Origin: [Phialemoniopsis] sp. UDSM-2020 | Lineage: Eukaryota > Ascomycota > Sordariomycetes > Thyridiales > Thyridiaceae | Direction of reading: 5' to 3' | Assembly: GCA_018873225.1 (NCBI GenBank) | Contig: JAEILZ010000002.1 | Span: 992,001-1,056,000, forward strand | DNA: 64,000 nucleotides | Shown: positions 1-64,000 of the stretch, one piece after another | How the letters are laid out: each line of letters begins with the position of its first letter | Position numbering within the stretch: the first letter of the stretch is position 1 | Made by a program: the position numbers and the translations under genes | Notes under the pieces: model-generated | What the model was told of the DNA's origin: nothing | Seen by the model: only the letters and a program-made list of their open reading frames with translations | The model's database searches: none

Positions 1-1
1 T

Positions 2-2888
2 AGGATGGCCGAGCTAATGCAGCAAGGAAACCGATACGGGATATCAATGACTTTGCCAACATCATACTGGTATCTCCAGCACTTTGACGTAGCTGCTATC
101 CAGTCTAGCGTTGACTGGTTCAACTTCATGACCTACGACCGTATGCTCTACCATAAATATTACTCACATGCAGCCTGATTCTGACAAGAACCATAGTCCA
201 CGGGGTATGGGATGCGCAGTCTAAGGCTCTCGGTCCACACATAGCACCACACACCAATATCACAGAAATTGATATGGGTTTAGACTTATTGTGGCGCTCA
301 GGCATTGAGGCTGGCAAGATTGTCCTTGGTCTCGGATGGGTGAGTGCCAAATGGATAGACTCCCAAAGTCGCAATTCACAAACTAACAGCTCTTGTTTAG
401 TACGGAAGAAGTTTCACACTTACAGACTCCTCCTGCAACACTCCCAACGGCGTGTGTCAATTCTCAGGAGGCGCGAATGCTGGCCCATGCTCGGACGCCA
501 GCGGCATCCTAACTCTGCAGGAGATCAAAGACGTCATATCGAAGAAGAATGTGAAGCCCGTATGGGACAAGACAGCTGGTGTGAAATGGATCACGTGGGA
601 TAGCAATCAGTGGATATCGTATGATGACGATGACACCTTCGACCAGAAGCGCAAGTTTGCCAACTCTCGTTGCCTCGGAGGCACAATGGTATTGACTCCC
701 CTGTTCTCATCTTCCTTTCCTGTTTTCTTCTCTACCTTTGTTCGATCATTGACGGGAATGCTAATTGGTGATCCCATTCAGGTCTGGGCCATGGACCAAG
801 TGGACCAGAAGGCTGACAATGGCATGGCACCCGCGCCAGGCGTTACCACGCAAGATCAAGCGGATGCCAAGCAGCGGAGCGACGACATCGCAGCCGGCGT
901 CACTTGCTACACCACGGATTGCAACCAGAAATGCAAGAAAGGGACCAACGAGGTTGCGCAGAGTACGTACTCAACACTGCATATTAGCCTCGGCATTGAC
1001 TTACCAACTGCAGTGAATGGCCAACCCGGCAAGCTGTCTACCAACAACCGCTGCAAAGCGAATGAGTACCGCAGACTCTGCTGTGACGATGGCACTCGTA
1101 TGGGCACATGCCAATGGCGCGGATATCGTGGCGTCGGGTTATCCTGTATGGGAGGCTGTGACGATGGTGAGACCGAAGTCGTTCAAGATACCAACAGCCA
1201 CGACAAGAACGGGGATCGCACCTGTACGGGAGGCATACAAAGCTACTGCTGCAAGGGTTTTAAGCCCTCTCCTTCTGCCAAGGACTTGAAAGATGCAGCC
1301 AAAGATGCAGCGAAGGACGCCGCAGAGTCTGCTGCAGAGCAGGCCGCCTTGGACATCGCCGCAAAGGCGTTTTGCCGCCTTGCAGTTCCCGCTCTGCTAG
1401 CACCTTTGGAACTCATAGAGGCTGCGATCCCTATTATTGGTAAGTCCATATCACAGCTTGTTAACTTGTGCCTTGATCTATGAACGACTAACAATCTGCT
1501 ATAGGGGAAATTGCGGATATCGCCGAGATTGCTGCCACTCCTGCTTTGATTCAATTGTGCATCAAGGGAGTGGAGAAAGAAGGCAAAGCTGTGTTCAAAG
1601 TCTTTGGCAAGAAGCACACCATCAGCATGGACAAGCCAACCAAGACCAAACAGTCCCGCCCTCCAGAGTCGAGCCACGTAAGCTCCGAAATATCTTTCAC
1701 CAAGTCAATGCACATTGCTAACAGTGAGGCGTCACGCAGAGTTCGGCCAAGACAAGCAGCGCGTGCTCGAGAAAAGCGCAGAGAGATGGTCTCGTAAAGC
1801 GCGTGGCCGACTGCGACCGTGTCACCACAACCGTCATCACAGAGATCATCGACAACTTCCAAGGCCAACCCATTGGAATTCACTGCGATGGCAGCCCAGT
1901 CCTACCACTCTCGCACCCACAAGCCTGTCTAAACTACCACTCCATCATCCAGCACAACGCAGGCTTCGCCACGCTAACCTGCTCGTACTATCCTCCCCGA
2001 AACGGTAAGGGCCGGCCAGTCAGCAGCCAGTACACCGAGCAGCGCGACGTGCAGCGCTTCAGGCAGTACTTCCAGGAGCACGACTGCTCGCCGGACGAGT
2101 ACCCGCCCGCGGCCATCTGCGACTCCAACGACGGCTGGGAGGCCATCCCGTCCAAGGCCCCGGCCCTCGCCGCGCGCCCACACGCCGACCGCGGACAGCG
2201 CATCCGCCTGCTCCAGTCCAAGGACAACCAGAACGCCGGCACGCTCTTCGGCGGCTGCCCGCGCGTCGCGCCGTACGACCTCGACCGCGACGACCCGACG
2301 GTGATCCCGGGGCAGGGGCGAAGGGGCGTCGACACGGTGCAGCACCGCGTGCGCGCCGTGTACAACCGGCGGCGGTACACGATGGACTTTGCCAACCTGC
2401 AGGTGCTGTCGGCCGACGACGGCCTGGCCGCCAACCCGTGCGCGCCGACGATCGCGGGGACGACGCACCCCGGGTTCGCGCTGCTGAACCAGGACGGCTG
2501 GTGGGCGCTGAACCCGGGCGACGCGCAGTCTACGGCCGGGTGGGCTAAGCAGCGCAACGCGAGGCGCGACTGGATCGATGATCTGGACCGGTTGGTTGTG
2601 GTCGATGCCAACTCGACGAGGCATGCCTCGCCGGAGGAGCTGCGGGACCAATTTGGGTTTGACGAGTGCGCGGATCCGACGTGCTCGCGCGAGCTCGAGG
2701 CGCTGCGGGCCGTGGTTGCTGACTTGAAGGCAAAGGCATCCCCCACGGCAGCCGTTGAGGTAGAAGCCACTGCTACGGATAGTCCTAATCTGAGAAGGTC
2801 GCCTGAAGGCGGACAAGGGCCTGAGAGCCAGCCGGGGTCGAACTTTGTGGAGCCTAGGTTTCCTATGCAGACTGGTGAAAGCACGTAA
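2..2888 (+). CDS. GH18 chitinase (killer-toxin-like subgroup), 3' part, cut by left edge
   Basis: Secreted chitinase that cleaves beta-1,4-GlcNAc polymers; only the C-terminal part is in the window. Exons read as 2-140, 197-339, 401-688, 782-962, 1014-1439, 1505-1677 and 1740-2888, all joining in frame. The second half of the GH18 barrel is visible: FNFMTYDLHGVWD, GLGWYGRSFTL and the final-strand MVWAMDQVDQ. The catalytic DxxDxDxE motif must lie left of the window. After the barrel come Cys-rich segments with paired cysteines (RRLCCDDG, QSYCCKGF), then an Ala-rich stretch with repeated KDAA units near 1285-1360, then about 380 residues without a recognised domain. This long Cys-rich tail fits the fungal subgroup C (zymocin-alpha-like) chitinases. 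The acceptor at 1739 is preferred over one at about 1733 because the latter gives an immediate stop. High confidence for the family, moderate for the last splice. Confidence 0.85.
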
Positions 2889-3076
2889 GAAGCTCAGGGC
2901 ATTTGTTACATTGGAGCTCTCATAGTTAAAAGTAGTCAAGCAACTTGTTTGAAAGCCGCTTTCATCTGCAGTACCGCAGTGCGGAGAAACTTGCTGAAAA
3001 GATCTTCATTTCCCGTATGTGCTCTTTGTCCGTCGTGAACCTTATTCCCATGTGGTTCAGATAGCCATGGAAATCC

Positions 3077-3949
3077 CTATGAGTTCCGGTACCATGACTT
3101 CAGAGTCCGGTGACAACCCTCCTTGTTGTAATTATCCGGCCATCCTTTATCACGATAGATCCTCCGCAGCTCCTTCGTCTCCTGCCACTGATAGCTATCC
3201 GGCCCATCACTCTCGCACCAGTGAAATAAGCTGACATAGTCTCCCCGGTCAACATCTGGCAACCCAAGGTACCTCATCTGCCGATACTCCTCGCGCCACT
3301 GATTAAGCAATTCCTTCAAAGTCGTCGTCTCAGAGTCACACATGCGGTCGCGCCAAGCCCGCGGGTCATCCGCAGCGTATGTAGGCTCGTACTGGAACTG
3401 CGTCACGCAGTAGTACGTAACAGTGCCGTCGGACGTGTCCAGCATGTAGCACTTGCCCTCCCTGTCCAGTCCTGTGGTCAGCTGCACCACCCAGGGCGGC
3501 CACTTCTCCTCGCGGAAGGGCACAGTGCCCGGTGGCTTGTCGGCATCCTCTCCCGAGGGCCGGGCGAACCCGGCGTCGTTCTGCACGTTGAACACCCAGC
3601 CTGGCTTCTTACGCGGATTCGTGATGGTCCCGATCAGGCGATAGTCGCAGGGGAAGGCCTCGGGCGCGATCCATGGGCTGGGAGCGCGGACTCCACCGCC
3701 GAGGTAGGGCAGACGACGCAACAGCTCTACGACTTCAGGCGTCTTGCCCGGGATCTTGAGAGTCTCTGCCGTGATAGATGGCCAGCCCCCAGCCGGTGCT
3801 TTGTGGACATATTCTGCCGGGATATGTGGGAGGAAGTCGTAGAAGGCCTCAAGCTCAGAGATGACGTCGTCCCGACTGTATGTGGATGTTCTGCCGCCTA
3901 AACGAACGTCAGGAGTCGGCTGTGGTATCGTCGTTTCGGCGGAAGTCAT
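3077..3949 (-). CDS. Uncharacterised fungal protein, 290 aa
   Basis: One uninterrupted exon of 290 codons on the minus strand. I do not recognise the family with certainty. The N-terminal part has an aromatic acidic helix (SELEAFYDFLPHIPAEYVH), followed by a Pro/Gly-rich stretch with many Trp residues and a beta-rich middle (WVVQLTTGLDREGKCYMLD, GTVTYYCVTQFQYEP). This is the look of a soluble cytosolic globular protein with some resemblance to SMI1/KNR4-type ligand-binding proteins. There is no signal peptide and no membrane segment. The gene is divergently arranged with the secreted DUF8021 gene starting at 4478, with about 530 bp between the two starts. Codon use matches the neighbouring genes. 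Function is not inferred. Confidence 0.7.
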   Translation of the reverse strand: MTSAETTIPQPTPDVRLGGRTSTYSRDDVISELEAFYDFLPHIPAEYVHKAPAGGWPSITAETLKIPGKTPEVVELLRRLPYLGGGVRAPSPWIAPEAFPCDYRLIGTITNPRKKPGWVFNVQNDAGFARPSGEDADKPPGTVPFREEKWPPWVVQLTTGLDREGKCYMLDTSDGTVTYYCVTQFQYEPTYAADDPRAWRDRMCDSETTTLKELLNQWREEYRQMRYLGLPDVDRGDYVSLFHWCESDGPDSYQWQETKELRRIYRDKGWPDNYNKEGCHRTLKSWYRNS

Positions 3950-4477
3950 GATGCGCTCAGAGATGATTGCCTTCGGTATGTAGGACTTGGCATTGCTGGT
4001 CTAGACTCAATCACGGTAAGGCAAGGCATCGGGTGCTCAGGGGATGTGAGATGAGCCCCTGTTGCCTGGTGGGGGTGGGGTCAGGCCAGGCCAGGCCAAT
4101 GAGACAAGAGGGAGCTTCCTGTGATGTTTGTTACACCAATATATCCGCACGATGGTCGTCTGCGCCCCTGAGGAACGCGCGGTCGTTCATTTGATAGCCG
4201 CAGAGGGGAAGTGACTCGATTGGTGCGACATGTTGAGTTTATCGGATAGTCGATATTAGTGCACAGTTGTATTGCAGAGATGGATGCGGGGGACCATTAA
4301 TTTTGCCGTCTTGACTGTGGATATAGCCGCATCCCAATCAACGGCACTTGCAAGATGCCGGTTAGAACAAGAACCGCCGACCGGGGTACAGAGATGATAA
4401 AAGTCTGTTGAAATGGTCGAAAAATCGTTCTCGGTGTGAATTCGAACATCATATGCCCGCACGTTCTCATATCCACA
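3950..4477. other. Divergent intergenic region between the unknown gene and the DUF8021 gene
   Basis: About 530 bp containing both promoters. It has a G-rich stretch near 4068-4100 with tandem CCAGG units. I see no gene, RNA or clear operator. Confidence 0.5.
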
Positions 4478-5314
4478 ATGCGTTATTCAGTGCTTCTCAC
4501 TTCTCTGATTGCTGTCACGACCGCCGTTCCTCTGACGCAGGATGACGAGCCGGCGTGCAACAGAGACACCCTCCTAGAGCTCACAGATGGCTATATCGCA
4601 GCGCAGACCTCGGGCACTCCGGGCCAGCTAGGACCGCTATTCTCGTCCAACTTCACCTACATCGAGAACAACACCCCAACCGACATCAAGAAAGGCGTGC
4701 CCTCCAAAGCCCTCAAGATCGACCACCAGCGCGTAAACGTCGACATGGTCCAGTGCGCGACCTACATCGAGCTCGTCGCCGCCGACCCGGCGAGCCCGTA
4801 CGTCATCGGCACGCAGCTGCGCACCGACGCGTCCAAGCGCAAGATCGGCACCATCGACTCGGTCGCCTCGACGACGGGCGCCTGGCTCTTCGACGCCAAG
4901 AAGACGCTGAGCTGGGTCGAGCAGGAGAAGTGGGATGCTATCCCCGCCGACAAGCACGACAGCCGCGAGGCGATCCAGGCTGCCGGCGACGCCTGGATGG
5001 ACATGTGGAGCAACGCCACGTCCGTCAACGCCATTCCCTTTGGCACGCCGTGCTCGCGCCTCGAGGGGTCGGCGTACACGGGCAAGGGCCAGCCTGACGA
5101 CTCGTGCCGCCCGGGTATACCGACGAACCACAACCAGAAGCCGAATATCAACAGGCGCTACGTGATTGACCAGGACATGGGGTCGGTCAGCATCTTGTGT
5201 TTGTGGCAGCACATGATGGATGCGGCGGACAGCCACGAGTTCCGGCTCGAGGGCGGCAAGTTACGCTACGTGCACACCATTACGGTCTGCCCGGGAAAGA
5301 CTTGCAAGCTGTAA
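4478..5314 (+). CDS. Secreted DUF8021-type protein, 278 aa
   Basis: A single-exon gene for a predicted extracellular protein. The start at 4478 is preferred over an in-frame ATG at 4436 because it gives a clean signal peptide (MRYSVLLTSLIAVTTAV) immediately followed by the mature protein. The body matches the fungal DUF8021 family: an N-terminal helix LLELTDGYIAAQTSG, the SSNFTYIENN block, a central beta-rich region and the C-terminal DQDMGSVSILCLWQH and VHTITVC motifs, with several cysteines for disulphides. The DUF has no established reaction; members occur as secreted proteins in plant-associated and saprophytic fungi. Length is usual for the family. It is preceded by a divergent unknown gene and followed by an MFS transporter on the same strand. 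Confidence 0.8.
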   Translation: MRYSVLLTSLIAVTTAVPLTQDDEPACNRDTLLELTDGYIAAQTSGTPGQLGPLFSSNFTYIENNTPTDIKKGVPSKALKIDHQRVNVDMVQCATYIELVAADPASPYVIGTQLRTDASKRKIGTIDSVASTTGAWLFDAKKTLSWVEQEKWDAIPADKHDSREAIQAAGDAWMDMWSNATSVNAIPFGTPCSRLEGSAYTGKGQPDDSCRPGIPTNHNQKPNINRRYVIDQDMGSVSILCLWQHMMDAADSHEFRLEGGKLRYVHTITVCPGKTCKL

Positions 5315-5880
5315 GGGCCGGGTTGGAATGAAGGATGAGAAGCTATTGCTGTTTGTTTCAAATTTGATCCAGTGAAGTTCGCGTTTCTTTAGAGGCCTTT
5401 ATAGCCAGGATGTTGGTCTTGTTCCCCCCCGAGGCATTGAATCCTTCTCAGAGCGCCATACCGCTGAAAGTTTAGAACATCAAAATCACCTTCCAAATCG
5501 AGAACAAAGTGGATTCTGACATCAAAGCGCATTCGTTCATTGTCAGGAAGTGAACCCAGTTGGTTGCAGGGGCAGAGGTCTCGGAGCTAAGCTCGGATTT
5601 GTGACACGATTTGGCTGGGCTTCTGTTCGGGATTTTCGTGGCCGACCCAATTGTCTACCGCCAATTCACAACCACTCCGGCTTCAGTGTTCTGAGGGATC
5701 AAAATGATATGTAAAAGGGTTCCCAGTCATCAATTTGTAACTTGATCGTTCTTTTTTCTTTGATCAGGACGGTATGTCGATGCCTACCGTGTTCAACTAC
5801 TGCAATTCGTATTCACCTCAGCCTGCAAGTCTTGAATCCAGGATCAAGCGATTAGATACAGTTTAAGTCTTCTCTTCACC
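5315..5880. other. Intergenic, terminator and promoter region
   Basis: 566 bp between the DUF8021 stop and the MFS start. No coding pattern or repeat was found; a pyrimidine-rich tract (5750-5762) precedes the transporter start. Confidence 0.5.
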
Positions 5881-7450
5881 ATGACACCATCTCTTGATAT
5901 CGAAAGGGTTCAGACGGAACCAATCACCCCGAGAGAGAAGGTGGTGTCATGCCTTCCGGAGGCACCAGACCAATACCTTGTAAGCTGTCAGACTGAACCC
6001 CCGGCCATCTTCTCTCGCTAACTCTTGTAGGTAACCTGGGACAGCCCCGCTGACCCAAGCAATCCTCTCAACTGGCCGCAGCACAAGAAATGGGCTGTCA
6101 CTATCCTGGTCTCCCTGGGCGGCATGGCCACCATGACCTCCTCGACAATGATCGCCCCGGCCCTATCCTCGATATCCAGCGACCTCCACACCGATGACGC
6201 TACGACACAGCTCACCCTTTCCATCTTCGTGCTCAGCTATGCCTTCGGGCCCATGACTCTGGCTCCTCTTAGCGAGGTGTATGGAAGGAAACCAGTGTGG
6301 CTTTTGTCATGTTGCTTTTACGTTCTCTGGAATACGGTGTGCGGGTTCGCAAGGACCACAGGACTAATGGTTGCCGCGAGGTTCTTTTCCGGACTTGGTG
6401 GGAGTGCGCAGTATGCGGTAAGCCCAATACTACGGTCCCATCACCAATTTCCATCATCCGGGCTTGCTGACGGTCCGCTATCGATGCTAGATCGAGAATC
6501 CCGTCCTCGCAGACGTATGGCCAAAGAATCAACGCGGCCGGTCCTTTGCGATCGCGACATTCCTCCCTCTCCTCGGTCCAGCCGTCGGTCCCATCATCGG
6601 TGGTCTCCTGACAGCATCGCCGCGCCTCGGTGGCTGGCGCGGTATCTTTTGGGCGCTCTCCATGTTCGACGCGGCGCTCGTAGCCCTCGCATTACCATTC
6701 TTCCCAGAAACCCGCGCCGGCACCATCCTTGCCCACAAGGCGAAACGTCTACGCAAGCAGAGTCCGGCGTATCACACCGCGGACGAAGCAAACAATGACC
6801 TCTCACCCGCGCGCATTCTGGGGAGAAGCCTCCTCCGACCCTGCAAGATGCTGCTCACGGAGCCGTTGCTACAGCTCAGCGCCTTGTACCTTGCGTACAA
6901 TTATGGCGTGCTGTACATCGTGCACTCCACCCTTGCAACACTCTTCATCAGCTACTACAATCAGTCAGTCTCTACCTCGGGGCTGCACTACGCCGCTGTG
7001 GCGATCGGATGTCTGGTTGGCGCTCAGATCGGGGGTTACCTCATGGACCGGCACCCAACAAGCCGCATCCCGGTGATGATACCCGGTGCGGTGCTCCTGC
7101 CCGCTGGGCTATTTCTATACGGGTGGACGGCGGAACACCACGTGTTTTGGGTAGTCCCGGACATTGGGATAGGGATATTCAGCTGCGGGATCATACTGGG
7201 CACCCAGGCCATGCAGGCGCTGGTCATGGATGCTTACCCGGAGCACGTGGCCAGTGCCACGGCAGGGAGTCAGTTCCCGCGAAACTTGACCGGGTTCTTG
7301 TTCCCTCTGTTTGCGCCGCGCATGTATGCTACCTTGGGCTACGGCTGGGGCACGAGTCTACTGGCCTTCATCTTCTTGGTGATTGGCATACCTGTTCCGT
7401 TGGGACTGTGGAAATACGGCGAGAAGCTGCGAAGGAAACAAGAGTTTTGA
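5881..7450 (+). CDS. MFS transporter, DHA1 drug:H+ antiporter type, 481 aa
   Basis: Integral plasma-membrane transporter of the 12-TM drug/polyamine:proton antiporter type. Exons are 5881-5979, 6031-6417 and 6491-7450; both introns (51 and 73 bp) are phase 0. The protein begins with a hydrophilic N-terminus, then the hallmark VTWDSPADPSNPLNWPQHKKW before TM1. TM2-3 carries the MFS signature with APLSEVYGRKPVW, and TM5 carries the antiporter-type LLGPAVGPIIGG motif. The central cytosolic loop is basic (HKAKRLRKQ), and the second half has YLMDRHPTSR between TM8 and TM9. Length fits the family. Substrate is unknown; the relatives include Flu1/Qdr/polyamine exporters. It neighbours secreted proteins, with no biosynthetic partners visible nearby. 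Confidence 0.9.
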
Positions 7451-9150
7451 GGTTCGAGTGTTGTTCTTTCCCTGTTCCCTTAGATCTCTTGTAGTCTCAA
7501 CGGAATTCTGAACTCGAACGAGTGCACTCTTCCGCAATAGGTTCCCCTCGGTAGGCTGACTTGCCATATTACGATGCCAGCTGATGTCTACTTGATAGCA
7601 CTGTTGAACTCAAGCCTTTGTCACCTTATGTAAGTGGCAGCGAAGCCGAGAATCCCGAAGTTTACGTAAGAGTCGCACTGACTGCTGGGTCTGGTATCGG
7701 GGATTGCCCCGACATCTTGATCCTCCCTTGCTGTCGGAGTTGTAGTTCATGCGGTCGGAGTGATGCCTTAGATAAGCTTAGCAGTTCGTTGTCTTGATTA
7801 GGCATCATGATGCCGACATGCATATCCTCTAACCTGACTCGTGGTGGCTCGTAGCAATCTCATCCTGGCTGTGGTGTGGCGTGTGGAGACTGCATCCCAA
7901 AACCCCAGCATGTAGGATTAGACGCGCAAGAGACACGATACCGAATTGGGGCAATGCGTCAAGCCTCGCTGTTAGTTAGGGCGAACTAGGTACAGAGTAC
8001 CAATGACAATAATCGGCATTTTCCTGTATCACCCTGGGCCGACCCGTTTAGGTGGAGCCCGATGCCTTTCATGAATGTTGGAAGACCACTTGTTGTCGGC
8101 AAAAGCTGGGGATGCAATGAATGGCAGGGGCATGAGACATACGAGTACCGCGTACAACCTTTGTTGCCCGATCAAGTCATGCAACAGCCGGGATCTACCT
8201 TGCCTTGTCCAATCAGCATCTGGCAATCGCTGGGGACAATCTCCCTGACAAATCTGGAGTGGGCAAATTAATGTAAGCACTATTCCACTTTCGATGAGCA
8301 CTGATCAATCTTTACGGCCGAGTAAAACCGGCCGAATGAGATCTTATGCTCGACAGCGAGATGAATGGGCAGTGTCTCCAAATTCCAGGAATTCACAGAT
8401 GCCAGAGGATTGAATGTCGTCAACCTCGACTAGAAAGACAGGGTTGTGTAACCAAAAGCGCGGATCGGGAGATCACCTGGCGGATTGATCAGCAAGATGT
8501 CCAAAGTTTGGGGTCCAAATAACCTTAAAGTGTAAGCTTCTATCTGGCTGTTCGATGCCGGACCCCATGTCCCGCGAAGGTGGCGATGCATCCATCCGTC
8601 AGCCCTAGACTGGATGCAAAGGAATCATTCCCTGTCATTTTGCCAATAGTCTCGTTGATGCCACATGCACGCCAAGGTGACCCAGCCAACTGGATACAGT
8701 TTAGTCGATGGCTTCCACGTTGCATGTGCCGGCACCTCGATCTCCTTGGTAAGCCATGTTCCCACCACTCACACAGTCAGACCACACCAGGCATGCTATG
8801 TCCAGGGTCGATATATGTTAACACTGCGAGACCATGCGGCTAACCGGCATGCAAGTCCCCAGTCTGGAGCAATACTCAATGTCACCTGCCTAGTTGCAAG
8901 CATCACGCCTTGATTATCGGACCACGATATCCGTGGTAGCCATGCAAACGACCGATGCAACCGACTAACGTCGTCTGGACCAGCTTCCACCGGATCAAAT
9001 CTTGTACGTAAAAGCTTCTTCCCTGTGCCTGTCGTGTTCACGAAACCTTCTGCTTAAATACCAAACCCAGCATCGTCGCCATCATGAAGCTTGCATTCAT
9101 GTTCCTCAGGCTTTCTCTTGCCAAGCGCCGCTGCAGCCACAACCGCCAGC
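7451..9150. other. Intergenic region, 1.7 kb, no gene seen
   Basis: I find only short open frames with no splice support or coding character. It presumably holds the 3' end of the MFS gene and the promoter of the SGNH gene. No repeat or RNA gene was recognised. Confidence 0.45.
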
Positions 9151-12035
9151 ATGAAGCTACTGAGAACCCTCCTCCTGCTCCTGCCCCTGACGGCAGCAGC
9201 CCTGCCACAAGCCGTCCCAGCACCCCTGGGCGGCCAGCAGATCACCGACCCGGCGCGCATCGCCGAGCTCGAAAAGCAGCACGCTCACGTTCTCGACAGC
9301 CTTCGCTCCGGCAAGGTGGTCGTCGCCACCGCCGACGATCTCCGGACCACGCAGTTCGGCACCCATGAGAAGCGCGTCTTCCAGGTCTTTGGCCTCGCCG
9401 GCGTCGTCCTGATCGAGGCCATCGGCGCCGGTGTCGACATCCTCGGCACCCTCGCAGAGAGGCTGTACGTCATCTTCACCGCGTCGAGCCACGTCATCTG
9501 GCACGACTCGGATTATTGCCGCACTTATTTCCAGACGCATGCCGGTGGTGAGGAGGAGATCCAGACCTTTGCTCGGGGCTCTGAGGATATTACAGATAAG
9601 CATACACAAAAGTAGGTCCTTCAATCTGACGACTGAAAACGACTCTTGCTCACGATTTGCGCTCAATGCAGCGTTGGGTGGAACAACCCGGAGAATACCG
9701 ACCCCCCTATCCTGTACTTTGAGGACCCCAAATCCGTCGGCATATACAGTGTTCAGTTCACCGGAACCGACAAGGTGGCATGGAGCGGCATTGAAGGAAC
9801 CGAAAAGTGCGTCATTGAGGGACTCTGCAACCCGCAGTATGTCTTTTACCGGGACGGATACAACATCGTCCTCAATACATGGCGTAGGTTCTTTCCCCGA
9901 GAGAATCCGTTCAGTGACGACCACCCCCGCTGACAATACCTTCGAACGTACAGAATCTCAAGGGTTGGTCAGCGCATGCCAGTACTCCAAGGGCGAAGAC
10001 TGCAAGGGCCTCTGTTTATCAGGTGTGATGGACCAGTTTCCAAGCAACGGCGTGAAGTGGGGAGGCAACTGCGCTATTCCCTGCATCGGCGACGAAGGCG
10101 ATGGCATCCCCACGGCTCCCAAGCAGGACGCCAAGATCATGATCGCCGGAGACTCTATCTCGCACGGCATGGAGAAGGACTTTACCTGGCGATGGCGCCT
10201 CTATGAGTGGTGTAAGTACAATTCGCCCATTGATACTGCCACTCCTAGCTCTCCACTGACGATCTACTCAACCCTCAGTGGACCATCTCGGCTACCGACC
10301 CAACTTCGTCGGCCCCTGGGCCGGAACATTCGGACCGCAGCCACTCACCGTATCTCAGCCCGACAAGATCCTCCTGCCTGGCGAGCCAGCGAAGCCCGAG
10401 ACCCCAGCCGTCGTTAGCCAGTACGCAGATGCTGTCTCCCCAGACTTCGCCAACACAGCCGGTCACGCCTCACGCTGGGGTCGTCAGGCCGCCCAGACAA
10501 AGGACACCATCCAGCAGTGGGTCGCCGATGCGCAGCCAGACTACCTGCTCCTGCTCCTGGGCTTCAACGACCTGGGCTGGTTTGTCAGCGGACCAGAGGG
10601 TCTCGTCGGTAATATGGGATCGCTGATTGACAACGCTCGCAAGGCCAAGCCCGACATCAAGATCCTCGTTGGCAACGTCGTGGACAGGTCGTTCATCGGT
10701 GGCCGTCAGGATCTGGTCGATAACACCAAGATTTATAACAAGCTCCTCAAGGACACTCTCCCAGGCTGGTTCAGATGGGAATCCCCGATCGCATATGTCG
10801 ACGTCAATAGCGTGTACAACTGCAGGCCTGATTCGTGCCCCGATGGATACGATGGGCTCCACCCCACTGCCTTGGGCGAGTACCACATCGCCCAGGCCTT
10901 TGCCACGGTGCTGAAGAACAACTTCAACTTCAAAGGTCCTGATCTGGCCGTCCCGGACAATGTTCCGGCACGTACGGTCAGCACACCGGCCAATGTACGG
11001 GCACTCGCTATGCCAGAGGGTCTTTTTACGACCTGGGACAGGGTCGACAACGCCAGAGGCTACAGTATTCGGGCTCGACTCCAAGGAATGACGAGCTGGT
11101 GGTCCGAGGGCACGGTCTATCCCAACACATGGGGCAGCTGGAGGACCTGGGTGCTCAATGGCCAGAGCTGGGAATTCTCGGTGCGGAGCAACGGCGACCA
11201 CGAGGATGGGTCCGCCTGGTCTGGGGTGGTCTCTCAGACCGCCAAGATCTCCACGTCGCCCGGCCCATCGAATATCAAGACCCTGCCCGACGGTGGGGAC
11301 GGCATATCTCTCAGCTGGGATCCTGTTGCTGGGTTCGACGTCAGTCGGTATGGTGTCATCATCTGGGATCTGGACACACCTGGGGCAATCACTCAGCAGT
11401 CTGCCACGACTGGTATCAGTCACCACATCTCAGGTTTGATCAAGGGCCACCGCTACGGTACTTGGATCTCGACCTACGTCAACATGCAAGGTAGCCTGTC
11501 TGGAGGGCCCGTAGCTGTTGAAGGTTGGCCCGTCAGCGGCAGAGACGTTATTATTGGCGTAGGCGTCCCACCTCAACCGACCAATCTTCAGGCCGTCAAC
11601 ACCGACGCCACAACTGTAAGCCTGGTATGGTCCCTGCAGCCGGGCGCCGCCGGCTATATTATCTACATCAACCCTGTCAAGGACGAGTCTTCGGTCACAG
11701 TGGCCGGGAACACGACGGACAGCCTTTGGGGGGTTGCGTTCCTCTTCCCGGGGACCTGGACCTACCGCTTCTGCGTGACCTCGTACAACGGACACCTGGA
11801 GAGCGGCAAGACTTGCATCGTGCCTCCGGTCTACCCCGGTTTTGAGACACGAGATCTGACTGCGAGAGATGGCACAGTCGACATGGCCAATATTACCCAG
11901 ACCACCGGCGGCGACTACGACGTGGTCAATAACCCCAGGCTTCGCGCCATGTATGCCCAGCTCATGGAAGACAGGGCTTCGGCTGACCCATTAAGTCCAG
12001 AGTCAGCTGAACAGAGCTCAGATGACAAGCTTTAG
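9151..12035 (+). CDS. Secreted SGNH/GDSL hydrolase with three fibronectin III domains, 895 aa
   Basis: Exons are 9151-9611, 9672-9883, 9954-10211 and 10279-12035, giving 895 residues. A signal peptide (MKLLRTLLLLLPLTAAA) marks secretion. Residues about 30-280 form a Cys-containing N-terminal region I do not recognise. Residues about 285-520 are an SGNH hydrolase: block I GDSISHG (about 290), block III GFNDLGW (about 405) and block V DGLHP (catalytic Asp and His, about 502-505). These enzymes are serine esterases or acetyl-esterases acting on esters of polysaccharides or lipids. Three FN3-like repeats follow (about 540-625, 640-730, 735-820), and a hydrophilic tail ends the protein. The combination suggests an extracellular esterase with FN3 spacers. 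The start at 9151 was chosen because it puts the signal peptide at the very N-terminus. The three short introns were placed by consensus and frame. Confidence 0.85.
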
Positions 12036-12923
12036 ATGCGATAGAATCCTCCTTTGCAACTCCATTACATAGGGCCTACAATAGCTTAATTCTAGTTACT
12101 AGCTGTTCTTGTAAGCATGACTATAACAAGCTCACTAAATAACTTTCGGGGTGGTACCAGCTGCGAAAAACCCTTGTGAGTCTTTGCTCCGTCACGATGC
12201 GCGCTGCTGTCGAGTAGTAGTTTGCGATTGTTTTTCGTTATTCTTGTTGTGCTTTTGGGGTCGAAATCAGATCGTCCTGCGACCGCACGCACGCCTGACC
12301 GAAAAGTTTGCCACCTTCCGCCCCGCCTTGCAGAGTGTCATCCCCAGGCCGTCGGCTCAGTCTGTGGGCTTTCATATGAACATCACGATCAGGCTCCTCG
12401 ATCATGTAGCCCGGAATGCTACATCACACTTGCCCATGCTTACCGAAGGGAACAGAAGCAAACGCTCGAGGTATACAGGAACAGACACCCATCCCTGTCC
12501 CTCCTTACTCTAACACGTGAAGGATCGCCAATACTGTCGTCATCGATAAGGCTTGAAAATTATCGAGCTGCAGCAACTTAATCTAGGTTCAGTTCACAGC
12601 ATCCACGCCCCCCTTAGCTGAACCAATGCTCTGCGAAATGTCGATGCATGGGTTTCACAGGTTATGCAGGCTTTATGTCGTCAGGCGTCGTATGCACTAG
12701 GCTTTTCGGAGGCGGTACAGTGTCACAAATTGCTCACGGCTGGTAACACCACTTTTCCTAAAAATGGATACACAGAGGCTAGTACGCCTTGCAAGCCTGC
12801 ACTCAGGCTGACGATAAAACGTGAGGAATGAAGGATTTCAGTCCTGGAAATCTTCGTGCTTCTCGTGCTTCACTATGTCGGGGTTGGTAAATTCAGCAGC
12901 AACAGTTCAGGTTCTCTCTTCCG
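12036..12923. other. Intergenic region, about 0.9 kb
   Basis: Nothing with coding character was found. It contains the 3' flank of the SGNH gene and the promoter of the DUF3176 gene. Confidence 0.45.
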
Positions 12924-15104
12924 ATGGACGAGATGGAGGACATGGCATCTCCAGACTCCAGACGCGACCCTAATACCTCCCTATATACCCTCGGCCCCTT
13001 GCATTTCGAATCCATCTCCTCGGTCAGTGACATTTCTACGCTGCACCGGGACCACCCTCTCTTTGCCCGCCAGTCTTCCTCTTCTGAAGACTCTCTTCTG
13101 TCAACCGAACACACTACGGATGCCAATACAGCGCGCGACGATGACACTCCGCGACCCTCGAGCCAAAGCGAGACAGGGAACCCTACAGTCGATGTCGAAA
13201 AACTACCACCTGAACCGGTCGCTGCGCCCAGAAAGCGCGACTGGCTTCTAGAGTTTGTGGCGATCATCATCAGCATTGCCTCTCTATGCAGTCTCTTCGG
13301 CGTCCTGGGTAAATACGATGGTGTTCCGATGGATGCCTGGAGTGGTGCATTCTCGCTCAACACCATTGTCTCGATACTGTCCATCACCATGAAGACCCCG
13401 CTCGCCTTCGTGATTGGATCTTGTCTGGGCCAAGGCAAGTGGACCTGGTTCCGCAAGAGACAGGGTCCAGTCGGTGGCTTCGCCGCGTTTGACGAGGCTA
13501 GTCGTGGCCCCTTGGGGTCCTTGATGCTGTTGTGGCGTTTCAAATCACGGTGGGTGGTCAGCGCACAGGGCTTAGATATTCAATGAGTCTGACGTTAATG
13601 ATTTAGACACTGGGCTTCCTTGGGTGCTTGGGTGACCTTGGCGCTCCTCGCTGTTGACCCTTTCCTTCAGGCAGTCATCATGTATCCCGGCCAGTCCGAG
13701 TCCTCCCACACCGGCGCCTCAATGGCGACCAGCGCGTCCGGCTTGGATATTGGAGACTGGTTTTACCAAAGCATGGCTATCTTAGACTACAATCCGGCCA
13801 CTAGTCCCGACCCCAACTTTCTTAAGGCCCATCGACTCCTACCGGACGTCATCATGTCAGCAACAACCCTCATAGGCTTTGTCAGCTCCACCACCTCCAC
13901 CTCTCTAGACTTGCCACCGGTCACCTGCCACACGGCGAACTGTTCGTGGCCTATCTATCCCTCGCTCGGTATCTGTGGCTCGTGCTCAGACGTCTCGGAC
14001 AAGGTCTTCTCAGAGTCAAAGCAGGGAATGCCGGATGAAAGTCCGCTCGGCATCTACACTTTCATGAGCACGAAGTTCGTCGCGAATTATACCAAGTATG
14101 TCATACCTTATGGCCGAGAGAACAGGCTCGTGCTGGAGAGGGTGGACGGGCTTTATGACCAAGGCGCACTCAGCCCTCTGGATCCTAGAGTATCAATCGA
14201 CGTGGCATTCTCCCCCTGGGCTACTTATAACTTCAAGGAGTCGGATAGTCTGCTGGCTGCTTTCGTCATCCTGGAGGCCGAAAACGGGTACTGGGATCGT
14301 CGCGTACCATGGGAAAGAGCAGCCATCAAAGCGAAAGAGTGCGCATTAGAGTTCTGCACCAGGGTCTATCAAACTGAAGTCCGCAACCAGGTGATACACG
14401 AAGTCCCCATTGCGCACCAGTCTCGTCGAGTGCCCACGTCCTTCAAACCAGTAAAAGTAACGAATCAAACCAAGTGGAAAGCATACGACTCTGAATTCGG
14501 AAACTCCCTGGCCGCTTCCCACTTCCCTAGGACAATGGAGGAGAAGAGTACTGGCCTCGGCGGCTTCACCTTCCTCCTCCCTCGAAACGACCTTCAGCTC
14601 GAGATCCTAGCCGCCGACGGTGAGGTCAATTCGGTCTTCAACATCACTCAGAAGAGCATAGCCACCTGGCAAGACTACCTTGGCAACAACGACACCATTA
14701 CGCAAATCACATTTGCCCTCTCGACGTCGACAAACCTGACCAAGACATTCGAGAACACAGCCAAGCTCTTGACATATCGCATGCGCGACCTTAATGGGAC
14801 GCAGGTCGTAGGAACGGAGTCACGATGGGTTGTGTACATCCGCATCAGATGGGGTTTCCTAGCCTTTCCCGTAATCTCAGCAGTGGCGGGTCTATGCTTC
14901 GCCATCGGAGCGGTGTGGGAGTCCCGGAAGCTCGACCTGCCCACTATGAAGACCGACGCATTGGCTATGTTGCTTCATGGGCTCGACAGCGACACAACCG
15001 CCTTACTCAGAGAGAAGGATGGGGACGGCAAAGCAAAAGATATTCAGGTCAGACTCGAGAATGGAAGTGAAGGGCTGAAATTGAGGTCGGGAGAGAGGGC
15101 ATGA
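12924..15104 (+). CDS. DUF3176 family membrane protein, 707 aa
   Basis: Two exons, 12924-13549 and 13607-15104, joined by a 57-bp intron. The protein starts with about 100 disordered Ser/Asp-rich residues. TM segments follow in the block LLEFVAIIISIASLCSLFGV, around SILSITMKTPLAFVIGSCLG, and in SLGAWVTLALLAVDPFLQAV. A large extracytoplasmic domain comes next, with a Cys cluster (VTCHTANCSWP, LGICGSCSDV) and many N-glycosylation sequons. A last TM segment sits near 14850-14910 (FLAFPVISAVAGLCFAIGAVW). This topology and the Cys-rich motif are typical of the fungal DUF3176 proteins, whose biochemical role is not established. Length is in the family range. Confidence 0.85.
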
Positions 15105-15400
15105 GATACCAACCAGACATTCCGTGCAATGACCAAGGAGGCGAGAACGGTCGACGTTCTCTTGACTTTTAACGTGCCTTGAAGGTATTGAGCAGAGGTA
15201 ATGGAAATAGGGCACACCGCACACGATATTGTAAAATTTCAAAAATAATCAAGCTTTCGATTGAGATTTTCATCGCACAAACTACACTGCCGGTGGAGAC
15301 TACCTTGTGGAGATACGAAACGTATCCTCCTGGGAATGGGGTATCAAAAGTACACGCAGTCTTTTCGTCCTCCCCGTCCGCCGTCGACTTGTGTCCTGTC

Positions 15401-17399
15401 CTACTCTTTCTCCTTCTCGTCTTCCTTCTGGTCACCCATTGCAGCATCAACCACCATCCTCTCCTGCGGGAAGACCTTGTAGTAGTAATTTCCCGCATCG
15501 CCAAGTGCGTGACCAACCTCAACCATCATCTCTTCCCTCTCCGCAACAGCTCCTTCCGCAATCTTGAGGTCGGCAGCGAGGCGCGCATTGGTGTAGTCGA
15601 CGAGCCTGATCTGATTCTGGGCATCCGCGATCGTCTCGTTCGTCTCGTCCTGAAACAGGTGCCAGGCCTGCTGCCAGCGCTCGTCGCTCGCGGCAGCCAG
15701 TCTCTGAGAGGCCTGGAGCAGGTCGTTGTGGTCGGCAATGTCTTGTCTCGTCTTCTCTCGAGCCTCCTCAAGTTCCTTCAGATGGTCGACGGCAAGCTGT
15801 CGATACTCGGCCAAAGCTCGCTCCAGGCGTTGTATCTCCTCCTCTTGCTCCTGGACCCTCTGGGAGTATCTAGTCTCATGTGTCTGTAGCAATGTGTCCT
15901 TCTCTGCGAGTTCTTTCTTGAGTTTCTCAACAAGCTCCACGCCCTGGATATGTTGTTTACGCAATTTGCGCATCTCGTTGCGAAGTTCGTCGGCCTGTAT
16001 ATAACATCGTCAGCATCAGTCAAACGTAAAGTGATTGTCGATTCTTACATCTTCCTGGGCTTCGGTGAGCTCCTGCCTCTTCTCATCTACCACTCTAGCA
16101 TGGTTCTCTTCCGCCTTCAAAATTCTCTTCTCCAATTCCGCGTTCTGTTCTTTGATTTTTGAGATCTGAAGGTTATCACCCTGCCTGTTAGCCACGGAAC
16201 CACAGGCGCTTTGATGTTGAACATTATACCTCGAGCCGGGAGAGCTTTTGCTTGAAACTGCTCTCATACAAAGCACTAGAAACCTCTCGAAATTTGCCAA
16301 ACGCTGTCTCTTCGGCGGCTTTCGCACTCTTGAGAGCGGCGGCGTGTTCCCGAACTGTGTTACTGTACTGGACCACTTCCTCCTCCACCTTCGTGAGTTT
16401 GCGTTGTATTCTCGTCTTCTCATTCTCGGTATGGCAATGTTTCAGCTTTAGCTCGCGGACTTCACCGCTGTGCTTCACCGAATCTTGCCCGTTCTTGGCT
16501 CGAAGTCTTGTGTTCTCGTCGGTGACCTGGGTAGCCCGCTTTTCGAGTTTCCGAAGAGCCTCGCGGTGCTTGTTCATGTCTTCCTCGGCCTTGTTGATCA
16601 TCTCTTGAAGCCTCTTCTGTTCGGACTCAGCCTGCGTGTTCTTCTGTTCCAGCTCGCGGACACGATCTTGAAGTTTGGTCTTGTCAGGGCCTGGAGCCGC
16701 AGTCTTCGTCAGCCTAATGAGCTCCGCTTGAGCGGGCGCTTGGTCGAGTCGCTGCTTCAGAGCTCGGTTCTCGGTCTTGAGTTTCTCTATCTCGGCCGTA
16801 AACACGTCATTCTGAATGATCTTGGCTGGCGTAGGCGATTTGGCGACCGAGCCCAATTTCGATCTAGAGAATACGTATGGCGGCGGGGCGGCTGGGTCGG
16901 CTGGGTCGGCTTTCAGCTGAGATGTCGGTATCTGCTTCCGGACGCTTCCCTCTGGGGTCGCCAGTCCATATCTGACTCGTTTCCTCGGAGAAGAAATCTC
17001 CTCAGAGGCGGGTGTCTTCCGCTTAGCCTTTTGCTGCATCTGGGCCGGCAAATCATCATCAACATCACTAATGACGATGGGCGATGCGGCACTGGTACCG
17101 GTGCACATTGTTTTGGGAAGAGGGATCTGGAGATTGGTTAGCCGACTGGGTTAAGTTTGACTCATGGGGAAAAAATGGATCGCAATTGAAGCGGGGTTGT
17201 TTGTGACAGCAAAGCCTGTCATAAACGGCAATACAGTAAACGAGGGTACACGTACTGGTCCTGGCGGGGTGGAATCGGTTCGCACAAAAATGCAGTCCTC
17301 AGTTTGCTCCCGGCTATCAGCACGATGATCTTCCCTGATCATTTCACGCTCCTGTCTCTTCGCAAGTACTGGTTTCTTTCGACGAAGCTTGGGAGGCAT
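15401..17399 (-). CDS. Long coiled-coil protein with basic N-terminus, 583 aa
   Basis: Four exons on the minus strand: 17399-17256, 17126-16230, 16165-16049 and 15994-15401. The first exon (MPPKLRRKKPVLAKRQ) joins in frame across a 129-bp intron to IPLPKTMCTG; a shorter model could start at the internal ATG at 17108. Residues about 60-130 hold an acidic SDVDDD patch and basic NLS-like KRKTP and SPRKRVRYG, suggesting the nucleus. From about residue 160 to near the C-terminus the sequence is almost continuous heptad-type coiled coil (ENRALKQRLDQ, KLQDRVRELEQKN, EKLKKELAEKDTLLQ). No catalytic domain is visible. It may be a chromatin, kinetochore or cytoskeletal structural protein, but that is only inference from composition. 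The acidic tail is DQKEDEKEKE. Confidence 0.75.
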
Positions 17400-19294
17400 G
17401 ACGCTGTTGGGAGACGGGCGGCGTGTTGCTTGCTTGCTTTTTGTGATGGGCGACACTTCGACCAATCGATGTTTGGCTGAGGTGCAGGGATTGGAAGCAG
17501 CTACTGCAGATTGCCGACGCAGCTGCCTTGATTGGGTTGCAGGCAAAGTAAAATGAGAAGGGTAGATTTGATTGCGTTGGATCAGGTCTTTTTCGAGGGA
17601 TCGGGCGAGGGAATGAAAATCCAAAGGACGAATGAAGAAGGTATCGAGAGCTGAGAGTAGTAAGTCTAGATGCTGCTCTCAAGAAATTGCCTTTTGAGAT
17701 TTGAACAACATGCGATGGTGAATGGGAGACGAATTAGGCGAGCAGAGGCAATTTTCTGATTGGCCAGATACCTCGTGACAATAGGCAGGCAGACGCTGAA
17801 TAGCACTGCGATCAAGGCCCAGGGCTATTGAGGGCAATTCTAAGGCTGGTGGCAAGCTGAAGATCGTCTGAGGGCAGCGTGGCCCCACCTCAACGGCCAG
17901 CAGGCGATCTCGAGGCTGCTGAAGTTGAGTGTTCCAGTCAGGCGTTCGCTGTGCGGGGCGGGCATCCATGCTTTCGGCGACGGCTCACGGCACTGGGCGC
18001 CACAACAGACATCAATCTTGAAATTGATTGATGGAGGATGGGCTTCTAAACAATTTGCCCGCGAGAAGGGCGGTGAACTATTGAATCGGGTTTTCCTTTC
18101 GGGTAGGCGGGGTAGAGTGCAACGACAGAAGGAAGGTGCAATCTGCGAAACGGGTAGGCGCCCTAGGGTCCAAAAACGGAGACAGCCGCATGAGCATCGA
18201 TCCGCATCTAAATAGCGAGCACACAGAACGGGACCCCATCCCCGGTGGCACAACGTCTCAGTGCGACTTTGTATTTCATGACTTGACAGACCTTTTACGA
18301 CACATGAGGGACTGGAACTCGCGACCTGACACTGCTGAATTTGTAGTCTTCAGGACGATAATTCTACACTTCCCAGCCTTCTTGACAGTGCTAAGCGACA
18401 GAAGCAACAGTGTCGGAGGGTTCACGGCACCAGCGAAGTTGGCTGAGTCTGTTTGACGGGTCGATCTGACGAGTCGGGCTGAGCCCATATTTTCCCGCCG
18501 CTAATGCGATCAAGTGGATCCTTAGTTGTGCAGGTACATCAAGCAAACACCTCAGTCCTCAGATTCGTCGAGGTAAGGGCCTGCATCATTGGATTGGCAG
18601 TCGATCCTCGTACGCTCAGCTGAAAGAGAGTTCTTCCTAAGAAGTGGCGTTCTAGATATCCAAATCTTTACCCATTGGATTGGGGCTTAGTGAAGCTACA
18701 GTTGCATCAACTCAGTGACGGGTGTGCCTTGGTCGGTCCCACTTTAAACGAGCACCTCACTCCTTGTTGTGCTGGAACAGTTGTGCCCACGACACGCTCT
18801 TTGACGATTCTTGATCCTCACAAAGATCACGACTCGTTCAAAGATTGTCGTCCATGGACAGTCCGAGGAGCTTGAATCCAGCAGACTGATCTGGCGAGTA
18901 TGCACTACGCCTGTGCTCAGCCGTTAAAGTCCGAGTTGGATCCACACAACTAACGCCGATGCTATTTCGGCGATACTGAAGCACCAAGCCTCAATTTGAG
19001 ATTGCCACAGCGCGTTATCCATCGAACAGAGACACTGTACTGTCAATGCCCGGTTCAGCTCCGTTAAAGTCCGGCTGTGACCCGCTCCGAAGCATCATGG
19101 TCCCGCCCGCCAAGCGGCTTCAGCCTCGAGATGGAAATCATATAAATACCCATGAGCTGGTTGGGCTTTAGCTCTCAGGGATTCAACGTGTCTATAGGTG
19201 ATTTGGGCTAATTCCTTTCTTTCACGCTCACCACGGCACTATCTCGACACCTGTCCACCACAGACACTCAGCCACTGGCCAAATTTCAACGACC
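17400..19294. other. Intergenic region, 1.9 kb, with the SDR promoter at its right end
   Basis: No supported gene. It holds the upstream region of the coiled-coil gene, then the SDR promoter with a 13-bp direct repeat and a TATA box listed separately. Confidence 0.5.
18921..19073 (+). promoter_or_regulatory. 13-bp direct repeat CCGTTAAAGTCCG in the SDR promoter
   Basis: The identical 13-mer CCGTTAAAGTCCG occurs at 18921-18933 and again at 19061-19073, which is 362 and 222 bp upstream of the SDR start. Each copy has two CCG triplets seven bases apart, the form of a direct-repeat Zn2Cys6 site. A TATAAATA box follows at about 19141. Binding is inferred. Confidence 0.5.
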
Positions 19295-20354
19295 ATGGCT
19301 TCCTCAGTGACAAGCCTCTTCAGAGTAGACGGCCTCGTGGCTGTCGTCACCGGCGGAGGAACAGGTAAGCCCATTCCTCTAGATCCTTCACGATTGCTAC
19401 AATACTGATAATATCTTCTCCAACAGGAATTGGCCGCATGATCGCCCAGGCCTTTGCCGAGAACGGCGCAAAGAAAGTCTACATCCTCGGCCGCCGCCAA
19501 GAAGCCCTCCAATCCGCCGCAGAGCCCTACCCAGCCGTCATAACCCCAATCCAATGCGACATCACCTCCAAGCCCTCTCTCCAATCCGCCGTCGACCGCG
19601 TCACCTCCGAGACAGGGCACGTCAACCTCGTCGTCTCCAACTCAGGCACCTACGGCCCCATCCCGGCCTACGAAGGCGAGACCGTGTCCGACGTCCGCCG
19701 CCGCATGTTCGACGAGGTCGACATGGACGACTTCACGCGCACCTTCCACGTCAACGTGACGGGCGCCTTCTTCGCGGCGCTCGCGTTCCTCGAGCTGCTC
19801 GACGAGGGGAACAAGCGCGCCCTGCTGAGCGGCGGGGAGGAGGGAGGCACGTATTACTACGGCAAGCCCCTGCCGACGCAGGGTGGACGGGTGCCCGCCG
19901 TGCAGAGCCAGGTCATCTTCACGGCGAGCATCGGGGCGTACCTGCGCACGAGCGGCGCGGCGCCGGCGTATGGCGGCAGCAAGGCCGCCGTTGTGCAAAT
20001 GGCTAAGCAGGCGGCGAGCATGCTCGCGCCGTTTGGGATTCGCACCAACGTTCTGGCCCCTGGATGTAAGACCCTCTTCCTGTTTGCTCTCGATTTTTGT
20101 TGGATGCTTGACTGACCCGTGTCTTTTCACATGTAGTTTTCCCGTCCGAGATGGCCGACGTCATGATCGCGCACCGCAAGCCCGAGGAGGAGCCGTTCTC
20201 AGATCCAGACTTCATCCCGGCAAGGAAATTCGGCAGTGAGAAGGAGATGGGCGGCACGGTCCTTTACCTCGCGAGTCAAGCTGGGTCTTTCTGCAATGGG
20301 CTTGTTCTCGCATTTGATGGAGGGCGGCTATCAGTGGCACAGTCATCGTACTGA
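19295..20354 (+). CDS. Short-chain dehydrogenase/reductase (SDR), 308 aa
   Basis: NAD(P)-dependent oxidoreductase of the classical SDR fold, likely cytosolic. Exons are 19295-19364, 19427-20065 and 20137-20354. The cofactor-binding motif TGGGTGIG lies at residues about 19-26, the structural motif NSGTYG near 90, and the catalytic Ser precedes YGGSK (Tyr and Lys of YxxxK). It is followed by NVLAPGFFPSEM, the PG motif after strand 6. Length is slightly longer than the 250-residue norm because of an insertion around EEGGTYYYGKPLPTQGG. The substrate cannot be told. The promoter carries a duplicated 13-mer, suggesting control by a dedicated activator. It stands alone, with an unrelated coiled-coil gene downstream. 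Confidence 0.9.
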
Positions 20355-20612
20355 AGCATTGGCACATAAATAAGAAGCCAGGGAGCGGAGGCTCGCCAAA
20401 AATTATCAAAGTGCATAGAAAGAGCACTCCGTCTCGAAATCAGTCCATCTTGGGGGGACGAAGAAATGAATGACCACAGTGTTACCGTAAAGCCTGATCC
20501 TGGCTACCTAGAGACTAATAGACACAACCCTTTTTGTTTTTCCATGACCCATTCCGATAACACTGCCTCATTGTCCTCTCCGCATTGAATGCGAATGCGG
20601 GACCAAGAGCTT

Positions 20613-22078
20613 CTACTGCTCTTCCTCCTCATTCTCCAGTTGCGGCTGGGGGGCCGAATCATCATTGCCCGACTGTAGGAGGCGAAGTCCACGGAGCTCT
20701 TGCTGCAGGCCAACGAGAGCCTGCTGCTGGACAGCGATAGTCTGCTGCTGGCCAATGAGAGTCTCGGTTTGATGGTTAACAGCCTGGACCAGATCCTGGA
20801 TGGGGTCGGTCAGGCGTTGGGTCTGATAGAAGTGGGTCTGCATGGCGTTGCAGACGTTGGTGTAGAATTGAACAATGGCTCGGTCCCTCAGGTTCTCTCT
20901 CCAACGGGCTTCCTGGCTCTCACGTCGGGTATCCTGGCAGGGGAGTCGAGTCAGATCAGCCAGAACACATCAAATCATACTGAAGAGTGAACTTACCCGC
21001 TGGGAGTTGTGGAGTGCATGAATGAACTCGTCCCGAGTGATGGGGGCGCCTCCATGCGGGACAGGAGCGAATCCAAACGGGAATGGCTGGGTGCCCATGC
21101 CATCCAGTCCGTTGCCAGAAGCTCCCGCAAACTCATACGTGCCGGGGATAGGGCCTCCTAGGTTGGCTGGGCCGTTCTGGGCTTGGGACGCCTAGTCCTC
21201 ATCCCGGAAACCGCCAGTTGCCAGCTGAGCCGCGGTCGGCCAGTTCTCGTGGCGGTAGAAAACCCAGCGCGTCTCGGTGTTGACTGGGGCAGGGGTGGCT
21301 CCGATAGTCGCGGCAGGGGTCGCTGTAGTAGTCGAAGCCGAGGTAGTGGCCGGGGTTTCCTGTGTTTTCTGCTCTCGTCAGCGAGGGGGACCTCACCGGT
21401 AAGCCGCAGAGACGTGCAAATGTCCAAAGATCTCTCCACATAGATGATTCCCGCCGCAAAGGGCACAAGTGCCCCACCGACCAGACAGTACCCGAACGGC
21501 ACATGCAATCAGAAAAGGGACCTAGTCGCCAAGAGCCGTACATGGAACTCAATCGTCGCGGTTGTCAGAGGCGCGTTACAAGGTCTCGCTTCCCTTTCCC
21601 TCATTTCGCACTCGACCCTGCCGCCAGCTTGCGCGACGCGACGAAGCTGAGCAGCCGGCTGCCCGGATTTGGGTCTCAAACTGGGATACAAACATCCGAA
21701 TGCCGACGTAAAACGACGGGGGGACGCGCAACAACCAGGACACCGCGGGAATCTTCTGCCACCGCGAAGTGGCAAAGCGTCCAACCTTGGGGCAAAGAGC
21801 GGATCGTATGCCGAAAGGAAAGTCCAGCGAAGCTCATCAGAAAAAAAGATCTTCATATGAGCTACTCGCGTATGCTGAACCATTTTGCGGACGCCTTATG
21901 TGGTGTCTTGCGACACAGGTGGGGTTGGCCACCACGAGATGCACCAAAAGGTGCGGATCTTTTTGAGAATCCAGGGGATAATGAAATTCCAAGGATGGCT
22001 TACCTGCTTCTTCTGAGCCTTGCCTGGCTCAGAGCCGTTGGCGGAGGCCTGAGCTGACTTGCGCTTGCTGCGACCCAT
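20613..22078 (-). CDS. Family member M1: basic N-terminus, in-frame UAG, coiled-coil C-terminus
   Basis: Three exons, all phase 0: 22078-22004 (25 codons, basic MGRSKRKSAQ), 21359-20997 and 20933-20613. The first intron is 644 bp and ends with the family's conserved 3' element; the second is 63 bp. The middle exon is Thr/Ala-rich, then RWVFYRHENWPTAAQ, then a TAG at 21194-21192, after which the same frame stays open with coding-like use (GGPIPGTYEFAGASGNG, ITRDEFIHALHNSQR) into the last exon. The last exon is Gln-rich coiled coil (NHQTETLIGQQQTIAVQQQA) with an acidic tail. Unedited, translation would give an 80-residue product; read through, about 251 residues. The TAG sits in the loop of a 6-bp hairpin (GGGATG / CGTCCC). 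A TATA box is at about 22322. Function unknown; a nucleic-acid-associated role is only suggested by the basic N-terminus. A decayed gene is the alternative. Confidence 0.65.
21360..22003 (-). other. Long first intron of M1 with conserved 3' element
   Basis: A 644-bp intron, long for this genome. Its 3' end (21406-21360, minus) reads GCTTACCGGTGAGGT, then C-rich sequence, then CGCTGACGAGAG, and ends in ACAG. The same block ends the first introns of the three other UAG members. The CTGAC is a good branch site. No independent gene is seen inside. Confidence 0.6.
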
Positions 22079-24152
22079 CGTGATCGTCGTTGTTGACGTG
22101 GAAAGAGGTGATCAACCGGTGAGAATGTTTGACGTGAAAAGGAAGAGTTTGAGATAATGTGCGAGGGAGTTGATGATGAAAAAAGAAGACGGAGGAGGAA
22201 AGAGGAAGGGATGAAGGGAGAGGAAGTGGGAGGGGAAGATGGCGAGGGAAAAGGTGGGAGAAGGTTGAAGGTTTGGAAGGAGGAAAGAAATTGAGAGAGG
22301 AGGGAGGGGAGGTGTGTGGCCTTTTATAGGGCTCGGGGGAAAAAAAAGGATTAGCCGAGAATTGGCCGCCGAGTGAATAGAGGGCAGCCTCTGTCAATTG
22401 TTTTTGAGAAGTGAAGCGAAAAGTGAGGTGAAGGTCAGGGTGTAGATGAAGTGACGAGGTCGTGAAGTTGGCTGGCTGGCTGGTGGGGTCTTGAGTTGGG
22501 GACAGCCGGGTTGGGAGAGCCACCGCCCTTGAGTCTAACGGCATCGCTAGCGACATACAGTGGTCTATCAAAAGATGGTATGCAGTACTGGGCAAAAGCA
22601 AATTCTCGTAGCATTATGCAATGGCTAAGTGTTCTCACAAGCTATGCTGTGGCTATCTCGGAGAGCATGGTTATATCCATGGGCTTTAGCTTCTCCCGTG
22701 CACAGCTTGAGTAGACTGCGTATTCAGAGCATCCAGTCCCTTAAGGCCATGAAGTCCCTGCATTCAATCAACATATGGGTGCTCCAATCTCCCATCCCCG
22801 AATTGCCGCCCGATCCATCGAAGCCACTGTTGTAGCAGCAATACGTCTAGATTTGATGCTTTGACAAATATGAAAACACGACTGACAATATGTCAACCAG
22901 GAGGCGAGGCGGAGATATATTTTGAGACGATTTACTGTACTAATCGTTGTTGAGTGCCGTCGTATGCTCTGAGACGCAGAATCTCGTGAAGGTGAGCACT
23001 ACTTTAAAGTTGCTAGTCCTGTTAAAGGGCCTGAAGGGAGGTCTCCTCGGTCTCAAATGCGCTCTGGTCGCCGGCGTGATGCGAAAACCTCTGACTTGCA
23101 TCCTTCCACAGCAGTCTCGACTTTTATGACTAGACAATTGCATTGAGTACGATGCCTCTCAATTCGCTTGGACAGTTACGTTCCGAGTACGGCGATGCTT
23201 GTCCGAGAGCTCTCGAAAGCATTGTTTGGTTGAGTAGGAGAGGGCAGCGACGGGTTCACAGCAATTCCTTGGTAAATCTGGTGTGTTCTATTGCAAATGA
23301 CCTTGCTTCAGAGTCAAGGACCTTTCGGATCCAGGTTCTCAGAGTGCTTTGGGAGATCACGATGTTTCTGAATTCTTCCTTCCCCTCACTGCCAAGTCTC
23401 GTTTGAATCCCTGGCCTGCCTTTGCCTCAGGCCTTGAATTTCTGAAGAGTCAAGTGGTATTCCACACTAAGAACACTCATGACCACGCCGGTATTTATTA
23501 GCGCGTTGAAGAGAGTTGTCAGAATCACAATCGGCGAGGTCTGTTGAGGTATGTTGCAGGTGGCTCGGGTATTTGTCCAGCCTTGTCGGTGGGGCTGAAA
23601 CCATTGGAGGATTGACGGTTGAAGGTACTCCGTCATCCAGGATCGCCAGGTCGGGTGCTTGAGCATGGTACTTCCACTCAAAACCTATCGGCGGAGCGGC
23701 CGAATGTATTGCTTAGACATGACTAACCAGCTCATGCTCAACGTGTATCAAAGACTACATTCGATTGTCTTTATGCTTCAGCTTACCAGTCTGGTGTTTG
23801 ATACGCTCGAAACAAACCGCCAGTGTGTATGAGTGTCAGGTCTTGTTTCCTGTGGTACTTGAACCATTCTGACCAGGTTAATGTCTTCCATAATTTGCAG
23901 ATGAGGATTTAGATTCTTCCTGTCAGATGTGCCACCTGCCCGGCTAATGCAGGCTGTAGACACGGAAATACCCAAAGGTTTTGCGATTCTCCACGGTTGG
24001 GGGCGGACTTTGGAGAAACGTCTCTTCTTCTTTCAGTGGCTGTGGAAATCTACTGAGAAGCGGGCTCTTCAAGATCGCCAAACCCTTGCACGGCTAGCTA
24101 CCACATCCAAGCGTGCCCGTCAGAGCAAGACCATTCCCATACCAAATCTATC
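22079..24152. other. Intergenic region, about 2.1 kb
   Basis: The first 300 bp upstream of M1 is very rich in A and G on the plus strand (pyrimidine tract on the M1 sense strand) and holds a TATA box at about 22322. The rest shows only short frames without splice support; I see no gene. Confidence 0.45.
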
Positions 24153-24810
24153 TCAATCTAGGTCTTCATCACTGCCCTCGCTAGGGAAGGCATAGCCCGT
24201 CACATTCTGAGCATGCTGAACTACCCAACCAACCAGTCCGGCAGCAGTTCCCACCCAGCCCTCCGTCGCGCGCGCATTATCCTCCAGCACAGCGATGTAA
24301 TTCTCATACTTTTCTTTCTCGCGCTCGCGAGCAGCCATAGCCACGTGGTAAGTCTCTTCGAGAACGCGTGAGGCTTTCATGACCTCAGCATGCTCCTCTT
24401 CGAGAACGCGTGATGCTTTCTGGGCCTCGGCATACAGAAGTTGTACCTGCTCGATCGCCGCGATCAAGGGTTCGATCTTCGCTTTCTGCTGCTGGAAACA
24501 CCGCAAGAAACACGGGTTAGCTAGAGAACAGCGGACGGTGTGTCCATCTCACGATAGCACTAACCTCACCGAGACGCTCAATAGTCTCCTGAAGATGCTG
24601 GTTCTCCTTCTTGAGACGCTCCAGCTCATGTTCGCGTTCCAAAATCTCGTTTTTGTTCTGCTCCTCTTCTCGTACCGCCTCCGGATTGTATGAGATTGAG
24701 GCGTTGTCGCGCGGCGCCATGGTGGTTAGTTGTTTGTTTTCGGGGTCTCCGTCTAGCTTGTCGGGCGCACCCGCAGTTGGCCCCATCGAGGGGTTGATTG
24801 CAGACTCCAT
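24153..24810 (-). CDS. Coiled-coil protein, 194 aa, same gene neighbourhood and style as the UAG family (R1)
   Basis: Two exons: 24810-24565 and 24491-24153, with a 73-bp phase-0 intron. The first half is disordered and acidic (PTAGAPDKLDGDPENKQ), followed by a strong coiled coil (EREHELERLKKENQHLQET). The second exon continues as coiled coil and contains an internal duplication, KASRVLEE occurring twice 14 residues apart (plus-strand repeat near 24356-24420). It ends in a Gly/Val-rich segment GTAAGLVGWVVQHAQNVTG and an acidic tail. No domain of known function is recognised. It is divergent from the next family member (25942) and lacks an internal stop and the long intron, so its kinship to the UAG genes rests on style and position only. 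Confidence 0.65.
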
Positions 24811-25652
24811 GACATTTGCACGTCGCGTTAGTTTGTGCGAGAGAGAAGAGAGGATAGAGTAGAGTTATTCTTACGGTGTTTGAAGGCAAGCGGTGCTCTG
24901 CGTGTGGGGTGGACAGACTGATGGAGCTTGGTCCGGTTATCAAAGTGACACGAACCTTTTAATTACTTGGATTGAGACTGCAAGTTTGTTTGCCAGCGAA
25001 ATAAAGAGGTGTGGATCGTGCTGAAACGCAGAAGGCGGCGGTCTGCACAGCGGCGAAGCACAAGAACAGCTGGAAGGGCCATGGAGAGCAAACAGCCACG
25101 CCGGCAAACAAAGAAGTGGCGGGGCACAAATTCCCTCAATAATTTAAAATCAGAGGTTGTCAAATATTTTGCTTTCGATAAGGGGATATGGTGGAATTTG
25201 GAGCAAAAAGGTATTTCATCATGCGTAAACTGGTATTGCATGTTTATCCAGGACATCATTGGCATCGTCGTTGAAATGGACAGCAGCAAGACAAGCAAGA
25301 CCTCACGATGAGGTCGACCCTGCGCCGAATGAATCGATATTGGTCGCCTTCTCATGTGCATGCATATTAGGCCTCGGGCTCGTACGACAGTATGTTCGTC
25401 AGTCTAAGTCTGTTTCAAGAACCACTCGCTGTACTGGGTACGGAAACATAATGATTGGAGTAATAAATCATGAGCCATTATTAATAAGTCGGGCTGGAAT
25501 AAAGATTTTGCGCCATTTGCTGAGGATGGCCCCTTTATGGTCTGTTGTGTGGTGGTGACTGTGGTGGTGACTGTGGTGGGCCGCGTGAATCACAACCACC
25601 CTTTGATTCTAAGGTGAATGGCCAACAATAGAAAGCTTCTAGTTCTTTCTTG

Positions 25653-25721
25653 TGGCAGAATTCCCACAAAGGAAATCCTGGAGCCTGCAAACTTTACACC
25701 GCCTTTGGCTCCCTATTTAAA
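25653..25721 (+). promoter_or_regulatory. Shared family promoter core, copy 1
   Basis: GGCAGAATTCCC, then GAGCCTGCAAAC, ACCGCCTTTGG and a TATTTAAAG box, upstream of M2. The same ordered blocks lie upstream of the genes at 31531, 34621 and 47921. A pyrimidine-rich 5' UTR follows. Confidence 0.7.
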
Positions 25722-25941
25722 GGCCTCCTCCCTCCTTCTCCCCTTCTCGCTTTCATCTCTCACACACAACCACCCACCACCCACCCACCTCAAAAGAGTT
25801 TCCGTCTCTGGGGTGCCTCCTACCTTCTGCCATTTCCTCCTCTCTCAAAAGATCATCACTGTCACCGTCCTTCTTCTTTGTCTTTTTCCCATCCTCCATC
25901 TCGCCAACCAAACCCAGCCGATCTCGTCTCCAAATTCCATC

Positions 25942-27089
25942 ATGACTCGAGACAAGAAGCGACGCCGAACGGAGTCTGAGGACTCGGTGAGAGATGGCCA
26001 GGTAAGCAATTCTTTCCAGAATTCTCTGTTGTCACACCAAGCCTGTCAAGGGAGCGGTACTCCGAGACATCAAGTCGTGTTCACACGCGGCTTGGTTGGT
26101 GCCCTCTGCTCTGCTTGCGACTGTTCCAACTTGCGAGTGCTCAACACGCAAAACTCCGGTGATACGGAGGCTGGACTTTTGCTCGCAGTTTGGCTCGTGT
26201 GGTCTAGTTGGCTCCCTGCATTCTTTACCTTTGAGAGATGGTGCTGGACGCATTTCCATGTCCCTTAACCCCTCAACCAAAGAAGCGGCATTGAGAAGCT
26301 CGGCTGCCAGTTTCGGTCTCGGCAACGGGCTGGTGGTAGGCGATATGTGTATATTCTGAATATGGCTCCGATCACCTTCGTGGTGTGCCGATACGCGAAA
26401 CCGTTCAGTCTGCCAGGCCTCGCGGGGTTCTTCTCTTTATTGCTGCCCTTCGGGTCCTGCATCGAGCCAACTATTCGTCCATCTTTTCTCTTTTTTTTTT
26501 GCAGCTTACCAGTGAGGTTTTCCCCGCTGACTGAGTGCAGGTTTCTCTAGGTACGAACGCTAGACAGTACGTCAACCCCGGCCCGGCCCGTCCTCGCCCA
26601 ACGCCTCGAGCTTCCGAGATCATGCCTGTGTCCAACAACCACCCGAACCCTCCTGCCGAATAGGGTCGCGCAGGAGTTTCGCAGGGCGGTAATAACATGG
26701 GCGTGACCCAAGCTCCTCCTGCGCCTCAGGGCCAGTACATGCAGAAGGTAAGCATTCTGCGTTGACTTCAAGAAGTTGCAACACTAACGTCAGGTGCACT
26801 GGAACAGCATCGCCGAGGAAACCAAGCACGCGGACATAATCTCGCGAAGGCATTCAGGAACCTCAACGACGAGGTCAAGACATTGAAAGAAGAGGTCGCC
26901 ACCCAGGCTGGAGAGCTCGCGACTTTGCGACAGACAAACGAGGATCAATTCAGAGCACTGAGTGCCACCATGCGCACCTTGCAGCTTGCTAGAGGTCAGG
27001 AGCCCACTGTGGGCATCGAGGGCCCCAACGAGAATGCTCCCGCCCCGCTCAAGCGCGCGGGAGTCGTGGCTAAGGCCAAGAAGAACTAG
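25942..27089 (+). CDS. Family member M2: basic N-terminus, in-frame UAG, coiled-coil C-terminus
   Basis: Three exons: 25942-26001 (20 codons, MTRDKKRRRTESEDS, NLS-like), 26541-26747 and 26808-27089. The first intron is 539 bp; the second is 60 bp, and its real acceptor is the second AG after the ACTAAC branch site, since only that keeps frame. The middle exon is Pro/Asn-rich and contains a TAG at 26661-26663. Reading continues in frame through GRAGVSQGGNNMGVTQ into a coiled coil (FRNLNDEVKTLKEEVATQ, ELATLRQTNEDQFRAL) and a basic end (KRAGVVAKAKKN). The TAG is in a 6-nt loop closed by ten base pairs with one bulge (26650-26676). Truncated product about 60 residues, full frame about 181. Function unknown. 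A loss-of-function CAG-to-TAG change is the alternative reading. Confidence 0.65.
26002..26540 (+). other. Long first intron of M2 with two conserved elements
   Basis: Contains ACTCCGGTGATACGGAGG at 26153-26170, able to form a CTCCG/CGGAG hairpin and shared with the introns at 31786 and, with changes, 34939 and 48181. It ends with a T-run and the family 3' element (26505-26540: CTTACCAGTGAGG ... GCTGACTGAG ... CAG). Confidence 0.65.
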
Positions 27090-27763
27090 GTGCGCGCCTG
27101 GCAAAGAAATTTCGTCAAAGTCAAGTCCATAGATCTCCGCTCCGTAGCAGAGAAGTAAAAACATGACCAAGCTTGCCGAGCATAGATTAGCATGATTTCT
27201 TATAAATGATCACATGTTTCAAGATGCTTTGCTATGCAATATACTGTTGACCTATGCCAGTGAGCGTCCTGGTCTGTATTTGACAAGACCTCATCCTTCC
27301 TCAGCGGTAGAGAGTAGCTTGGTCCTGACATACCACCGATCGGATTTGTTGATTCATCTCGGACTTGAGAATGTACTCGTCTCATTAAACTTCTCAAAAT
27401 GACACGACGGGCAACTTTTCGAGAATTGCACAGGGTTGATCTTGCTTGTCCACTGCACTGACAGCAATCTACAGCCTCGCCGTCAACCCTGGCATCCGGA
27501 GTGGGGCAACTGAAGCTTTCCCAAATGGGCAATTGGCACGAGCAAAAATTCCCAAGATAAATCCGTGCTAAGTCCAGCAATTACCGAGATCCTGTCCATA
27601 AAGAATCCATTGAATAAAGAAGGAAAACTCGTTGGTCACTGTTTGCGATCCTCTTTGTTTTTACAAACTGTCTTTCTTTCTTCGCGCTGCTTTTGGTTTG
27701 TGCAGACGACAGTCTCCTTTGTCAACTCTCCTCCAGTCGCACCTTGGCGAGTAGGTCAGCACA
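27090..27763. other. Intergenic region, about 0.7 kb
   Basis: 3' flank of M2 and promoter of the DHA2 transporter. No other feature was recognised. Confidence 0.45.
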
Positions 27764-29789
27764 ATGACAGACCAAAAGATCATCACAGAACCTGAGACAG
27801 GAGAACGCGTTGCGGACAACAAAGAAGATGTGACGCCCACCGCCAATGTGGTCTACCCGTCCCGGTTCAATCGCAGCATCATTGTGCTGAGTCTGATGCT
27901 TGCTACGTTTCTCGTAGGCTGCTTTGTCTGCTCCGCTTTTGCCTTTATGCTGACTGCCGCGATGCTACCAGATCGCCCTGGACATGGTAAGATCCAAAGC
28001 TCATTGTCATGTCGCGCCCCTGATCTGACTTCGGGAACAGAGTATCATCGGCACTGCGATCCCGAGGATCACGACCGACTTCAATAGCATGGCGGACGCG
28101 GGCTGGTACGGCAGGTATGTCACCTACTCACACCCAGCAATTTCTCTCCCAAGCTAATGATTCGTCTCTTCCACAGCGCCTTCTTCCTCACCCTGGCCAC
28201 CTTTGTCTCGGCGTGGGGTAAGGCCTACAAGTACTTCTCCCTACGAATCGTCTACATCGCGGCCATATTCATCTTCGAAGTCGGCAGCCTGGTCTGCGCC
28301 GTCGCCCCGAACAGCATCGCCCTTATCATCGGGCGTGCCGTCCAGGGCATCGGCGCGGCGGGTGTGGCGAACGGCGGCTACACCATCACGGCATTTGTCG
28401 TCCCGCCCGCGGTCCAGCCTACGGTCGTCGGCCTTATGGGCTCCGTCTTCACCGTGGCGAGCATCGCGGGCCCGTTGCTGGGAGGAGCATTCACGTCGGG
28501 CGTGTCTTGGCGGTGGTGCTTCTACATCAACCTTCCTATCGGAGGCGTCACCATGGGCTGCATGCTCTTCTTCTTCAGGACCCCGGCTCACGCAAAGTCA
28601 GGACACGGCACGCCCATTCGAGACGTCCTCATCAACTTCGACCCCATAGGCTCGGTGCTGATGTTCTCGGGCGTGCTGTGTTTCTTTCTTGCCCTGCAAT
28701 GGGGAGGCGTGGCCAAGCCGTGGAGCTCGGCAGACGTGATCGGCCTGTTGGTCGGCTGTGTGGTTCTTCTTGGGCTGTTCACGGTGAACGAGTGGTATCA
28801 AGGGGATCGCGCCTTGATTGTCTTTCGCATACTGCGCTCGAGATCCATCGGCGCATGTTCCGGCTTCATCTTCTTGTTCGTGATCAACTCAAAATCCTTT
28901 GTCACACTAGCATACGCTAATCAATCTTACCGGCAAACAGCCTCAATGCCGCGAACATCGCGCTTCAGTACAACCTGCCCATCTACTTCCAGGCCATACA
29001 GGGCGATACACCCGTGCAAAGCGGCATCAAGATGATACCTTCGATTCTCTCAACTGGTAAGATTAGGTCTCCCTGGACATGTCCCGCCCAGACAAGCTCG
29101 CTAACACTCGGGTGTCAAAGCCCTTGCTACCATGATCGCCTCGGTCAGCATGGGCAAGCTGCAATTCTTCCAACCATTCCTGCTGGCCGCGGGTGCCATC
29201 GGCACCATCGGCGTCGGGCTGATCTACACCTTCGGTCTCGACGTGGGCCTCGGTCCCATCATCGGCTACCAGATATTGTATGGCGTTGGCTGTGGCCTCG
29301 GAGTCCAGACGCCCAACCTCGTCGCCACCGTGACGAGTCCCGCAGAAGACGTGTCAATCGCCGTCTCGACAGTTTCGTGTATGTCTTCCCTCCCGCTCTT
29401 CCCACAGGTTCTCAACGGGATCAGGCTAACTTCTAGAACCGGGTTCTGCAGTCTTCATGCTCCTTGCCGGCGGCTGGGGAGTAGCCGTGACCGATTCCAT
29501 CTTGAACAACTTGCTCATCAAGAAGCTCCCCCAGTATGTCGAGGGGATCGACCCAGGGGCTGTTCTGAGCGTTGGTGCCGCTGGAATCAAAGACGTGTTT
29601 CAAGGAGAGACACTGGAGGGTGTTCAGCGTGCCTATCTGGATGGACTACACGGCGGCTGGGCCCTGGGCACGGCCGCTTTTGGAGTTACCCTCCTCTGTG
29701 CTTTGATACCCAAGTGGACTGGTAGGCTTGTATCTGCTGCAAAGATACGGCAAGAAAGACCGAGCGATGCAGTAGTGATATCGGCCTGA
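27764..29789 (+). CDS. MFS transporter, DHA2 (14-TM) efflux type, 549 aa
   Basis: Plasma-membrane drug or toxin:H+ antiporter of the 14-TM type. Exons are 27764-27913, 27972-27986, 28041-28114, 28177-28875, 28941-29056, 29121-29378 and 29452-29789. The second is a 15-nt micro-exon coding IALDM of the conserved TM1 motif LATFLIALDMSIIGTAIP. Motif A region is SAWGKAYKYFSLR, TM4 has GRAVQGIGAAGVANGG, and motif C in TM5 is AGPLLGGAFTSGVSWRWCFYINLP. The second half contains QYNLPIYFQAIQGDTPVQSG. The family includes HC-toxin, aflatoxin and multidrug exporters. The intron starting at 28876 has an unusual GTTCGT donor, so that boundary is less sure. The gene lies in the middle of the UAG-family cluster without any biosynthetic neighbour. 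Confidence 0.88.
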
Positions 29790-30113
29790 TTGCAGCTCGG
29801 TCGGCTGTCCTTCTCTACTCGTTGAACATACGTATATGTACATTAATAAACACCGTCTCCACTCAGTCCTTGCGAAAGTTCAACATGAAATCGCATGACT
29901 TATGCCAAAATGAACCAACGATCGATCAGGGAGGGGGAGCAGGTGCAACGCCTTAGCTTGGGATTCATAAATGTTCATCTGAACCAATTCAATTACTGTC
30001 CACCATGGAGTCGCTCCTTTCCTAGCCGCGCCAAATCAACTTCGATTGTCAAGTTGCATGAGCGCTAGTCAGCGGGAGACCTAGGTCTAATCCACGTAGC
30101 TGACGCTACCTTA

Positions 30114-30724
30114 CTATTCTTCCATTGTCTGGCCCACACACAGCCCTTTCAAAGTCTCCTCCGCCTTCCCAAAGAGTTTCTTCTCCAGACGCTCGATCCT
30201 AGTAATCATGGGACGAATGAGATCCCACTCATCGTCGTATGCCCTCAAGGCATTCCGCTGCCAGATGTCAACCGAGTTCATGAAGCCGTTGAGCTTATGG
30301 TTCAGCTGCGCTACTTGGCTTCTCATTTCCTGAAGTCTCGGGTTGTCAGTACACGATAGGAGTTAAAAGATTTCCGAGTGAGACGACGTACCTTTCGATC
30401 TCGTCGAGCGGTGTCCCGATATGCCTGCCATGCCTGAGAGTTGGGCTTCTTCTGTGCCTTCGCTCCGCTAGGCTGAGGATGCTTTATGGACTTCTGCGGA
30501 TTGACAACCCGAGGTCGTTTGAACGGCGTGGGCTGTTTGTTATCGGACCGTGGCCCGGTCTTTCCTTTCTGTTGGGAGGTGATTAGCAAGGCATGAGTGA
30601 CGATAAATGAGCCCAAGCAGTGAAAATAAATGCGGGAAGAGGTCGTGAAATGCCTTACCTGGGTGTTATGAGCCTTGGAAGGACTCTTCTTCTTGATTCT
30701 GTTTCGCTTTCCACGAGCAGCCAT
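30114..30724 (-). CDS. Small basic/coiled-coil protein, 152 aa (related member R2, no internal stop)
   Basis: Three phase-0 exons: 30724-30659 (MAARGKRNRIKKKSPSK, strongly basic), 30568-30392 and 30329-30114. It follows the family plan but with a short first intron (90 bp) and no in-frame stop. The middle exon is Lys/Pro-rich and disordered. The last exon begins EMRSQVAQLNHKLNG, directly comparable with the EMLKRFRELHAK start of the gene at 46598-47287, and forms amphipathic helices (ITRIERLEKKLFGKAEE). The NLS-like start suggests the nucleus. Function unknown. It is divergent from M3, about 0.8 kb away. Confidence 0.7.
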
Positions 30725-31018
30725 GATGATCTGTACTCGCGATGGTATCAAGCTTGCGTTTGCTGAAACCCTGCTAGGGGTTGGGGTTTAAACGGTGCCG
30801 GAAAAAAGAACAAAGAAGATCTCTCCCGACCTAGTGCCCCAAGCTGGGTAGGTGGCTTTTTTGGTGTCTGTCTTTGTCGTTGAGTTACAACAGGATAGCG
30901 CAGCAACGCCTTCTTTGTTGTGTATTCCGCGAATAGACTTCTTTCTCGTCCACTTTGAAAGACCCTTTTGTTGATTCAGAATCTGGGTGTTTGGTTTCAT
31001 TTTTGTGGGAGAAAGCTC

Positions 31019-31265
31019 GGACCACTCGCTCGTTTCTTTGTTCAAGTTCTCAATGTCTCGCTGCTCACTTCACCAACTGCCAAGGCGGGATCATCCTTTG
31101 TCTTCCCCATTCACCTCATCTGATCCTTCATCTTCGCAAACCTAACAACGCATTTCTAGGCAAAGTACCTCAAAGCATTGAGTTCAATCCAGCGGCAGAA
31201 TATCCCAAAAGAGAGAAATAGACGAGCCTGCAAATCCCGTCATCGCCTTTGGGTGGTACATAAAC
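31019..31265 (+). promoter_or_regulatory. Shared family promoter, copy 2
   Basis: The core at 31194-31250 has GGCAGAAT, GACGAGCCTGCAAAT, CCGTCATCGCCTTTG, then the TATA-like ACATAAAC. An upstream block GACCACTCGCTCGTTTC at about 31020 matches GACCACTCGGTCGTTTC before the gene at 34621, so similarity extends some 200 bp. Confidence 0.7.
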
Positions 31266-31530
31266 CTCCCTCTCCCACCAAATTTTCAACTTCTCTCTCT
31301 TCCTCATCAAGTTCAAAGTCCTCGACAACCCACCACCAACACCACCGGACTTTTCCTCCTCCTGCCTTTCCCTCCTCGTATATTTGACCGGGGAAATCTA
31401 GTAAGTCGTCGATCTGCTTGTTTCTTCACCTCGCTATCTACATATGCAAGAGCACTTCACATTACCTCCGGAGTTTGTTCAACGAATTCATCCCTAGATC
31501 GAAGCTAACAAGGTCGTTTCCAGGTTCACG

Positions 31531-32833
31531 ATGGACCAGCTCCGGAAAAGGTTGAAGCAGGCGCTTGTCATTCGTCCAAATGCCGAGTCGATCGATAGCC
31601 TGGAACAGGTAGGCCACTCTCCAGATCCCCATATCTCTTGAGTGCTCAGAGCATCGCACTATGCGATGCAGACTTGGCCCGTGAAACGGCTGGCATGGCA
31701 AGAAGTTCAGTTGCGGTCACACGTTCTGGATTATGCCAGCCAATCTGCGCTGGGTGTCCTATATGCGAGTTCCTTCGACACGCAAACTCCGGTGATACGG
31801 AGGTGGGATAACTCAAAACAGTTGGGCTCTTGTCGCCTTCATCGCGATCATTTCTCTGCATGGCAACCCAAAGCAACCGTAGTAAGAAACTCTATCGAGG
31901 AGCCCGGCCTGACGCCCTCTCTTGCTGGGGCCGAATGTGCATCTCAAGGTATAGGCTGAGAAACGGTACTGTAACTCGTGGTATTCGGCTGGAACCACTC
32001 AGACTGCCGTATGCAACGGGGTACTCCTTTGTGGTTTTGGGCATGTTACAGATTTGAGATACGCATGAAGTTCTTTTTTTTTTCTTGGACGGCTCAGCCG
32101 TGCACAGCTTACCGGTGAGGTTTCCCCCCCGCTGACTGAGAACAGGATCAACCGGAAGCACTCCCCCAGCCAACGCCTACAACAACATCTACAGACACAA
32201 CCATGACATCATTGCCAGGAGCAATGATGACCAGACCCTATGCACTGCGATCTCCGGACTTAGAATGCTTCATACCGTCGTCCCCCACCTTCTGCCCTGG
32301 CTCCCCCATGTTCTCGCCGGAAACTCCCACGATCTCCACATCCAGGATTCCTTGGCCAGAGTACAACACTACTAGTTGGAAAACCTCTTCAACCCGATCG
32401 TCGCGTTTCAGCCGTTTCGATTGTGGCTAGCAACCACCGAATCCGGCCAACGGTGTCAATGAAGACACCCGCTATGCCGCATTCTCCTCGCCCCAGCCAC
32501 AGAAGTATGGCAGCGTAAGTGTGCTTAGAGAGAGCAACCTTCACCTGAAAATCGTGCTTGACTGATCAAAAGTCTTAGCGACCAATGTATAGAGTCACCA
32601 CGGTGGAGGAGCTGCAAAAGGAGTTCGAGGACAAGTTGCAGTGCTCGGAATGGGAGAGGCAGCGGTCGCACGGGGAGCTGGAGCAGAGATACAGGGACCT
32701 GAAAAAGGACAGCAACGATACGAAAGAGGCGCTCCGGAGTCTGGACGCCGAGGTCAGGCGCATGGCGGACGCGCTGAACCACCCCCATGCGCTGCCTGGA
32801 GCGAAGCGCGCTCGTGGCTATCTTGACGGCTGA
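31531..32833 (+). CDS. Family member M3: in-frame UAG, coiled-coil C-terminus
   Basis: Three phase-0 exons: 31531-31608 (MDQLRKRLKQALVIRP), 32146-32514 and 32579-32833. A 5'-UTR intron appears to end at CCAG just before TTCACGATG, as in M4. The middle exon is Ser/Pro/Thr-rich (SPTFCPGSPMFSPETPT) and contains a TAG at 32428-32430. The frame then continues (QPPNPANGVNEDTRYAAF) to the last exon, a charged coiled coil (VEELQKEFEDKLQCSEWER, LEQRYRDLKKDSNDTKEALR). Truncated product 120 residues, full frame about 233. The TAG is in a 7-nt loop closed by GTGG/CCAC. First intron (537 bp) and promoter are shared with M4 and others. Function unknown. Confidence 0.68.
31609..32145 (+). other. Long first intron of M3 with conserved hairpin and 3' element
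   Basis: Starts like the M4 intron (CACTCTCCAGAT ... TTGAGTGCTC). It carries ACTCCGGTGATACGGAGG at 31786-31803, a TTTGAGATACGCATGAA block at about 32053 also present in M4 (about 35290), a T-run, and the family 3' element at 32107-32145. Confidence 0.65.
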
Positions 32834-34089
32834 GGAAGGTCGGGTACCGGCGGAACACACGAGAAACCCGTGCCAACACTTTGCACTTGTAGAACTGCCG
32901 ATGATAGCGAGGGACTGTCGGTAAAGTTCTCCTCCAGGCATCATCTTTTTATGCTCGGCATATAGAGTTTGCCCTTTCCCGAGGAGTTTATTCAAGTATC
33001 GAGCTCAGCGGCCATGCATATCGCATGGGAGAGACATCGCGGTGAAATGATCAAGGAGATGAAAAGCATCCATATACCATAAGGTTTGCCGTTTTGCCCT
33101 TTTGGAAATGATTGCATTGTACCATTTGGTCGACTGACTGTGGGTCGGACTGACCGTGCTGCTGTCAAAAATGTTTGACTCAACCACGCGGCAGAGGATG
33201 GCGGGAGCGAATAAGCTAAAGAATTTCAATACTAGATAGTAATGCGCCATAATTGCTCTTTGAAAAGAATGGCTCAATAGTAACTTTCATCCTTCCTCGT
33301 TATTCTACGTTCCCGTTACGTAGGTTTTATTTGCTTAATCGTACCCTCGATGTGTCCTGCCAGTTGGCCGACTGGGCGGTGTGATGGCCATAGGCGTGGA
33401 AACCTTTTTCTCTACTCGATAGACTCTGGATTCGGCTGATCAAGGTCACAATTAATTTTCAAGCGGAAACCCAGAGCACTTTCGTGCCATTGAGGGACTT
33501 CCGAAATAAAACCTTCTCAATTTGCGATGAACCTCATGAAACCACCGTTTCAATTTTAGACATCTAGATATAAATATGTGAGCAAATGCGGAAGCGCCGT
33601 GAGGTAGTGATATAACTAGCGGTCACGGCGAGCAACCTCCATGTGCACACGACGGCTGTTCATGTTGGGTACGTATGCACATCGGAACTTCCCTCTGATT
33701 TCCAAGTGCCTTACTTGCGCCGCATCAAAACATAATCTGGAGTCACCATCAACATCCGCTTGGATGTGATCGCAGGAGGGGCAGACTATGTCTCCAGCTC
33801 AACCCACATCTAGAATTGGCGGTTTGTGATCGGAGGCAAATCTTTCTTGCTTCGTTTTTCCTTTCCACGAGAGACCATGGCGGCATAACTTTGTGGCTGA
33901 CGACTAATGCAACTCTGATACAAATGATCTTGGATTTTGGTATGCAGCAGTCCGCTCAGAGGTGTAACAGAGAAGGCCAGTAAGGGAACATTGGTCTGGC
34001 TGCTTCAGTCGGGCGGAACTAGCAATGGCACTTCATATGAGAATCCCAGGCTCTTGTCATGCTGATGCCTGAGGATTTATAGACGCTTA
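32834..34089. other. Intergenic region, about 1.25 kb
   Basis: Between M3 and the promoter of M4. Short frames only; no supported gene. Confidence 0.45.
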
Positions 34090-34320
34090 GACCACTCGGT
34101 CGTTTCCCGACGCCCTGGTGCCAACTCACCCACTCACCAGTCGGCTCCACACTTCGATGACTTCGTTCTCACTTCACACCTCACTTCATCCGACTCAATA
34201 AGCTCGACCATCTTCTTGCAGCTCGAAGCTTCTGGTGAATTCTACGGGCAGAATTTCCGAAAAGGGTAATTCAGGCGAGCCTGCAAACGCCGTCACCGCC
34301 TTTCTCATCACTATTTAAAT
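34090..34320 (+). promoter_or_regulatory. Shared family promoter, copy 3
   Basis: Upstream block GACCACTCGGTCGTTTC at 34090. Core at 34246-34303 with GGCAGAATTTCC, GGCGAGCCTGCAAAC and CGTCACCGCCTTT. TATTTAAAT box at 34312-34320. Confidence 0.72.
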
Positions 34321-34620
34321 CCTCTTCCCCCTCCCCTCCACCCACCTTCCTCCTCCTCCCAACAACCTCGACCAGGTGTTCCGCAGTCCTCCCCTCGCCG
34401 CCAACAAGGACTGCCTCTTCCTCACCTACTTCTTCCTGTCCTTCTTCCCAGTTGCTTCTTCTTGAACATCTAGTAAGTCATTTACCCGACTGTCTCCTCG
34501 CGCCACCTTTCCCCACCCGCCTCACTTCCTCGCTCCCTCACTTTCAGTTTGTGCCCACTCCAAAAGATCATCTCTTTTTTTTCAACGTCAGAGTTAACAA
34601 TATTCTCTGTCAGGGTCACG

Positions 34621-36238
34621 ATGGACTCCAACGAGGACAAGAACAAGAAGCGAAGATACCGCCCGACCGCCCAGCGGCGAAAGGAGAACAAGATCAAGCG
34701 CCAGAAGCTTGAAGACACCCAGGTAAGCCGCTCTCCAGATTTCATCTTTTGAGTGCTCGGATCGCCGGCATGGTCGTGGCAGTCCAATCCTGCCTCGCCT
34801 TCTGGTACCGACAAGGGTCTGTGAAACGACTGGTGCAGCGAGGTCTCCAACGGGGCTCACGCGCCCACGGATTCCACCAGTCATACTACCGCTCGTCGGG
34901 ATAGCCAAAATGTCCCGTGCCCTCATCCAGGCACGCTAGCTCCGGTGAAACGGGGGGTTGGTTATCTCGATGGTAGTTGGACTCCTTGTCATTTTCATCG
35001 CGATCATGTCTCAACTTACCTCGGCCAGCGGGATCAATGGAAATCAGGTATGGGTCATGGAGTCTTTTCCTACGTCCCTCTGGATGATGCCATTGACACC
35101 CCGCATGGAAACCAGGTATGGGTCATGGAGTCTTTTCCTACGTCCCTCTGGGTGATGGGACACTGCCGCAGGCCCGGCCTCAGCTCCTTCTCGCGAATGG
35201 ACAGATGGCATGCAGAGCGGTACTGAGTTCTTCGGTATGCGTGTACATTGAAACGGGGTACCTGGTCATGTCTGCGGGCTCGTTGGGATTTGAGATACGC
35301 ATGAACTTCTTTTTTTTCCTTTTGGATTTGTTTTTCCTTGAATGGCTCAGCCATTCCTGCTTACTCAGTGAGGTTTTCCCCCGCTGACCGAGAACAGAAT
35401 GATCAGGCGATGCGCCACGCTGCGGCCTTCCCTCCTCCTCAGGATCGACGACATGGACATTCCGAGCTGACCTCGGAACGTCGTCACTACGAAGCTCCCG
35501 ACATGGAAGCCCAGAAGCGAGTCTGGCCTCCGCATTCAATCCCTGGATTTCCTGGCCCTGGCCCCCAGCATCCCGACTCTTTGGCTGGCTAGGAGCAGCA
35601 AGTCTCTCGTTCTGGGTCTGATTCGTCACTGGCTGTCGGTCCCCGTAGCACGCATGATGAGCATATCGAGGCTGAAGGCGAGGCTGAAGTTGCAACTGAG
35701 GCCGAAATCCAAGTGGTAGCTAACCAGGACCAGACAATCTCTGTAAGTTTAAACATATGAACATGGTCATATCACGCGGTCCTGGCTCTAACACAATCTT
35801 ACATAGGAGCGACCTGCCCCTCCCGCCAACTTTGACGAGCTCATGGACCGGTTCACCAAACTGAATTTGAAGACGGAAACCTTGCAGCAGAAGTACGACT
35901 CGCTCAAGCTGAGATGCGACGCTTTGGAGCGTGAGAACGCGAAGTCGAAGCGTGGCGGACCGGATTCCGTCGAAAAGATGAGGCTTCTATGCGAGAAGCA
36001 CACCACCACGATGCGTCATGTGGCTGATTGGTTCTTCCGGGCGGCTGGAACCCGAACCTATGGCATGGAGAAGCATAGCACGAAGACGCTCGCCGATGAT
36101 CGAGCCAAAGTGGGAGAGGATGTGGACTGGAAGTTGGACACGAAGTTCAATGCGGCTTTGCGCCGGCATGGAGCGATTGGTCCTCATCCTGCATCTCAGC
36201 AGATTCAGGGTCGTCGCCCCAATCGCCGAATCCAGTGA
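34621..36238 (+). CDS. Family member M4: basic N-terminus, in-frame UAG, coiled-coil C-terminus
   Basis: Three phase-0 exons: 34621-34722 (34 codons, KNKKRRYRP and RRKENKIKRQK, a strong NLS-like stretch), 35398-35742 and 35807-36238. A 5'-UTR intron ends at CAG a few bases before TCACGATGGAC. The middle exon has charged and Pro-rich sequence, a TAG at 35590-35592, then an open acidic frame (EGEAEVATEAEIQVV). The last exon holds a coiled coil (LNLKTETLQQKYDSLKLR) and a further conserved-looking helical region (EKHTTTMRHVADWFF, DWKLDTKFNAALRRHG). Truncated product 98 residues, full frame about 292; this is the longest member. TAG lies in the loop of a GCTG/CAGC hairpin. Function unknown. The 144-codon open last exon argues that the downstream frame is maintained. 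Confidence 0.7.
34723..35397 (+). other. Long first intron of M4
   Basis: 675 bp. Contains the variant hairpin block CTCCGGTGAAACGGGG (34939-34954), a 68-bp tandem duplication (35037-35157), the TTTGAGATACGCATGAA block and the family 3' element (35359-35397). Confidence 0.65.
35037..35157 (+). repeat. Tandem duplication inside the M4 intron
   Basis: The string CAGGTATGGGTCATGGAGTC and the next 19 bases occur at about 35045 and again at about 35113, 68 bp apart, with flanking TGGAAATCAGG/TGGAAACCAGG. This is a recent local duplication in non-coding sequence. Confidence 0.8.
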
Positions 36239-36578
36239 GCTGAAGCTTACTCTAGATTTATGTACATTACATTCCTGTGGAACAATGTTCACAGTGTCCT
36301 GAATTGAAACCCCGGTTGGTTGTACAGCATGACCGTCACGTGAAGAATGTCTTGTTTTGCCCAACTCCATCCGCCGCCTGACACCTCGAAGCAACTCAAA
36401 CCTACCCCTGCCCAAATGATTTTTTCCAAGGCTGATGCCCATGTGTCAAATACTTCAATCATCATTGATTTGAAGGAAAAACGACAAAAGCCGGTTTACG
36501 CGACTGGACCAGGTGCAACTCTGCCCCTTCAGTGCCATTCGCATTTCCTAGCCACATCGAGCTGGTCTTCATCGAGAC
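36239..36578. other. Intergenic region, 340 bp
   Basis: 3' flank of M4 and promoter of the HET gene. Nothing else recognised. Confidence 0.45.
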
Positions 36579-38862
36579 ATGCCTGACGAGGCGCAGACAC
36601 AAAATGTGTCCCAACACGGTCCCGTGTGCGCCGATTGTACTCGAATTTGCATGCGGCTGTGCTTTCCCGATAATGAGCCTCGCCATCTTTTCCGTAGAGA
36701 CTTTGGCCCGATGAACACCGCTGAGAACTGTCGCATGTGCTCGGTCCTTGCTCGGCACTTGCTTTCGCGTAACACGCATTGCAAAGAGTTGGCTCGTCTC
36801 GATCGTCCCCTGCACTACTCTGTATATCGCCAAACGCGCTGGATAAAGGGGCGCGAGTGCACCACGGGAGGCACGATGTATCTTCAGGATGACGACTTTG
36901 GCTCAACTGAAGCTGTTATCGTAGCCATGTGGGCAGACAATGGTACACTGTCCCCCGCACCGTGTTGTATTTCGAATCTAACAGGAATCATAGGAATCGA
37001 GAACGAAGTTTCCAGAATGTTGACAAGGCAAAGTCCGGTGCTGAACAACGACGTCAACGAAATATCTTGCTGGGTACAGAAAAGGCTCCAGGACTGTTCT
37101 GGGCATGCAGACTGTAGGAACACAGCATCAATGAACTCGGCGGGTGTCACTCTCCCAACTCGAGTACTTTATGTCAAAGAGGAGAGCAACCCTGGTCGCA
37201 TCACGCTTCAGAGTGCTGAAGGCATGACTGGTCGATATTGTGCCCTGAGCTATTGTTGGGGCAGTCCTGCAAAACACCCACCAAAGACAACGCTTTCGAA
37301 CTTCAAGCAGCATTCCGATGGTATTGACGTCTCGTCACTACCTCGCTTATTTCAGGACGTCATTGCTTTAGTAAGGGCATTGCGGGTGAACTATCTGTGG
37401 ATCGACTCCTTATGCATTATACAGGATGATATCGATCTCAAGGACTGGCGGGAAGAATCCCAAAAGATGGGTAGATATTATGACAATGCGATATCTTGTC
37501 ATTAGCGCAGCCGGCTCGCCTGACCCGTCCGGAACTTTGTTCGTAATGGAACGATTCCCGGAGCTGACTTTGGAGGTGCCTTTGCACGAAGAGAAAGGAG
37601 GCAAACTTGGCAACGTCAAGCTGGCGATAACCTCTAACCTCAACCCCGATCCAGAAGGCGGCCCTCTGCGTTCGCGCGCCTGGGCTTTCCAGGAGTGGTT
37701 TCTTGCCCGGCGAAAAGTGTCGTTCATGCCCGGGGGCATAAGTTGGGCTTGTCTACCCGAGGAAGCACATTTCGAAGAGCATCGTGACAAAGCCTTGATT
37801 CACAAAGCGGCATGTGTGAGAATCACGGGCCCGGCGGTACCGACGAACTTCGAGGAATTCTCCGACGCCTGGCTCCACTTCCTGATGGATTACAGCAGGT
37901 CACGGATAACGTTTCCGTCGGACCGTCTTCCAGCCATCCAAGGAATCGCGAACCAACTGCTGCTTTCTGGGCCTCGAAAACAGTACTATATGGGTCTCTT
38001 CGTGCGCGACACCGAAAGAAGCCTTCTGTGGTACTTGGAAGAAAAGAGTCGCCCTGACGAGGATGACTCCAACATGCCGTCCTGGTGCTGGGCGGCACTT
38101 GGCGGCAGCAAGGTCTTCTGGGTCACCCACCTGCCGCGGGAGGTAAGCAGAATTCGACACGACGGATCCGCCATCATCTCCAGAGTTGAGATTGATCCGG
38201 AGCTCCGAACTATACAATTTCATCACCTATACCGTGCTCATGTGAGCCCGCAAATCATGGATGAATGTTGCTGGTTTGACTTCTCCCGTCATTTGTCTCC
38301 AGGTTGGGACAAAGTGTTCTTTCGGGGTAATGGCATGTTGATATATGACAGCCCGAGCAAGCGGTCGCTGATGGGATTTGCATTATTTGACCGGAACCCA
38401 CCGGAAAGCGTGTGCTTACTCCCGTTACTCTCTAGTCGTTTGCCGAGGCACATGACATGGTGAGCTTGACTCTAGATTGTTCCCTCCGTCCTATCTCGGT
38501 TGCCATTCACGTCGAGCTAACGAATGGTAAGGAATAATCTGTCTCTGAGTTCTGGGCGCGAGCATCAGGACAAAGTAAGTCACAACACATGACGCTGCTA
38601 GCTTCAAGAGAATGCGAGTTATCTAACACCTGCAGAACTCCTGTGTCAACATAGGAGATATCGGAGAGGGTGCTATGATTTACTCAGCGTTGCTACTTAC
38701 GTCTACGGGGGTTGGATCCAAGTGCTTCCGAAAGGTCGGAATGGCAGTGCTCTGGGGTTCCGGTATGAAAGCGGCCGAAGAGAGATCCGGGGATTTCAGT
38801 ATTATCTAGACAACCTGATACAGAGTCTCATTCCCGTCGTCGAAGTGGCGGCAACTCGATGA
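36579..38862 (+). pseudogene. HET-domain (heterokaryon incompatibility) gene with a frameshift
   Basis: HET proteins trigger cell death after fusion of unlike strains. The first open segment (36579-37505) holds the HET domain: GRYCALSYCWG, LPRLFQDVIALVRALRVNYLWIDSLCIIQDD and DLKDWREESQKMGRYYDNA. Right after YYDNA, at 37487-37492, the frame shifts by one base. The expected continuation (YLVISAAGSPDPSGTLF) lies in the next frame, open from 37492 to 38463, with typical C-terminal features (RAWAFQEW, a Trp-rich PSWCWAALGG). Beyond 38463 one or two introns, which I could not place surely, lead to a coding tail (HRRYRRGCYDLLSV) ending at 38862. A one-base insertion in the genome, a sequencing error or programmed shifting are all possible; decay is common in this family. 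Confidence 0.8.
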
Positions 38863-39260
38863 GCTCACTAAAGCCCGGAAAATCAAGCCAGATGATGTCA
38901 TCTTTACTCGAAGTAGACTCTCAATGATAGCTTGTGGTATTGCAACGCAGAAAGTGAAGTAAAAGAATTGTATACAGTGTCTCAGCCAGTCAAAGCGGGC
39001 TAAGGGAGCGCTCTTCCGCCCACCCATCGGCCCCGCTGAGACTGAGGCGTTGAATCCTGAAGATCTACACGGCAGTGCGAAAGGACCTGGATATCCAGGC
39101 CCGCGAACTCGCGAAATCCTCCCCAATCTGCCGTCTTGGTGCCTAGCATCGGCCATACCAGACTTTGACACTGTCCTTTCCAACTCCCATGTTACGTTCC
39201 TCCATCAAGAGAAGTCTTCACATTCTTCCTGCTGATTCCCCAAAGCTCTTCTCCATTGAT
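38863..39260. other. Intergenic region between convergent genes
   Basis: About 0.4 kb between the HET gene and the minus-strand F-box-like gene. No feature recognised. Confidence 0.45.
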
Positions 39261-40594
39261 CTACAGTTGGCTTCGGACTGCCAACATCCACTCTTGCTCC
39301 CAAACCGTATTGCGGATCTCGTCTGCGACAAGAGTTTGGCCGACATTGCCCGTTGTCACGTCAACCCATCCATTTTGATACGCACGAGTGATGTTTGGTT
39401 CATCAGCGGTGCCAGATGTCATGCGTTCAAAGGTGCATGACCAATTGTCAGTGATGCTGACGAAGGTGAGCTCTCGAAGGTTTGGCAATGTGTCGAAGAA
39501 CTCCCGTCCAATGCCATCGACCGAAGTGGCAATGTCGGCGTAGTCCCAGCGGCCGTCGTATCGGCGCGCATTTCGCTCGAGGGGCAGGTGAAGTCTAACA
39601 AGCTTGTCGAATCGGCCAAAGGAGTCGATCAAGTCCTGTCGAACTCGTTAGTAATGCGAAAGCCATCCGAGTCCGGACTTTGGCCATGCTTACGCTATAT
39701 GTGATCCGGCGGTCAATCCGGCCCTGGAACATGATATGTTCGAGGTTTGGGCAGTACCAGTGTAGTTCTACCCTCGTCAGTTTTACTCAAAACATACAAA
39801 CGGCATGTGCAACTAACGCCGAATATCCTCAGGCCCGAAGGCACTTGTCTCATGAACAAGACGAATTGTCTTGAGCTCTCCGATGGTCTTGGCCCTCGCA
39901 ACTCCTCGAGTCGAACTCATTCGTCCTTCAAGGATATAGGTCCCATGGGTCTGGCTCTTGAATGCGTCGGTAATGGCGTTGTAGGACGCCCGTGACTGCG
40001 CTCCGTCAACCAGGTACGCTCGTATATCCAAGGCTTGAATGTGTGCCAGGCCAAGATCCGTTCCACTTGTCTTTGCCCTTTGGCAGACCGTCCTCATCTC
40101 ATGCAACAGGCCTCGATCACAGTCGACAAGGTGGAACTTGACGGAGTTGCCTTTCAGGGATCGGAGGGCAGCAAAAAGATCAGATGCCGGGTTGTTTATC
40201 GTCCCATTAGTAGTCGCAAGTTGCAGGGGTTTACTATCGCCGATGACGGCGAACTTGATGACGCTGTCAAGAAAGAATGGTGATCAGTCAGATTACTTGG
40301 TATTCAAGTAGCCGAACTCTGGTAGCACGCATACCTTGTGTTCTTTACCAGGTCAGGGATACTCATCATTGCTGAAAGCACCTCTGTCAGAGTATCGACA
40401 GTTGATGTCACTCCAACGACTTCGAACAGGCCACACTCAATGACCAAGTCGCGGACGTGTCTACTGGTCAGGGCCAGGCTGAGCAGGGTGCTCGAAGCAG
40501 CTCCATCGACCCGCCTCAGCTTGTCGACGACGCGGTGTTGGAGATGCTTGGGGAGCTTCAGAAACTTGAAGGGCTTTATCTCTGTAGACGACAT
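39261..40594 (-). CDS. F-box-like fungal protein, 384 aa
   Basis: Four exons on the minus strand: 40594-40335, 40263-39818, 39767-39694 and 39635-39261, with introns of 71, 50 and 58 bp that keep frame. The start MSSTEIKPFKFLKLPKHLQ leads into an F-box-like helical segment (LPKHLQHRVVDKLRR ... LLSLALTSRHVRDLV). F-box proteins recruit substrates to SCF ubiquitin ligases. The rest resembles the leucine-rich scaffold of many fungal F-box proteins (LVRLHLPLERNARR, LPNLRELTFVSITDN). The match to the F-box is weak, so the call is tentative. The region upstream of the start is strongly pyrimidine-rich on the sense strand. Confidence 0.65.
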
Positions 40595-42015
40595 GATGCA
40601 AGGAGGTTGGACTGGTGAACCACAGGGACAAAGGTGGTAGAAGTGTTGAAGAACGAAGGAGATCAGGGATGGGGCGAATGACCTTTGAAGGAGAGGAATT
40701 TCAGGGTGTCCTTGCTGAGGGGAGGAGGAAAGACTGAACGGGACAGGATGTGAGGTTGGCAGGGGAGCCAGGCTCAGAAGCACGGGGTACTACAATAAGT
40801 GAGGTGATAAGTGAAGTGTTGGTGAGTTCCAGTGAATGTCTTTTTTATAAAAGAAAAAAAAGAAAGAAAAAAAAGAAAGAAAAAAAGAAAAAAAAAGAAG
40901 GAGACCGCAGGCAAATTGCGAAAGGCCATCAAAAAAAGAAAGAAAAAAAAAGGAAATTCGACTGGGAGTGACTCGTTCGAGAAAGAGGGTGCAATGCTAG
41001 TCATAGCCTTGAGGAACCTGCCTTGTTCTCGTGACAGGGATCCTACCGAGTGGGTGAAGCTGGTGCGCCATGTAATCAAGAAACTTCCACATGATTGAAA
41101 TGAAACATTATATACGTCCGTCTGCTTAATGTGCATGAGGAACATCGAGAAGTTGTACTTCTGACGGAGAATTATGCCTAGTTATATTGCTTAGCATTGA
41201 TGACAGCCTTCTCCTGGGGTTGACAAGTTAAGGAAGCTGAAGAGGCTATGCCAACTTAAAAGGAAAAGGCGAAATAGACGCGCCAAGTATTTGCTAGATA
41301 ATGACAAACAGAGGCTTGAAGGAGCTGGCAGTCAAACAAATAAAACGCAAGCTCAAAGGCAAAATGCTCGTCAAGGATAATTGAAACCAGGAGGCTTTGC
41401 ATAAACTTGTCCAAAAGACTCAACCGTGCAACAAACCCATGTACAGCTAGAAAAGCTATTTGGAACATGTGACCATGCCTGATCAGAAGCATTCAATCAT
41501 TCAAAGTCAGTAATAGCACCTTAAAAAGATAGGTATCGAGTGTGTTGTTCATTTCGAAGGTTTGCCTAAAGCTGGGCTACTCATCAGGTCTCCAGGACTC
41601 TCGCGAGCAAACTGCCCTTCAGGGCCGATCACTTCCAGGCCCACTAAAAATGACGCTGCAGGTCGCACCCCGCCTCCGACCAAACTAACGTCTCCAGAGC
41701 TGAGCACCTAAACCCTGCACGCGTAGGCAAGAAAATATCATTCTTAGCACAGGAATTCATCTGAGTTTCAACTCAGCGGGTCTAGATATTCGTATCTCAC
41801 GGGTATTGGAGTCTGTTGGACTGCTTCTTGTATTTTGTAGAGTAGCCGCCTCTCATGTGTCGGAACAAGTATACATTTGAGTCAACCCGATGGTAGCCGA
41901 TATGTGACGCGACACGCGATCATCATCAAAGTAGTCATTGATTGAAAGCTTTTTCCCCCACGAAGACAGCTTGCAGTATCACTACGCAAACAAGAACGAC
42001 AAAGGCTCGTAAAGA
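40595..42015. other. Intergenic region, about 1.4 kb, with an A/G-rich tract
   Basis: Between the divergent F-box-like and DUF1989 genes. 40847-40966 is an almost pure AAAG/A-rich tract on the plus strand, that is a CT tract in the promoter of the minus gene. Nothing else coding was found. Confidence 0.55.
40847..40966 (+). repeat. Low-complexity (A/G)n tract
   Basis: Repeated AAAAAGAAAG-type units, about 120 bp including a short interruption. It lies 250-370 bp upstream of the F-box-like gene, where it reads as a pyrimidine tract. Confidence 0.85.
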
Positions 42016-43095
42016 ATGTCACTCCAGAACAAAACAGCCGAAGAGCGCCTTCGGGCACGGAAGCCTGTGCCTGCGCCGGTGCCGGCTTACCTGCCGACCG
42101 CTGGCTCGCCGCTCACCGTGGACACCGCCCTCTACGACGAGATACAGCAAGCCCCGCGCGTGCGCATCGAAGAGTTTACGCTGCCCATCCGGTCAGGAAA
42201 GGCTTGGAAAGCGCCCGCCGGGTCCATCGTGCGCATCAGCACCCCCGAAGGACCACAGGTTGGTATGTAAAGCGATCACCTCATCCCCAAGCAGCGCATG
42301 CCCCCCAAAAAGGCTGATCTCGGACCCGCGCAACAAACAGGCGACCTCAACATCTGGAACCAGCACAACCCGCGCGAGCGCTTCTGGGCCAGCCGCACGC
42401 GCCAGCTGCACGCCTCGCACGTCTCGACGCACGACCGCCTGTGGTCGTGCCTCCCCTACATGCGGCCCCTGGCCACCATCCTGGCCGACAGCCTGGCGTG
42501 GTACGCGCAGGACGAGCGCGGCGGCCGGGCGCACGACCTGCTCGGCACGCGGTGCGACCCGTACATCGCGCAGGTGCTCGGCGGCGGCGGCAGCGGGTAT
42601 GATTTTCACTGCCACTCGAACCTCGTGCGCGCCGTGGCGCGGTTCGGACTGCTCGAGACGGACGTGCACGACGTCATCAACCTGTTCCAGGTGACAGGTC
42701 TGGACGAGAAGGGCAGGTATTATATGAGTCCGTGTCCGGCGGAGAAGGGGGATTATATCGAGTTTCTTGCGGAGCAGGATCTGCTTATGGCTTTGAGTGA
42801 GTGAAGAAGTCGAGAATTGGACCAGGAGGGAAGGATGCTAATGAGGTCTGGGTTCTTAGGCACTTGCCCTGGCGGAGATCTTTCGCTCTGGGGCTTCGGA
42901 AGTGACAGCGAGAAGGAGATGGAAAAGTGCTGCCGGCCCTTGAAAGTCGAGGTCTTTCGGCTTGAAGACGAATCACTGCTAGAGAAGGGAGGCTGGAAGC
43001 CAGCCCAAGTTTCCGGGTATCGTGGGATGCATGGCATGGTTGTTGTGGAGGGCGAGCACGAGAAGAAGAAGATGGAGACGGCAGCTAGCAAGTGA
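42016..43095 (+). CDS. DUF1989 / urea carboxylase-associated family protein, 312 aa
   Basis: Three exons, 42016-42262, 42341-42796 and 42860-43095. The protein shows the family's ordered motifs: a central GDLNIWNQHNPRERFW block, TRCDPYIAQVLGGGGSGYDFHCHSNLVRAV, VINLFQVTGLDEKGRYYMSPCPAEKGDYIEF and the C-terminal CPGGDLSLWG. In bacteria, relatives accompany urea or guanidine-related carboxylases and aminomethyl transfer. In fungi they are stand-alone proteins of uncertain reaction, probably in small nitrogen-compound metabolism. His and Cys residues in YDFHCHSN and CPGGD look like metal ligands. The C-terminal tail has an extra basic segment (EKKKMETAASK). No targeting signal is seen. Confidence 0.88.
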
Positions 43096-44052
43096 AAGGT
43101 TGCGCCGAGTTGAGGAAGACTCTGGCGGTTTCAAGGGTTGGGTCAGGAGAAGGTTGACTTCGGACCAGTGTAACAAGGCTCAGCGAGGGAATTGGTCCGC
43201 TTGGCAATCTGCCGCCGATACCGGGTGCTCAGCAGCAATTGGCTTCACTCACATCCTGACAAGCATTTCTATTCTGTACCCAATTTGTCGCACTTTCTGA
43301 CTGCCAAGCCGAGATCGCCGGAATGAGTAGATGGGGGACAATCTCGCTCAAAGCTTCACTGAGTGATGCATTAATTTCCAAGCACTGGATGAGAGTGACT
43401 CCGGAACCGCCACTAGTTCGGCGTTTACGTTTCCAGGACCAGTGCTTCAATCTTGAGTGCAGTAGTCAGGGGTGGAATGTACGCCACCCAATGACAGGTA
43501 CCGGCACCATTCTAGCTAGCCAAAACCCTTCATAGCCAGAGACATGGCCCGCATGGTTCACAGATGAATGCTAGGTAGGACCCATCACAGATTCCGTATA
43601 ATGGCCATCGTCAGCCACAGCACTTTATGGTCATCCCATGCTATAAAGCGAGGAGAGAACTCTCTTTTCTCACGGGTCCTGGCGTAAAAGATACGCGTGC
43701 GCTGATGGTAGCTGATCTATGTCGACCCATTTTATCTCCGGATTTTCAGAGAGTGAAAAGCTGATCACGCGTGGGTGAGATTGCATATCCAAAGTGGAGA
43801 TGGGGGGATTGCGCGGGCCATCTTGGCGAGTGAAATCCCAGGCCGCATCTCGCTGCCGTTCCGCTCACCAAGGAATGTTTAAAGTTTGAAGAGCTTTTTT
43901 AACCGGGTCAGTGGAGTCGTGGCATCGTTGTCCACCCGCGAGAACACTCTGTTGGTTGTTACAAGGACTTTCAAGGGGACCATCACATCCATGACTCACT
44001 AGAACCTAGGAGCTGAGATGGATCATCGATGAAAATGGTGGCTGTTGTTGGC

Positions 44053-44115
44053 GATCGACGAGACCAGCGTCACCGGTGACCAAGTTTCAAGGGATGACAT
44101 GCTGTCTCGTCGATC
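44053..44115. repeat. 12-bp inverted repeat enclosing a 12-bp palindrome
   Basis: GATCGACGAGAC at 44053-44064 and its exact reverse complement at 44104-44115, spaced 39 bp. Inside lies the perfect palindrome GTCACCGGTGAC at 44069-44080. It could be a regulatory dyad or a stem-loop; no protein is assigned. Confidence 0.7.
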
Positions 44116-44869
44116 ATTTCAAGACGGAGAAAGTACTGTGTCTATAAGCTAAGCCGGCGTAGAAACTGCTTCATGCTAGGCGTGGTTCCTGCATCGAAGC
44201 TCCCGTTTTGGGCCGCCCGCTTGCCGGCTGCTAGAAAGAAGTACCTGCAGAGTAGCTTGGGGAGGTCGGTTCACGGACACGAATAGCAACAAAGCATGAG
44301 CTTGGCTGCAAGAGCTCTCCTCTAGTGCTGCAGCTGAGCTTTTAGCTCGACACCCATGATGAACACGAGAGAAGCTGGTGCATTGCTGGTGGTGGGGGTG
44401 TGGGGGCAAATATCATGGCAAAAAACCTGCATCGCGAGGCCATAGCACCATCAATTGACCGGGGGATGGAGAGAGAAGAGCAGTCCTTTTCGCAGCTCGC
44501 GCCAGGGAGAGAGAAGAGGGCAATAAAGCTGGGGCAGGGTGTTCCGAGAACCGGCATCGGCGCAGGGACCTTTGTGGCAACGGATGATGTCCTTGATCGA
44601 ATTGGTGTGGGTGTGGCAGCTCCACCCAGAGTGAGCGCCAGAGGAAACCTGGTAGGGTCAATCAATTTTTTACGTACGCTACGAGGTGCCCTGCGTTATC
44701 ATAGGTCTCTTTGCTCTCGCTTAGATGCCTGCTGGTCTGGTTGTTGGATGGGGTCGGCCAAGAGACTCTTACCCGAGGTAGCTGGACTAGCAGCTGGTCT
44801 AGAGGGCAAAAGCGCACGAAGAGGGTGGAGCTGGTGCAGGGGGTTGTACTGATGGATTAGATTATCTGA

Positions 44870-44888
44870 TTATCAGACGATCTGATAA
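44870..44888 (+). promoter_or_regulatory. Palindromic GATA element with an iron-type ATCTGATAA site
   Basis: TTATCAGACGATCTGATAA: perfect 8-bp arms around CGA. It contains ATCTGATAA, which fits the ATCWGATAA site known for iron-sensing GATA repressors (SreA, Fep1, Urbs1). It lies 433 bp upstream of the CFEM gene. A further imperfect GATA pair precedes it at about 44861. Binding is inferred. Confidence 0.5.
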
Positions 44889-45320
44889 CTCTAAAGCGGC
44901 CACACCAGACACACCATACCCCGGTCCCTCCCGGCCAGACGTAGCTGAGAGCGGGCTAGCGCCGCCAGCCAACTGCGTGAATTATCACCAACTGGACGCA
45001 GAGGCTGCAAGCCACTCCAGACTAGCCACAGCACCGGCGAGGCACCAACACTCCAGCAGTCCCATCGGTGGAGACGCCAGGCTGCTTCTGGCCTCAATAG
45101 CCCGGATCTGTTCGGAGTGCTTGTCTCCCAGCTGAATGGACAGGTCCTTAAAAAGAGGCATTTCAACCGTGCATCCCCGTCTCCCGTCTTGGAACTCTTT
45201 TCCTTCTTTCTTCCTCACCAAACCAAGTCTTGACATCTTCTGCATCTGACACTCGTTCAGTTATTTGCACTTTCCAACAATCAACCACACACTCGCTCTC
45301 AAAGACCAATCACCATCAAG

Positions 45321-46095
45321 ATGAAGACCGCCTCCACCGTCGCCGGCGTCCTGTCCATGGCCACCCTGGCCCTGGCCATCCCCCAGTGCGCCATCACCTG
45401 CTTCCAGAAGGTCATCACCGAGCACCCGCCCCTGGACTGCACCGAGCCCGACATGTACCACTGCTTCTGCAAGCGCACCGACCTCCAGAACTACTTCTAC
45501 GAGTGCTCCACCGGCGGCGGCTGCCCCGACGCCGCCTCGGGCCAGGAGGCCGTCCAGTTCGGCGTCGACCTGTGCAGCGAGCTCGGCCTGCCCATCAACG
45601 TCCCCGGCAGCACCTCTGTAAGCTTTCATCAATCTACGACATAGACCACAACCAGCCAGATAAACTAACACTTTTTGACAACGATAGGCTCCCCCTACCT
45701 CCACCACCCCTCCCACTTCGGCTGCCACTGAGCCGTCCACCACGGCCCCCAACCCCACCACCACCGCCCAGTCCTCCTCGGCCGCCAGCAGCTCCGCCGC
45801 CTCGTCCTCCCAGGTCTCCTCCCTGAGCTCGGCCCTGTCCTCCATCGCCTCGAGCGCGTCGTCCACCGCCTCCTCCGGCTCCGCCAAGCCCACCGCCGCC
45901 ACTACCACCGCCACCGTCTGCACCAAGTGCAGCGGCGGCTCTGCTAGCGGCACCGGCTCCGGCGCCCCCTCCGGCACCAAGGCCACCACCTCGTCCCCCG
46001 CCATCGTGACCAGCCAGGCCAACGCCGTCTCCAACGCCGCCGGCGGTATGATGGCTGCTGCCGGTGCCGTCGCTGCCGTCTTCCAGATGCTGTAA
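45321..46095 (+). CDS. GPI-anchored CFEM-domain cell wall protein, 234 aa
   Basis: Two exons, 45321-45617 and 45688-46095, with a 70-bp phase-0 intron. A signal peptide (MKTASTVAGVLSMATLALAI) is followed by a CFEM domain with all eight cysteines (QCAITC, LDC, YHCFC, YEC, GGC, DLC). It includes the Asp after the third Cys region that in Candida Csa2/Rbt5 binds haem iron (here LDCTEPDMYHCFC; the exact residue is not assigned). A long Ser/Thr/Ala-rich stalk, presumably O-mannosylated, follows, and the hydrophobic C-terminus with small residues (AAGGMMAAAGAVAAVFQML) is a GPI-anchor signal. CFEM proteins serve in haem/iron uptake, wall stability or host interaction. The upstream ATCTGATAA palindrome supports iron regulation. 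Confidence 0.92.
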
Positions 46096-46597
46096 AGAGT
46101 TTTTTCTGGGATATGGTCTGTGACACAATGCGTGTCGCCCGGTTTCTAATGTATACTTCTTAATGATGGCACGGCCTTTGGCTTTTCTTTCTGGGGTATC
46201 GGAGAGGCGTTTCTCTGTTTGGTAGTTGAAAAAACGAGATACGTCCCAGGTTTCGGAAGGGGAGGAAAGGCGCGGTGCTAAAAACCTTTTTGTACATGTA
46301 TCTTTGACCCAAGCCAAGTCGCCTTGGTACATCGTGGCGCATTGGGATTTTAGACTTTGGTCCATCGCGACGAAAAGTAATAATATTTGTTAGGAAATCG
46401 AGATGATGCTTGTATTGTGGTACTCTTTGTCTGCAGCCCCTGCGACCTTTAACTTCTGCTCCCGACATCATGTATGTTCCTCAACCCCAACTCGTGCCGA
46501 TCCTCTCCCGGGAGCTAGCTCCGCGATACGTTCAGACAAGCCTTGTCCCGTCGCAACCCCGCCGGGGCAACGTCGTCCGCAATCTCTGTCGGACCCA
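46096..46597. other. Intergenic region between convergent genes, about 0.5 kb
   Basis: 3' flanks of the CFEM gene and of the minus-strand small gene. No other feature recognised. Confidence 0.45.
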
Positions 46598-47287
46598 TCA
46601 CTTCTCCCTCTCCTTCAGCTCTGCCTCGAGATCCCTCATTCTTGCTTCCAAGAGCAGAAATCGTGCATCATGCATTTGTAGGCAACCGCTCGTATGATCG
46701 TAGGCTTTACCCGAAGCTACGAACAGATCATCGACCTTTGCGTGAAGCTCGCGAAAGCGCTTGAGCATTTCCTAGAAGCACGAGATTAGTAGGTAGTTTC
46801 AGAGGGTTGTCCAGATGAGGCGGAATTCCATACCTTGCGAGCTCGGCGGATCACGCCTCGCATCAACCGGTCGGAGCTACGACCAGGAGGCTCACCTGCA
46901 CTTGGATCGTTGCTGGCCGCCGTAGATGGAGCACGCGATGGGCTGCCCTCGTGAGGGATTGCCGAGCGCCGGAAAGGATTGTCTTCCTGCTACTAGTTAG
47001 CATAAGGGGCCCTCTCTCTCAGAATGGCATGTCACACTTCCCATGATCAAGAAGTTGGTGTGGAAAAGACTCAAAGACGATCGCAAACTTTCTTCACAGA
47101 GAGTCGAAAAGTACGATGGCGCGGATGACAGTTGAGAAAGATAGAAGATAGGACCTGGGCGCTGATTCGGATTGAGAAGTTTGGAAGAAGCACGAGCCAA
47201 CTCAGGAGCGCTCTGGCCAGGTTCCCAACCAAAGCACGGAGTATTCACCACTGATTGATCCCACTGGCTCACTAAGACTTCAGCCAT
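46598..47287 (-). CDS. Small protein of the same style (related member R3), about 113 aa, 5' end unsure
   Basis: Clear exons are 46986-46834 (EDNPFRRSAIPHEGSPSR..., disordered, ending RRARK) and 46771-46598 (EMLKRFRELHAKVDDL ... MRDLEAELKEREK, helical/coiled coil), joined by a 62-bp phase-0 intron. The best 5' solution is a tiny first exon from ATG 47287 with a GTGAGC donor after five codons and an acceptor following GCTAACTAGTAGCAG; a longer first exon cannot be excluded. The last exon starts with GAAATG, like the last exon of the gene at 30114-30724. No in-frame stop is present. Function unknown. It is divergent from the 47921 gene. Confidence 0.55.
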
Positions 47288-47488
47288 TCTTAACTCACTT
47301 TTGCTTTACTGTGCCTCCTCGCCCTAGACCCTGAATTGTTGGAAAGGTGGGTCCCCTCCTGGTCGTTCTCCTATTGTGTCTCCTTCATCCGAACTCTGGT
47401 CTGTCAACAATAGGCATCACTGGGCCCCCTCTTTCGCGTTCCTTTCGATTCCCTTCCATTCTTCCCTATTCACTGACGAGCAGTAGAC

Positions 47489-47560
47489 GGCAGAAAATCC
47501 CAAAGCGGAAATTCAAGCGAGCCTGCAAACGTTTCTCACCGCTTTTGAGGTCTATAAATA
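47489..47560 (+). promoter_or_regulatory. Shared family promoter core, copy 4
   Basis: GGCAGAAAATCCC, GGAAATTCAAGCGAGCCTGC, then AAACG, CTCACCGCTTTTG and a TATAAATA box at 47553-47560. It matches the cores at 25653, 31194 and 34246 although the gene lies 12 kb away from that cluster. Confidence 0.72.
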
Positions 47561-47920
47561 TCTCGCGATCCTCCCCGACCCCCAGCCTGACTTTCTTCCT
47601 TTCATCACAACCATCACCAAACTTGCCCACCGAGGGCAAGCTTCCACTCCGTCCCTTTCCCAAAGCCTCCTGATCTCATGAGAGATCTTTTTTCTCCATT
47701 CACATTGCATCTGCAATCTTTACCTCGTCTTCTTCTGTCCGGTACGTTTTCGACCTTCGCCTTACCTCAGCCCAGCTGTTCCCTCCAGCAATTCAGATTC
47801 CTTTCACCCTCACTCTTCCTACCCAATCCAGCTTCATGTTCCATTCTTCAGCACCTTCTCCCGCCTCGACACCAGTGGCTAAATCTTCGACTTCCGCTGA
47901 CAATTATTGCAGTTCCCACG

Positions 47921-48798
47921 ATGGCGGATCGAAACAAGTACGGATCCCACTCTGGTCGCAGAAAGTCTGCTCCCACGAACCAGGTAAGCTTCCTCCGGAT
48001 CCCCACATCCCTGGATTCCCAGTTTGATCTTTCCATGTGCTCGCGCCCTGGATCGATCTGTTCCCCGAGAGTCTGTCAAAGACACAGTACGCATGAGAGG
48101 TCCAAAGTCGGGGACTTTAGTCCTCGGCTGGACTGTACTGGTCATCTGCCTGCGACTGTTCCTGCTTGCGCCATCGCAAGACTCCGGTGACTCGGAAATG
48201 GGACTTTTGCTCGCAGTTGGACTCTCACTTCGTCAGTTCCCTTTTTGCATGTCTTACTGGGTGCGGGTGCGCCCCCGAGTGCAGGCGAGGCTTTTCGCCC
48301 CCTCACCTCCACGCAAGCGTCCGAAGGCGCGGGTTCGCCCCCTTCCGGCGTAGGTGCGGGTTCGCCCCCTAATAGCGTTGAGGATATCAGACAGCCCGGC
48401 TTCCTTGCTCCCTTCTCATCTGGGGCAAGGTCGTGAAGCAGAACGTATAGATTGCAGGGTTAGCTAGAAAGACCTGGGAAACTGCAATGGACCTTGCTCA
48501 CGCGGTGCGCATCCCTCAGTCCGTCCCTGCCTTCTGCATTGCTGAGCGGGGTAACTACTGTCTGAGGGTCTTTATGACTCTGGTCGCGGTGTGAGCTGGA
48601 GGAAGTACAGCACCGTTTGCCGTGTGCGTGCCAGTCATGCTCTCTTATTCTATCTATCCCTTACTAACATCGATTGTCTAGGAGAATGCACGCCTGAGGG
48701 AGGACAACGCGGCCCTGCAGAAGCAGCTTCGCGAGATGCGCAAGCTAATTGAGTTGTACGAAGAGTACATCAAGAATCACGAGGGCAACATGGGATGA
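47921..48798 (+). CDS. Small family-type gene (R4): basic first exon, long intron, coiled-coil last exon
   Basis: First exon 47921-47983 (MADRNKYGSHSGRRKSAPT, 21 codons) and last exon 48682-48798 (RLREDNAALQKQLREMRKL, a coiled coil of 38 residues) join in frame, giving 59 residues. The promoter is the shared family promoter, and a 5'-UTR intron probably ends at TTGCAG eight bases before the ATG. The 698-bp intron contains the CTCCGGTGACTCGGA hairpin variant at 48181 and GGACTTTTGCTCGCAGTTGG, nearly identical to the M2 intron. A middle exon comparable to those of M1-M4 may be hidden in this interval (about 48280-48560), but I could not place it with good splice sites. Function unknown. Confidence 0.55.
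48262..48370 (+). repeat. Short imperfect repeats GTGCGGGTTCGCCCCCT
   Basis: Three copies of a GTGCGGGT(G/T)CGCCCCC-like unit at about 48261, 48328 and 48353 inside the long intron of the 47921 gene. They are GC-rich against their surroundings and may mark a hidden repetitive middle exon. Confidence 0.6.
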
Positions 48799-49498
48799 TT
48801 CCTTTCAGAGACACGAGCTCCTCTACTAGGTTCTTGAGTCAGAGGCTGTTGGTCCCGTCACAAAGGCTGTCAAGTCAGATCTGGGTTCGGGGCTGATATA
48901 AGAATAAGTCCGGAGGGTTTATGGGTTCCATACCCGGTTTCGAGTGTTCTCGTAACTTGACGAAACTCCCTAGTTATTCGAAATGACTGAATTGATGTTT
49001 TCAGCCATCATCGTCTTGCGATAATTAGCGAAACGGTTGCACGTCCAGAACTTCAGTTCAGCCACTAAAAATATTCCAGGATTACTGTCCACATTTTGGT
49101 GTCTTTGACCTAAGAAGTACATGAAATGTCGTACCGAAGGGCACTGTATGGAGAGATCTTGTTTGTCGTTCCGAATTGCAGAACGTGCAAGGTACACGGA
49201 AGAGGAGTGATGGGTGGCCCTGACAGCGTCTGTCTGCCACCCAGCTGTACCAGCATCCGTCTACAAACTAAGCATGCCAGTAGGTCCGGTGCACAGAATA
49301 TGTGAAGCAGCTGTAAGTTGAATGAAGCCATTTGAACATAAGTGAGGGTCAGGAGTCTTTGCATTTACCGGCCAGGCTGACGTGCTACAGGTCGGCCCAA
49401 CTATGCTCGTTACATACTAGGTCAGGCTTCCGCCAGAGCAGGAGACTTTGGTGCCGCAGTAAATTGAGGTCCGTTACAGCGAATGACAAGACATCACA
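48799..49498. other. Intergenic region between convergent genes, 0.7 kb
   Basis: No feature recognised. It separates the small family gene from the metabolic cluster. Confidence 0.45.
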
Positions 49499-51686
49499 CT
49501 ATGCCAGTGTCGTCTCCCACCCATTCTCAATCATGACGTCCATCCAGTATATCTCCTCACGGTGCTCCGAAGACGGCCGACGGCCACGTGAAGCCGATTT
49601 CCCTCTGTCGTCCATGAGCTCCCAGGTCTTGTTCACGATGTCAAGGCAGACGCGGATTGGCTTTGGCGGGAGCATGTGCAGAAAGGAGGTCAGGCGGCTC
49701 TTGATGAAGTGACGCATCCGAGAGACTTCGACTGTCTGAAAGTCCAAGCCCTCGATGTTATCACCGACTCCACTGTAGGACCGGGTGTCGGTCAACAAGG
49801 GGCGTAGTCTAAGCTCGCTGGAGAGGGATACCAAGATGAAGGGCTGGAAGTCCCGCGTGCCGGACTCCAGAGGGATGGACTTCATCAGGTTCAAAACCTG
49901 GACGGCATAGGCGGTGAGCCACTCATTTCGTACTTGCGGATCGTAGGTTTGGTCTTCGAGCAAGGCATCTGAACTGCCATCCCGCGTGCATATCCCTTCT
50001 CGCACCAGGCGCCGATCCAAGAGGTCCGGGAAGATGTGGTACAGCTGAATAAGGCCAGTCGAGCGGTATGCCTCGGCCAGCTTCAGCAAGTGCCACACCG
50101 GGGTGTTGCCGTCCTCGGGGTCGATGACTGTCGTCTCGATCGGGTGCGATAAGTTGTACAGGTACTCTTCGAGCTCGTTGGCAGTCGCCATGTCCTTCTC
50201 CAGCTGCCTAATGTGGGTCATCGAGGTGAAGCGTCTGGAGAAGGCGAGCTTTCTCTGATGACGGATAAGTCGGCCAACCTTTTGAACCGCGTTTTGAGTG
50301 TCTCGTGCGAACCCGGTCCATGGATGCGGAATGAAGCCCAGGGAGAGGCATCCTTGTGGGTTTGAGGGCTCTTCCGAAGCATGTAGGTCATCGCCGTCAG
50401 CCACGTACGACAAGAGCATCTCCCAATAGACCATCGATTGGTGAAAGAAGTGGGTGTCAATCCCGCTCTGTCCAGTCTTGTCGGATTGAACGGAGGCGAG
50501 CTTCTTCCGGATTTTATTGAAGAAGGTCAACCCGAGGTCTTGAGGGTCATGCCAACTAGCTGAGCCGCCGAGCATTAACATAGCTAGCAGCGACTCGAGT
50601 TCAGACCCTTCCCTATTTTCCAGCATCTCTATAGCCTCGTTGCGAAGCCTTTTGCCGAACACCGCAAGGTTTGGAAAGTCCTCGACGAGGCTTGTCGCCG
50701 CCATGCTCTGCAACGTTCGATATAGTAACGGAGACGAGTTCCAGAGGCGAGAGACTGTCGTTCTGAATGGGTTCAGAGAGCTGTCGTAGCATGAGAACAG
50801 CTGAGCCGTCTCTTTGAAATAGAACTCCACGAGTACCGAGGCCGGGTCGTTCAGGGATTTGGATGGCGCTGTTGACTTGGTGATGCCCATCAAGGTATTC
50901 AAATGAGACCTGGGGTCCTTGACGAGCGCTCTGTTCCCCTTGGGTTGAAGTTCAAATGGGTATCGAGGTGTGTTTGACTGGAAGGTATCATCGAGCAGTT
51001 CTGTTATGGGTTCCGCGACGACTGCCTGGTTTACTACTGTCTGCCGCGGGTCGACCAGTAGATCTGATGTCGCCTGCTCGTCATGGCTAGGATGTTCGCC
51101 TGTTTCTTGGCTATTCTGATCGATGTCAAGAAACGGGAAGTTGATACCCAAGACATCCAGAGAAGGGCTATTCCCAAGTATCTCGGCAAAGTCTGGGTAT
51201 TCCGGAAATGCCGCGAGGTCGGGCATGTCACTATCGAACAGCGCTGCCTGGGACTCGTTATGTCTTGGACTGAAGCTCTGCAGGGTTGAGCTGCCGTCGT
51301 CGTGCTGGCTTCGGGGGCGAGAGTCGCTGTTTGCTGGTGAGGTCGCAAGGTCGGACGCGTCTTCAAGCGCAGACTTGAGAGACAAGGACTCGTTTGTCGG
51401 GTTGGTGGGCTTGAAGACTTCGTACTTGGTGGACCACTTGAACTGCTGTCCATAGCCAGGGCACTCGACGCCCGCACGCTTGCAGCGGCCACAGGACGGC
51501 TTCTGCTCGTCGCATCTTGTCTACAGCCGCGGCACAAGTAAGTATAGGGAAGCATCAGGTAATTTTGGGAAGGAGACCTACGCGCTGACCTTTGCATCTC
51601 GAACATCCGTTCCGAGAATACCTTTTCACAACCCGACTCTTGGTTCGAGGCTTCTGTGGCGACACTGATAGCATAGGTCCCTCCAT
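49499..51686 (-). CDS. Zn2Cys6 transcription factor with fungal-specific regulatory domain, 708 aa
   Basis: Two exons: 51686-51582 and 51520-49499, with a 61-bp phase-0 intron interrupting the zinc cluster. Joined, they give a perfect binuclear cluster CX2CX6CX6CX2CX6C (GCSRCKGQR, then TRCDEQKPSCGRCKRAGVEC) at residues about 28-55, followed by a basic linker (GQQFKWSTKYEVFKP). The rest, from about residue 250, matches the fungal-specific regulatory domain of the second type (NDPASVLVEFYFKETAQLF, SMAATSLVEDFPNL, VYWEMLLSYV). It acts in the nucleus as an activator or repressor at CGG-type sites. It lies divergently from a carboxylesterase (52510), the first enzyme of the presumed cluster, and may control it. 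Confidence 0.9.
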
Positions 51687-52509
51687 TATTGCAGTATCAC
51701 TGGAAATATGCGGCGCAAGAACGAGAATGGCGATGATGATGAAGAAACTGGGAAAACAAGAAGCGAGCTGTCTCCGACGAAATGTCGATCACAACCCCGA
51801 GCCATTTGCGGGGTAAGCCCGAGCGGGGGGGAGGAGGCGATAGAGAGGCCTAGACACTATGTTGACTAGCTCGAGATAACGAATTACCGGGCCATGAGGT
51901 ATGATCTCCACAGCTTGGAGCGCCTAGCTGGAGGTCTAAAACGCCTAGCCAACACACCATGATTAGGGGGCGAAGAAACGTTGATAGAAGCGATAGGCTC
52001 CTGGGTTATGGAAGGTGTGTTTAAAGGTCTTCACATGCCGGTAGTGGGACGGAAGAAGCCATGTTACAGGTAAAGTGACTGACTCGGTTTGCGGCCATTG
52101 CAGGTGAAATGGGTTGCTCCAACTCGGACAGCCAAACACAAAAGGCGGGCAAGTCCCCGCTGAACCCCATGCTATGGACGCTAGATAAACAAGGCACTAC
52201 GCTGCGATTATTAATGGGCAAGTCCTATCTTGCTGGGTTAGTCGCGGGCCAAAGGGGCGACGCAAGCACAAAGCGGGGAGAGTCGAGTTGTGGAACCCAA
52301 CCCGCCCAGTCGGTTCCCATTCCTGATTAGGCAAAAAATCACGACTGTGAATGTCTCCCGAGTTCTTGAGCCTGGAACCATTGCCCCCTGTATAAGTAAT
52401 GAGTAGAACTTAGTCCCTGGGGTATTGGTGAAGGCCATTATCGGCCAGGATGGAGTGACGTAACGCCTCATTCACCCCACAATTGTCATCTTTCTGTGTG
52501 CCTCTCGTG
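51687..52509. promoter_or_regulatory. Divergent promoter region between the regulator and the carboxylesterase
   Basis: About 0.8 kb. It contains no coding sequence that I can support and no exact match to the CGG-N10-CCG palindrome seen at 62180. Confidence 0.4.
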
Positions 52510-54339
52510 ATGAATCCCAAAGAGTGGAGCCGGATTGACCTTGAGGTCCCAAGCTTGGGAACCGTGACTGGACTGTGCTTTGATGGGCAGACGTGTCAGT
52601 ACACGGGCATTCCCTATGCGACAGTCCCGGGTCGGTTTCGCCGTGCACAGCCTGTCTCCGGGTCGTGGCCCGGGGGCAAATTTGATGGCACCAAATTGAG
52701 GTATGAACTCGACCAGAGTTGTCGCGACGTTGCGAAACTACTTGGCTAACAAGGAGACAGTCCCTTTCCTTGCCAACCGCCCAGAGACTTCTATCCCATA
52801 CCCAGCCCCGAACGGCCATGGGTCGAGAACCCGAGCACCAGTTCTACAGACTGCCTGAGTCTGAACATCTCTGTACCTTCGAAATTGTCAGATGAAGGAG
52901 CTAAACCTTCATACCCGGTGATGGTGTTCTTCCACGGCGGTGCCTTTGTCTATGCCGCTGGCGGCGCGGCAATTTACGACGGGCGGGCCTTGGCCGATAT
53001 CTCACAGCAGATCAACGAGCCAACAATTATCATTTCGGTCAATTTCCGGCTAGGAGTCTTTGGCTTCCTGGCCAGCAAAGAAATTCGAGAGTACAACCTT
53101 GAGTTTGGGGAGGAGGGCGTTGGCAACTACGGCTTGTGGGACCAAGTCGAAGCCCTCCGATGGGTTCAAAAACACATTCGAGCGTTTGGGGGCGATCCTA
53201 CGAGGGTCACTGTGTTTGGCCAAAGTGCCGGTGGTGGTAAGCCTTTGTTTCCGGTGTTTCAATACTTTGACGGATCCTCTGACACGGTGTCAACAGTCTC
53301 CGCAAATGTGCATCTGCTCCGAAATGAGCCCCTGTTCTCATCCGCAATTATTCAATCCGGCCTACTTCCTCTGTGCGGCGTTCTCACAGTTGAAGAATAC
53401 CAAGGCATTTACGACAAGCTTCTAAGAATCCTCGAGATCCCTGATACGCTTTCCCCACGAGAGCGATTACAGCGACTCATAGACATAGACGAGAACAAGC
53501 TGACGGCCGCCATGGTACCCGTATCCGTCATACCGGTCATCACATTCAGCCCCTGCGACGATAACTACCTTATCGGCGGACCGATGCCGAAATACAGCGA
53601 GTACGCCAAGTTCAAGCCGCCTTCTTGGTGCACACGGATCATGATCGGCGATGTGGCCAACGAATGCGTCATCTGGAACAAGAGTTTCCGGCCTTTGAAC
53701 GGCTTCGCCTTTGTGGACAGGATCAAGTCGTTCCTTGGCGACAAGGCGAAGGCGGACAAGCTGATTTCGTTGTACAACATCGATCCTGCGGCCAATCACA
53801 ACGACACCTTTTGGAAGATTGAGAAGTTCACCACCGACGGCCTTTATACAGCGGTGAACTGGTCCTTGATCCGATCATACCCCCCTGTGTATGCCTACCA
53901 CTTCGACGTACCATCGCCCTTTGACAACGACTGGTCTGGGCTTGCACACCATTCCCTCGACAACGTCTACGTATGGTCACTACTCCGGGATCATCTTCCG
54001 CCTTCCCACCAGAAGGTCTCTCAAGAAATGTCTACTATGTGGTTGAAGTTCGCCAATGGCAAAGAGCCTTGGGAGCGTTTTGACAAGAAGGGCAGATTCA
54101 TGATCTTCCAGGGAGATGGAGGAGTGTTAAAGACAGTCGAGGAAGACAAGGATCGTGGATACAAAGTCTGGGAGGAGATTGAGAAGGAAGGTTTACTAGA
54201 TGACTTTCATGACGTGGCTGAAGAGCTTTGTATGAGGTGGGAGGAGATCACGGATGGTAAACGGGAGCCCAGAGCGATGAAGGTCGGCGAGTTTAAGGAC
54301 TATGGCATCATTCCCAAGCCTCGAGCAGAGTGGAAGTAG
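52510..54339 (+). CDS. Type-B carboxylesterase/lipase, 569 aa
   Basis: Serine hydrolase of the alpha/beta-hydrolase fold that cleaves carboxylic esters. Exons are 52510-52700, 52761-53236 and 53297-54339. The last intron is 60 bp and could be read through in frame, but removing it restores the classical GQSAGGVSANVHLL. Visible are YTGIPYATVPGRFRRAQ at the N-terminus, a DCLSLNISVP motif, the oxyanion-hole HGG in FFHGGAFVY, NFRLGVFGFL, the nucleophile elbow with Ser at about 219, and the His region GLAHHSLDN. No signal peptide is seen, so it is likely intracellular. It is divergent from the Zn2Cys6 regulator. With the Baeyer-Villiger-type enzyme at 59815-61823 it could hydrolyse the ester formed by that enzyme. 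Confidence 0.92.
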
Positions 54340-54647
54340 AAACATTTCGCTAGATTAACCGAATGAAACGGAATGAAGTAGCGTTTCTTTCGTTCATTTC
54401 AGCACGTGTGACTCTAACCGTTCGTTTTCATCACTAATACCTGCTCAACGTCCGCTGACATACTTCGGTGAGGCCAACAAAGCACGGTGGAACAAGAGAA
54501 CATTCAATAGCTGAGACAACAGATCACTTGCGTTTTCAAATGTCTACAGCACAGTGAGAAAGCTGCGAGAATTCGAACCATTGTATTTTACTATCTAAAG
54601 TATTCTGTATTTCTCTACATTGCCGACCTGTTTTATGCTTCAAGACC
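54340..54647. other. Intergenic region between convergent genes, about 0.3 kb
   Basis: 3' flanks of the esterase and of the P450; nothing else recognised. Confidence 0.45.
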
Positions 54648-56327
54648 TCAAATGTGCTCAAACCTGAGGTCAAGCTTTCCTCCTTTAGGTCCAGCAGTAA
54701 AACCCTCAGCCAGTTCCATGTCCCGTGCATGCACGATCGAGGTTCGGTAGTTGGTGTATACCGCAGCAATGCAGAATTTCATAGCTAACGAAAATGTCAG
54801 TGTTGTGCCAATTGTCACGAGGCATGGTTTTACTCACAGTGCGTCGCAATGTTGCTGCCAATGCACATGGCACCTCCACTACCCCAAGCCCAGAACCATC
54901 TCCGCATCTCGGACAGTTTCTCGGGGGTCTGATTGAGCCACCTCTCCGGGATCCAACTCTCCGGGTCCGGGAACACATTGGGATCCTTGTGCATCGTAAA
55001 CCCAGCCGATTGCACGCGGACACCCGGTGGGATGTTGGGGTAACCGGCTAGCGTACATGAAGGCGACGGAGTGACACGGGGCTGGCCGCCAGGAACAGCA
55101 ACCCACAGGCGCAGCGTCTCTTGGAGAATGGCGTCTAGCAGAGTGAGTCTGTCGACTGACTTGGGGTCCGGCAGCTCACTTGGGGCCTCAGGGTAGGTTA
55201 GTGGAGGTAATAGGGTGCTGAGTTCCTGACGGAGTTGCTCTTGCAGTTCAGGCCGCCGGGACATCTCATAGAACAAGTACGTCAGGGTGTCGCCACTCGT
55301 CTCGTGCGCGGCAGCGTTGTGGTCGTACATGTCGCTGGCAATCTCCAGGCGGCGCGGGTAAGGCTGGCCGTTGAGGGCTTGCGCCTTGCCATCCTGCTTC
55401 TTGAAAGCGTCGCGCTCCCAGGCGAAGACCAGCGGGCTATTCTCGACCGACAGCTCGGAGCTCTCGGAGACCATCTTCTCAGCCTTATCGCAGATACGCA
55501 TCTGCCAGTCTTCTAGATCCACGGTTGTCTGCTCGACCCAGTCAGGCACAAGCTTGATCCCAATCTTCCGCATGAACGCGGTAAACCTGGGGAGCTCGGT
55601 GTGCCAAAAGAGCCAAGGCCTGATAGCATAGAATGTCTTAAGGTACCACTTTCTCTCCTCGACGTTTTGTAAGAAGTTGCTGCCGAGGGACAGGCCGAAT
55701 TGGAAGGTCATGAAAGCATCCATCGAGTATGCGGCCAGGAGCTCCAACACTTCCAGCGGCGTGCCAGAATTTGCGGCAGACTTGATGATCGGCATCAGCC
55801 GGTCGTACACGACAGCCTTTGTTGTCGCGTGCACGGTTGGGCTGGCCAGGATGTACGACTTGGAGTACACGTGAGACAGCATGCGTTTTCGTTGGGAGTG
55901 AGGCTGGCCAGACATGGCAAACATGGGATCGACTCTGTTTCAGCACGGGTTAGCGATGTTATCTCAGATTTTAGCAATTCTTTTGGGGTGTAAGCTACCC
56001 ATAGTTGGCAAATCGGTTGTGGTAGAAATCAGTCTTGTGGAATCCGCCAGTGTAGATAGTCTTCAGTCCACCTTCGTAACAGTTGACACTTAGCTGGTTG
56101 GGAGCAGTGCGAATGATGGGACCCTTCTTCTTGTGCAGCTCGTGAATTGTTTTGTTTTCGATGATCTTCCACCGGATGTAGTAAATCCACACGGGGCAGA
56201 TGTGGCTGCTCCAGTGCGCGGCAGGAATCTTGGAGAGGGGTGACAAAAACAGTGGGTAGACAATCAACTTGTAAAGACAGGCAGCCACTACCCCGAGGGT
56301 AGCAATTAACGGAATACTCAAAGCCAT
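54648..56327 (-). CDS. Cytochrome P450 monooxygenase, 520 aa
   Basis: Membrane-anchored haem-thiolate monooxygenase of the endoplasmic reticulum. Exons on the minus strand are 56327-55999, 55934-54838 and 54784-54648. The N-terminal anchor is MALSIPLIATLGVVAACLYK, followed by a Pro-rich hinge (LSPLSKIP). The I-helix carries AAAHETSGDT, the K-helix ETLR, then PERW, and the haem-binding loop FWAWGSGGAMCIG with the ligand Cys at about residue 467. The Arg usually found two before the Cys is replaced by Ala, which is uncommon but seen in some fungal P450s. The C-terminus MKFCIAAVYTNY and GFTAGPKGGKL is usual. It is divergent from the permease (56828), with a shared 500-bp promoter. Substrate not predicted. 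Confidence 0.92.
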
Positions 56328-56827
56328 GTTGACACTTGACTTCTATCTCATGTAGACTATGCTTTGCTCCGATGCTTCTGGGTGTGCACGTCCGGATAAT
56401 GGAGCTTATCAAGTGCTTCTTTGGCTTAGATACCACCTATCTTGGTCCTCCGCAATTCTCTTCCATTTCGAGGTCTATGATGGTACCAAAGCAAATGATC
56501 CCAGAAGAAGACAAACATTCCGGCACGCAAATCACAAGACGATAAGAGCCGCGATTTTTACCCCTTTCGGGAAAGGGGGCTAGACTGCGCCCAATCAGGT
56601 GGACTTGGAAATGCGGGGTCTCTGAGTGGCAACCGGGGTAAAGCTTATCTCGTGTCTCCCCAGATCAGCCATCGTAGCACAATGACCTCAATGACCTCGA
56701 CATCATAAAGACGACGTGGCCCACAAGGCCTGCGGCCGTCAAGAAGAAGGGGGTAGTGAATCCCTAGAGACTTCCCATCATTTTATTACTCCTAGAACCC
56801 AGAAGCCACTACCTCTCAGACGCAGCT
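56328..56827. promoter_or_regulatory. Divergent promoter region between P450 and permease
   Basis: 500 bp. It has several CCGG-containing spots (about 56390, 56520, 56635) but no perfect inverted CGG pair. Co-regulation of the two genes is plausible from the arrangement alone. Confidence 0.4.
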
Positions 56828-58608
56828 ATGGGTACTCCCGAAAGCATCGAGAATGTTGCGGCCAACAGCGACAGGGCCGAGAAGGTCCAGACGGCCGACA
56901 CCGACACGGCGCGGTTGGCCGAGATGGGCTACGCCCAAGACATGAGACGTAACTTCTCGGTATGGTCTGTCTTGGGCGTCGGCTTCTCCTTGACCAACTC
57001 GTGGTGGGGAGTGTCGGCTGCTCTCATTACGGGCGTCAATTCTGGCGGCCCATGCCTTCTCGTCTATGGCACCATCCTGTTAGCTACCGTTTCCGTCGGC
57101 ATCGCCGTCTCTCTATCCGAGCTCGTCAGCGCCATGCCCAACGCAGCCGGTCAGATCTTCTGGGCCGCTGAGCTGGCCCCGAAGCGCTATGCGCGTCCTG
57201 CCTCGTACATTACCGGGTGGCTCGCTTGGGCCGGTTCCATCTGCGCCTCGGCGAGTGTGGCCATTTCAATCTCTTCAGGTGCGATCGGCTGTTACCAACT
57301 GTCACACCCTGAATTGTGAGTAGTGTCACCTAAAAAGTCCCAGACCGACTATCAATGTACTAACGAAGATCTTTGTAGCGAAATCAAGGCTTGGCATATC
57401 GTCGTCGGTTACCTGCTGTCAAACATCGTGGTATCGCTTTTGAACTGCGTGGGAAAGTTCCTGCCTACCGTTGCCACCATCTCCCTCTACACAACGTTGC
57501 TTTCGTTCCTGATCACGCTCATCGCGGTACCAGCCACCGCTGAAGTCCACCAGGATCCCAAGTTTGTCTTTGCCGCATTCATCAACAACACCGGCTGGAA
57601 CGTCGATGGGATCGCCTTCATTGTCGGCCTTATCAACGTCAACTGGGGCTTCTCGTGCCTCGACACGGCTGTCCACATGGCCGAGGAGATTCGCCAGCCG
57701 GAGCGCATGGTGCCGATAGCCATCATGGGCACCGTCGGCATCGGCTTTGTCACCTCCTTTGGCTGGATCATCTCCATGTTGTTCAGTCTGACGGACTTCG
57801 ATACCGTATCTGCGACGGCGACTGGAGTCCCAATCCTGGAGCTGTTCTTTCAGGCAACGCGTAATCGGGCCGGCGCCATTGCCCTCGAGACACTTATCAT
57901 TTGCACGGGCGTGGGATGCCTGACGGCCTGCCACACGTGGTCTTCGAGGATTTGCTGGAGCTTTGCTCGTGATGGCGGTGTCCCCTTCTCTGATACCTTG
58001 GCCAAGGTTCATCCACGCCTAGGTGTTCCGATAAACGCTCATATCACCAGCTGTTTCCTAGCCTCCCTTCTTGGTCTGCTTTATCTGGGTTCCACCACTG
58101 CTTTCAACAGGTAAGCCTTTTCGTATAATCGAGGTCACAAAATTTGCCGTCGCTAATGTATGGTCTTGCAGTATTCTATCGGGCTGTATCGTGCTACCAT
58201 ACCTCTCCTACACGATCCCAGTTACCTGCCTCCTCGTTAGGGGCCGCAAGATCCAGCACGGTCCCTTCTGGCTTGGCAAGATTGGCTTGGTCTCCAATGT
58301 TATTCTTCTCTGCTGGGTAGTTTTCACTTTCATCATGTAAGTGCGGCCCATCCATCTGAATTCACGTGAAGGTTTCTAACCTTCAACAGGTATTCGTTCC
58401 CCGCCTATATGCCCGTCGAGGGAAACAGTGAGTTGAGATTCCCAATCAATCTCTGAGCATTTCTGACCATCCTTAATTAGCCATGAATTACGTCTCCGTA
58501 TTGTATGCCATCGTGTTCACGGCAGCCTTGATAGACTGGGTATTTCGAGGGAGGAAGAAGTTCCACCCGGCCAGATCCGATTACGTGATTCATGGAGTTG
58601 CATCGTGA
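56828..58608 (+). CDS. Amino acid/GABA/choline permease (APC superfamily), 516 aa
   Basis: Plasma-membrane transporter with about 12 TM helices. Exons are 56828-57315, 57379-58110, 58172-58336, 58390-58427 and 58481-58608. After a short acidic N-terminus it shows the APC signatures MRRNFSVWSVLGVGFSLTNSW, YGTILLATVSVGIAVSLSE and LVSAMPNAAGQIFWAAELAP, later NVNWGFSCLDTAVHMAEEI and the cytosolic FARDGGVPFSDTLAKVHPRLG. This set is typical of the fungal GABA/amino-acid and choline permease subfamily (Uga4/Hnm1-like). Substrate cannot be fixed. It is divergent from the P450 and upstream of a cupin gene, and may import a nitrogenous substrate for the cluster. Confidence 0.92.
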
Positions 58609-59154
58609 TGATGGAGAAGAAGGGTTCCTCGTAACATGCAATATCAAATCAAGCTAGATCCAACAAGATGTCTTCGTAATAATCTAGCTAATCCCAAAAC
58701 TTTCATTGTCTCGATAAGTTAATGCGATAATACAACTGTTTGAGCTCCGACTTTGTACCAACCTATCGTCTACAGCAAGCTTGGTAGGTTGCGTGAGACT
58801 AGAATGGAAGGTAGACTATATCATACCTTCGCAGATACTATCAAGCATCCTACGCCGTAGTGTTTCAGCTGGTTGGCATATGTTGGCCTTACTCCACAAC
58901 GGCGAATGCCGAAAAGTGCACCAAGAGTGCTTTTTGCCTATTCCGGAAGGGCAAATATGCGTGCCAGTGCTTGGACCCATATCTTTGGCTATGAGCGAAT
59001 TCTTTTGCCATTTTAGGAAACGACAACCATCCCTCACTCGGTATCGAATCGATCTGTCTTGCTACGGTAAGACACAAATATCTCGACAGTACTCCTTTCG
59101 ATATCAAGGGTATCAAGTATCAACCAATAGAATCTCACCCTTATCGAAAGGAAT
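58609..59154. other. Intergenic region, about 0.55 kb
   Basis: Between the permease and the cupin gene. It includes a TTCCGGAA palindrome at about 58940 and otherwise nothing recognised. Confidence 0.45.
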
Positions 59155-59581
59155 ATGGCGGACCAATTCCTCTCCCCAATCGTGCACTTTGCTAGGGCAC
59201 AAAACCAGTTTACGATCCCCCAGACCTCGAACCCGAATGCATTTCTCGGGGACATCTACGGAACGTAAGAAAACTCTATCATGTTGCGGAACTAGAATGG
59301 AACACTGTCTTATAATCTACTGCAGGTCAGCTGCTTCCAAGGATCCCCTCTCATGCGGTTTCTTCCGCATGACGGCTGGTGGAGAGTCTCTTACTGGCAA
59401 ATACCCTTACAACGAGACTCTCATTGTACTGGAAGGAACATTTGACATGGTCGATGGGGCTGGCAATAAGACCTCTGCAAAGAAGGGCGACGTGTACTTC
59501 TTCCCCGCTGGCAGTCAGGTGACGTTCAGCACATCGAACGAGGGCCTGGCTTTCTATACCGTACAGAGGCCGAAGAAATAA
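59155..59581 (+). CDS. Small cupin-domain protein, 121 aa
   Basis: Two exons, 59155-59264 and 59326-59581; the 61-bp intron splits a Thr codon. It is a single beta-barrel cupin: FFRMTAGGESLTGKYPYNETLIVLEGTFDMVD followed by KKGDVYFFPAGSQVTFSTSNEGLAFYTVQ. Motif 1 lacks the usual HxH (here KYPYNETL with one Glu), so metal binding may be reduced or altered. This resembles the EutQ-like/DUF861 cupins. These small cupins act as isomerases, cyclases or binding proteins in catabolic and secondary-metabolite clusters. It sits convergent with the monooxygenase gene, with 233 bp between the stops. Confidence 0.82.
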
Positions 59582-59814
59582 ATCCGAACACATTCAAGCC
59601 CCAATTTTCGATTGATATATCTCACAATTCTCTGTAGTAATGATCTGTGATGCATAAGCAATCCTTCCTGTGAATCGAACATACATGAGATATATCAAGT
59701 CTAGCGTGTCTAGTTCAATGTAAATCCGAGTTCGGTTCTTGAATCCCTCCATCCGGCGTCGGATTCTCGATGAGCACTGATAACGTGCCAACACTCCACA
59801 TCATGTAGAGGGTC

Positions 59815-61823
59815 TTAATCATGAATATTCGGGAGAACAAAAAGACTCCAATACTCATCAAAGTCCAATGTTTGGGTAGCTCCGACCGATCCGCCTCTGC
59901 TTTCCCTCATAGAAAAGCCATTGCCCAGGTACTCGAATCTGTTCCTTGAGGCTTGTGGCATCCGTTCCATAATGAAGTCTTCCCATCGAGGGTTCTTTAT
60001 GGCCTCCATGAAATGGAAACTAGTTCCGCCGTAGATTGCCACCACTGGGCCATCGATGGTGCCGCGCTTGTACCAGCTCCGGCAACCACGGGTCCATACC
60101 GTGCGTTCCAAGTACTTTTGCATATGCTGATTGTACTCCTCGTTGACATCGTTGCGGACTTCGAAGCTCTTTATGCTTTCTGTCTGCAGCTTCTCTAGCC
60201 ACTTGTAGACGTACAGCGCAGTTGCTTGGATACCGAGAACGAGAGAACCGTTTGAGATGGGAGAGTTGGGTCCGATGAAGGTGAAGTAGTTGGGAAAGTC
60301 GGGAACAGAAAACCCGAAGTATGCCTTGGGCGTTTCTGATGTCCACTTCTCTGCCAGGTTAACTCCGTTCCGCCCGATCAGGGGAAAGGCCGGCTTGAAG
60401 GTCGTGTCGAAGCCAGTAGCGCAGACAATCGCGTCATATTCGATGACTTGGCCATTCCTAGTTCGAATGCCTTTTTCCGTAATACAGTCGATATCATCCC
60501 ATCTCAGGTCGACATTGTCGCGGACCACGGCCTCTAGGAATCCTGGACCAGGTGTTTGTCTACGGCAGCCGACTGGAAAGCTTGGCAGAAGCATCTCAGC
60601 TGCCCTCCTTCCCTTTTCGGTGTTCCCCAGCCGCTCCGTCATCGACTTGCGAAACAGCTCCTGAGCTGCCTTTTGGATGTCCGAGTCTGCAAGGGCTCGC
60701 TTGAAGTTCTCAATGCGCCTGTCCATGATAGCGGCACGGTAGGCCCTCAAGACTTCGGGATCCTTGAAAAGCTCCAAGGTCTTCTCGGAGAAGTTGTAGT
60801 CCTTGTCCATTTCGGGATCATTTGCCGTTGGCTCGTTGATGCCGGGAGCGGGGCTGATCCATGTCTGTGTCCGCACATAGCAGTCCATAGTGGTAACGAC
60901 TGATATATCTTTCGTGTTAGCATAGCTTTCGGCGATTTGGATACTTTGGGTGGACGGACCTGGAGCAAGCTGAGGGACGATCTGGATCCCTGAAGAGCCA
61001 ATACCAATACAAGCGACCCGCTTGCCGGTAAAGTCGTATGAATCATCCCACCGAGCGGAGTGCAAGAGCTTGCCTTGGAACGTCTCCAGTCCCTTGATGG
61101 ATGGCCAGCTCCAATTGCTATCGGCATTGCGTTAGCAGTGGTATGCAGCGCGGCTCATCGATGGAGCAAAGAAACTCACTTCAAGACGCCTCCAGCATTG
61201 ATGAAGACATCACACTCATCGGAGAACACCACTCCATCCCCCTTCTCAACCTTGATCTCCCACTTGCCTCTCATCTCATTCCAGACAGCAGACTTCACCG
61301 TGTGTTTGTATTGGATGTACTTTTCAAGCTCGTACTTCTTTGCGACGTCTTTCATGTAGGAATGAATCTGCTGTGACGTGGCGTAGTAGTTTGGCCACGC
61401 GGGGTTCGGACAAAAGCTGAAAGCGTAGTTGTGCGCGGGTATGTCGCATTTGCAACCTGGGTAGCTAAGAGGGGGAGAATCGAGATTAATCAGCAGTCGT
61501 TACAAGCTCGGGAGCCGCGAAGTGACAAACCGGTTCTCTAGCCATGTACCCCCAAGGTCCTCATTACGCTCATAGACGACAAGCTCGGCATTGGCATTCC
61601 TCATCCGCTCGTTAAACACAATGCCCATCATCACGCCAGAGTAGCCAGCGCCAAGGCATATTGCTCGGATTGGACGACGCGTTCCTATCGGCTGTTCTGT
61701 TATTTTGTAATCAGGGTCTAGTGCCTGGTTCAGGCCGACCATGTTCTTTGCATGAACTGTTTTCGGCAGGGTTTTCGAGGTCGGTGAAGGAACCTGTGGT
61801 TCCAGGATCGCGGACGGTGCCAT
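59815..61823 (-). CDS. Baeyer-Villiger-type flavin monooxygenase, 606 aa
   Basis: NADPH- and FAD-dependent enzyme that inserts oxygen next to a ketone to give an ester or lactone. Exons on the minus strand are 61823-61531, 61464-61180, 61117-60960 and 60899-59815. The 60-bp third intron is in frame but bears a branch site (GCTAAC), and its removal gives the canonical QLAPVVTTMDCYVRTQTW. The first Rossmann motif GAGYSG is at residue 58, GGTWLENRYPG near 90-101, the family fingerprint FxGxxxHxxxW(P/D) is present as FQGKLLHSARWD, and the second Rossmann motif is GIGSSG. A late ATGFDTTFKP motif follows. It has no targeting signal. It is divergent from a Zn2Cys6 regulator across a promoter with a perfect CGG-N10-CCG palindrome. 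Confidence 0.92.
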
Positions 61824-62179
61824 CTTTCAGGTGGTTTCTAGGTGAGCAAGAAGTAGAAGACGGCTATTCGCTCGTTCGACTTCTCACGCCAATAGAGTTG
61901 CTGAGAATCAGATAGGGAGCTTTCAAGAAGTGTTATGGGCTGGCTTCTATAACTGCCAGCTCGAGTCTCGAAGACATGCCTGGGATTACGCGCCCACGGC
62001 AAAGTGGACTGGACACAGATTAGAGCCGGAACAAGATGACCGAAACAGTACGCTTGGTCTTGAGGAGTGTTTGTAACAAGATGTAACCATGTCGTGGTCG
62101 TGGTCCATAACTGCACGCTCATTGAACCCATTGCTGCGGGGACCATGAAGGTCCGGACATAGACCTCCGTGCTACTTGA

Positions 62180-62199
62180 CCGGAGACTAATCTCCGGTT
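62180..62199 (+). promoter_or_regulatory. Perfect inverted repeat, CGG-N10-CCG Zn2Cys6 site
   Basis: ACCGGAGACTAATCTCCGGT: 8-bp arms around CTAA, containing CGG and CCG ten bases apart, the spacing used by Put3-type regulators. It lies midway between the divergent monooxygenase (start 61823) and Zn2Cys6 regulator (start 62475). Autoregulation and pathway control are inferred. Confidence 0.65.
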
Positions 62200-62474
62200 A
62201 CGCTTAGCTTGCAAGAACTATGGTGGGGCGGCGATGTCGGTGTGGCCTCCTGCGCTCCCCAGAATTGTGGTTCTCGTGGTGGAGCTAATTCTTGCCGTGA
62301 CTAAGCTCTCTCCACGGGGTTCGCAATTTGGGGATCTCTGACGATCCTGGACTGTGCGTTGCCTCATGAGGGGCAGTACCACTGGGCCGACACATTGCGC
62401 GTGAAGCTCAATTGAAATCACCCTGGCATCCATCTCTCAGGTACGGCAAACCGAACTGTTGCATTCTCCGGTCG

Positions 62475-64000
62475 ATGGAAGACGGTAGTGGCCGCCTCGA
62501 AGAAGCTGCAGGTTCTCAACAGCAGTGGGCAATGCCAGCCACCGCGGAGAGGGCACGCCGCCGGCGGCAGCAGGGCTCTTCTGCTACCTGCAAGTCATGT
62601 ACTCTTTGCCGGCAGAAGAAGGTCAAGTGTGATGGAGCAAAACCCCGCTGTGAGACCTGCACAACTAACGGGCAGGCTTGTTCCTATCCGCAAGATGCTC
62701 GTCGCGAGTTGAGACCATCAAAAGCCAGAATTCAAGCTCTCGAGGCCAACTTGGCCAACCTCTGGGAACACATGAGAGGTTCCGGCGTGCTGCCTCCTCC
62801 ATCCCCGGTGTCGACGTCAGCAGTGCCGGGTTTGTCAACTGCAGAGGATGTTGATATGAGCATAATAACTGGCTCGGAACCAGCGCCGCCTTCGCAGTTG
62901 GACACGAATGAAGACCTGGAACTTCACGCATGGACTCCGACTTCCAATTTTCAAGCCCACTCGGCCACCATTGGGACACAAGAGAGGCCTCATGTGGGTC
63001 TCAATGCATCATCAAATCATTATGTGTCTGCACAACGAGAGCCTGTACACTTGTCCGGGCAGGAAGCTATGCTGGATCGAACATTACCAGCGTCACAAGA
63101 TCAGAGCGATGAAGAGGACACTCCAAGCCTGTCCCCTTATGAAGTACAAGCGGTCGGTGTGTCGCGGCACGAGGGAACCGTTCAAGTCCTCGGCCCTAGT
63201 AGCATCCTGAACGCACCGTCAACTATCCCCACCCGCCCGAGCCAACATAACGCCGATAGACACGCAGCCATTGCTGCCTCTCGTGCTCGCCTCATCAGCA
63301 ATGCTGCGATACACCATCAGCAAGAGAACCGACTCTTCCAGCAACCCAACACAACCATGGATCTGGATGGAGCAAGTCCAGAGATGGCCAAACACCTGCT
63401 CGATCTGCACTGGAACCGTCATCACTATGCCTACCTTCTCACCTACCGGCCGGCGATCATGGATAGCATCGCCACAAGAGGTCCTTGGGTCAATAAACTC
63501 CTGTTGAATGCAATCTACTTTGCGAGTAGTCTGTACAGTGACAGGGCCTGCCTTCGATCTGACCCTAGCGATCCTCAAACGGTGGGCCAGCGGTTCTATG
63601 AGCGATTCAGGTCTCTTCTCGGCGAGGAAATTGTCAGACCCAGTATCCCGACCGCCGTGGCACTGCTACTCTGTGGAGGAACTCAGTTATCACAGGGCCG
63701 AGCTAGTGCCGGATGGACACTTTGCGGTACAGCGTACCGGATGATCACCGACCTGGGCTGTCATTTGATCCACAGTCCAAATGAAAAGGCGCATAAGTCG
63801 GTATCACATCAGACTCGAGTCGACGTCGAACTCGAAATGCGGAAGCGCCTCTTCTGGGGCGCGTTCATGACGGATGCGACCCAGTCGCTCTATCTTGGCC
63901 GCCCCTCCGGATTGTCGCTGGCCAAGTCCCGTGTGCCTCAGCTGCTCCTTGACACCTACGAGGAGCACTTGGACTGGTCGCCGTACATCGACCCAGAGAC
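62475..64000 (+). CDS. Zn2Cys6 transcription factor, cut by right edge
   Basis: A single open exon of more than 508 codons running off the window. After an Arg/Gln-rich start (RARRRRQQGSSATC) comes the zinc cluster CTLCRQKKVKCDGAKPRC, then ETCTTNGQAC, with CX2CX6CX6CX2CX6C spacing at residues about 46-73. A linker with a short coiled coil follows (KARIQALEANLANLWEHM). The fungal-specific regulatory domain starts at about residue 300 (LLDLHWNRHHYAYLLTYRP, WTLCGTAYRMITDLGCHL, RLFWGAFMTDATQSLYLGRP). It is a nuclear regulator, probably of the adjacent monooxygenase and the rest of the cluster, given the CGG palindrome 280 bp upstream of its start. The C-terminus is not in the window. Confidence 0.92.
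   Translation, partial: MEDGSGRLEEAAGSQQQWAMPATAERARRRRQQGSSATCKSCTLCRQKKVKCDGAKPRCETCTTNGQACSYPQDARRELRPSKARIQALEANLANLWEHMRGSGVLPPPSPVSTSAVPGLSTAEDVDMSIITGSEPAPPSQLDTNEDLELHAWTPTSNFQAHSATIGTQERPHVGLNASSNHYVSAQREPVHLSGQEAMLDRTLPASQDQSDEEDTPSLSPYEVQAVGVSRHEGTVQVLGPSSILNAPSTIPTRPSQHNADRHAAIAASRARLISNAAIHHQQENRLFQQPNTTMDLDGASPEMAKHLLDLHWNRHHYAYLLTYRPAIMDSIATRGPWVNKLLLNAIYFASSLYSDRACLRSDPSDPQTVGQRFYERFRSLLGEEIVRPSIPTAVALLLCGGTQLSQGRASAGWTLCGTAYRMITDLGCHLIHSPNEKAHKSVSHQTRVDVELEMRKRLFWGAFMTDATQSLYLGRPSGLSLAKSRVPQLLLDTYEEHLDWSPYIDPE

What the first reader, a model, noticed from the sequence alone, without database searches (positions are those of the whole stretch)
20613..36238. Four paralogous genes, each with exactly one in-frame UAG followed by an open coding frame: candidates for A-to-I stop editing
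The genes at 20613-22078 (-), 25942-27089, 31531-32833 and 34621-36238 share an exon plan (basic exon 1, long intron, low-complexity exon 2, short phase-0 intron, coiled-coil exon 3). Each has one stop in exon 2 (21194-21192, 26661-26663, 32428-32430, 35590-35592). It is TAG all four times, never TAA or TGA, and the frame then continues 66, 60, 113 and 227 codons through a correctly phased intron. Random decay would not give one stop of one kind per gene. In Fusarium and Neurospora, A-to-I editing in the sexual stage turns UAG into UGG (Trp) in dedicated genes, including the Neurospora spore-killer gene rfk-1. The link to this family is inference.
Basis: partly seen in the sequence, partly recalled or inferred. 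Interest (0 to 1): 0.93.

Follow-up and report, generated by a model that had tools for sequence, protein, structure and literature searches.

The report
UAG-interrupted gene cluster in a fungus
A fungal chromosome carries four neighbouring genes that share their control DNA but not their protein sequence, and each has one stop signal in the middle that the cell may erase in its messenger RNA, which would make the proteins switchable; no RNA data were available to prove it.

Summary
The four TAGs are real and at the stated coordinates; each interrupts an otherwise open three-exon frame. Corrected: codons after the TAG are 171, 121, 112 and 193, not 66, 60, 113 and 227. The genes are similar only in non-coding DNA: a promoter element (B, C, D and a fifth gene, E) and intron 1 (A-D). 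Their coding exons show no detectable similarity. 'TAG four times' alone is weak (P about 0.07 under decay). Better support for A-to-I editing: by the published 61-nt folding protocol all four UAG adenosines fall in predicted hairpin loops (P 1.00, 1.00, 1.00, 0.84; mean 0.33 in 600 GC-matched TAGs; resampling P 4e-4); flanking bases fit (P 0.016); and a PUK1-like kinase of this genome has UAG UGG, as reported for the edited Neurospora ortholog (PMC4817773). Against: C and D lose the hairpin in longer windows, their pre-TAG segments lack an in-frame coding signature, the PUK1-like site is itself not predicted in a hairpin, and there are no orthologs or RNA data. Best reading: stops gated by A-to-I editing (0.6). 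Exon-2 skipping and true stops or decay remain. A spore-killer role is untested.

The parts
22004..22078 (-). gene A exon 1 (basic)
20997..21359 (-). gene A exon 2 (low complexity, holds the TAG)
21192..21194 (-). gene A in-frame TAG; predicted loop, P(hairpin) 1.00 in 61, 101 and 201 nt and in the spliced CDS
20613..20933 (-). gene A exon 3 (helical, ends TAG)
25942..26001 (+). gene B exon 1
26541..26747 (+). gene B exon 2
26661..26663 (+). gene B in-frame TAG; P(hairpin) 1.00 in 61, 101 and 201 nt and in the spliced CDS
31531..31608 (+). gene C exon 1
32146..32514 (+). gene C exon 2
32428..32430 (+). gene C in-frame TAG; 7-base predicted loop; P(hairpin) 1.00 at 61 nt, 0.00 at 101 nt
32579..32833 (+). 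gene C exon 3 (ends TGA)
34621..34722 (+). gene D exon 1
35398..35742 (+). gene D exon 2
35590..35592 (+). gene D in-frame TAG; P(hairpin) 0.84 at 61 nt, 0.00 at 101 nt
35807..36238 (+). gene D exon 3 (ends TGA)
21377..21403 (-). intron-1 end element of A (CTTAC...GTGAGGT...GCTGAC, includes the branch-site-like CTGAC)
26505..26531 (+). intron-1 end element of B
32108..32136 (+). intron-1 end element of C
35360..35388 (+). intron-1 end element of D
26154..26169 (+). intron-1 palindromic element CTCCGGTGATACGGAG of B
31787..31802 (+). the same element in C
34940..34955 (+). the same element in D (2 mismatches)
25681..25706 (+). shared promoter element, gene B
31224..31250 (+). shared promoter element, gene C
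34277..34303 (+). shared promoter element, gene D
47519..47546 (+). shared promoter element, gene E
47921..48799 (+). gene E: exons 47921-47983 and 48682-48799, basic exon joined directly to a coiled-coil exon, no internal stop
30114..30724 (-). gene F: exons 30659-30724, 30392-30568, 30114-30329, similar plan, no internal stop; relation to A-E not shown by sequence

Best explanation
A-D are protein-coding genes whose mRNA carries one in-frame UAG that is recoded at the RNA level by A-to-I editing in a hairpin loop (the Tad2-Tad3-Ame1 type reported in Sordariomycetes, or another deaminase with the same preference), probably in the sexual stage. Unedited mRNA would give an 80-, 60-, 120- or 98-residue product and may be unstable, because the stop lies 195, 84, 84 and 150 nt before the last exon junction. 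Edited mRNA would give the full protein with its helical C-terminus. Shown: frames, stops, splice layout, shared promoter and intron elements, predicted loops. Inferred: the editing itself, its stage, the fate of unedited mRNA, and any function.
For: Single TAG in an otherwise open frame with intact splice sites in 4 of 4. Post-TAG part of exon 2 has an in-frame coding signature in 4 of 4 (z 3.7, 1.8, 2.1, 2.5) and exon 3 in 4 of 4 (z 4.3-5.5). UAG adenosine in a predicted hairpin loop in 4 of 4 by the 61-nt protocol of PMC9600606, resampling P 3.8e-4 against 600 GC-matched TAGs; P 0.0003-0.0037 for half-windows 15-30. Preferred bases at 5, 4, 5 and 6 of the 6 positions -2 to +4 (-1 and +1 are given by TAG itself), P 0.016 against 5265 coding contexts and 0.006 against 1077 window TAGs. 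Same genome: PUK1-like kinase with UAG UGG at the D-x-W-S site, as reported for the edited Neurospora PUK1 ortholog (PMC4817773); two DUF726 (Ame1-family) places. The stop sits in a low-complexity part ahead of the folded part, as in CHE1 (PMC11169179).
Against: No RNA evidence. No homologs found for A or D, so no conservation test. D leaves the predicted loop at half-window 35 and above and C at 45-50 (P rises to 0.044). In C and D the pre-TAG part of exon 2 has no in-frame coding signature and another frame scores higher. The PUK1-like UAG is predicted mostly in a stem (P(hairpin) 0.15). 4 of 4 TAG has P about 0.07 under ordinary nonsense mutation. A scan for single stops between coding-like stretches was not informative: only A of the four passed at the stricter setting, among 34 TAG, 30 TGA and 14 TAA.
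Confidence: 0.6

Rival explanations
1. Exon 2 is a poison exon. Skipping it joins basic exon 1 to the coiled-coil exon in frame; including it ends translation. Splicing, steered by the conserved intron-1 elements, is the switch.
For: Exon 2 is phase 0 on both sides in 4 of 4. E has the skipped layout and shares promoter and part of intron 1. Intron-1 elements are conserved right up to the exon-2 acceptor.
Against: Exon 2 after the TAG keeps an in-frame coding signature in 4 of 4, which a poison exon does not need. Loop placement is not expected.
Confidence: 0.13
2. The TAGs are ordinary stops: the genes make short proteins, or are recently disabled, and the downstream frame is a fading remnant.
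For: 4 of 4 TAG is not rare under decay, P about 0.07. C and D pre-TAG segments look little constrained. No homologs of A or D to show constraint.
Against: Four genes with one lesion each, no frameshift and intact splice sites; loop and context bias; strong in-frame signature in exon 3.
Confidence: 0.18
3. Translational readthrough of UAG.
For: C reads UAG CAA CCA, which fits the CAR-YYA readthrough motif (motif recalled, not from a call).
Against: A, B and D have UAG G contexts without that motif.
Confidence: 0.04
4. Alternative splicing removes only the TAG, by a later acceptor for intron 1 or a small intron across the site.
For: Any in-frame TAG is formally a phase-0 acceptor. D has one in-frame acceptor with a CTAAC branch site, 3 codons before the end of exon 2; B has one spanning in-frame intron candidate.
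Against: No branch-site-like sequence 5-45 nt before any of the four TAGs. Of the 8 acceptors used in my models 7 have CTNAC at 11-21 nt and the eighth has CTGAT at 14 nt. Conservation of intron 1 stops at the acceptor used.
Confidence: 0.03

Closest known systems
Premature-stop-correction genes of Fusarium graminearum and Neurospora (PUK1/NCU03242, AMD1, FgAMA1, FgBUD14; PMC11156358, PMC4817773)
   Same: One UAG (or two in tandem) in an otherwise open frame; U at -1; preference for hairpin loops; many encode proteins without known domains.
   Different: Those were shown by RNA-seq or cDNA. The passages I read describe single genes, not a cluster that shares promoter and intron. Here the editing is only predicted.
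CHE1 / zao genes with the OLD (OTT_1508) deaminases (PMC11169179, PMC12754623)
   Same: UAG in a poorly conserved, disordered part ahead of the functional C-terminus; predicted hairpin loop; duplicated in Neurospora (zao-1, zao-2).
   Different: No C2H2 zinc finger in A-D and no OTT_1508 deaminase in the window: the 4 genome hits lie elsewhere.
rfk-1 of Neurospora Spore killer-2
   Same: A small gene reported to undergo RNA editing (I saw only the cited title of Rhoades et al. 2019 and short mentions).
   Different: No evidence here of killing, drive or resistance; sequences not compared.

Membership tests
Fungal premature-stop-correction (A-to-I edited) genes | One UAG interrupts an otherwise open coding frame | tested here: met
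   4 of 4
Fungal premature-stop-correction (A-to-I edited) genes | Preferred bases around the adenosine (-2 C/U, -1 U, +1 A/G, +2 G, +3 A/G, +4 A/G) | tested here: met
   5, 4, 5, 6 of 6; P 0.016. Depleted bases: A at +3; B at -2 and +4; C at +2
Fungal premature-stop-correction (A-to-I edited) genes | Adenosine in a predicted hairpin loop (61 nt) | tested here: met
   4 of 4; not stable for C and D in longer windows
Fungal premature-stop-correction (A-to-I edited) genes | Organism has mRNA A-to-I editing | tested here: inconclusive
   PUK1-like kinase with UAG UGG and two DUF726 places; orthology judged by motif, Ame1 key residues not compared
Fungal premature-stop-correction (A-to-I edited) genes | A-to-G in RNA from the sexual stage | not testable with these tools
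   No RNA data held
Fungal premature-stop-correction (A-to-I edited) genes | Site conserved in orthologs | tested here: inconclusive
   No homologs of D or A; B and C not searched; fungal genomes of other species not available
OLD-ZAO module | OTT_1508-type deaminase gene next to the edited gene | tested here: not met
   4 hits in the genome, none in the window
OLD-ZAO module | Edited gene encodes a zinc-finger factor | tested here: not met
   No zinc-finger match for A-D
Spore killers (rfk-1 type) | Kills non-carrier spores in heterozygous crosses | not testable with these tools
   Needs crosses

The most novel reading that the evidence does not exclude
A gene cluster built on one regulatory chassis (promoter element plus a 537-675-nt first intron) in which the protein-coding exons have been replaced or have diverged beyond recognition, while an editable UAG in a loop of the middle exon is kept in every member that has that exon. 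The stop, not the protein sequence, would be the shared trait: a set of editing-gated, fast-evolving proteins made only where the editing complex is active, as expected of a sexual-stage conflict or recognition system.
Probability: 0.3. Interest if true: 0.82.

Novelty: new variant of a known kind. Interest (0 to 1): 0.62.

Why it matters
Whether restorative stop editing is adaptive or only tolerated is discussed in the literature (PMC12754623). Four neighbouring genes that share control elements, each keep one UAG, yet share no protein sequence would argue for selection on the stop itself. Conserved promoter and intron with unrelated coding exons is unusual in its own right. Perithecial RNA-seq would settle the editing question directly.

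Tried and rejected
Led nowhere: Rfam on the whole window at gathering thresholds and on 20600-36300 at E <= 1: 0 matches each. Pfam on A-F at E <= 1: only matches below the curated cut-offs, mostly coiled-coil-like, among them Mer2 for A at E 0.19; not used. Homologs of D (1073 candidates) and A (1335 candidates): none at E <= 1; one search shows that the database holds many fungal proteins.

Considered and dropped: the TAG as a splice acceptor. A scan for single stops between coding-like stretches in 128,369 bases: at flank 28 it gave 44 TAG, 44 TGA, 22 TAA with threshold 0 (A and B among them) and 34, 30, 14 with threshold 0.05 (only A among them); uninformative, since antisense shadows pass too. 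An OLD-ZAO pair elsewhere in this genome as a second control: no listed C2H2 match within 10 kb of the 4 OTT_1508 hits (150 of 195 candidates were scored). RID as a control: 5 methylase matches, no internal stop, no information. Pairing of the 5' splice site with the intron-end element: possible as an isolated duplex (-11.2 to -15.9 kcal/mol in A-D; -7.6 in E) but not the predicted global fold.

Limits: the 600 control TAGs come from the window and do not exclude the four sites themselves. The codon table is from 15 open frames of the window, some of which may include intron sequence.

Full report
Setting. The window is C4:992001-1056000 of a 44.18-Mb genome in 11 contigs. A neighbouring Zn2Cys6 protein (49499-51520, -) has its best-scoring named relatives in Fusarium (56% identity) and Clonostachys, so a Sordariomycete is likely; the species is unknown.

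Observation. Exon models are listed under parts. All four frames run from an ATG through exon 1, a 537-675-nt intron 1, exon 2, a 60-64-nt intron 2 and exon 3 to a terminal stop, with one internal TAG each. The other two frames of exon 2 have 1 and 2 stops (A), 2 and 3 (B), 4 and 2 (C), 2 and 9 (D). Shuffling exon 2 gives at most one in-frame stop with probability 0.20, 0.42, 0.09 and 0.10 (joint 7.8e-4) and exactly one TAG with joint probability 3.5e-6. The kind of stop is weak evidence: 51-52% of one-step nonsense changes from the local codon usage are TAG, so 4 of 4 has P about 0.07.

What links the genes. Promoter DNA is similar among B, C, D and E in 6 of 6 pairs (z 7.9-14.5); that of A is not (z 0.7-2.8). 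Intron 1 is similar in 6 of 6 pairs of A-D (z 4.7-30.5), and for B-E (25.7) and C-E (5.7), not for A-E or D-E. Exon 1 (A-E), exon 2, intron 2 and exon 3 (A-D) and the proteins (A-F) give z of at most 2.8, 0.9, 2.3, 1.3 and 2.5; I count that as no detectable similarity. The coiled-coil exon of E was compared only within its protein. In the whole genome the promoter pattern occurs 4 times, all here; the intron-end pattern 5 times, 4 here and one on C5; CTCCGGTGANACGGNG 3 times, all here. The patterns were derived from these genes, so the counts show specificity, not independent discovery. Conservation ends at the splice sites: for B, C and D mean identity is 0.88 in the last 16 nt of intron 1 against 0.38 in the first 16 nt of exon 2, and 0.73 in the first 10 nt of intron 1 against 0.44 in the last 12 nt of exon 1. 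This supports the boundaries used, and hence that translation reaches the TAG. The four genes with the intron-end element and exon 2 all have a TAG; E, which lacks both, does not.

Coding signature. With a table from 5948 codons of the window, exon 3 scores high in frame in 4 of 4 (z 4.3-5.5) and post-TAG exon 2 in 4 of 4 (z 3.7, 1.8, 2.1, 2.5 for A-D). Pre-TAG exon 2 has z 3.1 in A, 1.5 in B, 1.2 in C and 1.2 in D; in C and D another frame scores higher. The pre-TAG parts are open with joint shuffle probability 7.4e-4 and the post-TAG parts of exon 2 with 3.5e-3.

Editing signature. With the published 61-nt protocol (PMC9600606, passages) the loop probability of the UAG adenosine is 1.00, 1.00, 1.00 and 0.84, against a mean of 0.33 in 600 GC-matched TAGs of the window; resampling P 3.8e-4. 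At half-windows 15-30 all four stay in loops (P 0.0003-0.0037); from 35 D and at 45-50 C drop out (P 0.0044-0.044); A and B stay. Preferred bases at -2 to +4 number 5, 4, 5 and 6 of 6; P 0.016 against 5265 coding contexts. In C the loop is GUGG-CUAGCAA-CCAC, seven bases in which U, A and G take the places of bases 33-35 of a tRNA anticodon loop (tRNA numbering recalled). Tad2-Tad3, the tRNA editor, is the reported mRNA editor in F. graminearum (PMC11087585, passages; PMC11156358, parts 1 and 2 of 3).

Does this organism edit? The protein-kinase search listed 137 match stretches (124 of 224 candidates scored); 5 carry TAG as their only kind of stop. By eye 4 of these 5 are intron edges. The fifth, C1:4067587-4067775 (-), reads GRCD-UAG-WSIGVILYECL with codons UAG UGG, aligned to the D-x-W-S kinase motif (the ULK1 chains shown have L at x). 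The N. crassa PUK1 ortholog is reported to have UAGUGG in its kinase domain, edited in perithecia (PMC4817773, passages). I call it PUK1-like from this motif only; no tree was made. Its UAG is predicted mostly in a stem (P(hairpin) 0.15), so the loop test neither proves nor excludes editing by itself. Two places encode DUF726 proteins, the domain of Ame1, of which two ancestral copies are reported in Sordariomycetes and Leotiomycetes. One of the four DUF726 match stretches contains a TAG near its end (C1:8508560-8509042); I did not resolve whether it is an intron edge.

Mechanism. The favoured model is an RNA-level gate. Without editing the product stops in the low-complexity region, and the stop lies 195, 84, 84 and 150 nt before the last exon junction, a distance that would expose the mRNA to nonsense-mediated decay where that pathway uses exon junctions (general knowledge, not tested). 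With editing the helical C-terminus is made. The plan resembles CHE1, whose UAG lies in a poorly conserved, unstructured N-terminal half ahead of zinc fingers and was predicted in a hairpin loop (PMC11169179, abstract and passages). The OLD-ZAO pairing of deaminase and target (PMC12754623, parts 1 and 2 of 3) is not seen here: 4 OTT_1508 hits in the genome, none in the window.

Rivals. Exon-2 skipping is the strongest alternative mechanism, since exon 2 is phase 0-0 in all four and E shows the skipped form; the coding signature after the TAG speaks against it. True stops or early decay cannot be excluded without RNA. Readthrough is plausible for C only. Splicing around the TAG lacks branch sites.

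Literature. Searches run: in a library of open-licence PMC papers. In their listings I saw no report of a cluster of this kind; I make no wider claim.

Verdict. Editing is likely but unproven. The shared non-coding chassis around unrelated coding exons is the most surprising part and was not in the original finding.

Noticed in passing
A 21377-21403 (-) with donor at 22003; B 26505-26531 with donor at 26002; C 32108-32136 with donor at 31609; D 35360-35388 with donor at 34723: The GCTTAC(C) of the intron-1 end element is complementary to the 5' splice site of the same intron (duplex -11.2 to -15.9 kcal/mol), but this is not the predicted global fold.
   Followed up: partly
window 35040-35148: Intron 1 of D contains two copies of a stretch of about 40 bases (GGTATGGGTCATGGAGTCTTTTCCTACGTCCCTCTGG), read.
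   Followed up: no
window 48260-48370: Intron 1 of E contains short repeats like GCGGGTTCGCCCCC, read.
   Followed up: no
window 36552-37505 (+): A gene with a HET (heterokaryon incompatibility) domain lies just downstream of D (Pfam PF06985, E 3.2e-20).
   Followed up: no
starts of A 22078, C 31531, D 34621, E 47921: Start codons of A, C, D and E share the context CACGATGG; C, D and E also seem to have a 5' UTR intron (by eye).
   Followed up: no
G000 C4:3511730, C6:3655494, C9:2656555, C6:4332752: Four OTT_1508-family deaminase genes (the family of the Neurospora OLD editors) in this genome; they could be editors of other transcripts.
   Followed up: partly
G000 C1:4067587-4067775 (-), locus L029: PUK1-like kinase with an internal UAG followed by UGG at the D-x-W-S motif.
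   Followed up: partly
window 15401-17398 (-) and 24180-24810 (-): Two further genes with coiled-coil-like translations and no obvious internal stop near the cluster; exon models not worked out.
   Followed up: no
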